From assembly GCA_937146645.1 (NCBI GenBank), contig CAKZRQ010000063.1:62001-126000 (forward strand): a stretch of 64,000 bases of DNA, in the 5' to 3' direction. The DNA comes from an uncultured Cyclobacteriaceae bacterium (GTDB lineage Bacteria > Bacteroidota > Bacteroidia > Cytophagales > Cyclobacteriaceae). The notes below the pieces were generated by a model, which had not been told where the DNA came from, searched no databases, and saw nothing but the letters and a program-made list of their open reading frames with translations. How positions within the stretch are numbered: position 1 is the stretch's first letter; each line of letters opens with the position of its first letter. The translations under genes were made by a program, and so were the position numbers. Below are positions 1-64,000 of this stretch, one piece after another.

Positions 1-695
1 TCTAGTCTTCCTACGGGGAAAATGCGTTCATCACAGGCATTTTTCACCAGATTCATGACGGTCTTTCTCTCCAAGGGATCATCAGTAGTCGTAATAAAAT
101 CCTTTGGCTTATTCAGTAAAATATAGACGGGCTTTTCTGGATTAATCTTTTTTCCCTGATAAACCACTCTATCAGTTCTCTTGACTCTGAGCCCCATCTC
201 CTTTACAACTTCTCCATTGACCGAAATCTCTCCATTCTTAATCAATTCATCGGCTTCCCTTCGGGAACAAATCCCTGCATTAGCGATAAACTTGTTAAGT
301 CTTAATTCTTGATCAGGTGATTTCTTCCGCTGTGCAGGAATAGACTCGAATTTATAATCCGGGCGTTCTGACTCAGAGTTATTATTTCTGCTTGGTCTAT
401 TTTTTCCAAAGCCATAAGACTTTTTCGGCTTGGATAGTCTTTCTGGTTTCTGGCTTCCGAAGACTAGCTTTTCGTCTTTGCTTCTACCTTGGTAATAGGT
501 GTTCTCTTGTTTTTGCTTCTGCCCTCTCTTTTTACCAAACCCTCTTGGCACATGAGGTTTGTTTTGGGATTCCGGAGAGAAATCTTTCTTTTTGGATTTA
601 AAGGACTTGGCTTTGTCTTTCGACTCTTCCTTTGGGGTGTATTTATTAGACTTCTTCTCAGAGTCTTGGAAAAACTGTTTCTTTGGACTTTTCAT
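1..695 (-). CDS. RluB/RsuA-family pseudouridine synthase (3' part outside window)
   Basis: The gene runs off the left edge, so only the N-terminal 231 residues or so are visible. An S4 RNA-binding domain begins near residue 131 (LRLNKFIANAGICSRREADE) and leads into the start of the catalytic domain (YILLNKPKDFITTTDDP, then FPVGRLD), which is the pattern of RluB/RluF/RsuA enzymes that isomerise uridine in rRNA. The catalytic Asp sits in GRLD at the very edge. The start ATG at 695 is the only one possible: an in-frame TAA lies about 30 nt upstream. The first ~125 residues are a Lys/Arg/Ser/Gly-rich, probably disordered extension, common in Bacteroidota RluB proteins and likely to add RNA affinity (inference). 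Whether the substrate is 23S or 16S rRNA cannot be decided without the rest. Confidence 0.88.
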   Translation of the reverse strand, partial: MKSPKKQFFQDSEKKSNKYTPKEESKDKAKSFKSKKKDFSPESQNKPHVPRGFGKKRGQKQKQENTYYQGRSKDEKLVFGSQKPERLSKPKKSYGFGKNRPSRNNNSESERPDYKFESIPAQRKKSPDQELRLNKFIANAGICSRREADELIKNGEISVNGEVVKEMGLRVKRTDRVVYQGKKINPEKPVYILLNKPKDFITTTDDPLERKTVMNLVKNACDERIFPVGRL

Positions 696-754
696 ATCAA
701 CGCAGCATCTCTGCTGGATTATTTATTGAAGTAACTGACTACCAATTTCTTATT

Positions 755-762
755 GGGACGCA
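755..762 (-). promoter_or_regulatory. Possible -7 element for the rluB-like gene
   Basis: On the minus strand TAATTTTG fits the Bacteroidota -7 consensus TAnnTTTG and lies about 60 nt before the ATG at 695. A clear -33 TTTG is not visible, so this is weak. Confidence 0.3.
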
Positions 763-812
763 AAATTAGAGCTTATCTAAATGAAAAGCTAATCTCGAGA
801 AAAGATTGGCCT

Positions 813-1622
813 CTATTTTTCACTCAGAAAAAAATCCGTGGCAGCTCTGACGGATCCTTTTTCCAGTAAAAGGCCTTTAGCTTCTGATTCAGGAAGACCT
901 GTGGCTTCCATAATCATTCTGGTACCCCGCTCAACCAGTTTTGCATTCGAAAGCTGCATATCCACCATCTTATTTCCCTTGACTCTCCCTAGTTTAATCA
1001 TCACACTGGTAGAGATCATGTTCAAGACTAGCTTTTGCGCTGTGCCTGCCTTCATGCGAGTGCTTCCAGTAACAAATTCAGGTCCTACAACTGCCTCAAG
1101 TGGATGCTCAACTTCCTTTGCCAAAGGCGAACCAGGATTACAAGTAATCGCACCCGTAAGCAAGCCTTCTGATCTGGCCCTTTTCACTCCTCCAATCACA
1201 TAGGGAGTTGTACCAGAAGCAGCGATCCCAATAATGGTATCATCGGCATTAAAGCCATACTCCTGAATATCTACCCAAGCCTGAGAGGGATCGTCCTCCG
1301 CATTTTCAACCGCCTTCCTGATGGCATCATCTCCACCAGCAATCAGACCGATTACCATATCGTGTGGCACCCCATAGGTTGGCGGACATTCTGAAGCATC
1401 CAGGATTCCTAATCTTCCACTTGTTCCTGCTCCTATATAAAAAAGTCTCCCGCCATTTGCCATTCTTGGTACGATTTCTTCGACTAAAGCGGATATCTGA
1501 GGTATAATTTTGCCTACGGCAACAGGAACAGTTCTGTCTTCGGTATTCATATTCGACAGAAGGTCCGAAACAGACATTTCCTCCAGATTATCGTAATTCG
1601 AGGAACTCTCAGTTACTTTCAT
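813..1622 (-). CDS. murQ: N-acetylmuramic acid 6-phosphate etherase MurQ
   Basis: MurQ cleaves the lactyl ether of MurNAc-6-phosphate to give GlcNAc-6-phosphate and D-lactate in peptidoglycan recycling, in the cytoplasm. The SIS sugar-isomerase fold is visible, with the signature IGAGTSGRLGILDASECPPT near residues 62-81, which contains the catalytic Glu of the SECPPT motif, and a second conserved block (GPEFVTGSTRMKAGTAQKLV) near residue 180. At 269 residues it is slightly shorter than the E. coli enzyme (about 298). The ATG overlaps the stop of the upstream kinase gene by 4 nt (ATGA), so the two are translationally coupled. The pairing with a BadF-type sugar kinase supports MurNAc/GlcNAc salvage. 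Confidence 0.95.
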   Translation of the reverse strand: MKVTESSSNYDNLEEMSVSDLLSNMNTEDRTVPVAVGKIIPQISALVEEIVPRMANGGRLFYIGAGTSGRLGILDASECPPTYGVPHDMVIGLIAGGDDAIRKAVENAEDDPSQAWVDIQEYGFNADDTIIGIAASGTTPYVIGGVKRARSEGLLTGAITCNPGSPLAKEVEHPLEAVVGPEFVTGSTRMKAGTAQKLVLNMISTSVMIKLGRVKGNKMVDMQLSNAKLVERGTRMIMEATGLPESEAKGLLLEKGSVRAATDFFLSEK

Positions 1623-2461
1623 AATTTCTCCTGATGGTAAAGAGTCAAACCCGCAATCGGGCTTTCTAAGATTAGGTTAATCTGAATATTGGAATCCAAA
1701 GCAGCTTTGCGCAGAATATCGCTATTATAGTAAGCAATGGACCCTACAAAATTCACTGGTTTCGATTCAAAGTTATTGTACTTTTTTACATGCTTCTCAA
1801 AGAAATCAAGGAAAGCCTGATAGTAAAGATTATAGCAATAAGGATTCGATTTATGCTCTGAAATGAACTTACAAAAACTAGCCATGTATCGGTTCGGGAA
1901 TGGCTGTCTATAGACATGCTCCTGAATGATATTAGCTGTTAAAGCGAAATTGCTTTCCACCTCATCACGAATCTCCTTTGGCATTTCAGAGTTAATGAAA
2001 TCCTTGAGGAATTGCTTACCTACGTAACCGCCGCCTCCTTCATCTCCGAGTATGTATCCAGGTGCAGGTCGGGTAGCAGTAATTTCGGTTCCATCGTAAT
2101 CGCAACTGTTAGAACCTGTTCCCAAAATACATGCGATCCCAGGATTATGGCCGCATGTGGCATGAGCTGCAGCTGCCAGGTCATGATTGACGACAATATC
2201 GGCCTCTGGGAAAATAGTGTGTAAAGCCTTTTCAACCTCCTGATTTCTCTCCGGCGAAGAACATCCAGCACCATAATAATAAACCTTCTCAATCTCAGAT
2301 TGCAGATTTATTAAGAAGTCTTGTCGAAGTTCCATGGCCATCTCCTCTGAAGTCTGATAATAAGGATTAAAACCGACTCCTCGGTACTGACTTACCTCGT
2401 TGTTGCTATGAATTACTCTCCAGTCGGTTTTGCTGGAGCCACTATCTGCAATTAAAATCAT
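1619..2461 (-). CDS. BadF/BadG/BcrA-type ATPase, probable N-acetylglucosamine/MurNAc-type kinase
   Basis: The protein has the ASKHA ATPase fold: an N-terminal phosphate-binding loop (ADSGSSKTDWR, residues 5-15), a second ATP contact (LGTGSNSC, near 114) and a Gly-rich LGDEGGGG motif near 137. This matches the N-acetylglucosamine kinase / BadF family that phosphorylates amino sugars. It sits in an operon with murQ, overlapping it by 4 nt, and overlaps the upstream cytochrome-b5-like gene by 4 nt. The natural role is to phosphorylate GlcNAc or MurNAc released from cell wall; the exact sugar is inference from context. An activator of an unrelated dehydratase is the other use of this fold but is not supported here. 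Confidence 0.82.
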   Translation of the reverse strand: MILIADSGSSKTDWRVIHSNNEVSQYRGVGFNPYYQTSEEMAMELRQDFLINLQSEIEKVYYYGAGCSSPERNQEVEKALHTIFPEADIVVNHDLAAAAHATCGHNPGIACILGTGSNSCDYDGTEITATRPAPGYILGDEGGGGYVGKQFLKDFINSEMPKEIRDEVESNFALTANIIQEHVYRQPFPNRYMASFCKFISEHKSNPYCYNLYYQAFLDFFEKHVKKYNNFESKPVNFVGSIAYYNSDILRKAALDSNIQINLILESPIAGLTLYHQEKL

Positions 2462-2691
2462 TTCTTTTTCAATTGGCCTATGGCCTCAAATTTCTCAAAA
2501 ACCTTTTCAGTATGGGGAGCATCGCTAAGCTCCAAAGTCAAGTCTTGCCCAGCCCAATGCTCGTAATGCTTTCCATCTTTCCAAAGTCTAGACTCTGTGA
2601 CCTCATAGATCACTCCTTTATAACAAACCCAAATCTCCGGTCTATCCTGTCCATTTCTCAAGGCCAACTGACCCGATGTATACACTTTCAT
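2458..2691 (-). CDS. Cytochrome b5-like heme/steroid-binding domain protein, 77 residues
   Basis: A single small domain resembling the predicted heme/steroid-binding family (COG4892, cytochrome-b5-like). Visible features are VYTSGQLALRNGQ, WVCYKGVIYEV, KHYEHWAGQDLT and a later His in DAPHTEKVF; the AGxDLT and flanking His residues are typical of this domain. I start it at 2691 and not at the longer start at 2718, because ATG at 2691 forms an ATGA overlap with the stop of the arginase-like gene, the same coupling seen at the next two junctions. Its ligand is unknown, and so is why it is coupled to an amino-sugar kinase. Confidence 0.75.
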   Translation of the reverse strand: MKVYTSGQLALRNGQDRPEIWVCYKGVIYEVTESRLWKDGKHYEHWAGQDLTLELSDAPHTEKVFEKFEAIGQLKKK

Positions 2692-3839
2692 AAATGCTTG
2701 ATCTGAGCATTTACCCAACGCTCTGGCACTTCACCTTTTTGGGCCATCTCATAATCTGAATAGCTACAGGCTACCGTTTGGATCCGATTATATGGAAAAC
2801 CTTCTTGAGGCGGAATTTCCATCCACCATTTTCCACTCTTTTTACTTTTATAAAAGACCAACTCATTTGGCTTGTTATCTAATGCTACGCGGTATTTCAC
2901 ATAGTCGCTACCCTCGAAGCTTTGGCTATCCTTTCTAGAATAAAATCCTTCAATGAAATACCAAATCATGACAGCCACAATCTTAGCTGTTTTATTATGC
3001 ATATCATCTTGATAGGGGTCATAACCAAAAACTCCAAAAGAGCTCAATTTTTCATTGGTACCTGCAAACCAGGAAATTTGACATGCCTCTTCTCCTGTGA
3101 GACCAAAGGGTTGGGGATTCAAAGCTCCCGGAGCATCTGAAGACTGGATTGCCGACAAGTCAAAGCTTAGGAAATCAGCTTCCCTGATTAAAGGCTCCGA
3201 ATCGGAAAAGTTATCCCTTAATTGACCTAACCGGAGATGATCAAATGAAAGCTTCTCTAGGACTCCTAGAAGCTTTGGATCAACCAGAAAACTCTGATAC
3301 CCTAGCTGCGAAAAGGAAAAAAGAAAGTTAGGTTGATGCAGGATTATGTCCTGAATATGGCTCTCAGATTTAGCTTGGTTCTCTTCCAGATCAAAGCTGG
3401 AATCAACTGAGAGCATACTCACAAGCTTTTCCATTTTCTCATAGGACATGTATTGCCCAAAATCCAGATCATGAGTTCCGCCGAAATAAACCGGTAAGAC
3501 TTGTTTCTTCATCAAGTATTCTCCTACCAATTGAATCTTGGTATAAGTCTCTTCCAGAGAATCACCTGAGACCAAATCTCCCAGGTCAGCTACCCGATAA
3601 GATTTTAAGCCTCGTTTCAAATGATAAAGCTTTTCACGAATTTCCGTACTCCCTCGCTCAATGCTCTCGCCCCCACCGAAACCCCTTGACTCCTTTAGCC
3701 CAATTAAGGCAATGTGAACACCTTGTAAATCCGGAAAGCTCTCCCGATAAATATGAATCTGTTCAAAAAATGAGCTATCCGAATACTTGGATTGCCATAG
3801 GAATTCGTCCACAGGATCGAAGAAAGATTCTATTCTCAT
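2688..3839 (-). CDS. Arginase/formimidoylglutamase-family protein with altered metal site
   Basis: A ureohydrolase-fold protein of 383 residues, longer than typical arginases (about 300), with a C-terminal extension. The first metal-binding motif GGTHD is intact (His123). The second, normally DxHxD, reads D146-S-S148-F-D150, so the His ligand is Ser. The third, normally SFDxDxxDP, reads SFDLSAIQSSDAPG (Asp227, Ser229), so one Asp is Ser. Four of six usual Mn ligands therefore remain at most. Bacteroidota genomes often carry this protein annotated as formimidoylglutamase, but hydrolysis of guanidino or formimino substrates is doubtful from these residues. First gene of the coupled set that ends with murQ. 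Confidence 0.72.
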   Translation of the reverse strand: MRIESFFDPVDEFLWQSKYSDSSFFEQIHIYRESFPDLQGVHIALIGLKESRGFGGGESIERGSTEIREKLYHLKRGLKSYRVADLGDLVSGDSLEETYTKIQLVGEYLMKKQVLPVYFGGTHDLDFGQYMSYEKMEKLVSMLSVDSSFDLEENQAKSESHIQDIILHQPNFLFSFSQLGYQSFLVDPKLLGVLEKLSFDHLRLGQLRDNFSDSEPLIREADFLSFDLSAIQSSDAPGALNPQPFGLTGEEACQISWFAGTNEKLSSFGVFGYDPYQDDMHNKTAKIVAVMIWYFIEGFYSRKDSQSFEGSDYVKYRVALDNKPNELVFYKSKKSGKWWMEIPPQEGFPYNRIQTVACSYSDYEMAQKGEVPERWVNAQIKHL

Positions 3840-3939
3840 GTTACTTTAGGCTTAGGTAAAAATAGGGAAAAAATATCTGCCTAAAGAATAAAATTTTTAA
3901 GAAGAATCAGATCTTATTTGAAATTTTAAAAAATGATGA

Positions 3940-3969
3940 AAAAGAAAAATCTCGCCAAATTGGCGAGAT
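3940..3969 (-). terminator. Rho-independent terminator after nqrF
   Basis: An 8-bp stem (ATCTCGCC at 3949-3956 pairing with GGCGAGAT at 3962-3969, loop of 5) is followed on the minus strand by a run TTTTTCTTTTT. It lies 7 nt past the nqrF stop. Confidence 0.85.
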
Positions 3970-3975
3970 TTTATA

Positions 3976-5277
3976 TTACCCTCCGAAGTCGTCAAATCGG
4001 ATATTTTCATCTGGAATTCCCAAGTCATCTAGAAGCTTAAGAACCGCGGCATTCATCAGTGGAGGTCCACATAAGTAGTACTCAACCTCGTCTGGCTCCG
4101 GATGGTCCTTCAAGTAGTTATCGTAAAGAACCTGGTGAATGAATCCTACATATCCGTCACCATCATCGTCAAGTTCTTCTTTGATTTTCCAGTTATCTTC
4201 TGGAAGAGGCTCAGACAATCCAATATAGAATTTGAAATTCGGGAAGTCTTTCTCGATATCTCTAAAATGAGGCGTATAGAAAAGCTCTTTCTTTGATCTA
4301 CCTCCATACCAATAGGAAACCTTTCTTCCAGTTTTTTCAGTGTGGAAAAGATGGAAAATATGAGATCTAAGAGGAGCCATACCAGCACCACCACCGATAT
4401 AGATCATTTCTCTTTCGGTCGGGTTGATGTGGAATTCCCCATAAGGTCCAGAGATCATTACTTTGTCACCTGGATTTCTACTGAAGACATAAGAGGAACA
4501 AACTCCTGGGTTTACATCCATCCATCTGTTGTTCGCTCTATCCCATGGCGGAGTAGCAATACGAATGGTAAGCATTACGATGTTACCTTCAGCTGGGTGA
4601 TTAGCCATGGAATATGCTCTGAATAGCTCCTCGTCATTCTTCATTACAAGGTCCCAAAGACCAAATTTATCCCAATCACTTTGGTAAACATCAGCTGGGT
4701 GACCCAACTCCGGATGTGGAGTGATATCCATATCCTTAAAGTTTACGGTAATCTCTGGAACATCAATCTGGATATATCCACCGGATTCGAAATCCAAAAT
4801 CTCACCCTCAGGCAACTTCACTTTAAATTCTTTAATGAAAGTAGACACGTTGTAATTTGACATTACCTCGCACTCCCACTTCTTGATACCGAAAATCTCT
4901 TCAGGAATTCGGATCTCCATGTCATTTTTCACTTTTACCTGGCAGGAAAGACGAACATTCTCTTGCTTTTCTGCTCGGCTCAAGTGACCTTCCTCCGTAG
5001 GAAGAACTTCGCCTCCACCCTCTTCGATGACACACTTACACATGGCACAAGTACCTCCACCACCGCACGCAGATGGAAGGAAAATCTTCTGATTTCCTAG
5101 GGTGGATAGCAAGTTCGTACCCGCTGAAGTAATGATCGGATTTTCTGTATCCCCGTTTACGATGATTTTAACATCACCTGAGGATACAAGCTTTGACTGC
5201 GCGAATAGTAAGATAAATACGAGCAGCAAGATGATAATCGTAAAGGCTACAATCGATGTGATTATTACAGAACCCAT
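3976..5277 (-). CDS. nqrF: Na+-translocating NADH:quinone reductase subunit F
   Basis: NqrF is the NADH-oxidising subunit of the sodium-pumping Na+-NQR complex. The order is: one N-terminal membrane helix (residues 4-26), a 2Fe-2S ferredoxin domain with Cys71, Cys77, Cys80 and Cys112, then an FAD domain (RAYSMANHP) and an NADH domain ([20 protein letters not shown]), finishing with the family's usual DDFGG end. Length 433 is close to normal (about 407-430). No nqrA-E genes are next to it; it has its own promoter (5321-5354) and terminator, so it appears to be a single-gene unit here with the remaining subunits elsewhere (inference). Confidence 0.95.
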
Positions 5278-5320
5278 ATACGTTTTATTTCATTAATAAT
5301 TTAACCCGAGATCGGGATCA

Positions 5321-5354
5321 CAAATATATTTATTAAAACCCATTTTCTATCAAA
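5321..5354 (-). promoter_or_regulatory. Promoter of nqrF
   Basis: On the minus strand TTTG (5354-5351) is separated by 22 nt from TATATTTG (5328-5321), a perfect match to the Bacteroidota -7 TAnnTTTG. The ATG is 43 nt further on; the leader holds a short palindrome CCCGAGATCGGG (5305-5316). Confidence 0.65.
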
Positions 5355-5406
5355 TGAGAGCCCATTTTTGGATAGAAAGTGATTGTTAATTCTAAATGTA
5401 AACTGA

Positions 5407-6249
5407 TTAATTATTCAACAGGTTCAGAAGACTTGTAAGTCTGGATTTCAACTGCCTTCTATCGATGATAAAATCAAGAAATCCGTGTTCCAAAACAAAC
5501 TCCGAACTTTGGAATCCTTTGGGTAAATCCTTACCAATAGTCTCCCTAATAACCCTTGGACCTGCAAAACCAATAAGTGCTTCTGGCTCTGCAATGTTGA
5601 AATCGCCAAGCATCGCATAAGAAGCAGTCACACCACCTGTGGTAGGATTGGTTAAAAGCGAGATATAAGGAACGCCTGCCTGGCTGAGCTGAGCGAGCTT
5701 TGCTGAAGTCTTGGCCATCTGCATCAGGGAAAAGCCTGCTTCCATCATTCTGGCTCCACCCGATTTTGAAATCATGAGAAATGGGATCTTATTCTTCAAT
5801 GAGTGATCGATAGCCCGCGCAATTTTTTCACCTACCACAGATCCCATAGAACCACCAATGAAATTAAAATCCATACAAGCCACCACGAGATCAAGTCCAT
5901 TCATCTTTCCAACCGCAGTTCGAACCGCATCATTTAAAGATGTCTTCGCGATGGTTGCTTCAATTCGCTTGGTGTAAGGTTTGGTGTCACTAAATTCAAG
6001 AGGGTCACCTGATGTCATCTTTTCGTTCAGCTCCTTGAATTTATTATCATCAAAAAGTATTTCGAAATACTCCTTCGAACCAATTTTTACGTGAAAGTCG
6101 TCATCTGGACAGACAAAAGCATTGTTTTTAAGCTCTCTGGTATGAATGATGTTGCCTTTAGGTGTTTTAAACCACAGACCATCAGGTGCATCTTTCTTAT
6201 CAGCAGTGGAGGTTTTGATTCCTTTATCCGTTCTTCTAAACCAAGCCAT
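5407..6249 (-). CDS. accD: Acetyl-CoA carboxylase carboxyltransferase subunit beta, zinc ribbon degenerate
   Basis: AccD with AccA transfers the carboxyl group from carboxybiotin to acetyl-CoA, the first committed step of fatty acid synthesis. The crotonase-like carboxyltransferase core is clear ([20 protein letters not shown] near 127-146, [27 protein letters not shown]). The N-terminal zinc ribbon that normally holds four Cys has Thr29, Gly32, Cys47 and Asp50 at those places, so three of four ligands are gone. This loss is shared by many Bacteroidota AccD proteins as far as I know, so I read it as a lineage trait and not as a broken gene. Length 280 is close to the usual 285-304. Confidence 0.95.
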
Positions 6250-6288
6250 AGATTCTAATTTGGTGGGACTTTGAAGTCAAAGCGTTGA

Positions 6289-6296
6289 CAAATTTA
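6289..6296 (-). promoter_or_regulatory. Probable -7 element of the accD promoter
   Basis: Minus-strand TAAATTTG matches TAnnTTTG, 39 nt before the accD ATG. The -33 element is not clear. Confidence 0.45.
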
Positions 6297-6440
6297 GACC
6301 TTATCTCCATTAAATAAAATCTGAGGAACCAGACCAAGGATGTAGGTTTTAGGCCTTTTGTTAAATTGTAAGCTAAATCATGGATTCAAGCCATTATTTT
6401 CCAAACCCAAGCTGAAGAAAATCCATAAAATCAAAAGTAA

Positions 6441-8072
6441 ATGAGCATAGCTGTACTATTGAGTATTTCGGGAATTATCCTATTTGCTGCCTACAAAATC
6501 TATGGCTCATTTGTCTACAAAAAATTTAACCTGAATGACGAAAAGCCATCCCCGGCCCATACGCATCGGGATGGTGTAGATTACGAGCCAAGTAAGCCAA
6601 TTGTAGTTTTGGGACATCACTTCGCTTCTATTGCAGGTGCAGGACCTATTGTTGGGCCGATCATCGCCCTAACTTTTGGATGGATTCCTGCCGTGATTTG
6701 GATTCTTGTTGGAGGAATATTTTTTGGAGCGGTTCATGACCTTGGTAGCCTTGCTGCCTCTCTTAGAACAGATGGTAAATCCATAGGTGTCATTATTAAA
6801 AACCAGATCGGGGTACAAGGAAAACAGCTTTTCATCCTATTTAGCTTTTCCACCCTCATTCTAGTCATTGGTGTCTTTGCGGATATTATTGCAAAAACCT
6901 TTGTGAGTAATCCAGGAGTCGCCTCCGCCTCTATATCATTCATTATCCTGGCCGTTATTTTCGGTGGTTTTAGCAAAAGGTTTGGAAACAGGAAAAATGC
7001 CTTCATCATCCTTACTATCATTGGGGTGACGTTGATGTATCTTTTTGTCTATCTCGGTACGCTTTTCCCCTTCGCTTTGGACTACAGAGTCTGGATAGGA
7101 TGCCTGCTGGTATATGCCTTTGTGGCTTCTGTGACGCCAGTTAGTTTACTCTTACAACCCAGAGATTACCTCAACAGCTACTTACTCTATGGCCTCATAA
7201 TCTCGGCAGTGATAGGCGTTTTCATCGCAAATCCAGAGATTCAAATGGGAAATGAGATTTATTTCAAAAGCGAAAATCTCGGACTGATTTTTCCGGTACT
7301 TTTTGTGACCATTGCATGTGGGGCAATAAGCGGATTTCATTCACTTGTGGCTTCTGGAACTACTTCTAAGCAGTTAAATAAAGTGAGCGATGCGAAAGTG
7401 GTTGGATTTGGAGGAATGCTCATCGAATCATTCCTGGCAATCATTGCTGTGGGAGCTGTAGCTATTTTGAGTCGTGCTGAATATCTTGATAGATTCACTA
7501 CAGAAGGTCCTGTGCCTTTATTCTCAACCGGACTTGGAGGAATGATCTCTTCGCTGGGAGTTTCTGAAGAATTCGCGGTAGGTTTCGTTGCGCTTACAGT
7601 TTCCGCTTTCGCCTTAACTACCCTGGACACCTGCACAAGACTGGCCAGATTCACCTTGCAAGAATACTTCGAGGACATGCCTCAGAAAGGTGCTCAGACC
7701 ATTGCGAAAAATCGTTTTGTGTCAACAGGAATTGTGGTTTTCTTATCTGTTCTGCTTTTAGCATCTGGAGAATTTTCAACTCTTTGGCCAATCTTTGGCT
7801 CCGCCAATCAACTCCTGGCAGCACTAGCCTTGCTGACTATTTCTGTTTGGCTCATTAAGAAAAAAGTAAACGCCATTTTCGTGACCTTGCCTATGTTCTT
7901 CATGTTTACCGTAACGCTGGCTTCATTAGGGCTATTCGCATGGAGAAACTTCCAGGATCAAATCTATGTTTTGGCTATTCTGGCAGCCTTACTTTTCTTC
8001 CTTGCGATTGCACTGATGGTCTTGGCTTTCAAAAGCCTGAGAAAAGAAGCGACCAGTGGCGTAGCTTCCTAA
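6441..8072 (+). CDS. cstA: CstA-family carbon starvation protein / pyruvate transporter
   Basis: A membrane protein of 543 residues with about 14-16 hydrophobic segments. The family hallmark GHHFASIAGAGPIVGP is at residues 58-73, followed by conserved TTLDTCTRLARF near 399-410. CstA proteins take up pyruvate and, in some species, peptides, and are induced on carbon limitation; E. coli CstA is longer (701), and this shorter form is usual in Bacteroidota. Monocistronic by layout: accD is divergent upstream and the next gene converges, overlapping its stop by 4 nt. Confidence 0.92.
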   Translation: MSIAVLLSISGIILFAAYKIYGSFVYKKFNLNDEKPSPAHTHRDGVDYEPSKPIVVLGHHFASIAGAGPIVGPIIALTFGWIPAVIWILVGGIFFGAVHDLGSLAASLRTDGKSIGVIIKNQIGVQGKQLFILFSFSTLILVIGVFADIIAKTFVSNPGVASASISFIILAVIFGGFSKRFGNRKNAFIILTIIGVTLMYLFVYLGTLFPFALDYRVWIGCLLVYAFVASVTPVSLLLQPRDYLNSYLLYGLIISAVIGVFIANPEIQMGNEIYFKSENLGLIFPVLFVTIACGAISGFHSLVASGTTSKQLNKVSDAKVVGFGGMLIESFLAIIAVGAVAILSRAEYLDRFTTEGPVPLFSTGLGGMISSLGVSEEFAVGFVALTVSAFALTTLDTCTRLARFTLQEYFEDMPQKGAQTIAKNRFVSTGIVVFLSVLLLASGEFSTLWPIFGSANQLLAALALLTISVWLIKKKVNAIFVTLPMFFMFTVTLASLGLFAWRNFQDQIYVLAILAALLFFLAIALMVLAFKSLRKEATSGVAS

Positions 8073-8248
8073 AGGAAGAGAATAATCAAACCAAAAAAGA
8101 GCAAAGGAAGGCCGTAAATCTTAAGGACTTTCATTCGATTCATTCGGTCCAGAAACCAAAGGCTATAAACCGGTCGGATAAGACCTAGGAATAACCCGAA
8201 GAACGAAATCCAGAATCCACCCCAAACAAATGCTATCAAAATCTGCAT
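8069..8248 (-). CDS. Small two-helix membrane protein, 59 residues, unknown function
   Basis: Read directly from the minus strand: ATG at 8248, stop TAG at 8071-8069. The product starts MQILIAFVWGGFWISFFGLF and ends in FFGLIILFL, giving two hydrophobic segments (about 2-24 and 46-59) around a basic loop (LDRMNRMKVLK), so the loop probably faces the cytoplasm. The stop overlaps the cstA stop region in convergent fashion by 4 nt. The start codon comes directly after the T-run of the infB terminator, so its transcript would come from read-through or an unseen promoter. Amino acid composition (W, F, G, I, L with Arg/Lys in the loop) is that of a real membrane protein. I do not recognise a family. 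Confidence 0.6.
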   Translation of the reverse strand: MQILIAFVWGGFWISFFGLFLGLIRPVYSLWFLDRMNRMKVLKIYGLPLLFFGLIILFL

Positions 8249-8278
8249 AAAAAAAAGAGGAGCTTTTCAGCTCCTCTA
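8249..8278 (-). terminator. Terminator of the rimP-nusA-infB operon
   Basis: A 9-bp perfect stem AGAGGAGCT/AGCTCCTCT (8256-8264 and 8269-8277) with a 4-nt loop, followed on the minus strand by eight T. It starts 5 nt after the infB stop. Confidence 0.92.
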
Positions 8279-8282
8279 GTTG

Positions 8283-10991
8283 TTATTTTTTACGTTTTAT
8301 TTCCTGCATCTCGTAGCCCTCAATGGTATCATCAAGTTTGATATCATTGTAGCCCTTGATCGAAATACCACATTCGTAACCCGCTTTCACTTCAGCGACA
8401 TCATCTTTAAATCTCTTCAGCTGATCGATCTCTCCTTCGTGAATTACGATGCCATCACGGATCACACGGATCTTGTTCTTTCTGGTAACAAAGCCATCAG
8501 TTACATAACAACCGGCAACTGTTCCAACCTTAGAAATCTTAAAGACTTCTCTTACCTGAATATTTCCTGTAATAACCTCTTCAAATTCTGGCTCGAGCAT
8601 TCCTTCAATCGCATCCTTGATCTGGTTGATCGCATCGTAGATGATGGAATAATGTCTGATTTCGATCTCTTCCTGCTCAGCAAGCTTCTTTGCGTTAGCT
8701 GAAGGTCTCACCTGGAAACCAATGATAATCGCATCAGATGCTGAAGCAAGAAGTACATCAGATTCTGAAATCTGACCTACACCTTTATGGACGATAGACA
8801 CTCCTACCTCATCCTTGGATAGCTTCAACAAGGAATCGGAAAGTGCTTCCACAGATCCATCCACGTCACCTTTGATGATGATATTTAGCTCCTTAAAGCT
8901 ACCGATAGCCAAACGACGACCGATTTCATCAAGAGTAATATGCTTCTTAGTTCGAATACTTTGCTCTCTTTGGATTTGCTCCCTTGAGTTCGCAATTTCT
9001 CTGGCCTCACGTTCTGTGTCATACACCTTGATAATGTCACCAGCTTGTGGAGCTCCACTCAATCCTAAAACAAGCGCTGGCGTAGCAGGCCCTGCTTCCT
9101 TGAGTTTTTTACCCAAGTGATCGAACATGGCCTTCACTCTACCATAGTGCTGACCAGCTAGCATCACATCACCAACTTTCAAGGTTCCGGTTTGAACCAT
9201 CAAAGTGGCAACATATCCACGTCCTTTATCCAGCGAGGCTTCGATTACAGTACCCTGAGCATTTCTATCAGGATTAGCCTTAAGTTCGAGAATCTCCGCT
9301 TCGAGGAGTACTTTTTCAAGTAGATCATCTACACCTTGACCGGTCTTAGCTGAAATATCCTGAGACTGGTATTTACCACCCCATTCTTCGACAAGAAGGT
9401 TCATATTCGCCAATTCTTCCTTGATCTTATCAGGATTAGCATTTGGTCGATCTATCTTGTTAATCGCGAAAATCATCGGTACACCAGCAACCTGTGCGTG
9501 GTTGATTGCTTCTTTTGTTTGAGGCATGATGCTATCATCCGCTGCGATCACAATAATCGCCACGTCAGTGATTTTTGCACCACGAGCTCTCATCGCGGTA
9601 AAGGCTTCGTGACCCGGTGTATCAAGGAAGGCAATTTTATGTCCATCCTTAGTAGTCACATCATAGGCTCCAATGTGCTGCGTAATACCTCCAGCCTCAT
9701 CTGCTGTAACCTTCGAGGTTCTGATATAGTCAAGCAAAGATGTTTTACCATGGTCAACATGTCCCATGATCGTCACAATAGGAGCTCTTTCTTCAAGATC
9801 CTCTTCGCTTTCTACTTCCTCAGCTTCAATCTCTTCTTCGGCATCCTTCGTGAACTCCACTTCATAGCCAAATTCATCAGCGATAATGGTGATAGCTTCT
9901 GCATCCAACCTCTGGTTGATAGAAACGAACATTCCAAGGCTCATACAAGTGGAAATGATCTCATTCACACTGATATCCAAAAGGGAAGCAAGATCATTTG
10001 CAGAAATAAATTCGGTTACCTTAAGTAGCTTAGTTTCTTCTGCTCCTTCTACTTCTGCCTCTCTTTCTCTTTCGGCCTTTTTATCTTTTCTGCTCTTGGT
10101 CTTTCCACCAGACTTATTACCCTGAAGTCGGGCAAGCGTCTGCTTAATCTGATCCTGGATTTCCTTCTGAGTTGGTTCACCTTTTTGCGGCTTACCTCCT
10201 TTTTGAGCTCGGTTACCTTGGTTCCGATTCTGCTGGTTTCGATTATTGCCCTTATCGATTCTCTTACGAGGTCGCTTTTTATCTCTATTTCGCTCGTCAG
10301 AAGAGGCAACAGGCCCACCTTTTTTCTTTTTCTCTGCAGGAAGCTCAATCTTCCCAAGAACTGTCAATCCCTTTAAAGAATCAGCCTTGGCAGCAATTAC
10401 TTCTGCATCTGGCTTAGCAGGTTCTTCTGGCTTTGGAGTTTCCTTTGCCTTTGGTTCCTCTTTTGGTTTGGCTGGAGTTTCCTCAGCCTTAGCTTCTACA
10501 GGCTTTTCTTCTTTCTTCTCTTCCTTCTTTTTTGAAGAAGGCTTCTTTCCGGCGGTTTTGCTTAGATCGATTTTGCCAAGAACCTTTATTCCTTCAAGCT
10601 TTGGTGCTTCGCTACTCACTTGTTCAGCTGGCTCCTCTTCTTTTTTAGGCTCCTCCTTCGCTTCAGGTTCAGGTGTTGGTACTGGCTCAGGCTTTACTGG
10701 TTCAGGCTCCGGAGCAGGGGCAGGCGCCTCTGGTTCTTCTCGCTTAGGTTCTGATTCCAGCGTGAGAGGTTCATGGCGTTTGCCAATGGATAAATGGGAA
10801 GCCTCCTCTTTTTCTAATGCAGAGGATCTAAACTCCTTATTCAACATCTCGACCTGAGTCATGTTGATCTTGGAATTCGGATTATTCTCGACTTCAAAGC
10901 CATTTTTAGCCAGAGTCTCCACGATGGTCGCCGTACCAACGTTGAGCTTCCGAGCTACCTGGGCTAATCGCATCATTTTTTCGTCTGACAT
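8283..10991 (-). CDS. infB: Translation initiation factor IF-2
   Basis: IF-2 is the GTPase that delivers initiator fMet-tRNA to the 30S subunit and helps join the 50S. Residues 1-50 form an IF2_N domain. Residues 60-320 are a low-complexity linker rich in Glu, Pro and Lys, then a second IF2_N-like domain (about 323-380). The G domain has GHVDHGKT at 410-417, DTPGHE at 457-462 and NKID at 511-514, followed by domains II-IV with the fMet-tRNA-binding C-terminus. The linker contains a twice-repeated short motif, IKVLGKIDL (about 135-143) and LTVLGKIEL (about 209-217), which may be a docking element. Length 902 is in the normal range. It follows nusA by 54 nt. Confidence 0.97.
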
Positions 10992-11045
10992 AAGCTAAAA
11001 ACTCTTTCGATTTTCGTCTTTTATTCTTCTGGCGGGGCTAAAGAT

Positions 11046-12290
11046 TTATTGTTCAAATTCCTGCTTTAGGATTTTGAAAATCTCCTCAATAGTCTCCTCC
11101 TCTAATTCTGTTCTTCTGGACAAGTCTTCCACAGTAAGATTCAATACACTCTTTGCTGTATCAAGTCCAGTCTTTTTTAATTCTTCTAGGATCCACTCAT
11201 CGATCTCATCAGCAAATTCTGCAAGCAATACATCTTCCTCTTCAAATTCGCTCAGCTCTCTGAATACATCTATTTCATAATCCACAAGTCTCGAGGCCAA
11301 CTTAATATTGTGTCCCCCTTTACCGATAGCAAGTGATACCTGATCTGGCTTCAGGAATACAGAAATTCTTTTCGTTTCCTGATCGATAGTCAAAGAAGAA
11401 ACCTTGGCAGGGCTCAAAGCTCGACTTACATACAGATCAAGATTCTCGGTATAGTTGATCACATCGATATTCTCATTCTGTAGTTCACGAACCACAGCAT
11501 GAATTCTAGACCCTTTCATCCCTACACATGCTCCTACCGGATCAATTCTATCATCATAAGATTCCACCGCTACTTTCGCTCTTTCTCCTGGCTCTCTTAC
11601 GATCTTCACGATGGTAATCAATCCATCATAAACCTCAGGAACTTCATTTTCGAAAAGCCTCTCAAGGAACACTGGAGAAGTTCTGGAAAGGATAATCTTT
11701 GGATTAGCATTTGACATGTCCACTCGGTGAACGATCGCCTTCACTGAATCTCCTTTTCTAAATCTATCCTTTGGAATCTGCTCGCCTTTCGGCAAAATCA
11801 ATTCATTTCCTTCTTGGTCGATCAAAAGTACCTCTCTGCTCAATATCTGATACACTTCAGCACTAACGATCTCTCCTACTTGCTCCTCATACTTATTATA
11901 TAGGATGTCCTTTTCAAGATCCTTAATCCTTTGAATCAAAGTCTGACGCGCCATTTGCACCGCTCTTCTTCCAAAGTCATCCAATTCGATTTTCTCATAA
12001 ACCTCTTCGCCAATCTCAAAATCAGGCTCGATTTTGATGGCGTCCGAGAAGCTTATCTTATCAAAATCCCAAATATCCTCTGAGTTATCATCTACGATCT
12101 CTCTATATCGGAATATTTCCAAATCCCCCTGATCGGCATTGATGGTCACATCAAAGTTCTCATCCGACTCAAACTTCTTTCGGATCATAGCTCTAAATAC
12201 ATCTTCCAGAATACGGATCATGGTAGGGCGATCCACATTTTTTGATCTCGCAAATTCAGCGAAGGATTCAATTAAGACTTTAGCATCCAT
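11046..12290 (-). CDS. nusA: Transcription termination/antitermination factor NusA
   Basis: NusA binds RNA polymerase and nascent RNA and affects pausing, termination and antitermination. The N-terminal polymerase-binding domain (1-130) is followed by an S1 domain (about 135-200) and two KH domains (GACVGMKGSRIHAVVRELQN near 253; LAIGKGGHNIKLASRL near 318). The C-terminus has a helix-hairpin region (DTAKSVLNLTVEDL) but lacks the two acidic repeats of E. coli NusA, which explains 414 against 495 residues. It lies 5 nt after rimP. Confidence 0.96.
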   Translation of the reverse strand: MDAKVLIESFAEFARSKNVDRPTMIRILEDVFRAMIRKKFESDENFDVTINADQGDLEIFRYREIVDDNSEDIWDFDKISFSDAIKIEPDFEIGEEVYEKIELDDFGRRAVQMARQTLIQRIKDLEKDILYNKYEEQVGEIVSAEVYQILSREVLLIDQEGNELILPKGEQIPKDRFRKGDSVKAIVHRVDMSNANPKIILSRTSPVFLERLFENEVPEVYDGLITIVKIVREPGERAKVAVESYDDRIDPVGACVGMKGSRIHAVVRELQNENIDVINYTENLDLYVSRALSPAKVSSLTIDQETKRISVFLKPDQVSLAIGKGGHNIKLASRLVDYEIDVFRELSEFEEEDVLLAEFADEIDEWILEELKKTGLDTAKSVLNLTVEDLSRRTELEEETIEEIFKILKQEFEQ

Positions 12291-12295
12291 GTCAT

Positions 12296-12769
12296 TTATT
12301 TAAACGATACCTGAACAATTGATTTTATGATTTCAGAAAAAGGAATTTCCACCTCTTTCGTTACTATTTTCTTTGATTTACCCTTTGCTTTTTCTTTGGC
12401 GTTCAGCTTAACCACTGATTCATCCACTTCCAGCAAAGTCCCTAAGACTTCTTTTCCATCCGCTAAAGTGATTAACAAGTCTCGGTTAAGATTTTTCCGA
12501 TACTGTCTCATCGTCTTCAGAGGAAAATCAACTCCTGGCGAAGAAACCTCCAACACATATGCATCTTCGATTACCTCATATGCTTCTACTTCTTCAGAAA
12601 TGGCCCGACTCATATCAGCACAAGTCTGAATATTCACTCCCTGATCGCCATCCACCAGCACACTCACCAGTTTTTTCCCAGCTTTTTCGCTCAGCACAAC
12701 ATCCACCAGATAGTGATTTTCATCCGGCAAATGCTTCTCGGCAATATCAGTGAGCTTTTCTTTTAGCAT
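12296..12769 (-). CDS. rimP: Ribosome maturation factor RimP
   Basis: A 157-residue protein with the two-domain RimP layout: an N-terminal alpha/beta domain (HYLVDVVLSEKAGKKLVSVL ... CADMSRAISEEVEAYEVI, VLEVSSPGVDFPL) and a C-terminal SH3-like barrel. It assists 30S subunit maturation. It leads the conserved rimP-nusA-infB operon, with a promoter at 12832-12862 and a hairpin in its leader. Confidence 0.95.
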   Translation of the reverse strand: MLKEKLTDIAEKHLPDENHYLVDVVLSEKAGKKLVSVLVDGDQGVNIQTCADMSRAISEEVEAYEVIEDAYVLEVSSPGVDFPLKTMRQYRKNLNRDLLITLADGKEVLGTLLEVDESVVKLNAKEKAKGKSKKIVTKEVEIPFSEIIKSIVQVSFK

Positions 12770-12789
12770 TTTCTAGTCAAATACAGAAA

Positions 12790-12810
12790 GAGGGGACGTG
12801 GTGTCCCCTC
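12790..12810 (-). promoter_or_regulatory. Leader hairpin upstream of rimP
   Basis: A perfect 8-bp stem GAGGGGAC/GTCCCCTC with a 5-nt loop lies between the predicted transcription start (about 12825) and the rimP ATG. The T-run after it on the minus strand is short and broken (TTTCTGTATTTG), so it may be an attenuator, a processing site or a protein-binding hairpin; autoregulation by NusA or IF-2 is only a guess. Confidence 0.5.
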
Positions 12811-12831
12811 AAGAAACTTTCAAATACGGCA

Positions 12832-12862
12832 CAAATGTAAAATAATTTTGATGTAAAAACAA
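12832..12862 (-). promoter_or_regulatory. Promoter of the rimP-nusA-infB operon
   Basis: Minus strand TTG (12862-12860), 20 nt, then TACATTTG (12839-12832), a full match to the Bacteroidota -7 consensus. Lies in the 326-nt divergent gap 12770-13095, which holds this promoter, the leader hairpin and a candidate mreB promoter; no RNA gene or other ORF is seen there. Confidence 0.65.
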
Positions 12863-13013
12863 TTCCTGCTGCAAATGAAAAAACTATGACCTCCTCATTT
12901 TCAGCATACTTTTTGTGCCCGTTTTATCGTGAGTTTTTTAGGATGAAAAACTAACTGCAAGGTTAAGTTTATAAAAAGATTCCAATTCGTTCAGAATTGT
13001 GCTCACAACATAA

Positions 13014-13021
13014 TAGTTTTG
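13014..13021 (+). promoter_or_regulatory. Candidate -7 element for the mre operon
   Basis: TAGTTTTG matches TAnnTTTG, 74 nt before the mreB ATG. No convincing -33 TTTG at the right spacing. Confidence 0.35.
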
Positions 13022-13095
13022 CTGAGTTAAAGATGCTTTCCTGACTCAGGAGAAGTAAATTCATTATCCTTTACCGTAAAGCCAGCCAATAAGAA

Positions 13096-14124
13096 ATGGG
13101 ATTATTTGACTTTTTTTCAAGCGATATCGCGATCGATCTAGGTACCGCAAATACCCTGATCATCCACAAAGACAAAATCGTGGTAGATGAACCCTCGATC
13201 ATCGCTATTGATAAATCAAATAATCGAGTTCTGGCGGTAGGTAGAGAGGCGATGAACATGCACGAAAAGACGCATGAAAACATCAAAACTATCCGACCAC
13301 TAAAGGATGGGGTAATTGCCGATTTCTACGCGGCAGAGCAAATGATCCGTGGTCTGATCAAGATGATTCCAGGTCAGAAAAAAGGTCTTTTCCCTCAATC
13401 TCACAGAATGGTGATCTGTATTCCTTCAGGTATCACCGAAGTAGAGAAAAGAGCGGTTCGTGATTCTGCTGAGCATGCTGGAGCAAAGGAAGTGTATATG
13501 ATTTTTGAGCCAATTGCAGCTGCGATCGGTATCGGAATTGACATTGAAAAGCCGATGGGCTCCATGATCGTGGATATCGGAGGAGGTACAACCGAAATTG
13601 CCTTGATCGCCCTTTCTGGAATCGTAGCTGACCAATCCATTCGAGTTGCAGGTGATACTTTCACTAAGGATATTTTGGATTATATGCGACGTCAGCACAA
13701 CCTTTTGATAGGCGAGCGATCCGCTGAAAAAGTTAAAATTGCCATTGGTTCAGCACTTACTGAGCTGGAAGATGGTCCAGAAGACTATGAAATCAGAGGT
13801 CGTGACCTTATGACGGGAATTCCTAAAGTCATCAAGGTATCCTATTCTGAAATTGCCTTCGCTTTGGATAAATCGGTGTCCAAAATTGAGGAGGCAGTTC
13901 TGAAGGCTTTGGAGATTGCTCCCCCTGAATTGTCTGCAGATATTTATGACAATGGAATCCACTTAACTGGTGGCGGGGCCTTGCTTAAAGGCTTGGATAA
14001 GCGACTTCATCAGAAGACTAAACTTCCAATTCATATCGCGGAAGATCCGCTCAGAGCTGTGGTCCGTGGTACCGGAACAGCATTGAAAAATGTTCACAAT
14101 TTCAGAACCGTTTTGATGAGCTAA
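13096..14124 (+). CDS. mreB: Rod shape-determining protein MreB
   Basis: Bacterial actin that forms membrane-bound filaments and positions the cell-elongation machinery. The actin-type nucleotide motifs are present: IAIDLGTANTLI (phosphate 1, residues 11-22), MIVDIGGGTTEIALIAL (phosphate 2, about 157-173) and IHLTGGGALLKGLDKRL (adenosine, about 290-306). The start MGLFDFFSS is the usual amphipathic membrane-binding N-terminus. Length 342 is standard. First gene of mreB-mreC-mreD-mrdA-rodA, with gaps of 6 nt or less between all members. Confidence 0.98.
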   Translation: MGLFDFFSSDIAIDLGTANTLIIHKDKIVVDEPSIIAIDKSNNRVLAVGREAMNMHEKTHENIKTIRPLKDGVIADFYAAEQMIRGLIKMIPGQKKGLFPQSHRMVICIPSGITEVEKRAVRDSAEHAGAKEVYMIFEPIAAAIGIGIDIEKPMGSMIVDIGGGTTEIALIALSGIVADQSIRVAGDTFTKDILDYMRRQHNLLIGERSAEKVKIAIGSALTELEDGPEDYEIRGRDLMTGIPKVIKVSYSEIAFALDKSVSKIEEAVLKALEIAPPELSADIYDNGIHLTGGGALLKGLDKRLHQKTKLPIHIAEDPLRAVVRGTGTALKNVHNFRTVLMS

Positions 14125-14130
14125 GATTAA

Positions 14131-14970
14131 ATGCTACGAATCCTCCAGTTCCTTTACAATCTCAGAGCATTTATCTTATTCGTAGTACTAGAAGCGATCG
14201 CAATCTGGCTCATCGTTTCAAACAATTCCCCTCAAGGAGCGGCTTTCTTTAATTCTTCATCCCGATTAGTCGGCAGTGTTTTAGAAACCCAATCCAGTAT
14301 CACGGATTTTTTCAATCTAGATGACGCCAATAAAATTCTCCAAGAAGAGAACGCAACTCTTATGGAGCGACTTGACATCACTTATACTCATCCGGACTCG
14401 ACTTACATTGAAATGGACTCTGCTTTTGAAGCCACTTTTGAGGTTCGTGGTGCGCGAGTGATTAGTAATTCTTTGCGCTTCGCCCAAAATCATGTCACTC
14501 TGAATAAGGGATCAAAGGACGGCCTGAAACCCGGAATGGGTATATTCAACCAGGAAGGAGTAGTAGGACGTGTGAAGAGTGTTTCTGAAAACTTTGCCGT
14601 TGGTATTTCTCTTCTGAATACCGATTTACTGGTATCATCCAAGATAAAATCCTCTGATGTATTTGGTTCAGTAAAATGGATGGGTGATGACGCTAAAAAA
14701 GCAAAGCTTTTATATGTTCCTCGTCACGTTATCGCTCAAGCTGGAGATTCAGTGATCACATCAGGTTTCAATGCAGTTTTTCCTGAAGGTATACCGATTG
14801 GTATTATTACCGAAGTGAGTCCTTCTACAGACAATCCAAACTACCTGAATATCGATCTTGAATTAACCACTGATTTTAGCAGTGTCGGTTACGTATATCT
14901 TGTCGAAAACACTCAAATCAGTGAACTAGACTCCCTTTATTCACAATCCGAATTACCGAATGAATTTTAG
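14131..14970 (+). CDS. mreC: Rod shape-determining protein MreC
   Basis: A 279-residue bitopic membrane protein with one N-terminal helix (about residues 12-30), a coiled-coil stretch (NKILQEENATLMERLD) and the periplasmic beta-rich MreC domain (TLNKGSKDGLKPGMGIFNQEGVVGRV is the conserved block). It links MreB in the cytoplasm to the synthases PBP2 and RodA. Its end overlaps the mreD start by 11 nt. Confidence 0.95.
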   Translation: MLRILQFLYNLRAFILFVVLEAIAIWLIVSNNSPQGAAFFNSSSRLVGSVLETQSSITDFFNLDDANKILQEENATLMERLDITYTHPDSTYIEMDSAFEATFEVRGARVISNSLRFAQNHVTLNKGSKDGLKPGMGIFNQEGVVGRVKSVSENFAVGISLLNTDLLVSSKIKSSDVFGSVKWMGDDAKKAKLLYVPRHVIAQAGDSVITSGFNAVFPEGIPIGIITEVSPSTDNPNYLNIDLELTTDFSSVGYVYLVENTQISELDSLYSQSELPNEF

Positions 14971-15481
14971 ATCTATTTTCGGATTAGTGGGGCAGTTTAT
15001 TCTACTCTTGAGTGTTCAGGTTCTTTTACTCAAAAATCTAGCCCTTTTTGGAGTCGCCTTCTGCTTTATCTATTTGCTAGCAATCCTCTTGCTGCCGATC
15101 TCAATACGAACCATTCCTTTGATGATCATCGCTTTTTTTATGGGCCTGAGTGTTGATATTTTTTATGAAACCATTGGAATGCACGCTGCTGCAGCCACTT
15201 TATTAGCTTTTTTGAGAAACTTTTGGCTTAAAACGGTAAGCCCTTCTGGAGGCTATGATGAAGGCAGTATTCCTTCAATACGGTCCCAAAGCATGAGTTG
15301 GTTTATTACCTATTCATTCCCCTTATTTTTCGCATTTAGCATGCTTTTATTTTCGGTAGATTTCTGGGGAACCGGAAATTGGTTAAATGTGCTAAACAAA
15401 AGCTTTTTCTCCTCGATTTTCACCCTCATTTTGGCTATTATTGTACAACTTCTATTCTTCCCACGTAGAAGGGTAATTTAA
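14960..15481 (+). CDS. mreD: Rod shape-determining protein MreD
   Basis: A 173-residue integral membrane protein with about five hydrophobic segments. Sequence conservation in MreD is low, so the call rests on size, topology, the segment GLSVDIFYETIGMHAAAATLLAF, which is typical of Bacteroidota MreD, and its place between mreC and the PBP2 gene. Its start ATG lies inside mreC and its stop abuts the next ATG with no gap. Confidence 0.9.
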   Translation: MNFRSIFGLVGQFILLLSVQVLLLKNLALFGVAFCFIYLLAILLLPISIRTIPLMIIAFFMGLSVDIFYETIGMHAAAATLLAFLRNFWLKTVSPSGGYDEGSIPSIRSQSMSWFITYSFPLFFAFSMLLFSVDFWGTGNWLNVLNKSFFSSIFTLILAIIVQLLFFPRRRVI

Positions 15482-17284
15482 ATGACAGACAAGCGCCCTC
15501 AAATCATAATCATCGTAATTTTTTTGGTTGGGTTTGTCTTGCTCGCAAAGCTGTTTTCCATTCAGGTTTTGGACGACAGCTTCATGAAAAAAGCCGAAAG
15601 AAATGCTGTCCAAAGAATAGTGGATCATCCCTATCGAGGTCTCATTTACGACCGAAATGGAAAGCTGCTCGTGTATAATGATCCCATCTTTGATCTTATG
15701 GTGGTTCCAAAGGAATTCACTTTAGAGGACACGACGAGATTCTTGGAGATTTTTGAGCTGGAGAAAGAAGAGCTTGAGGAAAAATTTGCAGCAGCAAAGA
15801 AATATTCCAGGGTAAAGCCATCAATTCTTAAAAAACAGATCTCCACTACGGATTTCGCAAAGATTCAGGATTACCTAATTGATTATCCGGGGCTGTTCAT
15901 TACCACGAGATCTGTCCGATCTTACCCAGAGCCCATTGGTTCGCATGCACTGGGTTACATAGGTGAAATTAGTGGTCGGGGACTTGAAAGGGATACGACT
16001 GACTATTACAAGCAAGGCGACTACGTAGGATTGAGCGGTATGGAAAGGTACTACGAAGACATGCTTCGTGGTGAAAAAGGTGCCAAGTACAAAATGGTCA
16101 ATGTTCGTGGTATCGACAAAGGACCATTTAAAAGTGGGGCCTACGATACTGCTTCGGTTGAAGGTTTGAATATTACCTCCACACTAGACATGGAGCTCCA
16201 GAAATATGGAGAAATGCTAATGCAGGGTAAAACCGGATCTGTTGTTGCCATTGAGCCTAAATCTGGGGAGATCTTATCCATGATTTCAGCTCCATTTTAC
16301 GATCCAAATGATCTAACTGGAGCCGACTTTGGAAAAAACTACCAAGCCTTAAATTCATTACCGACCAAACCTCTTTTCAATCGACCAATTATGGCCATGT
16401 ATCCTCCGGGATCCATTTTCAAGATTGTTCAAAGCTTGATTGGTCTTCAGGAGGGTATAATCTTTCCTGAAACTACATTTGCTTGTAATCGATCCTTAGT
16501 CGCATGTCATAATCACCCCTCACCTGTGAATCTCTTTGGAGCAATCCGAAACTCCTGCAATCCCTACTACCATCAGGCATTCAGAAGAATGATCAATCAG
16601 GGAGTTTCGTCAAATACCTACAAAGACACTGAAATTGGTTTGACCGCATGGAAAGAAAAAGTTGAAAAATTTGGTCTAGGGTCTTCGTTAGGTATGGATA
16701 CTGGAGGAGAAAAGGCCGGCTCTATACCTTCGAGTAATTATTACAATAGAATTTACGGTAAAGGTCGATGGAAGTACTCCACTATTTATTCCCTTTCAAT
16801 TGGTCAAGGCGAACTTCAAGTCACACCTTTACAGATGGCTAATCTTGCTGCTATTTTTGCGAATAAGGGATACTACTACACTCCTCACCTGGTAAAAGCT
16901 GTCAATGGTGACCCAGAAAAAATACCTGCAAAATTCAGAGAAAGGCATGATGTGGGAGTTGACTCTCGGCATTTCAACCTGATTCAAGATGCGATGGCTG
17001 AAGCCGTTTATGGAACTGCCGGAAGAGCTGTAATGGAGGATATAGTGATCGCAGGAAAAACAGGCACAGCTCAAAATCCTCATGGCGAAGATCACTCAGT
17101 TTTTGTTGCCTTCGCACCAAAGGATGATCCGAAAATTGCCATTGCTGTCTACGTAGAAAATGCAGGTTGGGGAGGAAGAGCCGCAGCAAGTACAGCTTCC
17201 TTGATGATAGAGAAATATCTTAGAGGTGAAGTTCTTCGACAGGAACTTCAGGACTACGTTTTGGCTGGGAACTTTATTTATTGA
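15482..17284 (+). CDS. mrdA: Penicillin-binding protein 2, elongation transpeptidase
   Basis: The class B PBP that cross-links peptidoglycan during cell elongation, working with RodA. One N-terminal membrane anchor (8-25), a PBP dimerisation domain (about 50-220) and a transpeptidase domain with active-site SIFK at 311-314, SCN at 358-360 and KTGT at 526-529. A pair of Cys (335 and 342, CNRSLVAC) near the active-site entry could form a disulfide. 600 residues is normal. The stop TGA shares one base with the rodA ATG (TGATG). Confidence 0.97.
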
Positions 17285-18555
17285 TGAGGCAAGATATTCA
17301 GGTAAATAGAGTTGACTGGGGCACAATCCTGATTTACTTCGCTCTGGTTATTATTGGCTGGTTTAATATTTATGCCGCAGTTTATGATGGCACAGATGCC
17401 AAGAGCATTTTTGATTTTGGTATTAATTCAGGAAAACAGCTAGTTTGGATAGGTACGGCCATAGTCCTAATCATCCTGATTATGGCGGCGGATTATCGAT
17501 TATTTGAAAATCTCGCGATACCCTTATACATAGGTTTCCTGGTTTTGCTTATTCTCACCCCATTTGTGGGTAAGGAGGTGAATGGACAAGTACTATCCAT
17601 TGGAGTAGGCTCATTTAGAATTCAACCTAGTGAATTCGCCAAATTTGCTACTGCCCTGGCTCTGGCGAAATTGATGGAGCGGCCCACTTTTGACTTGAGT
17701 AAGCCCAAATATCAAATGCAGGCCTTTGCGGTTTTTTTCATTCCAGTTATCCTGATCTTACTACAGCCAGATACCGGTACGGCAATGGTTTACTTTTCCC
17801 TTTTAATCATGTTCTACCGGGAAGGTTTGCCAGCAAAATATTATCTACTTGGAATCGGTATGATAACCATCGTGCTACTTTCGCTTGGAATTGAGAACAA
17901 TCTATATCTGGCAATTGCGATAGCTGCGATCTGTCTTTTCTTTATCCTTTTGGGTAAAAGATCATGGCAAAAAACTGTTGTTTTTAGTCTTATTGGTCTT
18001 GGTCTGATAGGTTTAACCTACAGCATTGATTTTGTAGTTTCTAAACTTCCTACGCACCAGCAAAATCGTGTTATGGTCCTTTTCAACCCTGATATCGATC
18101 CGTTAGGTGTTGGCTGGAATGTAACACAATCTAAAATTGCCATCGGATCTGGGGGAATGTTCGGTAAGGGCTATTTAGAGGGAACACAAACGAAATTCGA
18201 CTTTGTCCCTGCGCAACACACCGATTTCATATTTTGTACACTCGGAGAAGAATTCGGATGGTTCGGCAGTCTGGTGGTGATTAGCTTATTCTTAGCCTTA
18301 CTGGTAAGACTGGTGATTATGGCAGAAAGGCAAAAGAATCGTTTTTCGAGGATTTACGGATACTGTGTGGTTTCTATCCTCCTTTTCCACTTTATGATCA
18401 ATATCGCGATGACAATTGGTCTTTTTCCAGTGATAGGCATCCCGCTTCCCTTTTTTAGCTATGGAGGATCTTCATTATGGTCCTTCACCATGCTATTATT
18501 TATTTTTATAAAAATGGATGCTTCCAGAGCTTCGCAGCTGGGAAGGTTAGGTTAA
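17284..18555 (+). CDS. rodA: SEDS peptidoglycan glycosyltransferase RodA
   Basis: A polytopic membrane protein of 423 residues with about ten helices, of the SEDS family that polymerises glycan strands from lipid II. Conserved SEDS blocks: [20 protein letters not shown] (about 115-134), [14 protein letters not shown] (about 157-170) and the C-terminal [20 protein letters not shown] plus [11 protein letters not shown] start it at ATG 17284; the longer frame begins with TTG three bases earlier. Last gene of the mre operon; its stop overlaps the convergent HD-domain gene by 4 nt. Confidence 0.97.
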
Positions 18556-19127
18556 GACTTTAATAACTTATTTAACCAATATTGCTTTTTAGGCTCTCTG
18601 TTTTTAATAGCGAAAGGGGTATGAAAGGAATGAGACTTTAAAAAATTAATTTGAAGGTTTTTCCATTCTTCCTTAGTCTTAAGAATCTTCATAAAGCTGA
18701 GCTCCTCATACAATCTTTTACTAATCTCAGGATAGTCATCTCTTCCTAGGTAGTCCAGATCAGCATCGCAGATAATCATCTCTAATTCCGTCTTTGGAGA
18801 TTGAGGAATCTTGGTCGCCATTACAAGCCCTCTCATAACATCAATTCGCTTTTGGCTCATTCCAATTTCCTTCATCATCTTCTCAGCCATATTGGCTCCG
18901 GTCTCCTCATGATTTTTCGGACTTTTTAAGAAACCCATGTCATGAACGGTAGCACCAATTTTCAACATAATTCGATCCTCCTTGCTCAGATTGAATCTTC
19001 GAATGTATTGATTGCATACATTTAAAACATCCCGTGTATGGGCGATTCCATGGTAAGTGAGATGCTCAGGTAACTCCTCCTGGAGCCTATTCAGGACCGT
19101 ACGGCGTAAAAAAAGATAATCCTTCAT
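18552..19127 (-). CDS. HD-domain phosphohydrolase, partner of a PycTM-like gene
   Basis: A 191-residue protein with an intact HD metal site: His30 (or His26) in [10 protein letters not shown], His62-Asp63 in ATVHDMGF, His73 in KNHEETG and Asp121/123/125 in [11 protein letters not shown] domains of this kind hydrolyse phosphate esters including cyclic nucleotides. It begins 13 nt after the PycTM-like gene and must share its transcript. In other Bacteroidota an HD domain and the PycTM domain (formerly DUF5706) occur fused in one protein, to my knowledge, so a joint function is likely. The substrate is not shown by the sequence; a cyclic nucleotide is inference. Confidence 0.82.
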
Positions 19128-19140
19128 TGATTACTCTGGG

Positions 19141-19710
19141 TTAGCTTTGTAGGTAAGCTTTGATCGCATAATACAAAATAAAAACAAACAATAAGCCAAT
19201 GTTATAGGAAAGATACTTAATAGATAAGTTCACATTCTTAAACTTTGCGGCAGTAATTTTGGCGTTCACAAAGACCTGCTCACCGAGTTGGCGGTAAAGA
19301 GGACTTGCTTTTTTAGTTATTCGCTCAAGTTCCCTCACATAGTCTTTTATTCCACCATATTCCTTTAGGATATCCCCAAAAAAGAATACCGAATTGTCAA
19401 ACTTATCCTCGATTTGAGGCATGAAGCATCGAAAGCTGAAATAGATGGATACCACGCTAAACACGAACCAAAAGACCATGAAAATATAGACTGCTGGATC
19501 ATCCGAAGCTGTGGTGAATAAGTGATCTGAGAACTGGAAGAAAAAATTAAAGAGCAGACCATAAAAAGAAAGAACCAAGCCCGCCTTAATCTCAGATGCC
19601 TTGATAAGATCCCTTAAATAATTAATGAGATACCAGTAGTTATCCACTGGATTCAGACCTGCATCGAATTTAGGTTCTTTATCGTATTCTTCTTCTATTT
19701 TCTCACTCAT
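19141..19710 (-). CDS. Pycsar-effector-type (PycTM/DUF5706) membrane protein
   Basis: A 189-residue protein with three hydrophobic segments (about 41-62, 74-96 and 165-187). The stretch YLRDLIKASEIKAGLVLSF leading into the first helix is the hallmark of the PycTM family, membrane effectors of the Pycsar cyclic-pyrimidine antiphage systems that damage the inner membrane when activated. No pyrimidine cyclase (PycC) is found in this window, so this is not a complete Pycsar operon. The coupled HD-domain gene could control the signal or replace the cyclase-linked switch (inference). Upstream, at 19768-19782, is a perfect palindrome. Confidence 0.75.
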   Translation of the reverse strand: MSEKIEEEYDKEPKFDAGLNPVDNYWYLINYLRDLIKASEIKAGLVLSFYGLLFNFFFQFSDHLFTTASDDPAVYIFMVFWFVFSVVSIYFSFRCFMPQIEDKFDNSVFFFGDILKEYGGIKDYVRELERITKKASPLYRQLGEQVFVNAKITAAKFKNVNLSIKYLSYNIGLLFVFILYYAIKAYLQS

Positions 19711-19767
19711 TAAGTGTGCAAGGCAACGACCAAAAATTTAAAATCCAAATAATCTTTGTATAAACCA

Positions 19768-19782
19768 AGCTAATTATTAGCT
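19768..19782. promoter_or_regulatory. 15-nt palindrome upstream of the PycTM/HD pair
   Basis: AGCTAATTATTAGCT is a perfect inverted repeat with a one-base centre, about 60 nt before the PycTM-like ATG. It could be an operator or a short hairpin; nothing decides this. Confidence 0.35.
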
Positions 19783-19826
19783 AATGCAACAATGTTTCAT
19801 AAATGAACCGGAAAAAATTTGGTTTC

Positions 19827-20936
19827 TCAGTTCTCAAATCTTTGGTAGATCAACCTGAGAAACTCCTGAACTGGATCTGAATTTATATCCCAATTCATCT
19901 CCTCCACATATCGAGCATCGATATAATTCACTGCCTCTTCGAATCCATTACTGGCATCAATCTTCTTGAGAGCGTGCATAAGCAAGTCAGAGTTTCCTTC
20001 AAATAGCTCCTTGGTAAACATAAAGCGTTGGTTAATGGCAAGACTTTCAGCCAAGCTACTCACTACTGATTTCATCCCTGGGTAAGACTCCACCTCAAAC
20101 TGACGTTTAAGCTCAGCCGCATTTAGTTTTCCACTAGGATTAGAAATAGCAGGTTGCTCCTGGATCGGCTCTGGCTCGGCAGACGGTTCTTCTTCTTTTA
20201 TTTCTGGTAGAGGTTCTTCCCCTACTTTTTCCTCCACGGCAGGACTTGCTACCGTTTCCGTTTTACCAACTGAGTCAAAAAAGGATTCACCAGAGGAAGT
20301 GTCCAATCCGCTTGAATCAGAACCCAAGTAAGCATCCAAATCAAATGGAGCTACATCACCCAATGTTGCGAGAAGAAGGTTCTGAGACTCTAAGTCATCT
20401 TTGATTACTTGATAGTTTGCGGCAATTGCCTTGAGATACGGTTCTTTCTCCAGCCCAAAACCAGCTTTGTCAATAAGGAAAGAGATAACAGGCACATGCC
20501 ACTTATAGTACTTCTGATTATCCTTAAGATATTCATTAATATGATCTTTTGGTGCTCGCTCGATTTCAGCCTTGAAATAGGAAACTGGATCTGTTGCAAC
20601 TTGAATAGCGGCCTTGGTAGCACTTTCAAGCAGTGGCTGGAAATCTGACTTCTCCACCTTTATTCTTTTTGAAAGAATATTCATGAAGTTGGTCAGTGCA
20701 TCATGGACCGTGATATCTCGGTAATCGAAGTAGGGATTGCTCTTCAGCTTCTCCAGTTCATCTTGCCACTGAGAAAAAAGCTCCTTCAGCACAAAAAAAT
20801 TCACCTGAGTACTATTAGTCAGACTCACGATATCTTGTCCGGAGATGAATTGCTTCCCAGTGAAAAACTTTTTACAAACCTCACTCGCATATTGAGAGGC
20901 ATAATTTTCTAAATATTTGCTGTTAATTTGGTCCAC
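19827..20936 (-). CDS. Conserved Bacteroidota protein of unknown function
   Basis: A 369-residue soluble protein with no signal peptide or membrane segment. Residues 1-200 are mostly helical, residues 205-270 are an acidic, Pro/Glu/Ser-rich linker, and residues 275-369 form a second helical domain (ESLAINQRFMFTKELFEGN ... FLRLIYQRFEN) that I have the impression is conserved in the phylum. The start is GTG at 20936; an in-frame stop lies just upstream and the next Met is far inside. It ends 116 nt before the PycTM-like start, on the same strand, and is divergent from the ferredoxin gene with a gap of about 32 nt. No function is assigned. Confidence 0.75.
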   Translation of the reverse strand: MDQINSKYLENYASQYASEVCKKFFTGKQFISGQDIVSLTNSTQVNFFVLKELFSQWQDELEKLKSNPYFDYRDITVHDALTNFMNILSKRIKVEKSDFQPLLESATKAAIQVATDPVSYFKAEIERAPKDHINEYLKDNQKYYKWHVPVISFLIDKAGFGLEKEPYLKAIAANYQVIKDDLESQNLLLATLGDVAPFDLDAYLGSDSSGLDTSSGESFFDSVGKTETVASPAVEEKVGEEPLPEIKEEEPSAEPEPIQEQPAISNPSGKLNAAELKRQFEVESYPGMKSVVSSLAESLAINQRFMFTKELFEGNSDLLMHALKKIDASNGFEEAVNYIDARYVEEMNWDINSDPVQEFLRLIYQRFEN

Positions 20937-20968
20937 AGTAAATCAGATTAAAATAAATCAACGCGTCG

Positions 20969-21295
20969 ATGCCCAAAATCATCATTGAAAACATGTTTGA
21001 TTTCGAAATAAATACAAACGACGGCAATCGTAAAGTTATTGATTTAATTCACGAAAATCGCATAGATTGGATGCATGCCTGTGGGAAAAAAGGTAGATGT
21101 ACCACGTGCAAAATGATCATGGTAGATGGAGAAAAAAACCTCTCACCCATGAATGAATTTGAAAGGCGATTTTTTGATTTAGGAAGATTAAAGCTAGGGG
21201 AGCGTTTGGCTTGCCAAAGCATTATAGAAAAGGGCGTAATCAGAATTCGGGTGGCAGAACCAAACAAGTTCCCACATATGAAGTATAGCGATTGA
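20969..21295 (+). CDS. 2Fe-2S ferredoxin
   Basis: A 108-residue single-domain plant-type ferredoxin. The cluster ligands are Cys38, Cys44, Cys47 ([13 protein letters not shown]) and Cys82 (ERLACQS). It carries electrons at low potential in the cytoplasm; the partner is not evident. It comes one base before tdk, so the two are cotranscribed. Confidence 0.9.
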
Positions 21296-21296
21296 T

Positions 21297-21881
21297 ATGT
21301 TTATAGAACCGAGCATTGGTAAAAAACAGGGACCGGAAACCAAAGGCCAAATCGAGGTAATCTGCGGATGTATGTTTTCCGGTAAAACCGAAGAGCTACT
21401 TCGAAGACTCAACCGTGCCATCATAGCTAAGCAAAAAGTGGAAATCTTCAAGCCAAGTGTCGATAAGAGATATGATACTACCGAGGTGGTGAGCCATGAT
21501 GATACCAGAATTCGGTCCACACCCGTTAATTTTGCTGAGGATATTTTACTTCTCACAGGGGATTGTGATGTGGTAGGAATTGACGAGGTGCAGTTTTTTG
21601 ATTCCCAGATTGTATCGGTGGCTACAAAATTGGCAAATCAAGGCAAACGGGTAATCGTAGCAGGATTGGATATGGATTTTAAAGGAAAGCCTTTTGAACC
21701 GGTTCCTCAGCTCATGGCTATCGCCGAATATGTCACCAAGCTCCATGCGATTTGCATGAAATGTGGTGACCTTGCTTCTTTCTCTTTCCGCAAAACTTCA
21801 GCAGAGGGACAGGTCCTTCTGGGAGAAAAAGAAACCTATGAAGCCAGGTGTAGAAAGTGCTTTTATGAAGACCTTGAATAA
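21297..21881 (+). CDS. tdk: Thymidine kinase, type II
   Basis: Phosphorylates thymidine to dTMP in the salvage pathway. Walker A GCMFSGKT at 24-31, the Walker B/catalytic region DEVQFF at 96-101 (Glu97 as the base), and four zinc-binding Cys at 153, 156, 185 and 188 as in the human TK1-like family. 194 residues is normal. The next gene, porZ, starts inside its last 17 nt. Confidence 0.96.
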
Positions 21882-24039
21882 GTCCTTATTCCTTTTCTCT
21901 TGGATTCTGTTATTGTCCTCTTTGCCGCTTTTCGGGCAGCAGGCAGTGGGCAATTGGCGATATCATTCCACCTATACTCAAGGCGAAAAGATATCTGGAA
22001 GCGATAATCAAAGTCTCTTTGTATTAAGTCCTAATAGCCTCTATTATTTTTCAGGCCCAAATGAAGAATTGGATGAGCTAAACCGGATCGAGGGTCTATC
22101 GACCCAAAGCCTTCAAAGTCTATTCTTTGACGATTCACAGAATCAATTGCTTGTGGCCCATCAGAATGGAATCATTGATTTTATTTCTGAATCGGATATC
22201 ATTCCCTTTTTCGGAATTCGGGACAGTGAGTTTATTCCAGACAAAACGTTAACCGGATTTTCAAGTCAAAACGAACAGGTTTGGGTTTCAGGGAGCTTTG
22301 GCTTTGCCGAAATCGATCTCCAAAATGAAATCCTAAAAGAAACTTATCTGAATCTTGGGGAGAATGGAGAAGAGCTGCGAGTCTTTAGTGTAGCAAGTAA
22401 TTCAACTCACATTTTTATTGGTACCGAGGAAGGAATTCGATTTGCATCTTTGGATTCCAATCTAAAGGATTTTAGGTCTTGGAATTCAGTTTCTGGTTCA
22501 GAAGAAACTATTTGGGGGAATCTGACCATTGATGGGGCAGCTCAGTGGGCATTAAGCCAAAGCGGAGAAATCGTAGAGTTTTCTATTTCAGGAATAGAGT
22601 TCCTGGTTGGGATTAATGGAGCAAGAAATTTAAAATCCATTGATGGAGAGGTCTATTTTCAAATAGAGAATCAGGTTTTCTCACTTGATGATTCTGGTAA
22701 TTTTAGTCTAATCGACCAATCAGCAGCTCCTCTGCAAGACTTTTGGGTGAACGAATCAGGCCTCAATTATTTGATCCAAAATGAAGGGATTCTAATTTCA
22801 GGTGAAACAGAAGAGATCGCCCCAAATGGACCTGTAAGCAATTCGAATGGGCTGGGCATGATTGATAGTAATCCTCTCTCTTTTCCCGCTAGATACGATA
22901 TAAATGAGGGTGTGATTGCCTCAGCTTCTTCAATGACGAGTGCTTTAGAATCTGGTACTTGGAAAGAAATTAATACTCCTGACTCTGTGACGGCCTCAAT
23001 TACCTGGAATGGTGAAAACTATCGGGGCACTCCAAGTGGCCTATGGAAATCCAATGGAGAAGCCTTGGAAAAACTCTCCTTACCAAATGGAGAAGATGAA
23101 CTACCCATTAGTGCCTTTGCCACGGATGCTCAAGGAAATCTCTGGGTAGGTGTATTTGATCAGGATAGTAGATTATTCAGACTAGATTCCGAAGGAATTC
23201 AGTCTATACCTGTCCCTGGCTTACTCCTTTCAAGAAAACTTGTGACAGATCTTCAATCAAGAGTCTGGATAGTCCAAGGAAATCGCTTTGGGAGAACTTT
23301 ACGGCTTTTCGATCCTGATACTGGGAGGTCACTGAGCTTTGGCTCTGCCTCAAATATCGGTGGACTTCCAGATAATCGAGTGAATGATATTCTGCTTGAT
23401 CGGTCTGATCGCCTTTGGATGGCGACCGATCGCGGAGTTGCTTTCTTTCCTTCCGCTTCACTTTTGGACGAATCCAGCACTATTCAAGCCTTGACTCCTT
23501 TGATCAATAATCGACCGGTTCTTGCCGGAGATGAGGTGAGTTCTATTACTCAACTCTCGGATGACTCCTTTTTTACTGGAACGAATGCATCCGGGCTTTG
23601 GCACTTCGAATCAAACTTTGAAGCTATCAAAGCCAATTACACCTTCGAAAACAGCCCCATTCCTTCCAATCAAGTCCTTAGTCTCATGGACGATCCGAAA
23701 GAAGGTGAGCTTTTCGCGCTTTTTCAGGAGGGAATCATAAGCTTGAGAACCGGTATTAAGGAGAGCTTTGGTGAGCTGGATGAATTGAAGATTTTCCCAA
23801 ACCCTGTAACTGAGCAATTCGATGGAGTCTTGACCATCGAAGGCCTGGTGGACAATGTAGATGTCCTCATCACTGATACCGCTGGTAATGCAGTCTTCAG
23901 AACCTTCGCGCAAGGCGGTTCATTAACCTGGAATTTACAGGATGGCAATGGAGCCAGACTGAAAACCGGTGTTTATCTGGTTTACGTTTTGGACTCGAAT
24001 GGAAATCAGCGTGCAAGGGGTAAATTTTTAGTGATCTAG
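21865..24039 (+). CDS. porZ: PorZ-like type IX secretion protein (beta-propeller, sorting domain)
   Basis: A 724-residue exported protein. I start it at ATG 21865, because [20 protein letters not shown] then gives a proper signal peptide; longer starts lie deep in tdk. The mature part is made of two-component-regulator-type propeller repeats (for example [38 protein letters not shown]) and ends in a T9SS type A sorting domain ([11 protein letters not shown] ... [12 protein letters not shown]). In Porphyromonas gingivalis PorZ sits on the surface and helps the PorU sortase attach anionic LPS to cargo. The place just before recO agrees with this assignment. It overlaps tdk by 17 nt. Confidence 0.85.
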
Positions 24040-24040
24040 T

Positions 24041-24730
24041 ATGCTTCGCAAAACCAGTGGCATAGTCCTGAATTACATCAAGTACAAGGAAACCAGCATC
24101 ATCGCGAGGATCTTTACTCGGGAGCTAGGGCTGAAAAGCTATATCATCAACGGGGTTCGGAGCAAAAGTGGAAAAAACAAGATTGGATTTTACCAACCCA
24201 TGACCTTGCTCGATCTGGTGGTCTATGATAAAGGAAATGCAGGGCTCCAAAGAATCTCGGAAACCAAGCTTGCCTACCCCAGTAAGCAAATCCCATTTGA
24301 CTTTCGACGAACCAGTATCTCTCTATTTATGGCTGAGGTAATCGGGAAATCTATTTTTGATGATTACCAGAATGAAAGTCTTTTTGATTTTATCCATCAA
24401 AGCGTACTTCATCTGGACAGTGCTCGGGTGAACCTTGCTCACTTTCCCTGTATTTTTCTGATTAGTCAGGCCAAGTACCTGGGCTTTGCGCCAGCAGATT
24501 CAGATGAATTTTTCATGGAATCCAAGATTCAACCATTTGGACCAGAGGAATTAGAGTCGGTGAAATACTTTGTGGAACAAGCCTTACAAAATGGCTTTGC
24601 CTGCAATCAAAAGATCACGAAACCGAATCGACAACAATTATTGGATTACCTAAAAGATTTCTATTCCCGGCATATGGATCAGGATTTAGAGTGGAAAACA
24701 CTGGATGTGCTAAGGCAGATTTCCAGCTAA
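24041..24730 (+). CDS. recO: DNA repair protein RecO
   Basis: A 229-residue recombination mediator that helps RecA load on SSB-covered DNA. The N-terminal OB fold (TSGIVLNYIKYKETSIIARIF) and the helical C-terminal part are typical; the zinc-binding Cys cluster of some RecO proteins is not present. It begins 1 nt after porZ. Confidence 0.92.
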   Translation: MLRKTSGIVLNYIKYKETSIIARIFTRELGLKSYIINGVRSKSGKNKIGFYQPMTLLDLVVYDKGNAGLQRISETKLAYPSKQIPFDFRRTSISLFMAEVIGKSIFDDYQNESLFDFIHQSVLHLDSARVNLAHFPCIFLISQAKYLGFAPADSDEFFMESKIQPFGPEELESVKYFVEQALQNGFACNQKITKPNRQQLLDYLKDFYSRHMDQDLEWKTLDVLRQISS

Positions 24731-24751
24731 TTTTGATATGCGCAAATAATA

Positions 24752-24783
24752 TTTGTTAAATACGTTAGCAAGGCGTAATATTG
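24752..24783 (+). promoter_or_regulatory. Candidate promoter of rho
   Basis: TTTG (24752-24755), 20 nt, then TAATATTG (24776-24783), one mismatch to TAnnTTTG. This leaves a leader of about 120 nt before the rho ATG. Confidence 0.45.
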
Positions 24784-24908
24784 TGCCAACACGATGAATA
24801 ACAAGTCATCCCACTTTGACTTGAGCTTTTCTTGCAGACTTTTTGCTCCAAAAGATATTCATCACCCGAAATACCGATTCTACATTTTATTTATTTCATA
24901 CCCTTTTT

Positions 24909-26669
24909 ATGTACAACATAGAAGAACTCAGAATCAGACTTCTGTCTGAGCTAAAAGAAATTGCTGAGGAACTCAAGGTCAAAAACTTCAAAAGTTTGAA
25001 GAAGGATGAGCTTATCTACGCCATTCTTGACCAGCAGGCCATCTTGCCTGAAAATGCCCTCCCAAAGAAGAAGCCTTCAGCAGCGGAAGCAAAGCCAGAG
25101 CAGGAATCAAAGCCACAACCTAAAAGAAAGCCTGCGGCGAGAAAGCCAAAAGAAGGCGAAGAAGAGGCTCCTTACAAGCCAAAATTCAAAAGACAAAACG
25201 TTAAGGAATCTGCTCCTGCGGAAACTAGCACTGAAGAAGTCCCTGCTGAAGAGAAGGCTGAAGCAAAACCAAAATACGAGAGAAAAGGTCGTAAACCTGC
25301 CGAAAAAACTGAATCCTCTGAAGACGGCAAAACCTTCCGCCCCAGAAGAAAGGTAGTCGAGCCGGTAGCCACCGATGGTTCCGAAACTGATGAGACTCCT
25401 GCAGAGACTCCAGCACCTACGCCTCCATCTGCTCCGGCTGAAGAAACCGAACGACCACATAACAATCGCGGAAGAAGAAATTCAAGATCTGGCGATCAAA
25501 ACGACAACGACAATAATAACGGTCGTAAAAGACCACAGTCTAATGTTCGTGAGTTTGACGGAGTGATTGAAAATGAAGGAGTACTTGAGATGATGCAGGA
25601 AGGTTATGGTTTCCTTAGATCTCTAGACTACAATTACCTTGCTTCACCAGATGATATTTATGTTTCACCAAGCCAGGTGAAACTATTTGGATTGAAAACC
25701 GGAGATCATATCAAAGGATCCATCCGCCCTCCAAAAGAAGGTGAAAAGTACTTTGCCCTACTGAAAATCGATACGGTTAATGGTAAAACGATTGACGAAA
25801 TCAGAGATCGTGTTCCTTTCCAGTATTTGACCCCACTTTTCCCTGAAGAGCGATTAAACCTTACCACTACCCCGGATAAGTACTCTACCCGAGTGCTGGA
25901 CCTCTTCGCTCCTATCGGTAAAGGTCAAAGAGGAATGATCGTAGCGCAGCCTAAAACCGGTAAGACAGTTCTTCTTCAACAGATCGCTAACTCGATCACA
26001 AGAAATCACCCTGAGGTTCATTTGATGATTCTGTTGATCGATGAGCGTCCTGAGGAAGTTACCGATATGGCCAGGTCAGTTAACGCCGAAGTCATTTCTT
26101 CAACATTTGATGAGACTGCTGACCGTCACGTGAAGGTTTCTAATATCGTATTAGAAAAAGCAAAGAGAATGGTGGAAGTTGGACACGATGTAGTTATTCT
26201 TTTGGATTCTATTACGCGACTTGCTAGAGCTCATAATACAGTGGTTCCGAGCTCAGGAAAGATTCTTTCCGGTGGTGTGGATGCCAATGCTCTTCATAAG
26301 CCAAAGAGATTCTTCGGAGCTGCGAGGAATGTAGAGAATGGTGGGTCTTTGACTATCATTGCTACTGCTCTAGTAGAAACCGGTTCAAAAATGGACGAGG
26401 TAATCTTCGAGGAATTCAAAGGAACCGGTAACATGGAACTTGCTTTGGACAGAAAACTGGCCAACCGAAGAATCTATCCTTCTATCGATGTTTTGGCATC
26501 TGGTACCAGAAGAGAAGATCTTCTAATGGACAAGGAAGAGATGCAAAGAGTATGGATTTTGCGCAAGCTGATGAGCGATATGACCTCTCAGGAGTCAATG
26601 GAATTCCTTCTTCAGCGAATGAAGGGAACACGAGACAATGCAGAATTCCTGATCAGCATGAACGGATAA
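24909..26669 (+). CDS. rho: Transcription termination factor Rho with long disordered insertion
   Basis: The RNA helicase that ends untranslated transcripts. I start it at ATG 24909 ([20 protein letters not shown]), the usual Rho_N helix start, not at an earlier frame start in the leader. Rho_N is residues 1-45. Residues 50-215 are a Lys/Glu/Pro/Arg-rich, then Asn/Asp/Arg-rich low-complexity insertion. The cold-shock RNA-binding domain follows ([22 protein letters not shown]) and then the RecA-like ATPase with Walker A AQPKTGKT at 346-353, [13 protein letters not shown], and the Q/R-loop region. 586 residues against about 420 in E. coli. Such disordered insertions drive phase separation of Rho in Bacteroides thetaiotaomicron. 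Confidence 0.96.
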
Positions 26670-26695
26670 ATAAGAAAAACAATCAACCAATTAAG

Positions 26696-26725
26696 AACCC
26701 CAGGTCGAAAGGCTTGGGGTTTTTT
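26696..26725 (+). terminator. Terminator after rho
   Basis: Stem AACCCCA/TGGGGTT of 7 bp, extended by two more pairs including one wobble, followed by a T-run. Lies 27 nt after the rho stop. Confidence 0.88.
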
Positions 26726-26867
26726 GATGGTCAAGTGTTCATACATAGGTAAAGAAGCAAAGTCAAATTTTTTATTAAAATATTGCTATTTATTTGAAGA
26801 GAGGTATTCGTTTGAACCACAGTTTGCTTATTTTTATTTCCATTTGACAAACTTTTAACCCTGTCGA

Positions 26868-29105
26868 ATGGTAGAAAAGGTGTTGCTCCCCTTTAAAACC
26901 ATATCGCTCAATCGATTAACCCCACTATGGGGTTTTATTTTCTTGTTGGGGTTTTCGGTTTCATTCTTGAACCCATCGCGCTCCGTAGCTCAATGTACAG
27001 GTACCGAGACCTTCGATTACACGGGAGGATTTCAAACTTTTTTCGTTCCAGCTAATGTAACCTCTATTACCGTAGAAGCTTGGGGAGGAGGAGGAGCTGG
27101 TGCTGATGCTTTTTTCACCTCTACAGGTGGCGGTGGCTCTGGAGCATATGAAATTTTGACTTTGACCGTGAGCCCCGGTGAACCTTTAGGCGTTTTCGTG
27201 GGACAAGGTGGTGTTGGATCTGGCGCAGATGGTGGACAAACTTATGTCACAAGAGATTCTAACTCTCCAATTTCAGATGCCATCTTAGTAGTTAATGGAG
27301 GTTCTGGAGCCCCAGATGGGGGGTTTTTCGTTGGAGATGGAGGAGAAGGAGGAACCGTTTTTACATACTCAGGAATTCCAGCTTCCGATTTTGGTCCAAG
27401 GACCCAACTACCAGGAACCGATGGTGGAGATGCTGGATTTTCGGGGATATTTCCAGTTGGCGGGGATGGAGCTGACGCTCCATCCTCTGGTGGGACTGGT
27501 GGAGCTGGTTCATTTCTTGGAAATGGAGGTACCGGAAATGTACCTGGAGGTGGTGGCGGAGGAACTGCTGGTGTTGGCTCTTCCGGAGGAGCAGGAGGAA
27601 ATGGCAGAGTGATTATCACATATACTTGCGCTACAATACCATGTGGAACCATTTTAGATGACGGGGCAATAAGTGGAACCACTGTTATCGAATTTACATC
27701 AGACTGTACCTGGGATGCCCCGGAAGGATTAAGTCAATTTGAGGTATTGGCTATCGGAGGAGGTGCAGGTGGAGGAGGAAGAAACGACTCGGGAGGCGGA
27801 GGTGCTGGTGGAATCGTCCAAGCAACCGCAGTTATATCCGATCCAGATGGTTTGCCAGCGGGTACTAGTTATGATATCGTTATCGGTTCTGGTGGATCAG
27901 GCGGAACTAGTACCAACAACGATGCTTCTAATGGTGGAAATGACGGAGATCAAACAAGTTTTGATTTGGGTGGAACTTATGAAATAATCGCCGGTGGCGG
28001 TGGCGGTGGAGCATCCCAAGATAGAGCTAATGCAGGTAATGGGGGAGTTTCTTCCATTGCGAGCACAACGGGTTTCACATCAAGTACTCTTGTGGGTGGA
28101 AGTGGTGGAGGCCAGAGAAGAACAGCTGGTTCAGCAGGATCAGGAAGTGTGGGTGGAGGCAACGGTGGTGCCGGAGCGAATAGTGGTGGAAATTCTGGTG
28201 GAGGCGGTGGAGGATCTGCTGGCCCAGGAAGTTCTGCTTCCGGCAACGATGGCGGAGATGGTGGAGATGGCCTTCAATTTTCTTCATTTGATTTAGACCA
28301 AAATCGATTCTTCTCTGCTGGAGGAGGAGGAGGAGGAAATGCCTTAGCGACTGGGGGAAGCGGCTCATCAGGCGGAGATGGAGGAAGCCAAGCAGGCTCC
28401 AATGCTGGACAGAATGCAAACAGTCCTGGATCAGGGGGTGGCGGATCAAGAACTAATGGGGCAACGGGTGGAAATGGAGCCGATGGAATCGTATTCATTA
28501 GATTCGACAACTTCCGAATCCTGCCTGTAGAATACGCTTACTTTGAAGCAAGGTATCAATCCACTGATAGACAGGCAGAGCTTTTATGGGGTACCAGTAG
28601 TGAATGGGAAAATTCTCACTTCGATATAGAACGCTCCATCAACAATGTCTCCTCATGGGAATCCATAGGCCGAGTGGAAGGTCAGGGTTATTCTGAGGTG
28701 TTGGTGGATTATCTCTTTATTGATAAGAATCTCCCTGTTTCAGGAGGCAATATTTTTTACCGATTAAAGCAAAATGACTTTAACGGAGATTTCTCATATA
28801 GTGAAACCCGAGGCATCCAGGTTGAGCCCCTATCCGGCACCAAATTCTGGAGGGTATATCCCAACCCAACCGATGGCGATCCTTTCACTATTGCCATGCT
28901 TAATCCAGAGGATTACAGAGATGAACCCATTACGCTAAGCGTTATTTCCATGTCAGGAGCAGAACAGTCCTGGTCCATTGTAAACCCTGTAACCATGGGC
29001 CAACTTGCGGGACAATATCTTCTCACTCAGGCTTCAGGCGTATACCTAATTCGAATTACCTGGGGTGATCGAACAGAGACTCATCGAGTAATTCTAGAGA
29101 AGTAA
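26868..29105 (+). CDS. Glycine-rich T9SS-secreted protein, 745 residues
   Basis: Signal peptide of about 41 residues ending SRSVAQ, then two glycine-rich beta domains (about 45-250 and 265-545) that each open with a short strand pattern (TFFVPANVTSITVEAWGGGG; CTWDAPEGLSQFEVLAIGGG) followed by long Gly/Ser/Asn runs. A fibronectin-like module (about 548-660, ILPVEYAYFEARYQ ... IFYRLKQNDFNGDFSYSETR) and a C-terminal T9SS type A sorting domain (WRVYPNPTDGDP ... GVYLIRITWGDR) complete it. The last ~200 residues are closely similar to those of the 4208-residue neighbour, so the two are paralogues. Likely a cell-surface or released adhesin or matrix protein (inference); no enzyme domain seen. Confidence 0.88.
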   Translation: MVEKVLLPFKTISLNRLTPLWGFIFLLGFSVSFLNPSRSVAQCTGTETFDYTGGFQTFFVPANVTSITVEAWGGGGAGADAFFTSTGGGGSGAYEILTLTVSPGEPLGVFVGQGGVGSGADGGQTYVTRDSNSPISDAILVVNGGSGAPDGGFFVGDGGEGGTVFTYSGIPASDFGPRTQLPGTDGGDAGFSGIFPVGGDGADAPSSGGTGGAGSFLGNGGTGNVPGGGGGGTAGVGSSGGAGGNGRVIITYTCATIPCGTILDDGAISGTTVIEFTSDCTWDAPEGLSQFEVLAIGGGAGGGGRNDSGGGGAGGIVQATAVISDPDGLPAGTSYDIVIGSGGSGGTSTNNDASNGGNDGDQTSFDLGGTYEIIAGGGGGGASQDRANAGNGGVSSIASTTGFTSSTLVGGSGGGQRRTAGSAGSGSVGGGNGGAGANSGGNSGGGGGGSAGPGSSASGNDGGDGGDGLQFSSFDLDQNRFFSAGGGGGGNALATGGSGSSGGDGGSQAGSNAGQNANSPGSGGGGSRTNGATGGNGADGIVFIRFDNFRILPVEYAYFEARYQSTDRQAELLWGTSSEWENSHFDIERSINNVSSWESIGRVEGQGYSEVLVDYLFIDKNLPVSGGNIFYRLKQNDFNGDFSYSETRGIQVEPLSGTKFWRVYPNPTDGDPFTIAMLNPEDYRDEPITLSVISMSGAEQSWSIVNPVTMGQLAGQYLLTQASGVYLIRITWGDRTETHRVILEK

Positions 29106-29621
29106 AAGACGCAATACCCAAAACTGATTCCAGAACTCACACATCTCCTTCTACCCTATTTCTGGACTGAATCTTGTAATTGATATCTCAAAAGTAAAAA
29201 CTGCTTGCTTTAAAAAGTGCCGATTTATTCAAATCAATGGATCAAAGCAGATTTAATAAACTATAAATCAGTCATATAAGAATTAATAGAGAATTTACTT
29301 AATCCATAGAATCTGATTATACGGCTTCTACTGTTTTTGGCAAAATTCAACTTTTTGTATGTCAAATGAAGAAAACATATGCTCAAAATAAGATTTTGTT
29401 TTTTAAGATTTTACCATATATTTTTCGCCTAAATTTAGAGTTTTAGAACAAAATGGAAGCGGGAAAGAGAAGAAAAAAGAATGAAGCCATTTACCAATAT
29501 TGGCTTTTGGAAAAGCTATCCATAAACAGTTCAAAACGTCTGCTAATACCCTGAAAATCATGCAATTTTATTAGTACAAAATGCATTTTTTTGTATTTTT
29601 GTAGGTTGTTAACTCTAATGG
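29106..29621. other. 516-nt AT-rich gap between the two glycine-rich genes
   Basis: No RNA gene, repeat or convincing ORF is visible. An open frame of 33 codons (29453-29554, plus strand) has no supporting features. The right end holds the candidate promoter described at 29594. The stretch is strongly AT-rich compared with its neighbours. Confidence 0.6.
29594..29601 (+). promoter_or_regulatory. Candidate -7 element for the 4208-residue gene
   Basis: TATTTTTG fits TAnnTTTG, 20 nt before the ATG at 29622. The surrounding T-rich sequence makes chance matches likely and no clear -33 is seen. Confidence 0.35.
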
Positions 29622-32600
29622 ATGAGGAACGTTTACCCTGAAATATTTTCTACGGTTAGATTCCGAATTTCACAATTCGGTTTTGGGGGAATCTTTTTTC
29701 TATTTTTTCTCCTCACTTCATTTATATCCAACACCTTTCTTTCCAACGAAGCGAATGCTCAATGCGCTTCTACGACCTTAACTTACGGTGATACGGGTGC
29801 GGGCACTTTCACTTACGTAGTTCCAGCTGGAGTTACAAGTATCGATATCCAAGTTTGGGGTGCAGGTGGAGCTGGTGGAGGCAGCACGGACACTGGTAGT
29901 CGATTCAGAGGTGGCGGCGGCGCCGGAGGCGGAGGTGGCGCTTATGTGGTAGGAACCGTTACTGTTCAAGAAGGTGAGACTCTCACCATTGTTGTAGGGG
30001 CAGGTGGTACAGGAGTTTCGGGAGGCAATGGCAATAATGGTGACAACTCAAGCATAATAGGATCATTAAGTGGTACTTTGGCTATTGCGGTTGGGGGTAA
30101 TGGTGGTACTGCAAATATTTCTGGGGGAGATCCGACCGGTGGTGCTGGTGGAAATTCTGGATCTGTCGGTGGAACAGTGACTCCAGGACAAGATGGTGGA
30201 GACGGTGATACTGGCTTCGGTGTTGACAGTGGCGCTGGGGGAAATGGTGGAAATGGTGGCAATGGAGGTGCATCGTTAGGTGGTGGTTCTAACAATGGAA
30301 ACCCAGGAAATGCTATTGGTGGTGGCGGTGGTGGTGCAAGGACAAGCGGGAATAACGGAAATTATGCTGGTGGTTCAGGAGCTCGAGGAGAAGTCCGTAT
30401 TGCGTATGATGCAGATCCACCAGATTCCGGTTCTATTTCAGGTACTCAGACCATTTGCTCAGGGGGTGACCCTTCGATACTTAGTAACTCAATAGCAGGT
30501 GAAGGATCGACCTATCAGTGGGAAAGCTCGGTGAGCCCATTCTCAAGCTGGACTGAAATATCAGGTGCAACTTCTGCTAATTATGATCCTCCAGCGGGGA
30601 TTACCGAAACAACACAATACAGAAGAATTTCGATCACTTCAGATGGGTGCGAATCAAACCCATCAAACACCGTCCAAGTATCGATTGAAAGTGTCGATCC
30701 AGGATCAATCACAGGAACCCAAAGTGTCTGTGAAGGAGGAGACCCTTCTCAACTAGCTAATGCTGATGGAGGAAATGGTGCCTCTTACAGATGGGAAAGC
30801 TCTGTTAGTCCATTTTCTTCCTGGACCACGATTTCAGGAGCTACTGCCTCAAGTTATGATCCTCCATCGGGTTTGGCCGAAACTACTCGCTATAGAAGGG
30901 TTGCTATTACAGCTTCCAGCTGTGAAGATGTTACTGTTGCAGTTGAAGTTACTGTTGATCCAGATCCAACTGCAAATGCTGGATCTACACTCTCGGCAGT
31001 TTGTGTGGGGGATACCACTCCAGCTATGGGCGGAAGTGTCGGTGGTTCCGCGGCAGGAGGAACTTGGTCAGGAGGGGCTGGCACATGGAATAATCCAACC
31101 GACCCTTCAAATGCTACTTACACGCCAGATGCAAGTGAAACAGGTAGTACTATTACACTTACATTGACTACTGTCGATGGAGGATGTGGAATAGTAACAG
31201 CCACTAAAACTCTTACCATTACACCAAGCCCTACAGCTGATGCAGGAGGAGCCTTGGCAGAAATATGTGATGGAGAGACTTCAGCTCCCATGGGAGGAAG
31301 TATTGGTGGTTCAGCCACAAACGGTGTATGGACGAATTTAAATGGTAACGGTACCTGGACCAATGCAAACAATCCTTCGACTGCAACTTATACTGCTGCT
31401 GCAGACGATAGTTCTTTGGGTATTATTACCTTACAACTTACCGCCAGCGGAGGATCCTGTGGTGATGTTCTGGCAACAAAAACTCTGACTGTTAACCCAG
31501 GAAAAACAGTGACCCCTGTTACCACAGAAACAGTCTGCTTCTTTACAGGAAACGTAAATCTCACTCATGCAACAACCGGAGTTACCGGAATTGATTCTGA
31601 CGGAGTGGATAGCGCAAATGGATTACCTGACGGAGTAAGTGCTTCATTTAATGCCTCGACAGGTCAAATCAGTATAACTGGTAACCCAACCGAACTGGGA
31701 ACATTCAACTATAGCATTGAATTACTAGGGACATGCGGAGTCGCTTTTGCTACAGGCACAATAGAAGTAGAAGATTGTGGCTGTGTGGAAACTTTTGATT
31801 TTGATACGGATCCGTCAGGGACTTGGGTGGTTCCTGATGGAGTAACAGAGGTAATCGTAGAAGCTTGGGGTGGTGGAGGCCGTGGAGGAAGAAGAACATC
31901 TGGAAGCTGGGCTGCTGCTGGTGGTGGTGGTGGTGGATATTCTAGGTCGATAATATCTGTTTCTCCTGGTGATAGTTTTGACTATTCCGTTGGTCAAGGT
32001 GGAAATGACAGTGATATTGACGGAGAAGAATCCAATTTTGGGCCTGATTTGGTTATTGCCCTTGGGGGAGAAGGTGTTGGGAATTCTACCACAGGGGGTG
32101 ATGGGGCAGCCGAAGGGACAGGTGATGTAACCTATGCAGGCGGCTCAGGTGGTAATGGAAGTAGTTCCAATAGTGGGGGTGGTGGATCATCCGGTTATTC
32201 TACTTCAGATGGAGACAATGGTTCTGGCAATAATCCAGGTACAATTCCAGCTGGAAGTGAAGGAGGAGATGGTGGCTCTGGGGTTCAAAATACTGGAACA
32301 AATGTAGGAGAAGCAGGACAAACCCCTGGAGGTGGTGGTAGCGGTGGAAGAGGAACTACAGGTGGTTCTTTTTTCACTGGTGGTGAAGGAGGCGATGGTC
32401 GTATCAAATTAACATATACACTGAATGCCGGAGTGGTAAACGGTCCCCAATCTATTTGTGAAGGAAGTACTACCACTTTCTCATCTACCATGATGGGTGG
32501 AGTATGGTCTTCGGCAGATGCGACTATTGCCACGGTCAATCCTAGCACTGGTGTGATCACCGGGGTAAGTGCAGGTGCAGCTACAATTCGATACACAATT

Positions 32601-35600
32601 ACCGGTTGTACCATAGCAACCTCATCAAGAACTGTCTTTGTTAATGCCCCTATCAGCCCTGGTACAATCAGTGGAGATCAGGATATCTGCGTGGGTGGAG
32701 ACTCTCAACTGTTGTCTTCAACAGCCTTTGGAACCTGGTCTTCTGACAATACCTCTATCGCAACGGTGTCCAGTACAGGGGTGGTAACTGGTGTTTCTGA
32801 AGGAACAGTTGATATTTTCTATACCCTCCCCGCCAGTGGAGGTTGCCCTGCTCCAGAAACAAGCATAAGCATAACCGTCACTGCTCCACCAGATGCAGGT
32901 ACCCTTAGTGGAACACAAGAGGTTTGTGAAGGAAACACAAGGACATTTGCTTCTACAATTTCCGGAGGCACATGGTCATCCGGAAATCCATCGGTGGCTA
33001 CAGTTGATCCGAATACTGGAGTTATTACCGGGATATCTGCAGGTTCTGCTATTATAACCTACACTGTACTCGGATCCGGAGGTTGTCCCGATGCCTTTGA
33101 AACCCGATCAATCACCGTAACCCCAGCGCCGGATGCGGGCACTTTGAGCGGTCCGGCAGGGGACGAATTATGCGTTGGTGAAATCGATACGTATACCTCG
33201 ACGTCACTCGGTGGAATCTGGTCTTCGAGTAACCCTTCTGTTGCAAGCATAAATAATTTAACCGGTGAGGTTACCGCCTTGGCAAATGGAACCACCACGA
33301 TTAGTTATACGGTATCTGGTTCAGGAAGCTGTGCAGATGATTCGGCTGATCTCTCCCTTACCATTAATGCACTTCCAAACCCAACTTTCATAACTCAACC
33401 GAATGGCGTGGTCTGTATCGGTGAGGAAGTAACCTATGAAACTGAATCCGGACAAACCAATTATGATTGGCAAATTTCAGGAACTGCAGGTACCGATTAT
33501 TCTATCTCCTCTGGTGGAACCAGCACAAGCAGTTCCCTTACGCTTACCTGGTTAACCCAAGGTTCAAAACAAGTATTTGTTAATTATGAGAATTCCAGTG
33601 GATGCCTGGGTGCTTCATACATCAGCAACACTGTTTCGGTAAGTCCATTACCAATTCCTACCTTCATAAGCCAACCGTCAGGTGATTATTGTTTCGGAGA
33701 GATAGTTACCTATACTACACAAGCGGGGCGGTCAAACTACGATTGGGATATTCCTGGAGTTGAGGGAAACGATTATACTATCACCGCGGGTGGAATTAGT
33801 ACTAATTCAATTGCAATTGAATGGTTGACAGCCGGGTCAAAAACTGTAACGGTCAACTATGAAAACTCCAGCGGATGTGAGGGGACAAATCCAGTATCAA
33901 ATACAATTAACATTAATCAAATACCTATTCCAACCTTTACTTCAGAGCCTAGTGGGGCCTTATGTATTGGACAAGAATACAGTTATGTCACTCAATCCGG
34001 CGGAGGAATTACAGACTACGAATGGTTTGTTTCTGGAAGTGAGGGGGTTGATTTTGATGTAACAGCAGGCGGTACCAATAGTGATGATTCGATTTCTATT
34101 GTTTGGTTGACAGATGGTGAAAAAACAGTTGCGGTTAATTATTTGAACGCTGATGGTTGTGCAGGACAGGCATCTGCATCGAGTACGGTTGATTTGGATC
34201 CTCTCCCTGTTCCTACCTTCACAACGGAACCATCAGATCCTGTTTGTATTGGAGATGAAGTGACCTATACAACTGAGTCAGGACAATCAAATTATACCTG
34301 GACCGTATCCGGTGTTTTGGACACGAACTACAGCATATCCTCAGGTAGTCTAGGAACATCGAGCAATACGGTAAGCCTGATTTGGCTAACTGATGGCCCA
34401 CATACCGTAACAGTTGGATACACAAATGGAAATGGATGTGTTAGCGGGACACCTGTATCAAATACTATCACCCTCGATCCACTTCCTGTTCCGACTTTCA
34501 CCGTTGAGCCTTCAGACCCTGTTTGTATCGGAGATGAAGTAACATATACTACCGAAGCAGGTCAGTTCAATTACACTTGGAATATTCCAGGTACTCAGGG
34601 AACGGAATATACTATCACTGGAGGAGGTATTGGTACAAATAGCAATTCTGTTACGCTACAATGGTTAACCGATGGGGTTAAAACAGTAACTGTAAATTAT
34701 CAGGATGCGAATGGATGTACTGGAATTAATCCTGCTTCAAATACGATCGATCTGGATCCCCTTCCGTCTCCAAGCTTCACGGTAGAACCTTCTAACCCAG
34801 TCTGCCTTAATGATCAAGTGACCTACACTACAGAGAGTGGACAATTCGATTATGATTGGGATATTCAAGGAACTGCAGGTACAGACTACAATATTACTGG
34901 AGGCGGAATTGGAACTACTAGCAATACGGTGACCATTGAATGGTTGAGTTCTGGTTCAAAAACCGTGACAGTGAATTATACCGATGGAAATGGATGCTCG
35001 GTATCTAGCCCTGCTACAAATACCATTGACGTAAGTATTTTCACATCCATCGTTACGCAGATTGACAATACCAATATCCTTGAATGCTTTGGAGATGGTT
35101 TCGATCCCTTATTTGTAGGAGCAACTGGATCAAATCTATCCTACCAATGGTACAGGAATACTACCGGAGTTATTGATACTTCTGTTGACACTCAGGTTGG
35201 AACAAATTCCAATACTTATACTCCACCTTCCACACCTGTAGGAAGTTCGTATTATTATGTAGTGGTTTCTGGAGATTGCGGCACCAGAACTTCCACCATT
35301 TCAGGTGTACGTATTGTAGATCCTTCGGGAACGCTAATAACCGATGACCCTGATGTCTTGGACGAAACGATTTGTTTTGGAGGCACTTTTACTCAAGAAT
35401 TGGATGTAGCCGCTTTAGGGGATGGAGGAAGTGCGGTTACTTATCAATGGTATCAAAATACGACCCCGGATAATACTGGAGGGATCATGCTTTCAGGCGA
35501 AACGAGTCCGACCATGTTCACTCCTCCTTCTGATGCAAGTGTGGCAGATGGAATGCCGAGATATTACTATGCTACAGCCTCTAGTAGTTGCGGTACAGTT

Positions 35601-38600
35601 CCTACAGCAGTATCTGGTGCATTTATTGTTAATCCATTGACTTCCATTGAATCCGAAAACCTAGTAGGTGAAACAATATGCGAGGGTCAGGGACCATTTA
35701 GTCCGATTTCAATAGATGCCATCGGTACGGGAACCTTGTCCTACCAATGGTATAGTAATACCACAGGAGTTATCAACACCGGGGTGGATACCCAAGTAGG
35801 AACTGATACTGATTCCTTCACACCTCCATCCAATGTTGCAGACGGAGTGCCTGTTTATTACTACGTGGTAGTTTCTAGTTCAGGAGGTTGTGGTTCAGAT
35901 CAAACATCAAGCATTTCAGGTGGATTTGTAGTAAATCCTCTTCCGACACCAACCTTCACGGTTGCTCCACCTGCTGAGGTCTGCGTAGGCGAATCGGTAA
36001 CGTATACCACCCAACCAGGTCAGTCTAATTACCTTTGGACCGTACCGGGAACAGCTGGAACAGATTACTCTATCACATCAGGTGGAATAAGTTCAACTGA
36101 CAATACGGTGACCCTTAATTGGTTAACTGATGGTGCCAAAGACGTTTCCATCAATTACACTAACGCGGATAACTGCTCGGCTGCGGCAGCGGTTGTAAAT
36201 TCAACGACTGTAAATGCACTACCTACTCCAACATTTACCTCTGCTCCTCCTGCCGAGTTATGTGTAGGGACTTCGGTTACTTATTCAACAGAATCAGGTC
36301 AGTCAAATTATGCATGGACTGTCCCTGGAACTGCAGGAACTGATTATAACATTACTGCTGGTGGAATAAGTACAACTGACCATACCGTGACGCTTACTTG
36401 GTTGACTGAAGGAGCTAAAGACGTTTCTATCAATTACACCAACGCGGATAACTGCTCAGCTACAGCAGCTGTTGTAAATTCAACGACGGTAAATGCTCTG
36501 CCTACTCCAACATTTATCTCAGCTCCACCTACTGAGGTTTGTGTAGGGACTTCGGTTACTTACACCACAGAGTCCGGACAGTCAAATTATGCATGGACTG
36601 TCCCGGGAACTGCTGGAACCGACTACAACATCACAGCAGGAGGAATTGGATCATCGAGTAATAGTGTCACACTTACCTGGTTATCAGCGGGAACCAAAGA
36701 TGTTTCAATTAATTATACAAATGCAGATAATTGTTCTGCTGCCTCTGCTGTAGTTAATTCTACAATTGTAAACGCCCTTCCTACCCCAACATTCGTTACT
36801 GAACCTCCCATTGAGGTTTGTGAGGGAACTTCGGTGACCTATGCTACCGAATCGGGTCAATCAAATTATGCCTGGGTCATACCAGGTGTCTCTGGAACAG
36901 ACTTTAATATCACAGGTGGTGGAGGCATAAACGATGAGTCGGTGACTCTTACCTGGCTGTCGTCTGGTACCAAAGATGTATCAGTTAATTATACTAATTC
37001 GAATAATTGTTCCGCTGCTTCTGCGGTTGTGAATACTACATTCGTGAATGCTCTCCCTGCACCAACATTTAGTACAGAACCAAGTTCTGATGTCTGCATT
37101 GGGACATCTGTTACGTATACGACTCAACCTGGTCAGGATAGTTATGCATGGTCTGTGCCCGGGGTTGAAGGTACCGACTATACGATCACTTCAGGTGGTA
37201 TTGGTCCATTTGATAATTCTGTTACCTTAACCTGGTTGTCTGCTGGTACCAAAGATGTGTCAGTAAATTATAGTAATTCAAACAATTGTACAGCGGCAAC
37301 AGCAATTTCAAATACCATTGAAGTTGACCCTCTCCCTGTACCAACCTTTACGGAGGCTCCTACTTCAGACATATGTATTGGTACCCCGGTGACTTATACC
37401 ACCCAAGATAGTCAAACCAACTACATCTGGAATGTACCAGGAACTGCCGGATCAGATTATAACATTACCACTGGAGGAATAGGAACAGGAGATAATTCAG
37501 TCACTTTGGTATGGTTAACTGAAGGAACCAAAGACGTTTCTGTAAATTACACAAATGGCAATGGATGTACAGCTGTGACAGGGGCTACCAATTCTACCCT
37601 TATCAATGTAGTTCCGGTGATTTCGGACATAACTGGGACGGCAATTAGCTGTGGGTCATCCTTTACAATTACACCAGAGGATGGGACTGATGGGCTTGTT
37701 CCGGCCGGTACCACTTACACATGGACAGTTGTCGATAATCCGGATGTTACAGGTGAATCCAATGAGTCCAACCCACAAACAAGTATTTCGCAGCTCTTAA
37801 CAAATACTTCCATAGTGGATCAATTAGTGACTTATACCGTCACACCTACTACTCCTGATGGGTGCTCAGGTGAAACTTTTGAAGTTGATGTACAGGTGCA
37901 GGCAATACCAACCGTTGATCCAATTTCAGATCAAGATGTAGGTTGTGCAGGTCCTTCGACAGCAGCTGTGAATTTCACCGGGAACGGGGTCGCAGGAGTG
38001 GTATATAATTGGACAAATAGCAATCCGGAAATAGGTTTAGCAGCATCAGGTTCAGGAAATATTCCATCTTTTGTAACGCAGAACACAACATCAGCTACCA
38101 TTGATGCTGAGATCATTGTGACACCAACTGTAAATGGATGTACAGGACCATCTGAATCTTTCACTATAACCGTAGACCCGGTGCCTGAAATCACACTACA
38201 GGCAGATTATTGTGCTGTAGATGGTGAGGTAGTTTTAGTAGCAAGCACTCCTGTTCCAGGAACTACCTTTGAGTGGAGCACAGGAGAAACGACTGACAGA
38301 ATCCAGGTAGACTTAGCAGGCCTATATTCCGTTACTGCCACATCCCCTGATGGTTGTACAGCCACAGCTTCTCTTAGTGTAGCAGAAGAATTAATCGTAG
38401 ATGGAGACTTCACTAATTTTGATCCTGCTAATCCTAGTTTCTTCACTGAATACACGCAGAATCAGGCTTATTACGTAGATGGAGATCCGTTAACTGGTTT
38501 ATGGCCAGAAGGGTATTATGCAGTCAATGTAAACGCTCAAGGAAATACAAATACTACTCCTCCAGGTTATCATTCTGCTTTCTATGGTAGAGATCATACT

Positions 38601-41600
38601 AATAATGCAACTGGAGACAGAAACTTTATGATGGTCAACGGGGGAGAATTAATAGGTAGCCCTCTAAGGCAGCCAGTTATCTGGAGGCAGGAAGTCGCTG
38701 TAGAACAGTTCACTGAGTATTACTTCTCTGCATGGGCAATGAATCTCAATCCAGGATCGCCGGCTCGTTTACAATTCAAGATTAATGGTCAATTAGTCGG
38801 TACTATATTGGATTTGTCTACAGCTCCTACACCAGAGTCTGATGGAGAAGTAGGATTAGATAATTGGAGAGAGTTTAGATCAGATCCTAGCTGGAGTTCT
38901 GGTAGTGCTACTACAGCCATCATTGAAATTGTGAATTTGAATCCGGAGGAATCAGGAAACGACTTCGGTTTGGATGATATTTCCTTTGGAACGCTTTCTC
39001 CATTCATTAGATTGACGTCGGCAGTCGGTACTGATGATAGTCAGGTAGTTTGTCAGGATTCTCCAATCGTGGACATCACATATGACGTAGGTGGTGGATT
39101 AGATGGTCCTGTTGTGACAGGATTACCAGCAGGTCTAGATGCCATTTGGAATGGTGTGAATTTGAGAATTACTGGTTCTCCTACTACTCCTGGAGACTAT
39201 ACTTACGAGGTATTTACCACTGGATCCTGTCAGCAGGTTCGTGTAGAAGGTTTAATAGTGGTTAGAGATGTTCCGGATGCAGGAACCATTGCTGCTGACC
39301 AAACGGTATGTCAGGGTGATACTCCTGCGACAATTGTAGGTAGTGTTTATACCCCTCAAGATGCTAGTGCAGTCATTTCTTATCGATGGGAAATGAATAC
39401 GGATCTTGTGAATCCTAATTGGGTGGATGTCACAGGAAATCCTTCTGGCGCAGACTTTGACCCACCAATATTGACCCAAGCGACACAATATCGAAGGTAT
39501 ACCATTTCGACGGTTAATGGACTGTCTTGCGAAGGTCCGGCTACAGATCCTGTAACCATTACCTTACAAACAGAACCTATTGCAGGAACTATTGCTGCTG
39601 ATCAGAGTATTTGTGCAGGAGATGATCCAGCCGCATTTACAAGTACAGAATCTGGTTCAGGTGATGGAAGTATCAGCTATATCTGGCAGTTCAGAAACAC
39701 ATCAAATCCATTGTGGACTACAATTTCTGGTGCTACCGCTGAAACTTATGATTCTCCAGCATTAACAGAGACTACAGAGTTCCAGAGAATAACAGTCTCT
39801 ACCTTGAATGGGGTGGATTGTGAGTCTGACCCAACCCCTGCGGTAACGGTTACCATACTTCCTGAAAATACGGTAACTCCCGTAAATCCAGATCCGCCTT
39901 TATGTTTTGATACTCCTCAACCAGTCACCATCATTCATAATTCTACAGGTGCAACAGGAATTGCTAATGATGGAGTCGAAGGAGCCAATGGTCTACCGTT
40001 GGGAATTAGAGCATCCTTTAATTCAGCTACTGGAGATATCACCATTTCTGGAACTCCTGCGGAAGTTGGGGCATTCAATTACAGTATTCCTCTTACGGGA
40101 GGTTGCGGTGACCTTAATGCAACTGGAACTATAACCGTTGACAACCCAACCTACCCAATTATTAGTATTGATGTACAAGATCCTCCTCAGGGTTCTTCAC
40201 CCCCTTATACCTCCACATTTACTGTATTCAGCAATGAATTAGCTCCTGGTGATTATGAAATTAATTATAGTATAACAGGGACTAATGCTGGTTCAGATCA
40301 AACTATTTCGGTAACTGTTACTACAGAAGGTCAATTCACATTTGATTCCCCACCTTATACAAATGGTGGATCTAGTGTACTTACTATTAACTCGATTCGA
40401 GAAATTACTGACCTATGTCCTTATACTCCGCCAAATAATAATACAGCTGTGTTTGGGGCTTCATGTAGTACTGAATATCTAGAATCTGATGGAGATGCTA
40501 CATATTCTGTTCCTGCAGGAGTTTCCGAAATCACCATTGAAGTATTTGGAAATGGTACTGGTGGAAATACAGCCACACAAACAATGAGTGTGACTCCAGG
40601 AGGTCAGATTTTCTTGGTATTCGATGCCTCTGATAATATTTATGCAACAGAGCTTCCAGCAACAGAGCCACCTGCAGACAGATTGGCGCAAGCTATTGTT
40701 AGCGTCACAGGCCCGGATGGAAGGTTCCTAATAACTTATGAGTGTCCGGACGATCCTTCATGTACCGATTCTGGTGACGTAACTCAATACACGGATTCTG
40801 AAGGATTCACTGTAATTCGATTTACCGGAGAATGTCAGTGGACAGTACCGGAAGGACTTGATGAGTTTGAGGTGCTCGTTGTCGGTGGAGGCGGAGGCGG
40901 AGGCTTTGGTGATGCTGCCGGTGGCGGTGGAGGCGGAGGTGTCTTCTATCAGCAATATACCGGAATCACCATGAATGGAACTCCAGGCTTGCAAGGAGCT
41001 GTATTCCAGGTTTCTCCAGGTGGTCAGGGAATAGGATCTACCAATGCTAATCAGCAAGGTGGTGATGGTGAAGGCTCTTCCTTCACAGGTCCAAGCTTCG
41101 ACTATGCAGGTGGTAACACCTTCTCGAATGTAAGTGTCACCGGTGGAGGTGGAGGCGGTTCCTCTAGCTCAAGTGCAACTATTAGAGTAGGACGAGATGG
41201 TGCCTCTGGTGGTGGCGGTGCCGCATTTGGAGGTGATAGTTCCGGTGGAGGATTAGCCTCTTCTGATGGAAACGAAGGTGGTCAAGCCAATGGCCAAAGC
41301 TTCGGAGGTTCCGGTGCCGGTGGTGGTGGATCTGCTACAGGCGGAGGAGATGGAACTGGAAATGCATCTTTAATGAGTGCGGGTACTGGTGGAAATGGAG
41401 TGATTCAAGAAATCTCAGGAGAAGATGTTTATTACGGAGCTGGCGGTGGTGGTACCTCCTCAGGCGCAACGGTGAATGAACCAGGTCTTGGAGGAAGTCA
41501 GTATTCGAACGGAGGATCTCAATTCTACGCTGGAGGTCGAGGAAATAATACTGGAATCGGTCTACCTGCTACAACGTTCGGCTCTGGTGGTGGCGCTGGT

Positions 41601-42248
41601 AGAAATGGAGGTAGCGATGGATTCCAGGGTGTGATTTATATACGTTTCCCGAATTTCAGAATCCTACCTGTAGAATTCCTGTACTTCGAAGCTGAGCATA
41701 ATGAAGCCCTTAGATCTGGTGATTTGACATGGGCTACGGCTCAAGAATGGGAGAATGATAGATTTGAGATTCAAAGATCTCTGAATGGTACCAGAGATTG
41801 GGAAGTGATAGGTGAGGTTAAAGGAGCTGGTTATTCTGAAGAAGTACAGATGTACGACTTTAGAGACTTGAATCTACCTCCTGCAGGTGGAGATATCTTC
41901 TATCGATTGAAGCAATATGATGAGGATGGTGACTTCACTTACAGCGAAACACGAGCAATTCAGGTTGAGCCGCTTCCAGGAATCACCCGATGGAGAGTTT
42001 ATCCAAACCCTACGACTGGGGATCCAATCAATTTCGCTCTACTCGAACCGACTCTTTACGAGGATGAAGAGATTACCTTGCGAATAATCTCTCCAACCGG
42101 GGATTATGTAATCATCGAAGTAGATGACTTGACCACGATGGGAGCCCAAGTCACCCAGTATTTCCGAAGCTTGGCAGCTGGAGTTTACACCATTGAAATA
42201 TCATGGGGTGATCAAGTAGAATACCATAAGGTGATTCTGAAGAGATAA
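29622..42248 (+). CDS. Giant multi-domain T9SS-secreted surface protein, 4208 residues
   Basis: Signal peptide (cleaved near residue 46, ANAQC), then: glycine-rich domain 1 (about 48-270); several Ig-like domains with paired Cys; glycine-rich domain 2 (about 723-930); about four Big_2-type Ig domains (SVATVDPNTGVITGISAG pattern); six 93-residue PKD/Ig-like repeats (1251-1806); three Ig-like domains of YQWY type (1807-2106); six more 93-residue repeats (2107-2663); further Ig-like domains; a jelly-roll module resembling carbohydrate-binding domains (about 2923-3127, VDGDF ... FGLDDISFG); more Ig domains; glycine-rich domain 3 (about 3734-4010); a fibronectin-like module; and a T9SS type A sorting domain (4123-4208). 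No frameshift is present over 12.6 kb. Probably a long fibrillar adhesin or matrix protein (inference). Confidence 0.9.
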   Translation: MRNVYPEIFSTVRFRISQFGFGGIFFLFFLLTSFISNTFLSNEANAQCASTTLTYGDTGAGTFTYVVPAGVTSIDIQVWGAGGAGGGSTDTGSRFRGGGGAGGGGGAYVVGTVTVQEGETLTIVVGAGGTGVSGGNGNNGDNSSIIGSLSGTLAIAVGGNGGTANISGGDPTGGAGGNSGSVGGTVTPGQDGGDGDTGFGVDSGAGGNGGNGGNGGASLGGGSNNGNPGNAIGGGGGGARTSGNNGNYAGGSGARGEVRIAYDADPPDSGSISGTQTICSGGDPSILSNSIAGEGSTYQWESSVSPFSSWTEISGATSANYDPPAGITETTQYRRISITSDGCESNPSNTVQVSIESVDPGSITGTQSVCEGGDPSQLANADGGNGASYRWESSVSPFSSWTTISGATASSYDPPSGLAETTRYRRVAITASSCEDVTVAVEVTVDPDPTANAGSTLSAVCVGDTTPAMGGSVGGSAAGGTWSGGAGTWNNPTDPSNATYTPDASETGSTITLTLTTVDGGCGIVTATKTLTITPSPTADAGGALAEICDGETSAPMGGSIGGSATNGVWTNLNGNGTWTNANNPSTATYTAAADDSSLGIITLQLTASGGSCGDVLATKTLTVNPGKTVTPVTTETVCFFTGNVNLTHATTGVTGIDSDGVDSANGLPDGVSASFNASTGQISITGNPTELGTFNYSIELLGTCGVAFATGTIEVEDCGCVETFDFDTDPSGTWVVPDGVTEVIVEAWGGGGRGGRRTSGSWAAAGGGGGGYSRSIISVSPGDSFDYSVGQGGNDSDIDGEESNFGPDLVIALGGEGVGNSTTGGDGAAEGTGDVTYAGGSGGNGSSSNSGGGGSSGYSTSDGDNGSGNNPGTIPAGSEGGDGGSGVQNTGTNVGEAGQTPGGGGSGGRGTTGGSFFTGGEGGDGRIKLTYTLNAGVVNGPQSICEGSTTTFSSTMMGGVWSSADATIATVNPSTGVITGVSAGAATIRYTITGCTIATSSRTVFVNAPISPGTISGDQDICVGGDSQLLSSTAFGTWSSDNTSIATVSSTGVVTGVSEGTVDIFYTLPASGGCPAPETSISITVTAPPDAGTLSGTQEVCEGNTRTFASTISGGTWSSGNPSVATVDPNTGVITGISAGSAIITYTVLGSGGCPDAFETRSITVTPAPDAGTLSGPAGDELCVGEIDTYTSTSLGGIWSSSNPSVASINNLTGEVTALANGTTTISYTVSGSGSCADDSADLSLTINALPNPTFITQPNGVVCIGEEVTYETESGQTNYDWQISGTAGTDYSISSGGTSTSSSLTLTWLTQGSKQVFVNYENSSGCLGASYISNTVSVSPLPIPTFISQPSGDYCFGEIVTYTTQAGRSNYDWDIPGVEGNDYTITAGGISTNSIAIEWLTAGSKTVTVNYENSSGCEGTNPVSNTININQIPIPTFTSEPSGALCIGQEYSYVTQSGGGITDYEWFVSGSEGVDFDVTAGGTNSDDSISIVWLTDGEKTVAVNYLNADGCAGQASASSTVDLDPLPVPTFTTEPSDPVCIGDEVTYTTESGQSNYTWTVSGVLDTNYSISSGSLGTSSNTVSLIWLTDGPHTVTVGYTNGNGCVSGTPVSNTITLDPLPVPTFTVEPSDPVCIGDEVTYTTEAGQFNYTWNIPGTQGTEYTITGGGIGTNSNSVTLQWLTDGVKTVTVNYQDANGCTGINPASNTIDLDPLPSPSFTVEPSNPVCLNDQVTYTTESGQFDYDWDIQGTAGTDYNITGGGIGTTSNTVTIEWLSSGSKTVTVNYTDGNGCSVSSPATNTIDVSIFTSIVTQIDNTNILECFGDGFDPLFVGATGSNLSYQWYRNTTGVIDTSVDTQVGTNSNTYTPPSTPVGSSYYYVVVSGDCGTRTSTISGVRIVDPSGTLITDDPDVLDETICFGGTFTQELDVAALGDGGSAVTYQWYQNTTPDNTGGIMLSGETSPTMFTPPSDASVADGMPRYYYATASSSCGTVPTAVSGAFIVNPLTSIESENLVGETICEGQGPFSPISIDAIGTGTLSYQWYSNTTGVINTGVDTQVGTDTDSFTPPSNVADGVPVYYYVVVSSSGGCGSDQTSSISGGFVVNPLPTPTFTVAPPAEVCVGESVTYTTQPGQSNYLWTVPGTAGTDYSITSGGISSTDNTVTLNWLTDGAKDVSINYTNADNCSAAAAVVNSTTVNALPTPTFTSAPPAELCVGTSVTYSTESGQSNYAWTVPGTAGTDYNITAGGISTTDHTVTLTWLTEGAKDVSINYTNADNCSATAAVVNSTTVNALPTPTFISAPPTEVCVGTSVTYTTESGQSNYAWTVPGTAGTDYNITAGGIGSSSNSVTLTWLSAGTKDVSINYTNADNCSAASAVVNSTIVNALPTPTFVTEPPIEVCEGTSVTYATESGQSNYAWVIPGVSGTDFNITGGGGINDESVTLTWLSSGTKDVSVNYTNSNNCSAASAVVNTTFVNALPAPTFSTEPSSDVCIGTSVTYTTQPGQDSYAWSVPGVEGTDYTITSGGIGPFDNSVTLTWLSAGTKDVSVNYSNSNNCTAATAISNTIEVDPLPVPTFTEAPTSDICIGTPVTYTTQDSQTNYIWNVPGTAGSDYNITTGGIGTGDNSVTLVWLTEGTKDVSVNYTNGNGCTAVTGATNSTLINVVPVISDITGTAISCGSSFTITPEDGTDGLVPAGTTYTWTVVDNPDVTGESNESNPQTSISQLLTNTSIVDQLVTYTVTPTTPDGCSGETFEVDVQVQAIPTVDPISDQDVGCAGPSTAAVNFTGNGVAGVVYNWTNSNPEIGLAASGSGNIPSFVTQNTTSATIDAEIIVTPTVNGCTGPSESFTITVDPVPEITLQADYCAVDGEVVLVASTPVPGTTFEWSTGETTDRIQVDLAGLYSVTATSPDGCTATASLSVAEELIVDGDFTNFDPANPSFFTEYTQNQAYYVDGDPLTGLWPEGYYAVNVNAQGNTNTTPPGYHSAFYGRDHTNNATGDRNFMMVNGGELIGSPLRQPVIWRQEVAVEQFTEYYFSAWAMNLNPGSPARLQFKINGQLVGTILDLSTAPTPESDGEVGLDNWREFRSDPSWSSGSATTAIIEIVNLNPEESGNDFGLDDISFGTLSPFIRLTSAVGTDDSQVVCQDSPIVDITYDVGGGLDGPVVTGLPAGLDAIWNGVNLRITGSPTTPGDYTYEVFTTGSCQQVRVEGLIVVRDVPDAGTIAADQTVCQGDTPATIVGSVYTPQDASAVISYRWEMNTDLVNPNWVDVTGNPSGADFDPPILTQATQYRRYTISTVNGLSCEGPATDPVTITLQTEPIAGTIAADQSICAGDDPAAFTSTESGSGDGSISYIWQFRNTSNPLWTTISGATAETYDSPALTETTEFQRITVSTLNGVDCESDPTPAVTVTILPENTVTPVNPDPPLCFDTPQPVTIIHNSTGATGIANDGVEGANGLPLGIRASFNSATGDITISGTPAEVGAFNYSIPLTGGCGDLNATGTITVDNPTYPIISIDVQDPPQGSSPPYTSTFTVFSNELAPGDYEINYSITGTNAGSDQTISVTVTTEGQFTFDSPPYTNGGSSVLTINSIREITDLCPYTPPNNNTAVFGASCSTEYLESDGDATYSVPAGVSEITIEVFGNGTGGNTATQTMSVTPGGQIFLVFDASDNIYATELPATEPPADRLAQAIVSVTGPDGRFLITYECPDDPSCTDSGDVTQYTDSEGFTVIRFTGECQWTVPEGLDEFEVLVVGGGGGGGFGDAAGGGGGGGVFYQQYTGITMNGTPGLQGAVFQVSPGGQGIGSTNANQQGGDGEGSSFTGPSFDYAGGNTFSNVSVTGGGGGGSSSSSATIRVGRDGASGGGGAAFGGDSSGGGLASSDGNEGGQANGQSFGGSGAGGGGSATGGGDGTGNASLMSAGTGGNGVIQEISGEDVYYGAGGGGTSSGATVNEPGLGGSQYSNGGSQFYAGGRGNNTGIGLPATTFGSGGGAGRNGGSDGFQGVIYIRFPNFRILPVEFLYFEAEHNEALRSGDLTWATAQEWENDRFEIQRSLNGTRDWEVIGEVKGAGYSEEVQMYDFRDLNLPPAGGDIFYRLKQYDEDGDFTYSETRAIQVEPLPGITRWRVYPNPTTGDPINFALLEPTLYEDEEITLRIISPTGDYVIIEVDDLTTMGAQVTQYFRSLAAGVYTIEISWGDQVEYHKVILKR
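33372..35039 (+). repeat. Tandem block 1: six 93-codon Ig/PKD-like repeats
   Basis: Six head-to-tail units of about 278 nt inside the giant gene. Each unit starts LPxPTF, has Cys near 15 and near 79, VTYTTE.GQ.NY.W in the middle and WL..G.K.V.VNY towards the end. The units have diverged from each other. Confidence 0.92.
35940..37610 (+). repeat. Tandem block 2: six 93-codon Ig/PKD-like repeats
   Basis: Same repeat family as block 1. The first three units here (about 35940-36775) are much more alike at the DNA level than the others, with long shared stretches such as the region coding NYTNADNCSA, which points to recent duplication or gene conversion. Confidence 0.92.
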
Positions 42249-45200
42249 CTAATCGAAATCAAAAAATTCATCTTCTTTTCGGGCTGGTGCATTAGTCCTT
42301 CCAAGTCCTACAGAAGACTTTAAACCACTAAATGTGGCTTTCCACCATCCTGAAAAGATGAATTTTGATTTATCACGTTGATAAAAAATCCTTCGAGAAA
42401 CCTTCTTTTTAAATAGACCTCTCGGGTTTTTATTTTTCAAAGCTGTGTTCGCGGCGAACGTGTATAGTCCAAGTTTCCCAGTTCCGGGATCAAGAGTCAG
42501 CGTATCGAGAAACTCTACTTTCAAGTCTTCATAAAAAAATCGCATTCTACCCCAGGCTTCATCTTCATTAATCTTAAACTTCCATTTCCCATCTGTGACT
42601 CTTCCTGATTTGACACCAATAAAAGAGGTTCGCTGCAAAATATTATTCGCATTCTTCAGATCGAAGGTTCCCAGCTCCACATCCACGGACATTTCATAAG
42701 GAGCTTCAAATTTCATGTCGACATCAAGGCTAACGTCTCCTTCACCCTCTATAAGTGACTGTGCTTGAAGCTTGGCATTTTTTAATGGGTAAGGAATGGA
42801 ATCAGGTGTGAGAATAAAAGGCGCAATTGAAGCATTTATTTCTTCAAATTCCAAAGTGCCTACAAGAGAGGCCTTTGGAACAAATTCCTGATATCTAATT
42901 AAGGAATTCTGTACAATTAGAGAATCTAGTTCAAGATAGAAAGGTGCATTCTGCATCATTGCCTGTGGCATCGGTTTTACAACACCCTCTTTTAACGGTA
43001 ATCTCTTGTCTCGAAAAATATCCATGACCAGACTATCTACAAGTAAATTCCCAGCCTGAATTTTTCTCGATTCTGTTAGGACAGCTAGATCTATATCGTC
43101 AAGAATGATTCCCCCTACTCGTGCTTCAATTGCATCAGTTTGAAAACCAACCTTCCTTAAGTAGGCGAATCTACCCAGGGTAGGTCTAAACCATATATTA
43201 GATAACTCAACAGATTCTTCCTTAAAAGTTACCTTTCCAACTGTCAATTTATTTAAGCTGTCATTGGTAAAAATAGTGTAGTTAGCGAGGGATACATTCA
43301 AGTCCTGATCCAGAAAAAAATCAGCACTCATGTCTTTATTCCTACTTAGGAGATCAAGGTTTAATTCTGCCAATGTCAGGTTTACATTTTCAAAATCAAG
43401 CTTAGAAATAGGCTCATTTTGCTTATTGAAAAATTGAACATCTCCATCTTCGAGAATAACATCATCCAGCACTATTGAATTTATCAATCCTTGTCCTGTT
43501 TCATTCTTTTGAACCTTATCACGAACCTTTAAATTTTTTGGAGGAGCCTCCTCATCAAGGAAAATATTTACCTCAGGATCGGTAAGCTTTATCTGAGTGA
43601 CATTGAAAGTTTGACTTCCTAAAATATTTGCAAGTTTATTGTTTTGAACTGCTACTTGGGGGATTTCTGCAGAAATGATAGGTCTCCCAGGGTGTCCAGA
43701 AATACTATTAGGCAAGACTTCAAAATTTCTGAAAACGGACTCATCAGTTTCTGTATTTAATTCCAGTTCAGAAAACTTGAGGGTATGAATACTATCCGGT
43801 AGCGCAAAAGAAAAATCCTGTAGGTCAATAGTTATTTGATCAAATAGGCTGGAGATATTTTCCTCAGAAGAAGAAATAGAATCCAGATTAAACCCTTGAA
43901 TTAATAAATCAAACCTGGTTTCAATGGATTGGATATCCGTTTCTCCCAATAAATACTGTAGCTGCAGGAAGGATTGATCTGCCTCGATACTATCAATGAG
44001 AATTTTATCGATTGATGGAGGTAACTCAGGTCTATTCTCGTCTGATTCAGAATCAGGAGATTCCTGCGTTCTCATGGCCGGATTTAACTCAAGATTTAAA
44101 TCACTTCCAACCACTTTAAGCTTCCTCAATTCCAAAATATTCTCGAAAAGAAAGCGATCAATATTCACCCCCTCCAGGACCACCTCTGGAAGTCCAATAT
44201 TCAGAATTACCTTGCTCTCTAATGAGGAAGAAGGTCGTAATGTGAGATTATCAATACTTATTCTTTGCTGTTTAGAATTGTAGCTAATGTTGTTAGTTAG
44301 CACAGTATAATTACCTCCGGCCAAGCTAAATGCATAATCCTTAAAGTTTATATCAATCTCGTCCGAAAAAAAAGTCTGATCAGGTCCTTGAGGCTGACCT
44401 CGTTCGACATGGAAGTTTTTTAGGGCTAGACTTAAGTCATCCTCGGTAATTGATATGGACTTTGATCCAGTAAAATTTTGATAGGCTAAGTCTCCCTCCA
44501 GGAAATTCAAGGAGTCCACAGTAATGGATTTGAAATACTGGGTAAGTAATTCACTCAAGTCATTATCAGAAGAAATGGCACCTGTGGCGGTTCTTGGTCG
44601 TTTTGCGTATCTATTCAGGCTAATAGAAGAAGAAGGAATCGTCAGATAACCTATTTCTAGAGTCTCTTCAAAAAAGGCCTTTCTCAAATCGATTCCTTCG
44701 GCAGCAAAATAGGGGACATCCATATCCATGACTGCTGTTTTCTCATAGGCGCTCAATAGACCCTTGACTTGTGAGGAATCAGGAGGCTTAATTTGGAACC
44801 CTCTAAGCTCCACCCTATCATTTTTAGAATCTACGATCACCTTATCAGCAGTGAATTCGTGAAGATTATCTTTCAACTTTAAACGATAATTATCAAGATC
44901 CAGAACCAACTCATTTGCTAAAAAAAACTCGTTAGCATTAATAGCTTTCTCGGGCTCTACCAAGATATCTTCGAGTAAAAGACTAAAGCGATCAAAGCCA
45001 ATATCATCATTTCTCAAACCAGAAGAGTTAGTAAACGAGATCACTCCATCATTAAGATCAAATGTCTTAACCTTTAGCTGTCGCATATACCCTTCAAGCA
45101 GCTCATTAATTGGAGCCTTATCACCCGCATCTTGCACTATGACGTTCTGATTTTCCACAATCTCAACTTGTGGATTGTCTACAAGAATGGTATTGATATC

Positions 45201-46628
45201 GAAAACCCCTTCATTATAAAATTGCTTTAAATCTGCACCGTCTAGCTTTAATTCCGGAAGATTGACCTTCAATAGTAACCGAGGGTCAGTTTCGATATAG
45301 ACTGAGTCACGAGGTGAAATCTTAAAATCAGTAACAGAAATCTGATCAGTGAAACTATTTACAGAAACACTTTGACCAGCTAGCTTATGGACGCCGTCAG
45401 ACAGGTAGACATTGACATCTCTGATGTTCATCGATGCATCTTCACCATAAAAAAACTGATTCTCCCTTCTTTCTAAGTCTTCCCCGAGATAAAACTCAAT
45501 CATTTTAAAGTCAAGAGTACCTAGTTCGATTCTATTCTTTAATGAGTCCTGAAGGTCGGAACTGACAAAGCCTCCCCTATTTATAGAAAGCTCTTTAATT
45601 TGAACTGACTTGAGAATGCCATCAACCAAATCGTTCAGATCTGTCGCTCCAAGATTGGAGTTCCGGGGACGATTCGTACGGGCTACGTTAAAGCTTGGTT
45701 CATTCAGAACTATTTCGTCAATCTCAAGCTCTGAGTCCTGGAAAGCCTTATTTAAATCCACTTTTTTAAGCTGTAAGGCGTCAAGTGAAAGCTGGTAGTA
45801 AGCCTGACTTTCTACCGATCTATCAGGGGTCATTTCAAAGAATTCCAAGTCAATAACTTGGTCAAGTGAAGAAATGAAGATCCTGTCGGCTTTAATAGTA
45901 TGGACTTCATCTGGAAGCAGGAATTTTCCTTTTTCCATTTCGAATTCAAACCCTCTGGCATTGAATGGAGTGGTCCATTCTTCTTGAGTAGTCCAATTCA
46001 CGTCTTTAATCAGCAGCTTACTGTTTTCTACCTCGAGTGAGTTATCAGAAAGGAAGTTTAGGAAGAATAGATCGGCATTTGATATTTCAATCTCTCGTAT
46101 AACAAACGCGTTGAGTAGCGTTTTTTCTATGGTCTTCCGTATTTCTATTTCTAATGACTTGACTGGAGATTCTTCTGGCTCTTCCTGCGGATTTGATGTC
46201 TTTTTCACCTCCTGATCCTCAGAGAAAGTCAATTTCACATTGGGATTATCGAATTCTAGACGACCTAAATAAAAAATATTTTCCTCTGCCGAATACCAAG
46301 AACCTCTAAGAGCTAGCTGATCTAGTGAAAAATCGAACAATGTTTGATCTTCAGGCACTGTTACACCTGAATTTGGTCTCATCACAATCCCATCAAGGAA
46401 AACTCCTCGTCTTAAAAGTGAGATGTTTAATCTATTGAAATCAATGGTATAAACTTCGGATGAGGCTTCGTTGACCTTTTTTCTTGCCCAATTAGACAAA
46501 AGTAAATTAGAACCAAAATAGACCAAAAACTCAAGAAACAGAATGGCCAAAAGGATTCCTATCACCACCCGTAGCACACGCTTCCTGAGTCGATGACCTT
46601 TAATTTGCCTTCTTTTCTTTTCACTCAT
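42249..46628 (-). CDS. AsmA/DUF748-like envelope protein with six internal repeats, 1459 residues
   Basis: One N-terminal membrane helix (about 21-43) after a basic tail anchors a long periplasmic beta-rich region, the layout of AsmA-family and related bridge-like lipid-transfer proteins. About six repeats of roughly 200-215 residues can be aligned by a shared pattern: a strand ending in F.I.P.S, then LPEL.L.G.D...F, then I..L....P...; examples are LPELKLDGADLKQFYNEG, VPYFAAEGIDLRKAFFEE and LPEVVLEGVNIDRFLFEN. The C-terminal ~150 residues (DVELGTFDLKNANNILQ ... SGRVTDGKWKFKINEDEAWG) look like the AsmA C-terminal domain. Its stop codon directly abuts the stop of the giant gene. A role in outer-membrane lipid transport or homeostasis is inference from the family. 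Confidence 0.72.
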   Translation of the reverse strand: MSEKKRRQIKGHRLRKRVLRVVIGILLAILFLEFLVYFGSNLLLSNWARKKVNEASSEVYTIDFNRLNISLLRRGVFLDGIVMRPNSGVTVPEDQTLFDFSLDQLALRGSWYSAEENIFYLGRLEFDNPNVKLTFSEDQEVKKTSNPQEEPEESPVKSLEIEIRKTIEKTLLNAFVIREIEISNADLFFLNFLSDNSLEVENSKLLIKDVNWTTQEEWTTPFNARGFEFEMEKGKFLLPDEVHTIKADRIFISSLDQVIDLEFFEMTPDRSVESQAYYQLSLDALQLKKVDLNKAFQDSELEIDEIVLNEPSFNVARTNRPRNSNLGATDLNDLVDGILKSVQIKELSINRGGFVSSDLQDSLKNRIELGTLDFKMIEFYLGEDLERRENQFFYGEDASMNIRDVNVYLSDGVHKLAGQSVSVNSFTDQISVTDFKISPRDSVYIETDPRLLLKVNLPELKLDGADLKQFYNEGVFDINTILVDNPQVEIVENQNVIVQDAGDKAPINELLEGYMRQLKVKTFDLNDGVISFTNSSGLRNDDIGFDRFSLLLEDILVEPEKAINANEFFLANELVLDLDNYRLKLKDNLHEFTADKVIVDSKNDRVELRGFQIKPPDSSQVKGLLSAYEKTAVMDMDVPYFAAEGIDLRKAFFEETLEIGYLTIPSSSISLNRYAKRPRTATGAISSDNDLSELLTQYFKSITVDSLNFLEGDLAYQNFTGSKSISITEDDLSLALKNFHVERGQPQGPDQTFFSDEIDINFKDYAFSLAGGNYTVLTNNISYNSKQQRISIDNLTLRPSSSLESKVILNIGLPEVVLEGVNIDRFLFENILELRKLKVVGSDLNLELNPAMRTQESPDSESDENRPELPPSIDKILIDSIEADQSFLQLQYLLGETDIQSIETRFDLLIQGFNLDSISSSEENISSLFDQITIDLQDFSFALPDSIHTLKFSELELNTETDESVFRNFEVLPNSISGHPGRPIISAEIPQVAVQNNKLANILGSQTFNVTQIKLTDPEVNIFLDEEAPPKNLKVRDKVQKNETGQGLINSIVLDDVILEDGDVQFFNKQNEPISKLDFENVNLTLAELNLDLLSRNKDMSADFFLDQDLNVSLANYTIFTNDSLNKLTVGKVTFKEESVELSNIWFRPTLGRFAYLRKVGFQTDAIEARVGGIILDDIDLAVLTESRKIQAGNLLVDSLVMDIFRDKRLPLKEGVVKPMPQAMMQNAPFYLELDSLIVQNSLIRYQEFVPKASLVGTLEFEEINASIAPFILTPDSIPYPLKNAKLQAQSLIEGEGDVSLDVDMKFEAPYEMSVDVELGTFDLKNANNILQRTSFIGVKSGRVTDGKWKFKINEDEAWGRMRFFYEDLKVEFLDTLTLDPGTGKLGLYTFAANTALKNKNPRGLFKKKVSRRIFYQRDKSKFIFSGWWKATFSGLKSSVGLGRTNAPARKEDEFFDFD

Positions 46629-46683
46629 GGTTTAGCTCTCTATAGCTAAAATAGATAAATGCCAGAATATCCTACCCTGAAAC

Positions 46684-46709
46684 AAAAAAAGGCAGCGATA
46701 ATCGCTGCC
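46684..46709 (-). terminator. Terminator of tRNA-like gene 1
   Basis: Stem GGCAGCGA/TCGCTGCC of 8 bp with a 3-nt loop (46691-46709) and seven T after it on the minus strand. It begins 5 nt after the 3' end of the tRNA-like RNA, so the transcript is short and separate from the AsmA-like gene. Confidence 0.9.
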
Positions 46710-46714
46710 TTTTG

Positions 46715-46878
46715 CTGTAGGAGAAGGATTCGAACCTCCACGAGGTAGTTAGGCGATAGTCCGGTTCAGATTATGCTTTTTCCCACTCTGACCCCATTCC
46801 GATAGCTATCGGAACAAGCGGACCAGACCCCTCACCCCCGAGACAGGAGGGCTTGTCTGCCAATTTCAACATCCTACA
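46715..46878 (-). ncRNA. tRNA-like RNA 1: cloverleaf with 95-nt variable region, anticodon GUC
   Basis: On the minus strand: 7-bp acceptor stem TGTAGGA/TCCTACA (extendable by C/G to 8), U8, 3-bp D stem with Leu/Ser-type loop AAATTGGCAGA, 5-bp anticodon stem CCCTC/GGGGG with loop CTGTCTC (anticodon GUC at 46844-46842, unusual U at position 37), 5-bp T stem GGAGG/CCTTC with canonical loop TTCGAAT, G at position 73, no encoded CCA. The variable region (46834-46740) is 95 nt, closed by GAGG/CCTC and holding GTCCG/CGGAC, a perfect palindrome TTCCGATAGCTATCGGAA (46797-46814) and a GGTCAGA/TCTGAACC helix. Own promoter and terminator. Whether it is aminoacylated or works in translation is unknown; G73, GUC and C38 are Asp-type identity elements on a class II body. 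Confidence 0.7.
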
Positions 46879-46944
46879 GTATGTGATTGATGATGCCCGT
46901 GATGGCATCTAAAGACGGGGTCTGTAACGACCTTTTTGTTGTAT

Positions 46945-46952
46945 CAAAATTA
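46945..46952 (-). promoter_or_regulatory. Candidate -7 element of tRNA-like gene 1
   Basis: Minus strand TAATTTTG, a match to TAnnTTTG, 66 nt before the RNA 5' end. The leader between them can form hairpins GATGCC/GGCATC and GGTC/GACC. A -33 element is not clear. Confidence 0.45.
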
Positions 46953-47107
46953 GTAAAATGAAGCATTCTTTAAAATTTTGATAATGATATTATAGAATTT
47001 TTAGAGATCATCTAATCAATTCAGGATTTAAAAGATATTTCGCAAAATCACATCCCAAATCGACCAGTATTTTAAAAATCCTTCAATGCTCAAATTTCAT
47101 CCGGGCA

Positions 47108-47137
47108 TAAAAAAACCATGAAAATCAATTCCATGGT
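47108..47137 (-). terminator. Terminator of tRNA-like gene 2
   Basis: Hairpin ACCATG/CATGGT (47132-47137 with 47115-47120), extendable inward by AT pairs, followed on the minus strand by seven T. It lies 34 nt past the 3' end of the tRNA-like RNA. Confidence 0.82.
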
Positions 47138-47171
47138 CTTAGTTAATTAACAATAAACCCAAAATAACCTG

Positions 47172-47299
47172 CTGTAGGAGAAGGATTCGAACCTCCACGG
47201 AGTAGTTAGGCAATTTTTACGAGCTCGATAAAAATGCTTTATCCCAAATTCTCCACCCCCGAGACAGGAGGGCTTGTCTGCCAATTTCAACACCCTACA
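47172..47299 (-). ncRNA. tRNA-like RNA 2: cloverleaf with 59-nt variable region, anticodon GUC
   Basis: Paralogue of the RNA at 46715-46878. The acceptor (TGTAGGG/TCCTACA, one G-U pair), D arm, anticodon arm (GUC at 47265-47263) and T arm are the same base for base apart from that acceptor position. The variable region (47255-47197) is 59 nt and different in sequence, but its root pairs as GGAG/CTCC where copy 1 has GAGG/CCTC, a compensatory change that supports the helix. It holds a hairpin TTTTTA..CGAGCTCG..TAAAAA and shares GGGAWAAAGCAT and GCCTAACTAC with copy 1. No CCA is encoded. A strong promoter lies just upstream. Confidence 0.7.
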
Positions 47300-47328
47300 G
47301 TATAAATGTTTTACCCTTTTGGTAAATA

Positions 47329-47361
47329 CAAATATAGGTTATTGAAATTCGTTTTTGCAAA
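47329..47361 (-). promoter_or_regulatory. Promoter of tRNA-like gene 2
   Basis: Minus strand TTTG (47361-47358), 21 nt, then TATATTTG (47336-47329), both perfect. The predicted start is near 47322, only about 23 nt before the RNA body; in between is a 6-bp hairpin TTTACC/GGTAAA (47310-47326). Confidence 0.72.
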
Positions 47362-47472
47362 TTTTCTAATAAATCGAATAAATATTTACACTTTATTTAT
47401 TTAAATAATGTTTTGATTAATGATTTAACAATTCAAGGTTCAAAATGGACTAGTAAATTATCAATTTGAAAA

Positions 47473-48510
47473 TCAGCTTTCGTAGGTCACATACCCTCTC
47501 CACTTTTCTAAAACTGATTCCATGTCTTCGGGCAAGGGTGACTCAAAAAATAATGGCACTTCTGTCTTTGGATGAATGAATCCAAGAGACTTCGCATGGA
47601 GCGCCTGTCTAGGAAGGAGAGTAAAACAATTTTGGACGAATGTCTTATACTTTGAAAATTGAGTCCCCTTTCTAATTTTGTCTCCACCATACATCGCATC
47701 ATTAAAAAGTGGGTGGCCTATGAATTTCATATGCGCACGGATCTGATGCGTTCTACCTGTCTCTAGTTTACATTCGACAAGACTTACATATCGCAGTCTT
47801 TCAATTACCCTCCAATGAGTTACAGCATGTTTGCCATAGCTACCGTCGGGAAACACATCCATGGTCTTTCTATCTTTTTGACTTCTTCCCACATGTCCTT
47901 CTATTCTTCCCTCGTCCTCCTCAGGCTCGCCCCAAACGAGTGCTAAATAGGAGCGTTCGATGCTATGATGAAAAAACTGGGATGCCAAATGGGTCATAGT
48001 CTCCTCTTCTTTGGCTATCACCAAAAGTCCAGAAGTATCCTTATCTATTCTATGAACCAAACCAGGTCTTCCTTCATTCCCTTTCATTTCAGGGAGGTCT
48101 TGAAAATGGTGAACCAGGGCATTTGCCAAGGTTCCTGACCAATTCCCATGTGCAGGGTGAACCACCATGCCGGCAGGCTTATTCACTACCAATAAAAACT
48201 TATCCTCATAAATGATATCCAGGGGAATATCTTCAGGATAAACTTCTGTGTCCCGAGGTGGGGCAGCCATCATCACTTGAATAACATCACCTGCTTTAAT
48301 CTTGTAATTTGATTTCTTCGTTTGGCCATTTACCAGGACATTGCCCGTTTCCATGGCCTGCTGAACTTTATTGCGAGTGGCGTTCCCAATTTTCTCACTC
48401 AAAAACTTATCAATTCGAAGGCTGGTCTGGCCAGGATCCACCACAATTTTATGATGCTCGAAAAGCTCATTCTCTTCTTGATTTAAATCTTCTTCCTGGG
48501 ATTCACTCAT
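47473..48510 (-). CDS. rluD: RluD-family 23S rRNA pseudouridine synthase
   Basis: A 345-residue RluA/RluD-family enzyme: N-terminal S4 domain (TSLRIDKFLSEKIGNATRNK, about 29-48) and catalytic domain with HRIDKDTSGLLVIAK at 153-167, where Asp156 is the nucleophile. RluD modifies helix 69 of 23S rRNA; the assignment to RluD and not RluC rests on the S4 domain and overall length. The first 20 residues are an acidic extension. No clear terminator follows before the promoter of tRNA-like gene 2, so read-through into the tRNA-like genes is possible. Confidence 0.9.
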   Translation of the reverse strand: MSESQEEDLNQEENELFEHHKIVVDPGQTSLRIDKFLSEKIGNATRNKVQQAMETGNVLVNGQTKKSNYKIKAGDVIQVMMAAPPRDTEVYPEDIPLDIIYEDKFLLVVNKPAGMVVHPAHGNWSGTLANALVHHFQDLPEMKGNEGRPGLVHRIDKDTSGLLVIAKEEETMTHLASQFFHHSIERSYLALVWGEPEEDEGRIEGHVGRSQKDRKTMDVFPDGSYGKHAVTHWRVIERLRYVSLVECKLETGRTHQIRAHMKFIGHPLFNDAMYGGDKIRKGTQFSKYKTFVQNCFTLLPRQALHAKSLGFIHPKTEVPLFFESPLPEDMESVLEKWRGYVTYES

Positions 48511-48566
48511 TTTATAAAAATAAGGTTATCTGCTGTAAATTCACCTTCCACTAAACTTTCGAATCA

Positions 48567-49472
48567 TTGCTCCCTCAATCACCTTGTCCCAACCAGCTTC
48601 TAAATAAGACTGAAAATGAGATTGAAGTCTGGATAAAAAGGTTGGACTTGGTTCATCCTGAGGTATCAGGAAATAAATTTTTCAAACTAAAATACAATCT
48701 GGAGGAGGCGGTGAAATCGGGCTATGATACCATTCTGACTTTTGGCGGAGCCTACTCTAATCATATTTATGCTACCGCTAAAGCTGCGGAAGCCTCCGGA
48801 TTAAAGAGCATTGGGATAATCCGAGGCGAAGAGTTATCGGAGCTCAATCCTACTTTGAAATCTGCAAAAGAATCAGGAATGCGATTAGAGTTCATAAGCC
48901 GTTCCGATTATCGGAGAAAAGCCGAGCCCGAATTCATAAAGCTACTAGATGAAAAATTTGGCGAGTTCTTTCTGATTCCTGAGGGAGGAACCAACTCATT
49001 GGCAATTTTAGGAACAGGAGAAATACTTACTCCGGAAGATTTTGAATTCACCCATATTGCTTGCTCGATTGGTACTGGAGGCACTTTCGCCGGACTCTCT
49101 CATTCCATTAAACCTCATCAAAAACTTATGGGTATCTCTTCCCTGAAAGGAGATTTCATCCATGAGGAAGTTAAAGTTTTACTCAATTCAACTAGAAAAA
49201 AGTATTCCTCTCAATATGAAATTCTCGACGATTATCACTTTGGCGGATACGCCAAACACACCCCTGAGCTAATCGCCTTTATCAATGATTTTCACGAAAA
49301 GTATAAAGTGCCTTTAGATATAATTTACACGGGAAAGACTGCCTTCGCCATTCTAGATCATGTTAAAAAAGGAAACTTCAAAGCTGGATCAAAAATCCTG
49401 ATGATTCATACAGGAGGGCTCCAAGGAAATCTTGGCTTCACTGAAAAAACAGGAATTAGTCTACCTCTTTAA
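48567..49472 (+). CDS. ACC deaminase/D-cysteine desulfhydrase family PLP enzyme
   Basis: A fold-type II PLP protein of 301 residues. The PLP Lys is Lys37 in SGNKFFKLKYN, the phosphate-binding region is GGAYSNHIYATAKAA, and SIGTGGTFAGL is a second cofactor loop. Members act on 1-aminocyclopropane-1-carboxylate or D-cysteine and other small D-amino acids; which one cannot be told, and D-cysteine desulfhydrase activity is the more usual one in bacteria. The start is TTG at 48567: an in-frame TAA lies 12 nt upstream and there is no ATG before the conserved region. Its end overlaps the convergent AlbA-domain gene by 17 nt. Confidence 0.85.
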   Translation: MLPQSPCPNQLLNKTENEIEVWIKRLDLVHPEVSGNKFFKLKYNLEEAVKSGYDTILTFGGAYSNHIYATAKAAEASGLKSIGIIRGEELSELNPTLKSAKESGMRLEFISRSDYRRKAEPEFIKLLDEKFGEFFLIPEGGTNSLAILGTGEILTPEDFEFTHIACSIGTGGTFAGLSHSIKPHQKLMGISSLKGDFIHEEVKVLLNSTRKKYSSQYEILDDYHFGGYAKHTPELIAFINDFHEKYKVPLDIIYTGKTAFAILDHVKKGNFKAGSKILMIHTGGLQGNLGFTEKTGISLPL

Positions 49473-50097
49473 AAGTGAAGAAATCTTCAGATTCTTCTGG
49501 ATGGAGAGAAAGCACATTAGCCAGGGTGAGTCTGATTAGGGTTCTGGACGCCAGGAACTTCGGGATTCGAGCTTCCTTAGCATATTCCCTCACGGTAATA
49601 CTACCTTTTTCCTCAATCGCCTTCATCAGGGTTTCTTCTTTTTCACCGTAAGTAAAAACCACATCCTTCGGCTGCCTGCTTTTCTTGATAACTTCCCAAA
49701 CCTCCTTACTGGCCTGAATAGATCGATCCTCTACCCTCACATAGGATTTTTTCTTGCCGTCATCAATTAGAAAATGAGGTCTTCTCTTGCTTACTGGAAT
49801 TTCGAAGATTGCTACGCCCTTCTTTTCTGTAATTTCAAGAACCTCTCGTGAAAATTCGATTTCAGGTTTGATAGCCTCCTCTATGGCTTTCTCCAAGACA
49901 TAGACTTCATCGAGAATAAACTTCTGACCAGAAACTGTCCCATCATCATCTACTCCAAGTAGCAAAGTCCCTCCAGAAGTATTCGCAAATGCTATGATCT
50001 CTCGGATGATCTTCTCCGGATGCGCAGCTTTCTTTTTAAATTCAAGAGAAATCCCCTCTCCCCTGCTCGCCAGACGTTTAACTTCGGAAAGTAGCAT
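49456..50097 (-). CDS. AlbA_2 (Schlafen-type) nucleic-acid-binding domain protein
   Basis: A 213-residue protein with an N-terminal AlbA_2 domain (EGISLEFKKKAAHPEKIIRE, IAFANTSGGTLLLGVDDDG) at residues 12-130 and a C-terminal winged-helix-like part (EKGSITVREYAKEARIPKF). Such proteins are often called transcriptional regulators or divergent AAA-type ATPases but their ligands are mostly unknown. It starts 6 nt after uvrB on the same strand, so it is likely cotranscribed with it. Confidence 0.82.
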   Translation of the reverse strand: MLLSEVKRLASRGEGISLEFKKKAAHPEKIIREIIAFANTSGGTLLLGVDDDGTVSGQKFILDEVYVLEKAIEEAIKPEIEFSREVLEITEKKGVAIFEIPVSKRRPHFLIDDGKKKSYVRVEDRSIQASKEVWEVIKKSRQPKDVVFTYGEKEETLMKAIEEKGSITVREYAKEARIPKFLASRTLIRLTLANVLSLHPEESEDFFTFKEVD

Positions 50098-50103
50098 GAC
50101 TTC

Positions 50104-52146
50104 TTATTTCCCCGGTCCTCTATTTATTTCTTCCAAGCGCTTCTTTTGAGCTTGCCATTCATCACGAAGTCGGGCTGCTTCCATAAAGTTGAGTTCCTTA
50201 GCAGCTTTTTCCATTTGCTTTTGAGTCTGAGAAATCAATTTTTCCAGCTTATCCTTTGTAAGGAATTGCACCAATGGATCAGCAGCAATTTGAGCATCAG
50301 CCCCAGTTGGCTCGGCATAAACTTTTGCGTTTTTCTTACTGTCTGCCACCTTGGTTTGACCCATGATTTTCTCCCTGGACTTAATAATGGTTTTGGGTAC
50401 AATCCCATTTTTCTCATTGTATTCCAGCTGTAATGCTCGTCTCCTTTTGGTCTCGTCAATAGCAGAACCCATGGATTCGGTAATCTTATCTGCATACATG
50501 AGTACTCGGCCTTCATCGTTCCTCGCAGCACGACCAATAGTCTGAACCAGACTTCGTTCATTCCTAAGAAAACCTTCCTTATCCGCATCCAGAATAGCCA
50601 CAAGTGATACCTCAGGTAGATCCAAACCTTCTCTAAGTAGATTCACTCCGACTAATACATCGAATATCCCTAATCTGAGCTCACGCAAAATTTCAACACG
50701 GTCCAACGTTTTTACTTCGGAGTGGATATATCTCGACTTGACTCCTGCCCTTTCGAGAAACTTTTGGAGCTCTTCAGCCATTCGCTTCGTCAGAGTGGTC
50801 ACCAAAACTCGAGCTCCGGTTTGAATGGTTTGATCTATTTCTTCAAGTAAATCATCAATCTGATTTTGACTCGGACGAACTTCAATAGTAGGATCCAAAA
50901 GACCCGTGGGGCGAATGATTTGTTCTACCACCACTCCCTCAGTTTGACCTAGTTCGTAGTCAGCGGGCGTCGCCGAAACATAAATGACTTGATTGGTAAG
51001 GTCTTCAAACTCTTCGAATCGTAAGGGCCGATTATCCAAAGCTGAAGGAAGACGGAATCCAAAATCAACGAGATTCACTTTCCTTGATCGGTCACCACCC
51101 CACATCGCACGAACCTGGGGAACCGTTACATGACTTTCGTCAATCATCAGCAAGTAATCGTCAGGGAAATAATCCAGAAGACAGAAAGGTCTCATCCCAG
51201 GCTTCCTTCGATCGAAGTATCTGGAATAGTTCTCCACGCCAGAACAATAACCTAATTCTCTGATCATCTCCAGGTCGAATTCTGTTCTTTCCTGGAGTCG
51301 TTTGGCTTCGATAAATTTCCCCTCTTTCTCAAAGAAATTTACTTGGGCCACCATGTCGTCCTGGATTTCTTTGATGGATTGATCAATTACATCACGACCC
51401 GTTACAAAGAGATTAGCTGGAAAAATAGAAATGATTCTTTCGTCAGAAATCTTCTTACCACTTTGGGGATCTATTCTCTGAATTGCTTCAATCTCATCAC
51501 CCCAAAAGAAGATCCGATATCCAAAGTCTGCATACGCTACAAAAATGTCCACCGTATCACCCTTTACCCGGAATGTACCATGAGTAAGTTCCTGATGTGT
51601 TCGACTGTAAAGAATGTCCACTAATTTGAATAGCAGTTGATTACGGGGAATTCGATCTCCTTCCTGTAATCGAATAACATTCTTACCAAATTCTTCAGGG
51701 TTTCCAATACCATAAATGCAGGACACCGATGCTACCACAATCACATCCCGCCTACCCGTCAGCAAAGATGAAGTCGCACTCAATCGGAGTTTTTCGATTT
51801 CCTGATTGATCGAAAGATCTTTTTCTATGTAAGTCCCAGAGGTCGGAATAAAAGCTTCCGGCTGATAGTAATCGTAGTATGAAATAAAATACTCAACAGC
51901 ATTCTCAGGGAAGAACTGTTTAAACTCCCCATAGAGTTGAGCCGCGAGGGTCTTATTATGACAAAGAACGAGTGTCGGCCTTTGCACTTCCTGCACCACA
52001 TTCGCCATGGTGAAAGTCTTTCCAGAACCTGTTACCCCGAGAAGTACTTGGGCTCTTTCTCCTTCCTCCACACCTTCGGTAAGCTGCTTGATCGCATTAG
52101 GTTGATCACCAGTTGGGACGTAATCGGATATAATTTTAAAATTCAT
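50104..52146 (-). CDS. uvrB: Excinuclease ABC subunit UvrB
   Basis: Damage-verifying helicase of nucleotide excision repair. Walker A GVTGSGKT at 37-44, the beta-hairpin region YYDYYQPEAFIPTSGTYIEKD (about 91-111) that clamps DNA, DESHVTVPQ (Walker B), SATPADYE, the helicase C-terminal domain with QTIGRAARN, and the C-terminal UVR motif (EKAAKELNFMEAARLRDEW) that contacts UvrC. 680 residues is normal. Confidence 0.98.
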   Translation of the reverse strand: MNFKIISDYVPTGDQPNAIKQLTEGVEEGERAQVLLGVTGSGKTFTMANVVQEVQRPTLVLCHNKTLAAQLYGEFKQFFPENAVEYFISYYDYYQPEAFIPTSGTYIEKDLSINQEIEKLRLSATSSLLTGRRDVIVVASVSCIYGIGNPEEFGKNVIRLQEGDRIPRNQLLFKLVDILYSRTHQELTHGTFRVKGDTVDIFVAYADFGYRIFFWGDEIEAIQRIDPQSGKKISDERIISIFPANLFVTGRDVIDQSIKEIQDDMVAQVNFFEKEGKFIEAKRLQERTEFDLEMIRELGYCSGVENYSRYFDRRKPGMRPFCLLDYFPDDYLLMIDESHVTVPQVRAMWGGDRSRKVNLVDFGFRLPSALDNRPLRFEEFEDLTNQVIYVSATPADYELGQTEGVVVEQIIRPTGLLDPTIEVRPSQNQIDDLLEEIDQTIQTGARVLVTTLTKRMAEELQKFLERAGVKSRYIHSEVKTLDRVEILRELRLGIFDVLVGVNLLREGLDLPEVSLVAILDADKEGFLRNERSLVQTIGRAARNDEGRVLMYADKITESMGSAIDETKRRRALQLEYNEKNGIVPKTIIKSREKIMGQTKVADSKKNAKVYAEPTGADAQIAADPLVQFLTKDKLEKLISQTQKQMEKAAKELNFMEAARLRDEWQAQKKRLEEINRGPGK

Positions 52147-52187
52147 AGTAGTCGTCCTTTGTCAACAAAAAATCAATGCATTTTGGT

Positions 52188-53390
52188 TTAGCTACTCGCC
52201 AAAACTTTATGCTTCCCGATATTATAATAGAGGTAATTGGTTCTAAGAATAATTACCAGCAACAATGGAACTATGCTTGGGTGAAAGCTTTGCCATCCAA
52301 AAATCCAGAATACCACAGCAGCATCCGCAGCGATAAGTGCAAATAATAAGTACTTTCTAATCCAGCTTTTCAGGTTTTTTGATAGCAAGGCAAAGGCCAA
52401 AATCAAATGTCCTGGAAATGCCCAGAGGATATTCCAGTTCATCTTTGTTGCGATATGATCTGTGGCAAACCACAAAAGGAAAATGACAATTCCGAGAATT
52501 CCAAGTATAGAGAACAGCGCAATGTCAAATCCCAGATACAGACGTTTTCTTTTGAAGCCTAGATAGGTGATCACTGCGAATAAAATGGCCAATAGCCAAA
52601 GCAGAACGTAGGGATTAAAAAGCCCCCAGGATTTTTGCTGTGCCGGAGGAAAATCCAAAATGACTCTCGTCTCACTTACCAAGGGTCTTATCCCCTTTCG
52701 GTCTTTGCCATGAATCTCTGCTCGGGCAAAAGCCGCTTGCATATAATCAGGGAGAAATTGAGCGTCATAGGAACTTGCCTCCTCATCGATTACCGCTCCC
52801 AAGGCCAAATCAATTCCAAAATCAGCCCAAACACTGGTTAAAATGCACTCATCAATGAGATTTCTAAAGGTCTTGGGCTCTGCTTCCGTTTCTGGTTCCT
52901 TCCAGACCAGCTCATCTCCAAGGGTAAGTTCTATAGCGTCCCTAATCCGAGTGGCGCAGTTATCAAAGAAGAAATCGTACCGATAAAACCTTCGATCGGG
53001 TAGCAAATTCACATCCAGGAATTCTACCAAAGACCGGGCTTGGGGTGGGGAAATATCAAGAACTTGTTCACTGATAGCTCTTCCCTCGGCAGAGTACACT
53101 TGAATAAACCGAGCGTAGGTAGTGACATCTAACTTATAATCTAGGGTGCGCCGGGCAAACTTATACAAGAAAAAGGGAGTGTCGAAATCGAAGGTCCCAT
53201 AGTTAAACACCATATCCCTTCCTGTCCCTAAATCCATTATTCGGATGGCACTGTGACCAAAAGCCGAGTACAGCTCGTCCCCTGGTTCACAGGTCAATAA
53301 ACTCACTCTATATACTTGAGCATGAGCGGTTGAAACAAAAAATACAAACAACGAAAAAAATAATAATATCCCTTTATTTTTTAGTTTCAT
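52188..53390 (-). CDS. DUF4105 (Lnb N-terminal periplasmic domain) membrane protein
   Basis: A 400-residue protein: signal peptide (1-24, ending AHAQ), a DUF4105 domain (about 25-255) with the conserved GDELYSAFGHSAIRI and RFYRYDFFFDNCATRIRD blocks, in which the His and Cys suggest a papain-like active site, then five hydrophobic segments (about 262-395). The domain is known from the N-terminal part of LnbB-like lysophospholipid/lipoprotein-processing proteins and is common in Bacteroidota; activity here is unproven. It is divergent from the next T9SS gene with 36 nt between starts. Confidence 0.8.
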   Translation of the reverse strand: MKLKNKGILLFFSLFVFFVSTAHAQVYRVSLLTCEPGDELYSAFGHSAIRIMDLGTGRDMVFNYGTFDFDTPFFLYKFARRTLDYKLDVTTYARFIQVYSAEGRAISEQVLDISPPQARSLVEFLDVNLLPDRRFYRYDFFFDNCATRIRDAIELTLGDELVWKEPETEAEPKTFRNLIDECILTSVWADFGIDLALGAVIDEEASSYDAQFLPDYMQAAFARAEIHGKDRKGIRPLVSETRVILDFPPAQQKSWGLFNPYVLLWLLAILFAVITYLGFKRKRLYLGFDIALFSILGILGIVIFLLWFATDHIATKMNWNILWAFPGHLILAFALLSKNLKSWIRKYLLFALIAADAAVVFWIFGWQSFHPSIVPLLLVIILRTNYLYYNIGKHKVLASS

Positions 53391-53426
53391 TTCAGTATAT
53401 TCAATTACTTTTTTAGTAATTTTTTA

Positions 53427-55721
53427 ATGTTAGTTCAGGCTAAAATAACTGCATTCGGCAGTATTTTTTCATGCCGAATATACAGGATATTATTCTCAAT
53501 ACTTTGCTTGATGCTATCCTGCATGACACTCTTTGGCCAAGAGGTGAATTCTTTCAAAACAATCAGCTCCGGTACTTTCACAGATCTTGCAATTTGGGAG
53601 ATTTACGATGGCTCGAGCTGGATTCCCGCCAGCAGCCTTCCAAATTCTAGTAATGATATTTACATCGATCAAACACATACACTTACGTTGTCCTCAGATC
53701 AAAGTGTAAAGTCCTTATTCATTAATGCCGAAACAGGCGCTGGCCAAAAACTGAATCTAAATGGCAACGCCCTGGAGATTTTTGGAACCCTTCAAGCATT
53801 CACGGGTGCTGCCCCTGGCACCCCGACTGGCACTTGGAATTCTACAAATTGGATAGGAAATTCCATCGATAGCCGACTCATATTTAAAGGCGGAACCAGA
53901 ACCATCATACCTGCAGATTCGTGGAGCGGCTTCTCCATAAGAAGTAGATATTCAATAATCTTTGATCCGGGTGATGGGATAGAATTAACTATAGAGGAAC
54001 CCATAAAAAGCATGCGATTTATAGTCCGATCAGGAACTCTTATCCAACGACTGGACACTTCGGTCAACCCAGCCTCATGCCCAACCATCTCCTTCAACTC
54101 AGAAGACTTTTTCAGCACCTCAGATTATGGTGACTTTGTCATCGAAGATGGAGGCACTTTTGTCAGTGATTGCAATTCAGGTATACTTTTTCGATCCAGC
54201 ACAAGGAGTGCTTCCTTGTTCGAGATTCAGGATGGAGGTGAATTAATCTTAGAAGGAGATAATCCGGAGATGGAAGTAGTTCAATATGAATTGAATGGGA
54301 AAGTAACTTTCGCCAGTGGGAGTTCAGGCAAAGCCTTTCTGAGTAAGTCATACACATCGAGCAGTTTTGCTGCTGAATTCCACGATTTGGAATTGAACTC
54401 CACACAAAACTTGACTCTGCCTGGTACCATCTCTATATCGGGTGATCTCATCCAGAGTAATTCAGGAAATTTTGACTTAGCTGCTACCAATCTGGAGTTT
54501 ACTGGTTCGGAGGATCAGCAAGTCTTAGGTTTCCCTCTCATTGTTTTAAATCTGACTCTGGATAAAGCTGACGGTGAGGTAAGTTTCGATGAAAATCTTT
54601 CGGTCCTTTCTAACCTTGAAATGATCTCAGGTGGAATGGACTTCAATCAAAACTCACTTTCGATAAATCTTCTGGGATTAGGAGATTTAGACTATTTAGG
54701 TGGATACTGGCGAGATTTAGCCGACTTTACCTATTTCAATATTCCATCTACCCTTACTGAGTCTAATTTCACCCTTCCTTTCCTCGATCAATTTCAGGGA
54801 GGAATTCGCAAAGTTCAGCTTCTGGGAACTGGACCAATTGGAAATATGACCGTAAGTTTCACAGAGTTTCTGGGAGCTGATACTGATCCCCAGTTCGATG
54901 ATTCTGATGGCACCACCATTCTCTATAGACTCTTTTCGTATTTCCAATTTGCCGGGATAACTCCCACAACTGATTTAATGGAATTGAGAATTTCTGGAGA
55001 TGAGTTGATTGTAAATGACGTGGACGATCTACGGATTGTAGGGACAGGATATGCTGCTCCAGGCGCTCATCTGTCCGGACTTGATCCGGTGGAACTTTGG
55101 GCTCGCCGATCCATTAATTTTGAAGATCTCGAAGGTCCAAACTTCACCATTGGGAGTTATAGAACACTAAGTATTCTTCCTGTACTTTGGCTGAACGCCA
55201 AAGCTGAAACATCAAACACGGGCACTGAAGTCCAATGGAAAGTCGCCTCAGAAAAGAACAATAAAAAATTTGAAATTTATCGGAGCCCTAATGGTAAGTC
55301 AGAATGGGCAAAAATCGGAGAGATTCTAAGTTTGGGAGATACCGAAACTCCAAGAACTTACAGTTTCATGGATTCAAGCAGAGTACCTTTTAGAGATGTT
55401 TACTATCAAATAAGACAAATTGACTTCGATGGAAAAGACTCATATTCTGAGGCATTTCTTTCCAAAGGTTCTCCTGTTTCTAACCTCAAAATCTATCCGA
55501 ATCCACATACTTCTGGTATGGTCAAAATATCGATTCCCGATTCAAAAGGGAATGATCCTTTGAACTATGTGGTGACGAATTCACTTGGACAGATCATTTT
55601 AGATGGTCAAATATCAATTGTAGAAATTGAGACCCAATTGGTCCATCTCCCCTCAGGCATATACGTCATTAGCGTTCAAGGAACCACCCATGTATATCAG
55701 ACCAGATGGATCAAACAATAG
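53427..55721 (+). CDS. T9SS-secreted protein of unknown function, 764 residues
   Basis: Signal peptide with a longer-than-usual basic start (hydrophobic core about 18-36, end TLFGQ). The mature part is a beta-helix/lectin-like region with repeated short strands (for example LTLSSDQSVKSLFINAETG, LEFTGSEDQQVLGFPLIVL), then a fibronectin-like module (about 585-680, ILPVLWLNAKAETSN ... VYYQIRQIDFDGKDSYSE) of the kind also present in the two glycine-rich proteins, and a T9SS type A sorting domain (LKIYPNPHTSG ... LPSGIYVISVQG). A 7-bp hairpin AATTACT/AGTAATT (53403-53421) ends 5 nt before the ATG. Surface or secreted; no enzyme motif recognised. Confidence 0.85.
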   Translation: MLVQAKITAFGSIFSCRIYRILFSILCLMLSCMTLFGQEVNSFKTISSGTFTDLAIWEIYDGSSWIPASSLPNSSNDIYIDQTHTLTLSSDQSVKSLFINAETGAGQKLNLNGNALEIFGTLQAFTGAAPGTPTGTWNSTNWIGNSIDSRLIFKGGTRTIIPADSWSGFSIRSRYSIIFDPGDGIELTIEEPIKSMRFIVRSGTLIQRLDTSVNPASCPTISFNSEDFFSTSDYGDFVIEDGGTFVSDCNSGILFRSSTRSASLFEIQDGGELILEGDNPEMEVVQYELNGKVTFASGSSGKAFLSKSYTSSSFAAEFHDLELNSTQNLTLPGTISISGDLIQSNSGNFDLAATNLEFTGSEDQQVLGFPLIVLNLTLDKADGEVSFDENLSVLSNLEMISGGMDFNQNSLSINLLGLGDLDYLGGYWRDLADFTYFNIPSTLTESNFTLPFLDQFQGGIRKVQLLGTGPIGNMTVSFTEFLGADTDPQFDDSDGTTILYRLFSYFQFAGITPTTDLMELRISGDELIVNDVDDLRIVGTGYAAPGAHLSGLDPVELWARRSINFEDLEGPNFTIGSYRTLSILPVLWLNAKAETSNTGTEVQWKVASEKNNKKFEIYRSPNGKSEWAKIGEILSLGDTETPRTYSFMDSSRVPFRDVYYQIRQIDFDGKDSYSEAFLSKGSPVSNLKIYPNPHTSGMVKISIPDSKGNDPLNYVVTNSLGQIILDGQISIVEIETQLVHLPSGIYVISVQGTTHVYQTRWIKQ

Positions 55722-55772
55722 GAATCTAATCTGAAAGATTTCCCTATCTTCAGAGCTTAACCCCAGCCTAAA

Positions 55773-57086
55773 ATGACCATTCTTCTGGTTCTCCTCTGTA
55801 TTCTGATTCTGGTTCTTCTGATTGTATGGGCCAAGATCAATCCCTTTCTCGCGTTTCTCATTTCCTCCATTTGCGCCGGATTCTTTCTGAGAATGCCTGC
55901 CGGAGATATTGCTTCATCTATTCAAAAGGGAATGGGGGATTTGCTAGGAGGTTTGGTTATAGTGATCGTAACCGGGGCTATGCTAGGCAAACTTGTAGCC
56001 GAAAGCGGAGCTGCTCAGAGAATCGCTGGATCCCTAATGAACATTTTCGGGGAAAAGTACATTGCCTGGGCCATGGCGCTCACAGGTGTTGTCGTGGGTA
56101 TTCCTCTGTTTTATAGCGTGGGTTTTGTTTTACTTGTCCCGCTGGCTTTTACTCTTGCCTACCAGTACAAATTGCCCGCAGTGTATGTTGGCATTCCGCT
56201 ACTCGCGGCACTTTCCGTCACTCATGGCCTCCTACCACCTCATCCCGCTCCCGCAGCTTTGGTGGGGCAGTTTGATGCGAATATGGGTCTAACCCTTTTG
56301 TACGGTATGATCATTACCATTCCGACAGTGATCATTGCAGGGCCTGTTTTCTCTCAAACCTTAAAGAAAATCAATGCTCAGCCATTGAAAACTTTTCAGG
56401 CAGAAGTGAAGCCAGAATCCGAGCTTCCTTCCATAGGAAACAGCTATTTGACGGCTTTGCTTCCTGTTTTCCTTTTAATCATTACCACGGTACTCTCTTT
56501 AAATACGGATGAGAATAGTGCCTTGGCTCCTTTTGTAGAGTTTGTCTCTGAGCCAAGTATCGTAATGCTTATTTCCATTCTTGTTGCAACGTTCACTTTG
56601 GGGATAGGAAGAGGGTTTAAGATGCCCAAAGTGATGGATATTTATACCATAGCTACCAAAGATGTGGCTATGATTCTTTTAATCGTGGCAGGAGCTGGAG
56701 CCTTGAAACAAGTGTTGACTGATACCGGAGTGAGTCTTGTGATCGCTGAAGCCCTAAGCTCCTGGCAGATGCACCCCTTAATTTTAGCCTGGCTAATTGC
56801 AGCTTTGATCCGTATTTGTGTAGGATCGGCAACAGTGGCTGGATTGACCACAGCAGGAATAATCGCTCCTCTAGTCGTAACCATGGGAGTTGACCCAAAC
56901 CTCTTGGTTTTATCCATAGGCTCAGGAAGCCTGATCTTTTCTCACTTCAATGATTCAGGTTTCTGGCTATACAAAGAATACTTCAATGTGAGTATAAAGG
57001 ACACCCTTAAGACCTGGTCGGTTATGGAAACTATTGTGGCTGTAGTCGGGCTTATTGGTGTATTAATTTTGGACATATTTATTTAA
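55773..57086 (+). CDS. GntP-family permease
   Basis: A 437-residue transporter with about 12 hydrophobic segments of the gluconate:H+ symporter (GntP) family; conserved blocks are GDLLGGLVIVIVTGAMLGKLV, SVTHGLLPPHPAPAALV and FSHFNDSGFWLYKEYFNVS. Family members carry gluconate, but several carry D-serine or other hydroxy/D-amino acids. The RidA-family gene 4 nt downstream makes an amino acid-type substrate a reasonable guess, not more. Confidence 0.9.
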   Translation: MTILLVLLCILILVLLIVWAKINPFLAFLISSICAGFFLRMPAGDIASSIQKGMGDLLGGLVIVIVTGAMLGKLVAESGAAQRIAGSLMNIFGEKYIAWAMALTGVVVGIPLFYSVGFVLLVPLAFTLAYQYKLPAVYVGIPLLAALSVTHGLLPPHPAPAALVGQFDANMGLTLLYGMIITIPTVIIAGPVFSQTLKKINAQPLKTFQAEVKPESELPSIGNSYLTALLPVFLLIITTVLSLNTDENSALAPFVEFVSEPSIVMLISILVATFTLGIGRGFKMPKVMDIYTIATKDVAMILLIVAGAGALKQVLTDTGVSLVIAEALSSWQMHPLILAWLIAALIRICVGSATVAGLTTAGIIAPLVVTMGVDPNLLVLSIGSGSLIFSHFNDSGFWLYKEYFNVSIKDTLKTWSVMETIVAVVGLIGVLILDIFI

Positions 57087-57090
57087 GAGC

Positions 57091-57558
57091 ATGGATGCAG
57101 ATAAAAATTTTGAAAACCTGGGACTGACTTTACCTCCACCCCCAAAGCCATTGGGAGTTTATAAACCTTGTCTCATCGATGGAAAATACCTTTACCTATC
57201 TGGGCATGGTACTGTTCAGGATGATGGTAGCCTGATCATTGGAAAAGTTGGAGAAGACTTAGATCTCGAAGAGGCCAAACTCGCAGCAAGGCAAGTAGGT
57301 CTGGCAATGCTTTCCACCATTAAGTTTAATCTTGGTTCACTGAACAAGGTGAAAAGGGTAATCAAGGTTTTGGGGATGGTTTATGCAAACCCAGATTTTG
57401 GGAAACATCCATATGTCATCAATGGCTGCAGTGAGCTATTCGCATCAGTTTGGGGGCAGGAAAATGGTGTGGGAGTTCGATCAGCTGTTGGAATGGGCTC
57501 ATTGCCTGATAATATCCCGGTAGAGATCGAGGCCATGTTCGAACTCCATGAGGATTAA
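57091..57558 (+). CDS. RidA/YjgF-family enamine deaminase
   Basis: A 155-residue RidA-like protein (family length 125-155), with YLYLSGHGTV..DGSLIIGKVGEDLDLEEAK and the C-terminal VGMGSLPDNIPVEIEAMFEL. The catalytic Arg of canonical RidA lies in the RSAVGMGSLP region (about residue 131). RidA proteins hydrolyse reactive enamine/imine products of PLP enzymes such as serine/threonine dehydratases. It forms an operon with the GntP-family permease. The last 4 nt overlap the convergent MltF-like gene. Confidence 0.88.
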   Translation: MDADKNFENLGLTLPPPPKPLGVYKPCLIDGKYLYLSGHGTVQDDGSLIIGKVGEDLDLEEAKLAARQVGLAMLSTIKFNLGSLNKVKRVIKVLGMVYANPDFGKHPYVINGCSELFASVWGQENGVGVRSAVGMGSLPDNIPVEIEAMFELHED

Positions 57559-58958
57559 CTAGTCCCAGTATCTACCAGCGTTTTATAGGCCTCAAAAATA
57601 CTGAGTACGTCTTGTACATAGGCTACCGCCAAATGTCCTTTGGCGTAGCCACTTCGGACCAAGGGGTCTTTATAGAAGGCTGGATCATTTTTCTTTTCCA
57701 AATATTGGCTGACAGAATCCCAGCTTTGGGTGTCTTCCCCATATTTCAAGGTCAATCTCCATGCGTCTTCAACATGGCCATGACCTACATTATAGGAAGC
57801 AAGAATAAATTTGATTCGCTCATTGCTGTCAGGCACTCGAGAAAGCCAGAACTTATCCAGATAGGCCAGGTACCTCACTCCTCCAAATAGGGATTGTTCT
57901 GGATCATTAGGATTGTCAACCCCAAAACGCTCCAAAGTCACGGGCATCAATTGGAGTAGTCCTTTTGCACCAGCATAAGAAGTTGCAGCCGTATCGAATC
58001 TTGATTCTTTATACACCAGAGAGGAGAGTAATCTCCAGTCCCATCCCAGATACTCAGCCCCTCCTTTTATGATTTCGTCATACTGGGAAATTCGATCTCC
58101 CACTATGGAAGAGAACGGACTGTTGCTTCGAAAATATCCATTTTTTGAGTTCAAAAAGTATTTGGCATACAAATCCGGAATGAAACGCTTCTGCTTATCC
58201 TCAATCCATGTGTTTAATGAAGCCAGTAGCTCTTCAGAATTGTCACGGGTTACCCATCCAACTTCTCCAGCTTCATTAACAACCCAGGAAATATCAAGAC
58301 CGCTGTAATAGGTGGTGTTTGCCTTAGCCACATTCTGATCGGCCATAGTCCAGTCGATCTCTTCATTAACCACTGCATCGATCAAGGATTCCTCATGCCT
58401 TGGGTCCTCCAAAATATGGAGTGGCAAAGCCAATGAATCTTTGATGGCGAGTAATTGAGACTCGTAGGCTGAATTCTCCCTTACATAAATGGTGTCTTCT
58501 CCCAAATCTTCCCAAGACTTGATTTTAGTGGGTCCCGATCTTCCAACCAAAACCGTGTTCATTTCATCAATTGGAGCAGTGAAGGTGGTATTTATTTCCC
58601 GTTCAGGAGTCTTCTCTAAATTAATGGCAATAATATCCACTTCGCCATTTTCCAGTTGCTCGAAAGCATCCTGAATGTCTGAAGTCAGAACAAGATGCAA
58701 CTCCACATCTATCCTTTCTGCATAGTCTCTGAGCAACTCGTACTCGAATCCCATCCTACGGCCCCGATAGATGTAAAAACCAGTGGTATTATTGTCTACA
58801 GCAGCCCGAATGTATCCCCGGTTTTGAATTCCCTGTAAGTCCAAAATGTATCTGGACTCTTCAAACGGCTCTCCCAAATACTTTTCCAAAAAAGTACACT
58901 GAACCCCGAATAATAGGATAATCAAAAGTGTGGCAAATAAGGAAATCGCTCTTCTCAT
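57555..58958 (-). CDS. MltF-like membrane-bound lytic murein transglycosylase
   Basis: A 467-residue envelope protein: N-terminal hydrophobic segment ending in Cys21 (LFGVQC, a non-canonical lipobox, so lipoprotein status is uncertain), a periplasmic substrate-binding-type domain (SBP_bac_3, about 38-265) and a SLT goose-lysozyme-type domain (about 296-440). The catalytic Glu is Glu318 in VYKESRFDT, followed by GAKGLLQLMP. It cleaves the MurNAc-GlcNAc bond to give anhydro-muropeptides; the murQ and sugar kinase genes at the other end of the window act later on such products. Confidence 0.9.
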   Translation of the reverse strand: MRRAISLFATLLIILLFGVQCTFLEKYLGEPFEESRYILDLQGIQNRGYIRAAVDNNTTGFYIYRGRRMGFEYELLRDYAERIDVELHLVLTSDIQDAFEQLENGEVDIIAINLEKTPEREINTTFTAPIDEMNTVLVGRSGPTKIKSWEDLGEDTIYVRENSAYESQLLAIKDSLALPLHILEDPRHEESLIDAVVNEEIDWTMADQNVAKANTTYYSGLDISWVVNEAGEVGWVTRDNSEELLASLNTWIEDKQKRFIPDLYAKYFLNSKNGYFRSNSPFSSIVGDRISQYDEIIKGGAEYLGWDWRLLSSLVYKESRFDTAATSYAGAKGLLQLMPVTLERFGVDNPNDPEQSLFGGVRYLAYLDKFWLSRVPDSNERIKFILASYNVGHGHVEDAWRLTLKYGEDTQSWDSVSQYLEKKNDPAFYKDPLVRSGYAKGHLAVAYVQDVLSIFEAYKTLVDTGTS

Positions 58959-59056
58959 TCATTAGAATCCTGAGATTCCAGATAGTACGACGTCCTTTGA
59001 GACAAATGCTATGCCAAAGCAATAATCAGATAATCAGTACAATAGGTTAAAAATTA

Positions 59057-60397
59057 CTAGTTTTCGAGTGCATCTTCTATCGGCTCAAAGCTGTTTGAGA
59101 AGAAAATTTTACCCGATAGGCGGAGCAGCTCTATCTCCTGCTCTTTGATATTAAATATGGATGTAATGAGGCGATTTTCAGCACTAAGCAAATTCACCTG
59201 AGCATCCCGAAACTCCAAATAGGAAGAAATTCCAAGTCTGAATCTCTCCAGAGCAAGCTCCGTGTTTTCCTTAGCGACGGCATAGTTTTTTTGCTCTATT
59301 TCGAGCAAAGCTTTATTCGTTTCATAGGTATTAAAAGCTCGCTGAATGTCAGAACGCAGCTGCACTTCATACTGATCCAAAGCATAATCCGTGATCTTCC
59401 GTTGCACTTTGGCACTTTGAATTCTTCGATTCAATGTCAATCCACTAAACAAATTCAAGGAAATATTTCCACCGTAATTGAAACCACGTCGCTGGTTCTG
59501 AACAAGGAATCCAGCATCAGAATTGAAAGTGTTATCAGCATAGCTTCCATTGAGATTCAAGGTTGGAAGTCTCTGGGCTCTCAATTCCTTTTCCTGAAGA
59601 TAGGCAACATTTTCCTGTCTTTGGATGATGAGCAATTGCTTGTTCTCAAGAAAAGCATTTTCCTGAAGTTCCATCAGATTTAAATCATCCCCAATTAAGA
59701 TCGTGTCATTTACAGCAAATTCCGTAGCTGGATCAAGGGCAAGAAGCTGATTCAAATCTACCCGGGTATTCTCGATTACCTGCTCCTGAGCTTTTAATAA
59801 GGTCAGATCTGAGTAATAATCTACCTCTGCTGTTAAAAAGTCCCTTCGACCTGCGCTTCCTAATTCATATTGGGCTTGAGAAATATCCAATCGTGCTTGG
59901 CTTAGCTCAAGAGTTCTTTCGAGAACTGCATATCTCTGAAGCTCCAAAACCAGACGATAATAGGAAGAGGAAATGTCTGCTACAGAATTTTCCACAACCA
60001 CCTTTGCGTCAAGCTCACTGATTTCATTAAGTTGGCCTAATCGCTTCATCACGACAAAACTTTCTGGCCGAAACCCGTAAATAGCTGCAAGGGTAAAATT
60101 CTCAGTTTGTGTTTTCGCACCATCGATTACCCTGGGTTCCGGGTCGTTAATGAAGGTCTGTTCTACGTTTTCATTACCGTAATTCCTTGAGTAAATCGCA
60201 TCCAGTTGAGGCATGAAAAAATCACCAACTCCAATCTTCTGATCGAATTCAGAAATGGCGATGTTTTCGATTGCGATTTTTACATCAAAATTATTTTCAA
60301 GTCCAAGCTGAATCGCTTTCTCAAGATTCAATTCTTCCTGTGCCTGAGCCATTCCTGACATCAAGACTGCTGCAAAAAGGATATAAAGTCTCTTCAT
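59057..60397 (-). CDS. TolC-family outer membrane efflux protein
   Basis: A 446-residue outer membrane channel with signal peptide (1-19, MAQAQ end) and two OEP repeats with long helices. The repeats show the usual QRYAVLERTLELSQARLDIS and YAVAKENTELALERFRLG segments. It is the outer component of the tripartite pump made with the two genes upstream; its ATG overlaps the stop of the RND pump gene by 1 nt (TAATG). Confidence 0.93.
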   Translation of the reverse strand: MKRLYILFAAVLMSGMAQAQEELNLEKAIQLGLENNFDVKIAIENIAISEFDQKIGVGDFFMPQLDAIYSRNYGNENVEQTFINDPEPRVIDGAKTQTENFTLAAIYGFRPESFVVMKRLGQLNEISELDAKVVVENSVADISSSYYRLVLELQRYAVLERTLELSQARLDISQAQYELGSAGRRDFLTAEVDYYSDLTLLKAQEQVIENTRVDLNQLLALDPATEFAVNDTILIGDDLNLMELQENAFLENKQLLIIQRQENVAYLQEKELRAQRLPTLNLNGSYADNTFNSDAGFLVQNQRRGFNYGGNISLNLFSGLTLNRRIQSAKVQRKITDYALDQYEVQLRSDIQRAFNTYETNKALLEIEQKNYAVAKENTELALERFRLGISSYLEFRDAQVNLLSAENRLITSIFNIKEQEIELLRLSGKIFFSNSFEPIEDALEN

Positions 60398-63300
60398 TAG
60401 ATTCGGGCTAGACGACCTTCCTTAGAGGTGAGGTAAGTATAAATAGCTGGGATTACGAAAAGTGTCAGAATGGTAGCAAAAGCCAAACCTCCGATTACTG
60501 TAGCACCCATAGGCACTCTGCTTTCTGCACCGGCACCCAGTGCCAAAGCAATTGGTAAAATTCCAAGAATAGTCGATAAACTAGTCATCAGAATAGGTCG
60601 GAATCTCGCCACGGCAGCACCATAAATTGCTTCGTCTATGCTCATTCCCTGCGCCTTCCGCTGATTGGCAAATTCCACAATCAGAATACCATTCTTCGTG
60701 ACCAATCCTATCAACATGATAATACCGATCTGACTAAAAATATTTAAGGTGTAATCGAAAATCCAAAGGGTGAATAGTGCTCCAAAAAGGGCCAAAGGCA
60801 CTGTAAACATTATAGTCAAAGGATCTCGGAAACTCTCAAACTGTGCCGATAAAACAAGGTAAATCAAGACCAGTGCGAAAAGGAAAGCAAATAGCAAACT
60901 ATTGCTACTTTCTCGGAATTCCTTCGAAGGCCCAGAAACGTCAGTCGTGAAACTTTCATCTAAAACCTCCGCCGCTATTCGGTCCATTTCTTCTAAGCCA
61001 TCCCCAATGGTATAGCCTTCGGCAAGGTTTGCTGAGACGGTTCCACTCACAAATCGATTGAATCGGAATAGAGTTGGAGGGGTACTTTTCTCGACAACTC
61101 TAACCAAATTATCAAGCTGAACTAGTTGTCCATCCTCGCCTCTTACATATAGCATTCTTAGGTTCACAGGCTCATTTCGATCCTCCACCTGCATCTCCCC
61201 GACTACCTGGTACTGCTTACCATTTCGGATGAAATAATCAAACCTTTGACCTGAATAAGAGAGTTGAAGGGTTCTTGCAATTTCCTGAACTGAAACCCCC
61301 ACATTTCTAGCCTTTTCCCGATCGATTTCAATCTCCAGTTCTGGCTTTGTAAACTTCAAATTGATGTCGGAGAAAATGAATACTGGACTCTTTCTGGCCT
61401 CTTCCATGAAAATAGGAATGTATTCCTTCAGCTTATCCAAAGTAGGAGCCTGAAGAACATACTGCACAGGAAGTCCACCTCGCCTGTTGCCAATACTTTG
61501 GGCCTGGGAGGCAAAGGCTCTCACAGAAGTGACACTTCTAAGATTTTTATTTATCTGATCGTAGATTTCTTGTTGTGATCTTTGACGGTCGGCTGCATCC
61601 GTAAGAATAAATCTCATGAAGCCTGAATTGGTGTTGGCAGTGCCAAATCCTGGCGAGGTCACACTAATAATCCTCGATCTTTCTTCCTGAGGAATTTCTT
61701 CCATAAAGCCATCCACCATGCCGTTGATCACTCGGTCCATGTAGGCGAATGTCGCCCCCTCGGGACCAGCCATATTAACTCGAATTTCCCCGCGATCTTC
61801 GACAGGTGCTAACTCACTAGGAATGGTATTAAACAACCAATAGATCCCTCCGGCCATAGCCAAAATCAGAAGAAATGCTGTCCATCGAAATTTCATAAAG
61901 CCACCAAGCAACTTCTCGTATTGGCCATTCAACCAAACAAATCCGGGTTCGGTCCAATTATAAAAGGCATTATGAGTTTCACGTCTTTTCAAAAGCTTTG
62001 ATGATAACATAGGAGTCATGGTCAAAGCCACAAATGATGAAATAATCACAGCTCCGGCTACTACCACACCGAATTCCTTAAAGAGTCGGCCTGTAGTTCC
62101 AGTTAGGAAAATTACGGGCAGGAATACCGCTGCGAGAGCCACGGTAGTCGCAATCACAGCAAAGAATATTTCTTCCGCTCCTTTTTTAGCAGCGTCCAAA
62201 GGCTTCTCCCCTTTCTCTATCCGGGTATAGATGTTCTCCAATACCACAATAGCATCATCGACCACCAGACCAATCGATAATACAATCCCTAAAAGAGTCA
62301 GCACATTGATGGAAAAATCCATCAGATACATAATGAAGAATACCCCAACCAAAGAAATTGGGATCGTCAAGACTGGTATGAAGGTCGTTCTCCAATCTCT
62401 CAAAAACAGGAAAATGATCGCTACGACAAGGGAAAAGGCAAGAATGATCGTTTCCTGAACCTCGGCAATGGAATTCCGAATGTATTTGGTGGAATCATAA
62501 CCTATTTCTAGTTCCACATCAGAAGGCAAATCCTTCTTGATCAACTCTATCCTTCTGTAGAACTCATCGACGATCTCAATATTATTTGATCCCGGTAGCG
62601 GCACCAACACCACAATCACCATAGGAACATTATCACTTTTCAGGATAGTTCTTTCATTCAGAGCAGCTAACTCCGCTTTTCCAACATCCTGAAAGCGAAC
62701 GATATTATTCTGATCTTCTTTGATGATCAGGTTATTGAATTCATTTGGAGTGCTCAGACGGCTCTTGGTTCTCACCGATAGTTCAATCGTAGAGCCCTCG
62801 ATTTTGCCGGAAGGCAATTCCACATTTTCACTTTGGACCTTATTCAGTACGTCCAGAGGGGTAACCCCATAAGAAGCCATTTTCAGAGGGTCCATTCTCA
62901 TGCGAATGGCGTACTCTCGCTCCCCCCAAATCTGAACACGGCTTACCCCAGGAATCGTCTGAAGACGTTCTTTGAAGATATTATCCGCCAGATCTGATAG
63001 ATCAAGAAGATTACGTTTATCACTCTTAATATTTAGGTAAACGATTGGACTTGAATCCGCATCGGCCTTCGAAACCACAGGTGGTTCTGCATCGGGAGGC
63101 AAGTTCCTTTGTGCACCAGAAACCTTATCTCGAACGTCATTTGCGGCAGCCTCCAAATCGGCCCCAACGTCAAACTCTACGGAGATTGAGCTAGTACCAT
63201 TATTACTGGTAGAAGTCAGCGATTTGATACCCTGAATTCCGTTGATAGCTTCTTCGAGCGGTTCAGTGATCTGTGCTTCGATTACATCTGCATTGGCACC

Positions 63301-63459
63301 AACATAGGTGGTTCGAACAGATATAATCGGAGGATCAACACTGGGATACTCTCGAACACCTAATAGCCCAATTCCAATAATGCCAAAAAGCAATATCAGA
63401 ATCGACATTACTATGGCGAGGACCGGTCTATTTATACTAAGATTAGAAAGACTGGCCAT
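60397..63459 (-). CDS. RND-family efflux pump inner membrane transporter (AcrB/HAE1 type)
   Basis: A 1020-residue proton-driven pump with 12 membrane helices, two large periplasmic loops and the TM4 motif GLVVDDAIVVLENI that holds the proton-relay Asp pair. The N-terminus (SINRPVLAIVMSILILLFG) and PLEEAINGI block are family hallmarks. It exports hydrophobic drugs, dyes or bile-like compounds; the substrate cannot be read from sequence. One nt separates it from the membrane fusion gene upstream. Confidence 0.95.
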   Translation of the reverse strand: MASLSNLSINRPVLAIVMSILILLFGIIGIGLLGVREYPSVDPPIISVRTTYVGANADVIEAQITEPLEEAINGIQGIKSLTSTSNNGTSSISVEFDVGADLEAAANDVRDKVSGAQRNLPPDAEPPVVSKADADSSPIVYLNIKSDKRNLLDLSDLADNIFKERLQTIPGVSRVQIWGEREYAIRMRMDPLKMASYGVTPLDVLNKVQSENVELPSGKIEGSTIELSVRTKSRLSTPNEFNNLIIKEDQNNIVRFQDVGKAELAALNERTILKSDNVPMVIVVLVPLPGSNNIEIVDEFYRRIELIKKDLPSDVELEIGYDSTKYIRNSIAEVQETIILAFSLVVAIIFLFLRDWRTTFIPVLTIPISLVGVFFIMYLMDFSINVLTLLGIVLSIGLVVDDAIVVLENIYTRIEKGEKPLDAAKKGAEEIFFAVIATTVALAAVFLPVIFLTGTTGRLFKEFGVVVAGAVIISSFVALTMTPMLSSKLLKRRETHNAFYNWTEPGFVWLNGQYEKLLGGFMKFRWTAFLLILAMAGGIYWLFNTIPSELAPVEDRGEIRVNMAGPEGATFAYMDRVINGMVDGFMEEIPQEERSRIISVTSPGFGTANTNSGFMRFILTDAADRQRSQQEIYDQINKNLRSVTSVRAFASQAQSIGNRRGGLPVQYVLQAPTLDKLKEYIPIFMEEARKSPVFIFSDINLKFTKPELEIEIDREKARNVGVSVQEIARTLQLSYSGQRFDYFIRNGKQYQVVGEMQVEDRNEPVNLRMLYVRGEDGQLVQLDNLVRVVEKSTPPTLFRFNRFVSGTVSANLAEGYTIGDGLEEMDRIAAEVLDESFTTDVSGPSKEFRESSNSLLFAFLFALVLIYLVLSAQFESFRDPLTIMFTVPLALFGALFTLWIFDYTLNIFSQIGIIMLIGLVTKNGILIVEFANQRKAQGMSIDEAIYGAAVARFRPILMTSLSTILGILPIALALGAGAESRVPMGATVIGGLAFATILTLFVIPAIYTYLTSKEGRLARI

Positions 63460-63460
63460 A

Positions 63461-64000
63461 TCAGTTCAGTTTATTGATTTGGAGGTCTGTGCCAGTACGA
63501 GCCTGAAGAACGCCGGTTGCCAAAACCAAATCACCTTCATTCAATCCACTCACGATCTGAACTTGATTTTCTGTTCGAGTCCCAATCTCTACTACTCTTT
63601 CCTCGGCCTTATCACCTTCTCCCACTATAAATACTTTATACCCCTGAAGCTCAGGAATAACCGATTCTGCGGGTACCATTAGAGCATTATCAATTTCATC
63701 TAAAACGTAGCTGATTTTCACAAACATCCCTGGAAGAAACTGTCGCTCCCTATTCGGGCTTTCAGCACGAAGTTTTAAAGTTCTGGTCGCCGCATCGATT
63801 TGTGGCTCATAGGCATAAACTCTTCCCTCAAAAGTTTGATCAGTTGTTTCGCTCGAGAAATAAACCGGAGAACCTACTTTCACAAGATTGCTGTATCGCT
63901 CAGGGATGGAAAACTCGATCTTAATTGGGTCCATATTAACCACCGTAGCAATCACATCGCCCGTTCCGATCACAGATCCTTCACTAACTTGTCTCAGGCC
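63461..64000 (-). CDS. RND efflux periplasmic adaptor (HlyD/AcrA family), 5' part outside window
   Basis: The gene runs off the right edge and the frame stays open to base 64000, upstream of a GTG at 63973 that is not the true start. The visible C-terminal ~179 residues show the HlyD-type beta-barrel (IKIEFSIPERYSNLVKVGSP), and membrane-proximal parts (PGMFVKISYVLDEIDNALMVPAESVIPE, VQIVSGLNEGDLVLATGV). First gene of the adaptor-pump-TolC operon, with 1 nt between it and the pump gene. Confidence 0.93.
   Translation of the reverse strand, partial: GLRQVSEGSVIGTGDVIATVVNMDPIKIEFSIPERYSNLVKVGSPVYFSSETTDQTFEGRVYAYEPQIDAATRTLKLRAESPNRERQFLPGMFVKISYVLDEIDNALMVPAESVIPELQGYKVFIVGEGDKAEERVVEIGTRTENQVQIVSGLNEGDLVLATGVLQARTGTDLQINKLN

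Follow-up and report, generated by a model that had tools for sequence, protein, structure and literature searches.

The window considered here, a stretch of 64,000 nucleotides from an uncultured Cyclobacteriaceae bacterium, contains two minus-strand genes for tRNA-like RNAs with enlarged variable arms and a GUC anticodon. The question raised by this locus is whether these genes are decayed tRNAs, decoding tRNAs of unusual shape, or RNAs dedicated to another task and, if so, to which one.

The two genes and known RNA classes

Both genes had been recognized in an initial annotation and are present in the sequence; their bounds (Table 1) run from U1 through the conserved C that follows the discriminator. 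The cloverleaf bodies are, as that annotation had it, identical save for one acceptor base (TGTAGGG versus TGTAGGA). The acceptor stem consists of 7 bp (UGUAGGR/UCCUACA) and is followed by G73 and C74, while the anticodon loop of both copies combines GUC at positions 34–36 with U33 and the U37 that was already described. CCA is indeed not encoded beyond C74; the canonical tRNA genes listed from the same genome also encode C74, and a few of them contain the full CCA. The helix at the root of the variable arm (GAGG/CCTC versus GGAG/CTCC), which had been taken as compensatory, is real and covaries across the 41 aligned sequences described below. Bacteroidota-type promoters consist of TTTG, a spacer of 19–21 nt and TAnnTTTG. 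Each copy had been credited with a candidate promoter and a terminator of its own, and this stands for both candidate promoters and for the terminator of copy 1, which was called by the scanner; the terminator of copy 2 is a probable one, recognized by eye with no scanner call.

Table 1. Positions of the two tRNA-like genes, their parts and other features of the window, with sites of tRNA-Leu-like genes on viral contigs.
Feature	Position	Strand	Evidence or remark
Copy 2, tRNA-like RNA (129 nt, U1 to C74)	47171–47299	minus	cmsearch 135.1 bits, E 1.2e-36; member of the model's own sequences
Copy 2, anticodon arm	47256–47272	minus	alignment
Copy 2, GUC	47263–47265	minus	alignment
Copy 2, variable arm	47199–47255	minus	alignment
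Copy 2, T arm and 3' acceptor strand	47171–47198	minus	alignment
Copy 2, candidate Bacteroidota-type promoter (TTTG, 21 nt, TATATTTG; 29-nt leader)	47329–47361	minus	10/10 positions of the consensus
Copy 2, probable terminator (hairpin and T run)	47109–47137	minus	by eye; no scanner call
Copy 1, tRNA-like RNA (165 nt)	46714–46878	minus	cmsearch 107.5 bits, E 1.5e-28; member of the model's own sequences
Copy 1, anticodon arm	46835–46851	minus	alignment
Copy 1, GUC	46842–46844	minus	alignment
Copy 1, variable arm	46742–46834	minus	alignment
Copy 1, T arm and 3' acceptor strand	46714–46741	minus	alignment
Copy 1, candidate promoter (TTTT, 19 nt, TAATTTTG; 66-nt leader)	46945–46975	minus	9/10 positions of the consensus
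Copy 1, intrinsic terminator (12 pairs, loop of 3, T run)	46687–46713	minus	terminator scanner
1459-aa protein adjoining the RNA	42249–46628		no Pfam/NCBIfam match
Single 4208-aa open frame	29622–42248		
Schlafen AlbA_2 domain protein	49456–50097		
Viral tRNA-Leu-like genes, L328	5129–8251		
Viral tRNA-Leu-like genes, L334	4587–4706, 9979–10112		
Viral tRNA-Leu-like genes, L336	4332–5974		

Two copies of the RNA were seen in the host genome: blastn matches fall at these two places alone (in three pieces), and the covariance model also finds two at E ≤ 1e-15. Since tRNA-Asp(GTC) and four tRNA-Leu, in addition to tRNA-Asn, are also encoded in the genome, the tRNA-like genes are not needed for the decoding of Asp or Leu codons. 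The RNA adjoins a gene for an RluA-family pseudouridine synthase. An open reading frame of 1456 aa flanks the RNA in loci L071 and L072.

ARAGORN detected no tRNA in the window and no Rfam 15 family reached its gathering score for the window copies, so that the Rfam match that would have refuted the initial reading is absent. At E ≤ 10, the Rfam search of the window returned chance-level overlaps alone, none of them tRNA; the best (Termite-leu, E 0.008) lies on a terminator and the last 3 nt, and the best inside a gene has an E of 0.56. The 37 matches of RF00005 in the host genome exclude both window copies, and family copies in nine further loci (from hosts and viral contigs, short forms included) are absent from the 41 gathering matches and reach no Rfam gathering score. 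RF00023 (tmRNA) has no match in the window apart from an 11-nt stretch at E 6.1, and the window copies have no Rfam match to the YrlA Y RNA, whose presence in the library is unconfirmed. An allo-tRNA or tRNA-Sec-like identity was rejected on the basis of the 7-bp acceptor and 5-bp T stem, and an 8-bp acceptor because the base at position −1 varies. The RNA was not recognized in the literature searched, a body from which preprints and most subscription papers fall out, and the family is apparently undescribed.

Structure and distribution of the RNA family

The cloverleaf and arm structure was written down from an alignment of 41 sequences, and a covariance model was built on the same 41. The structure pairs 98.8% of cells, compared to 54–61% with the partners slid, a measure that is favoured by the derivation of the structure from these very sequences. 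Sixteen of the 27 pairs have changed on both sides, and not one of the five measures used was attained in 500 shuffles. Within the variable arm, covariation is seen in the root helix, the second helix and the first apical pair. The fold that RNAalifold itself proposes, with a GGC/GCC hairpin in the D region, was set aside in favour of the cloverleaf, whose D-stem pairs covary. The covarying cloverleaf stems, the GG of the D loop and the TTCGAAT-type T loop are those of a tRNA fold, in which a Leu-like D arm is combined with a 5-bp anticodon stem, a 7-nt loop and a normal T arm. The D arm and overall body thus resemble bacterial tRNA-Leu, and the five weaker model matches that were checked are tRNA-Leu genes (45–58 bits); however, the RNA differs from tRNA-Leu by its G73, U1:A72 and GUC loop and by a much longer arm.

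Homologues with a conserved structure, whose absence would also have refuted the initial reading, were found in Bacteroidota genomes by the covariance model and the covariation count. In the order of the host, blastn matches occur in 139 of 194 genomes and model matches (E ≤ 1e-15) in 140 of the 194 sampled, with up to seven per genome; none of the tested copies of this family, which many viral contigs also carry, attains a gathering score in Rfam 15. In a phylum sample of 395 genomes, matches of at least 86 bits are separated from weaker ones, mostly ≤62 bits, with the exception of a short form in genome G012 (70 bits). Those of at least 86 bits outside the order belong to 23 genomes of families f23 (7), f24 (11) and f27 (5), plus three genomes of f67, from another class. 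Among at least 120 stretches with an exact match to the core are named records of Algoriphagus, Cyclobacterium, Dyadobacter, Spirosoma, Fulvivirga, Chitinophaga, Niabella, Terrimonas and Saprospiraceae. Partial model matches beside full copies (L037:8718-8791 and L071:8163-8220) are perhaps remnants.

The failure of ARAGORN and Rfam to call the window copies is what decayed tRNA genes or an annotation artefact would also produce. The covariation over 41 sequences, together with conservation across orders and viral contigs, renders this explanation extremely improbable and upholds the earlier view of a dedicated tRNA-like RNA.

The variable arms of host copies commonly share a 4-bp root, a helix of 2–3 bp and a GAYAAA/CUAA internal loop, whereas the apical part is variable. 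Arm length ranges from almost none, in the 77-nt form of G012 (a tRNA-Asp(atc) according to ARAGORN), to over 100 nt, and other short-armed forms occur at L422 and L438. Thus, the big arm is not essential to the family, and at least one host, G012, does without it. The notion of the arm as a constant cargo is not supported, given this range and an internal loop that is altered in divergent phage copies; the arm motif GGGAWAAAGCAT, also singled out initially, is one local version only. Two other roles were rejected. An RNA-guided array is at odds with the arms of the larger arrays (L033–L036), which are near-identical or of two types, and mimicry of an anti-Shine–Dalgarno sequence by CCUCC is at odds with a stem that becomes CCGUC, CCACC and others.

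Identity elements and asparagine-linked genes

From 103 model matches in hosts, we obtained 99 family members (95 unique sequences), leaving out four partial or ordinary tRNA matches; the 99 include sequences recruited by blastn with copy 2, and 41 of them built the model. U1:A72, G2:C71, U35, C36, C38, G73 and C74 are invariant in all 95 unique sequences. G34 is present in 82, the remaining 13 having A, C or U. The AspRS element set (G34, U35, C36, C38, G73 and G2:C71) is therefore complete in both window copies and, save for G34, invariant in hosts, which supports the Asp-type identity elements proposed initially. The absence of G34 from 13 of the 95 sequences, and from every copy at 8 of 61 loci, is something that AspRS should disfavour. 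G10, a determinant for E. coli AspRS, is not conserved in the family. Relative to bacterial tRNA-Asp (GUC), the RNA has the same G34, U35, C36, C38, G73 and G2:C71, but it contains U1:A72 in place of G1:C72, a class II arm and U or C at position 37, and it exists beside a normal tRNA-Asp in its own genome. Bacterial Asp determinants are treated in PMC9976931 and PMC4206432; in PMC9976931, G1-C72 is described as strictly conserved and helpful in bacterial tRNA-Asp, so that the U1:A72 of the family counts against charging by AspRS. The same pair is a determinant for GatCAB, for which G1-C72 and U20a are antideterminants (PMC9976931 and PMC4206432). In the family, U1:A72 is found in 95 of 95 host sequences and the D loop is mostly GGCAG, with no U following G19-C20.

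Decoding tRNAs have U33 and a purine at position 37. In the 95 unique host sequences, position 37 is always a pyrimidine (U in 90, C in 5) and position 33 is U in 68, a loop that departs from the decoding rule. The RNA is probably an aminoacyl carrier outside decoding, as had been considered among other roles, with a refinement toward asparagine that the host genomes suggest.

Co-occurrence was assessed by a test fixed in writing before it was run, in 80 genomes (40 with and 40 without the RNA, as judged by the covariance model) that we picked ourselves and that are phylogenetically clustered. One of those counted as lacking the RNA, G014, has blastn matches at 7.6e-11 with no model match at 1e-15. 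GatCAB, judged by its GatB subunit alone, is encoded alongside the RNA in all 40 genomes, compared to 17 of 40 genomes without the RNA with GatB over the cut-off. AsnRS is over the cut-off in 79 of the 80 genomes and GlnRS in 51. Of the 51 genomes that have both synthetases, 28 contain the RNA and all 28 have GatB; 23 lack the RNA, and GatB is present in 2 of these (G206 and G232; Fisher 2.2e-12, kinship ignored). The other 12 genomes with the RNA have no GlnRS over the cut-off, and GatCAB thus also has its usual use there. An AsnB orthologue (554-aa query from G323, E ≤ 1e-60) is present in none of the 40 genomes with the RNA, compared to 19 of the 40 without it, 18 of which have no GatB. The same pattern recurs within families of this sample: in f23, both genomes with the RNA have GatB and no AsnB orthologue, and all three without it show the reverse; in f24, GatB is present in all eight genomes with the RNA and absent from both without it. 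Longer AsnB-like proteins (TIGR01536 over the cut-off) occur in 36 of the 40 genomes with the RNA; they may make asparagine, which counts against a simple reading of the AsnB result. AsnA is over the cut-off in 3 of 40 genomes with the RNA (G009 lies just below it) and in 6 of 40 without, and only G072, G184, G338 and G452 among the former have neither a TIGR01536 protein nor AsnA. The two f24 genomes without the RNA, G210 and G304, have neither GatB nor the AsnB orthologue, which counts against the asparagine reading; they also have no AsnA over the cut-off, and G210 has no TIGR01536 protein either; both are possibly asparagine auxotrophs.

Gene neighbourhoods were compared in 61 loci, consisting of the window and 60 stretches that we picked across families, a few of them from one genome. 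An Lrp/AsnC-family gene lies 122–328 bp from the RNA in 41 of the 61 and is divergent from it in all 41. The best named family of this regulator is the E. coli-type AsnC (NF008384; 173 bits, under the NCBIfam cut-off of 227), and among solved chains E. coli AsnC (2cg4) matches it best (122 bits, the next having 83). E. coli AsnC sets asnA transcription by sensing asparagine, and E. coli asnC is divergent from asnA across a gap of 151 bp. The two arrangements are alike in an AsnC-type regulator that diverges from an asparagine-linked gene, except that the RNA gene stands in the place of asnA. Perfect boxes of the Bacteroidota-type promoter are found in 29 of the 41 AsnC-linked intergenic regions, compared to 0.13 expected from shuffles. 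In the window genome, the AsnC orthologue is on another contig than the RNA. An orthologue (at least 57% identity) was found in 15 of 15 genomes with the RNA in the subset searched, and it is also kept in some genomes without the RNA (G016, G195, G311 and G540). Neighbour clusters of the first 41 loci are led by the AsnC-type regulator (23 loci) and Suf proteins (13), with suf genes following in part of the loci; regulation of a suf operon was rejected, as the AsnC-type gene accompanies the RNA more constantly.

The combination of AspRS and GatCAB elements on one RNA that looks unfit for decoding, its asnA-like place beside an AsnC-type regulator, and the retention of GatB and absence of the AsnB orthologue in the sampled genomes makes RNA-dependent asparagine formation the simplest account. 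We consider it somewhat probable, on balance, that the RNA is a tRNA dedicated to a task other than decoding, which AspRS aspartylates and GatCAB amidates, and that it serves asparagine supply under the control of AsnC; its charging, amidation, release and regulation are steps that we infer. AspRS would load aspartate onto the RNA through G34, U35, C36, C38, G73 and G2:C71, and GatCAB would read U1:A72 and amidate Asp-RNA to Asn-RNA. The pyrimidine at 37, the relaxed position 33 and the usually bulky arm would hold Asn-RNA off the ribosome, where its GUC anticodon would place asparagine at Asp codons. Released asparagine would supply AsnRS, AsnC would sense asparagine and set transcription of the RNA, and tandem copies would raise its dosage. 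The initial annotation is thus supported as to a dedicated RNA with Asp-type elements and not supported as to a constant arm cargo; the clues to asparagine lay beyond its view, namely an AsnC-type regulator, GatCAB and the lack of an AsnB orthologue. A wider form of this proposal is evenly balanced in our judgement: that asparagine biosynthesis in many Cytophagales, Chitinophagales and Saprospiraceae runs on this RNA as its working carrier, which is loaded by AspRS, amidated by GatCAB, replaces AsnB and is subject to AsnC feedback, and that phages carry it as an RNA-only auxiliary metabolic gene. If true, an amino-acid pathway would have shifted from a decoding tRNA to an RNA of its own, and this could explain why many Bacteroidota that lack the usual AsnB keep GatCAB despite having both AsnRS and GlnRS.

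tRNA-dependent asparagine formation, in which AspRS and GatCAB act on tRNA-Asn, is used by Deinococcus, Thermus and Bdellovibrio. The predicted chemistry is the same, with aspartate placed on an RNA with U1:A72 and G73 and then amidated by GatCAB, but the aspartate would here be carried by an RNA distinct from the decoding tRNA-Asn, with a Leu-like class II body, a GUC loop, a pyrimidine at 37 and a usually enlarged arm. The main rival explanation, which we regard as rather unlikely, is that GatCAB is kept for this known route (a non-discriminating AspRS forms Asp-tRNA-Asn, which is then amidated), the RNA being an accessory, such as a decoy or sensor to which AspRS or GatCAB binds and which tunes the route, and not the carrier. 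Bdellovibrio has been shown to use the route on tRNA-Asn, and 18 of 547 genera, Bacteroidetes included, combine AsnRS, GlnRS and GatCAB with the lack of an Asn synthetase (PMC4206432). The host tRNA-Asn also has U1-A72 and G73. Against this explanation, GatB tracks the RNA within f23 and f24, and AspRS offers no sign of being non-discriminating at the single residue compared, which is the same in enzymes from genomes with the RNA and from GatB-less relatives. This residue is at what we take to be the match of E. coli L30, where a histidine is the form of non-discriminating AspRS. It was read in 35 of 40 fetched stretches; 17 genomes with the RNA have K, F or L at it, and the 12 GatB-less genomes have one of these or M; histidine occurs in G203 alone of the 35, a genome with no AsnRS over the cut-off.

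The non-decoding loop and intact acceptor end would equally suit an Asp-RNA or Asn-RNA that donates its aminoacyl group outside the ribosome, for example in the modification of the cell wall, lipids or peptides, with free asparagine beside the point. The non-decoding tRNA-Gly of staphylococci, a cell-wall donor, provides a precedent for a tRNA set aside from decoding, although it is of ordinary size and carries another amino acid. We consider such a donor unlikely, since no transferase recurs as a neighbour in 41 loci and the absence of AsnB is not predicted by it.

The RNA on viral contigs

A pattern of the D and anticodon arms matched 103 IMG/VR stretches, and the RNA is present in all 80 loci scanned from these (79 complete, one cut by the contig end). 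Two further patterns matched 88 and at least 120 IMG/VR stretches, and 83 of the 99 loci taken match the model at E ≤ 1e-13. As the INPHARED phages gave no blastn match, the viral evidence leans on the contig classification of IMG/VR; plasmids also gave no match. A viral attachment-site remnant was rejected, given that each of the 80 scanned loci has a copy that spans 116 or more of the 127 model positions. Total lengths of 85 and 87 nt were found for two phage forms, and a hairpin-like insertion is seen in the D loop of copies at L318, L355, L384 and L507.

One viral set was gathered with a pattern in which the anticodon arm is fixed, so that its loop counts are biased, and contains one incomplete, misparsed row (L368). 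In a set selected by the variable arm (26 unique sequences), U1:A72 and G34 each occur in 25 and a pyrimidine at 37 in all 26, the odd row being an incomplete, misparsed sequence (L477). Among 40 unique sequences selected by the acceptor and D arm, A37 occurs in two, both with A33.

A tblastn search (E ≤ 1e-5) of 259 viral loci, 2.31 Mb in all, detected no relatives of GatB, AsnC, AspRS, AsnRS, GlnRS or AsnB. Phages with the RNA would, under the proposed asparagine supply, raise that of the host, and the RNA would then be a virus-borne metabolic gene without a protein; its phage role is guesswork. According to ARAGORN, 10 of 36 viral loci have at least 10 tRNA or tmRNA genes, seven have tmRNA, six have a normal tRNA-Asp and eight have no tRNA or tmRNA gene at all. 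The RNA lies within 8 nt of a tRNA-Ser gene in 13 of the 36, which, with the seven tmRNA loci and the UCUC or UCCC conserved at positions 35–38 in hosts, would suit a translation helper or regulatory RNA: tmRNA-like, base-pairing through its UCUC loop, or, with G73 and a long arm, a SerRS substrate. This is quite unlikely in our view, as U1:A72, the co-occurrence with GatB and the absence of AsnB are left unexplained, and tRNA-Ser genes on viral contigs score below tRNA-Leu genes with the model (25–34 versus 37–54 bits).

Other RNA genes were observed on the same contigs. tmRNA genes lie near the RNA at L331, L344, L345, L361, L374, L384 and L388, and the tag peptides predicted for several of them are long (AEELSSFTFEDAMAFVGADYAVAA in L345, L374 and L384). 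GOLLD RNA (RF02032) was found at L344:6933-7342 (268 bits) and at L318:1-301 (203 bits, cut by the locus end); since L344 holds GOLLD, tmRNA and the RNA, several large RNAs travel together. Viral contigs also contain, several per contig, other tRNA-Leu-like genes (AGTCAGG...CCTGACTAC) in which the anticodon or variable arm is long (Table 1).
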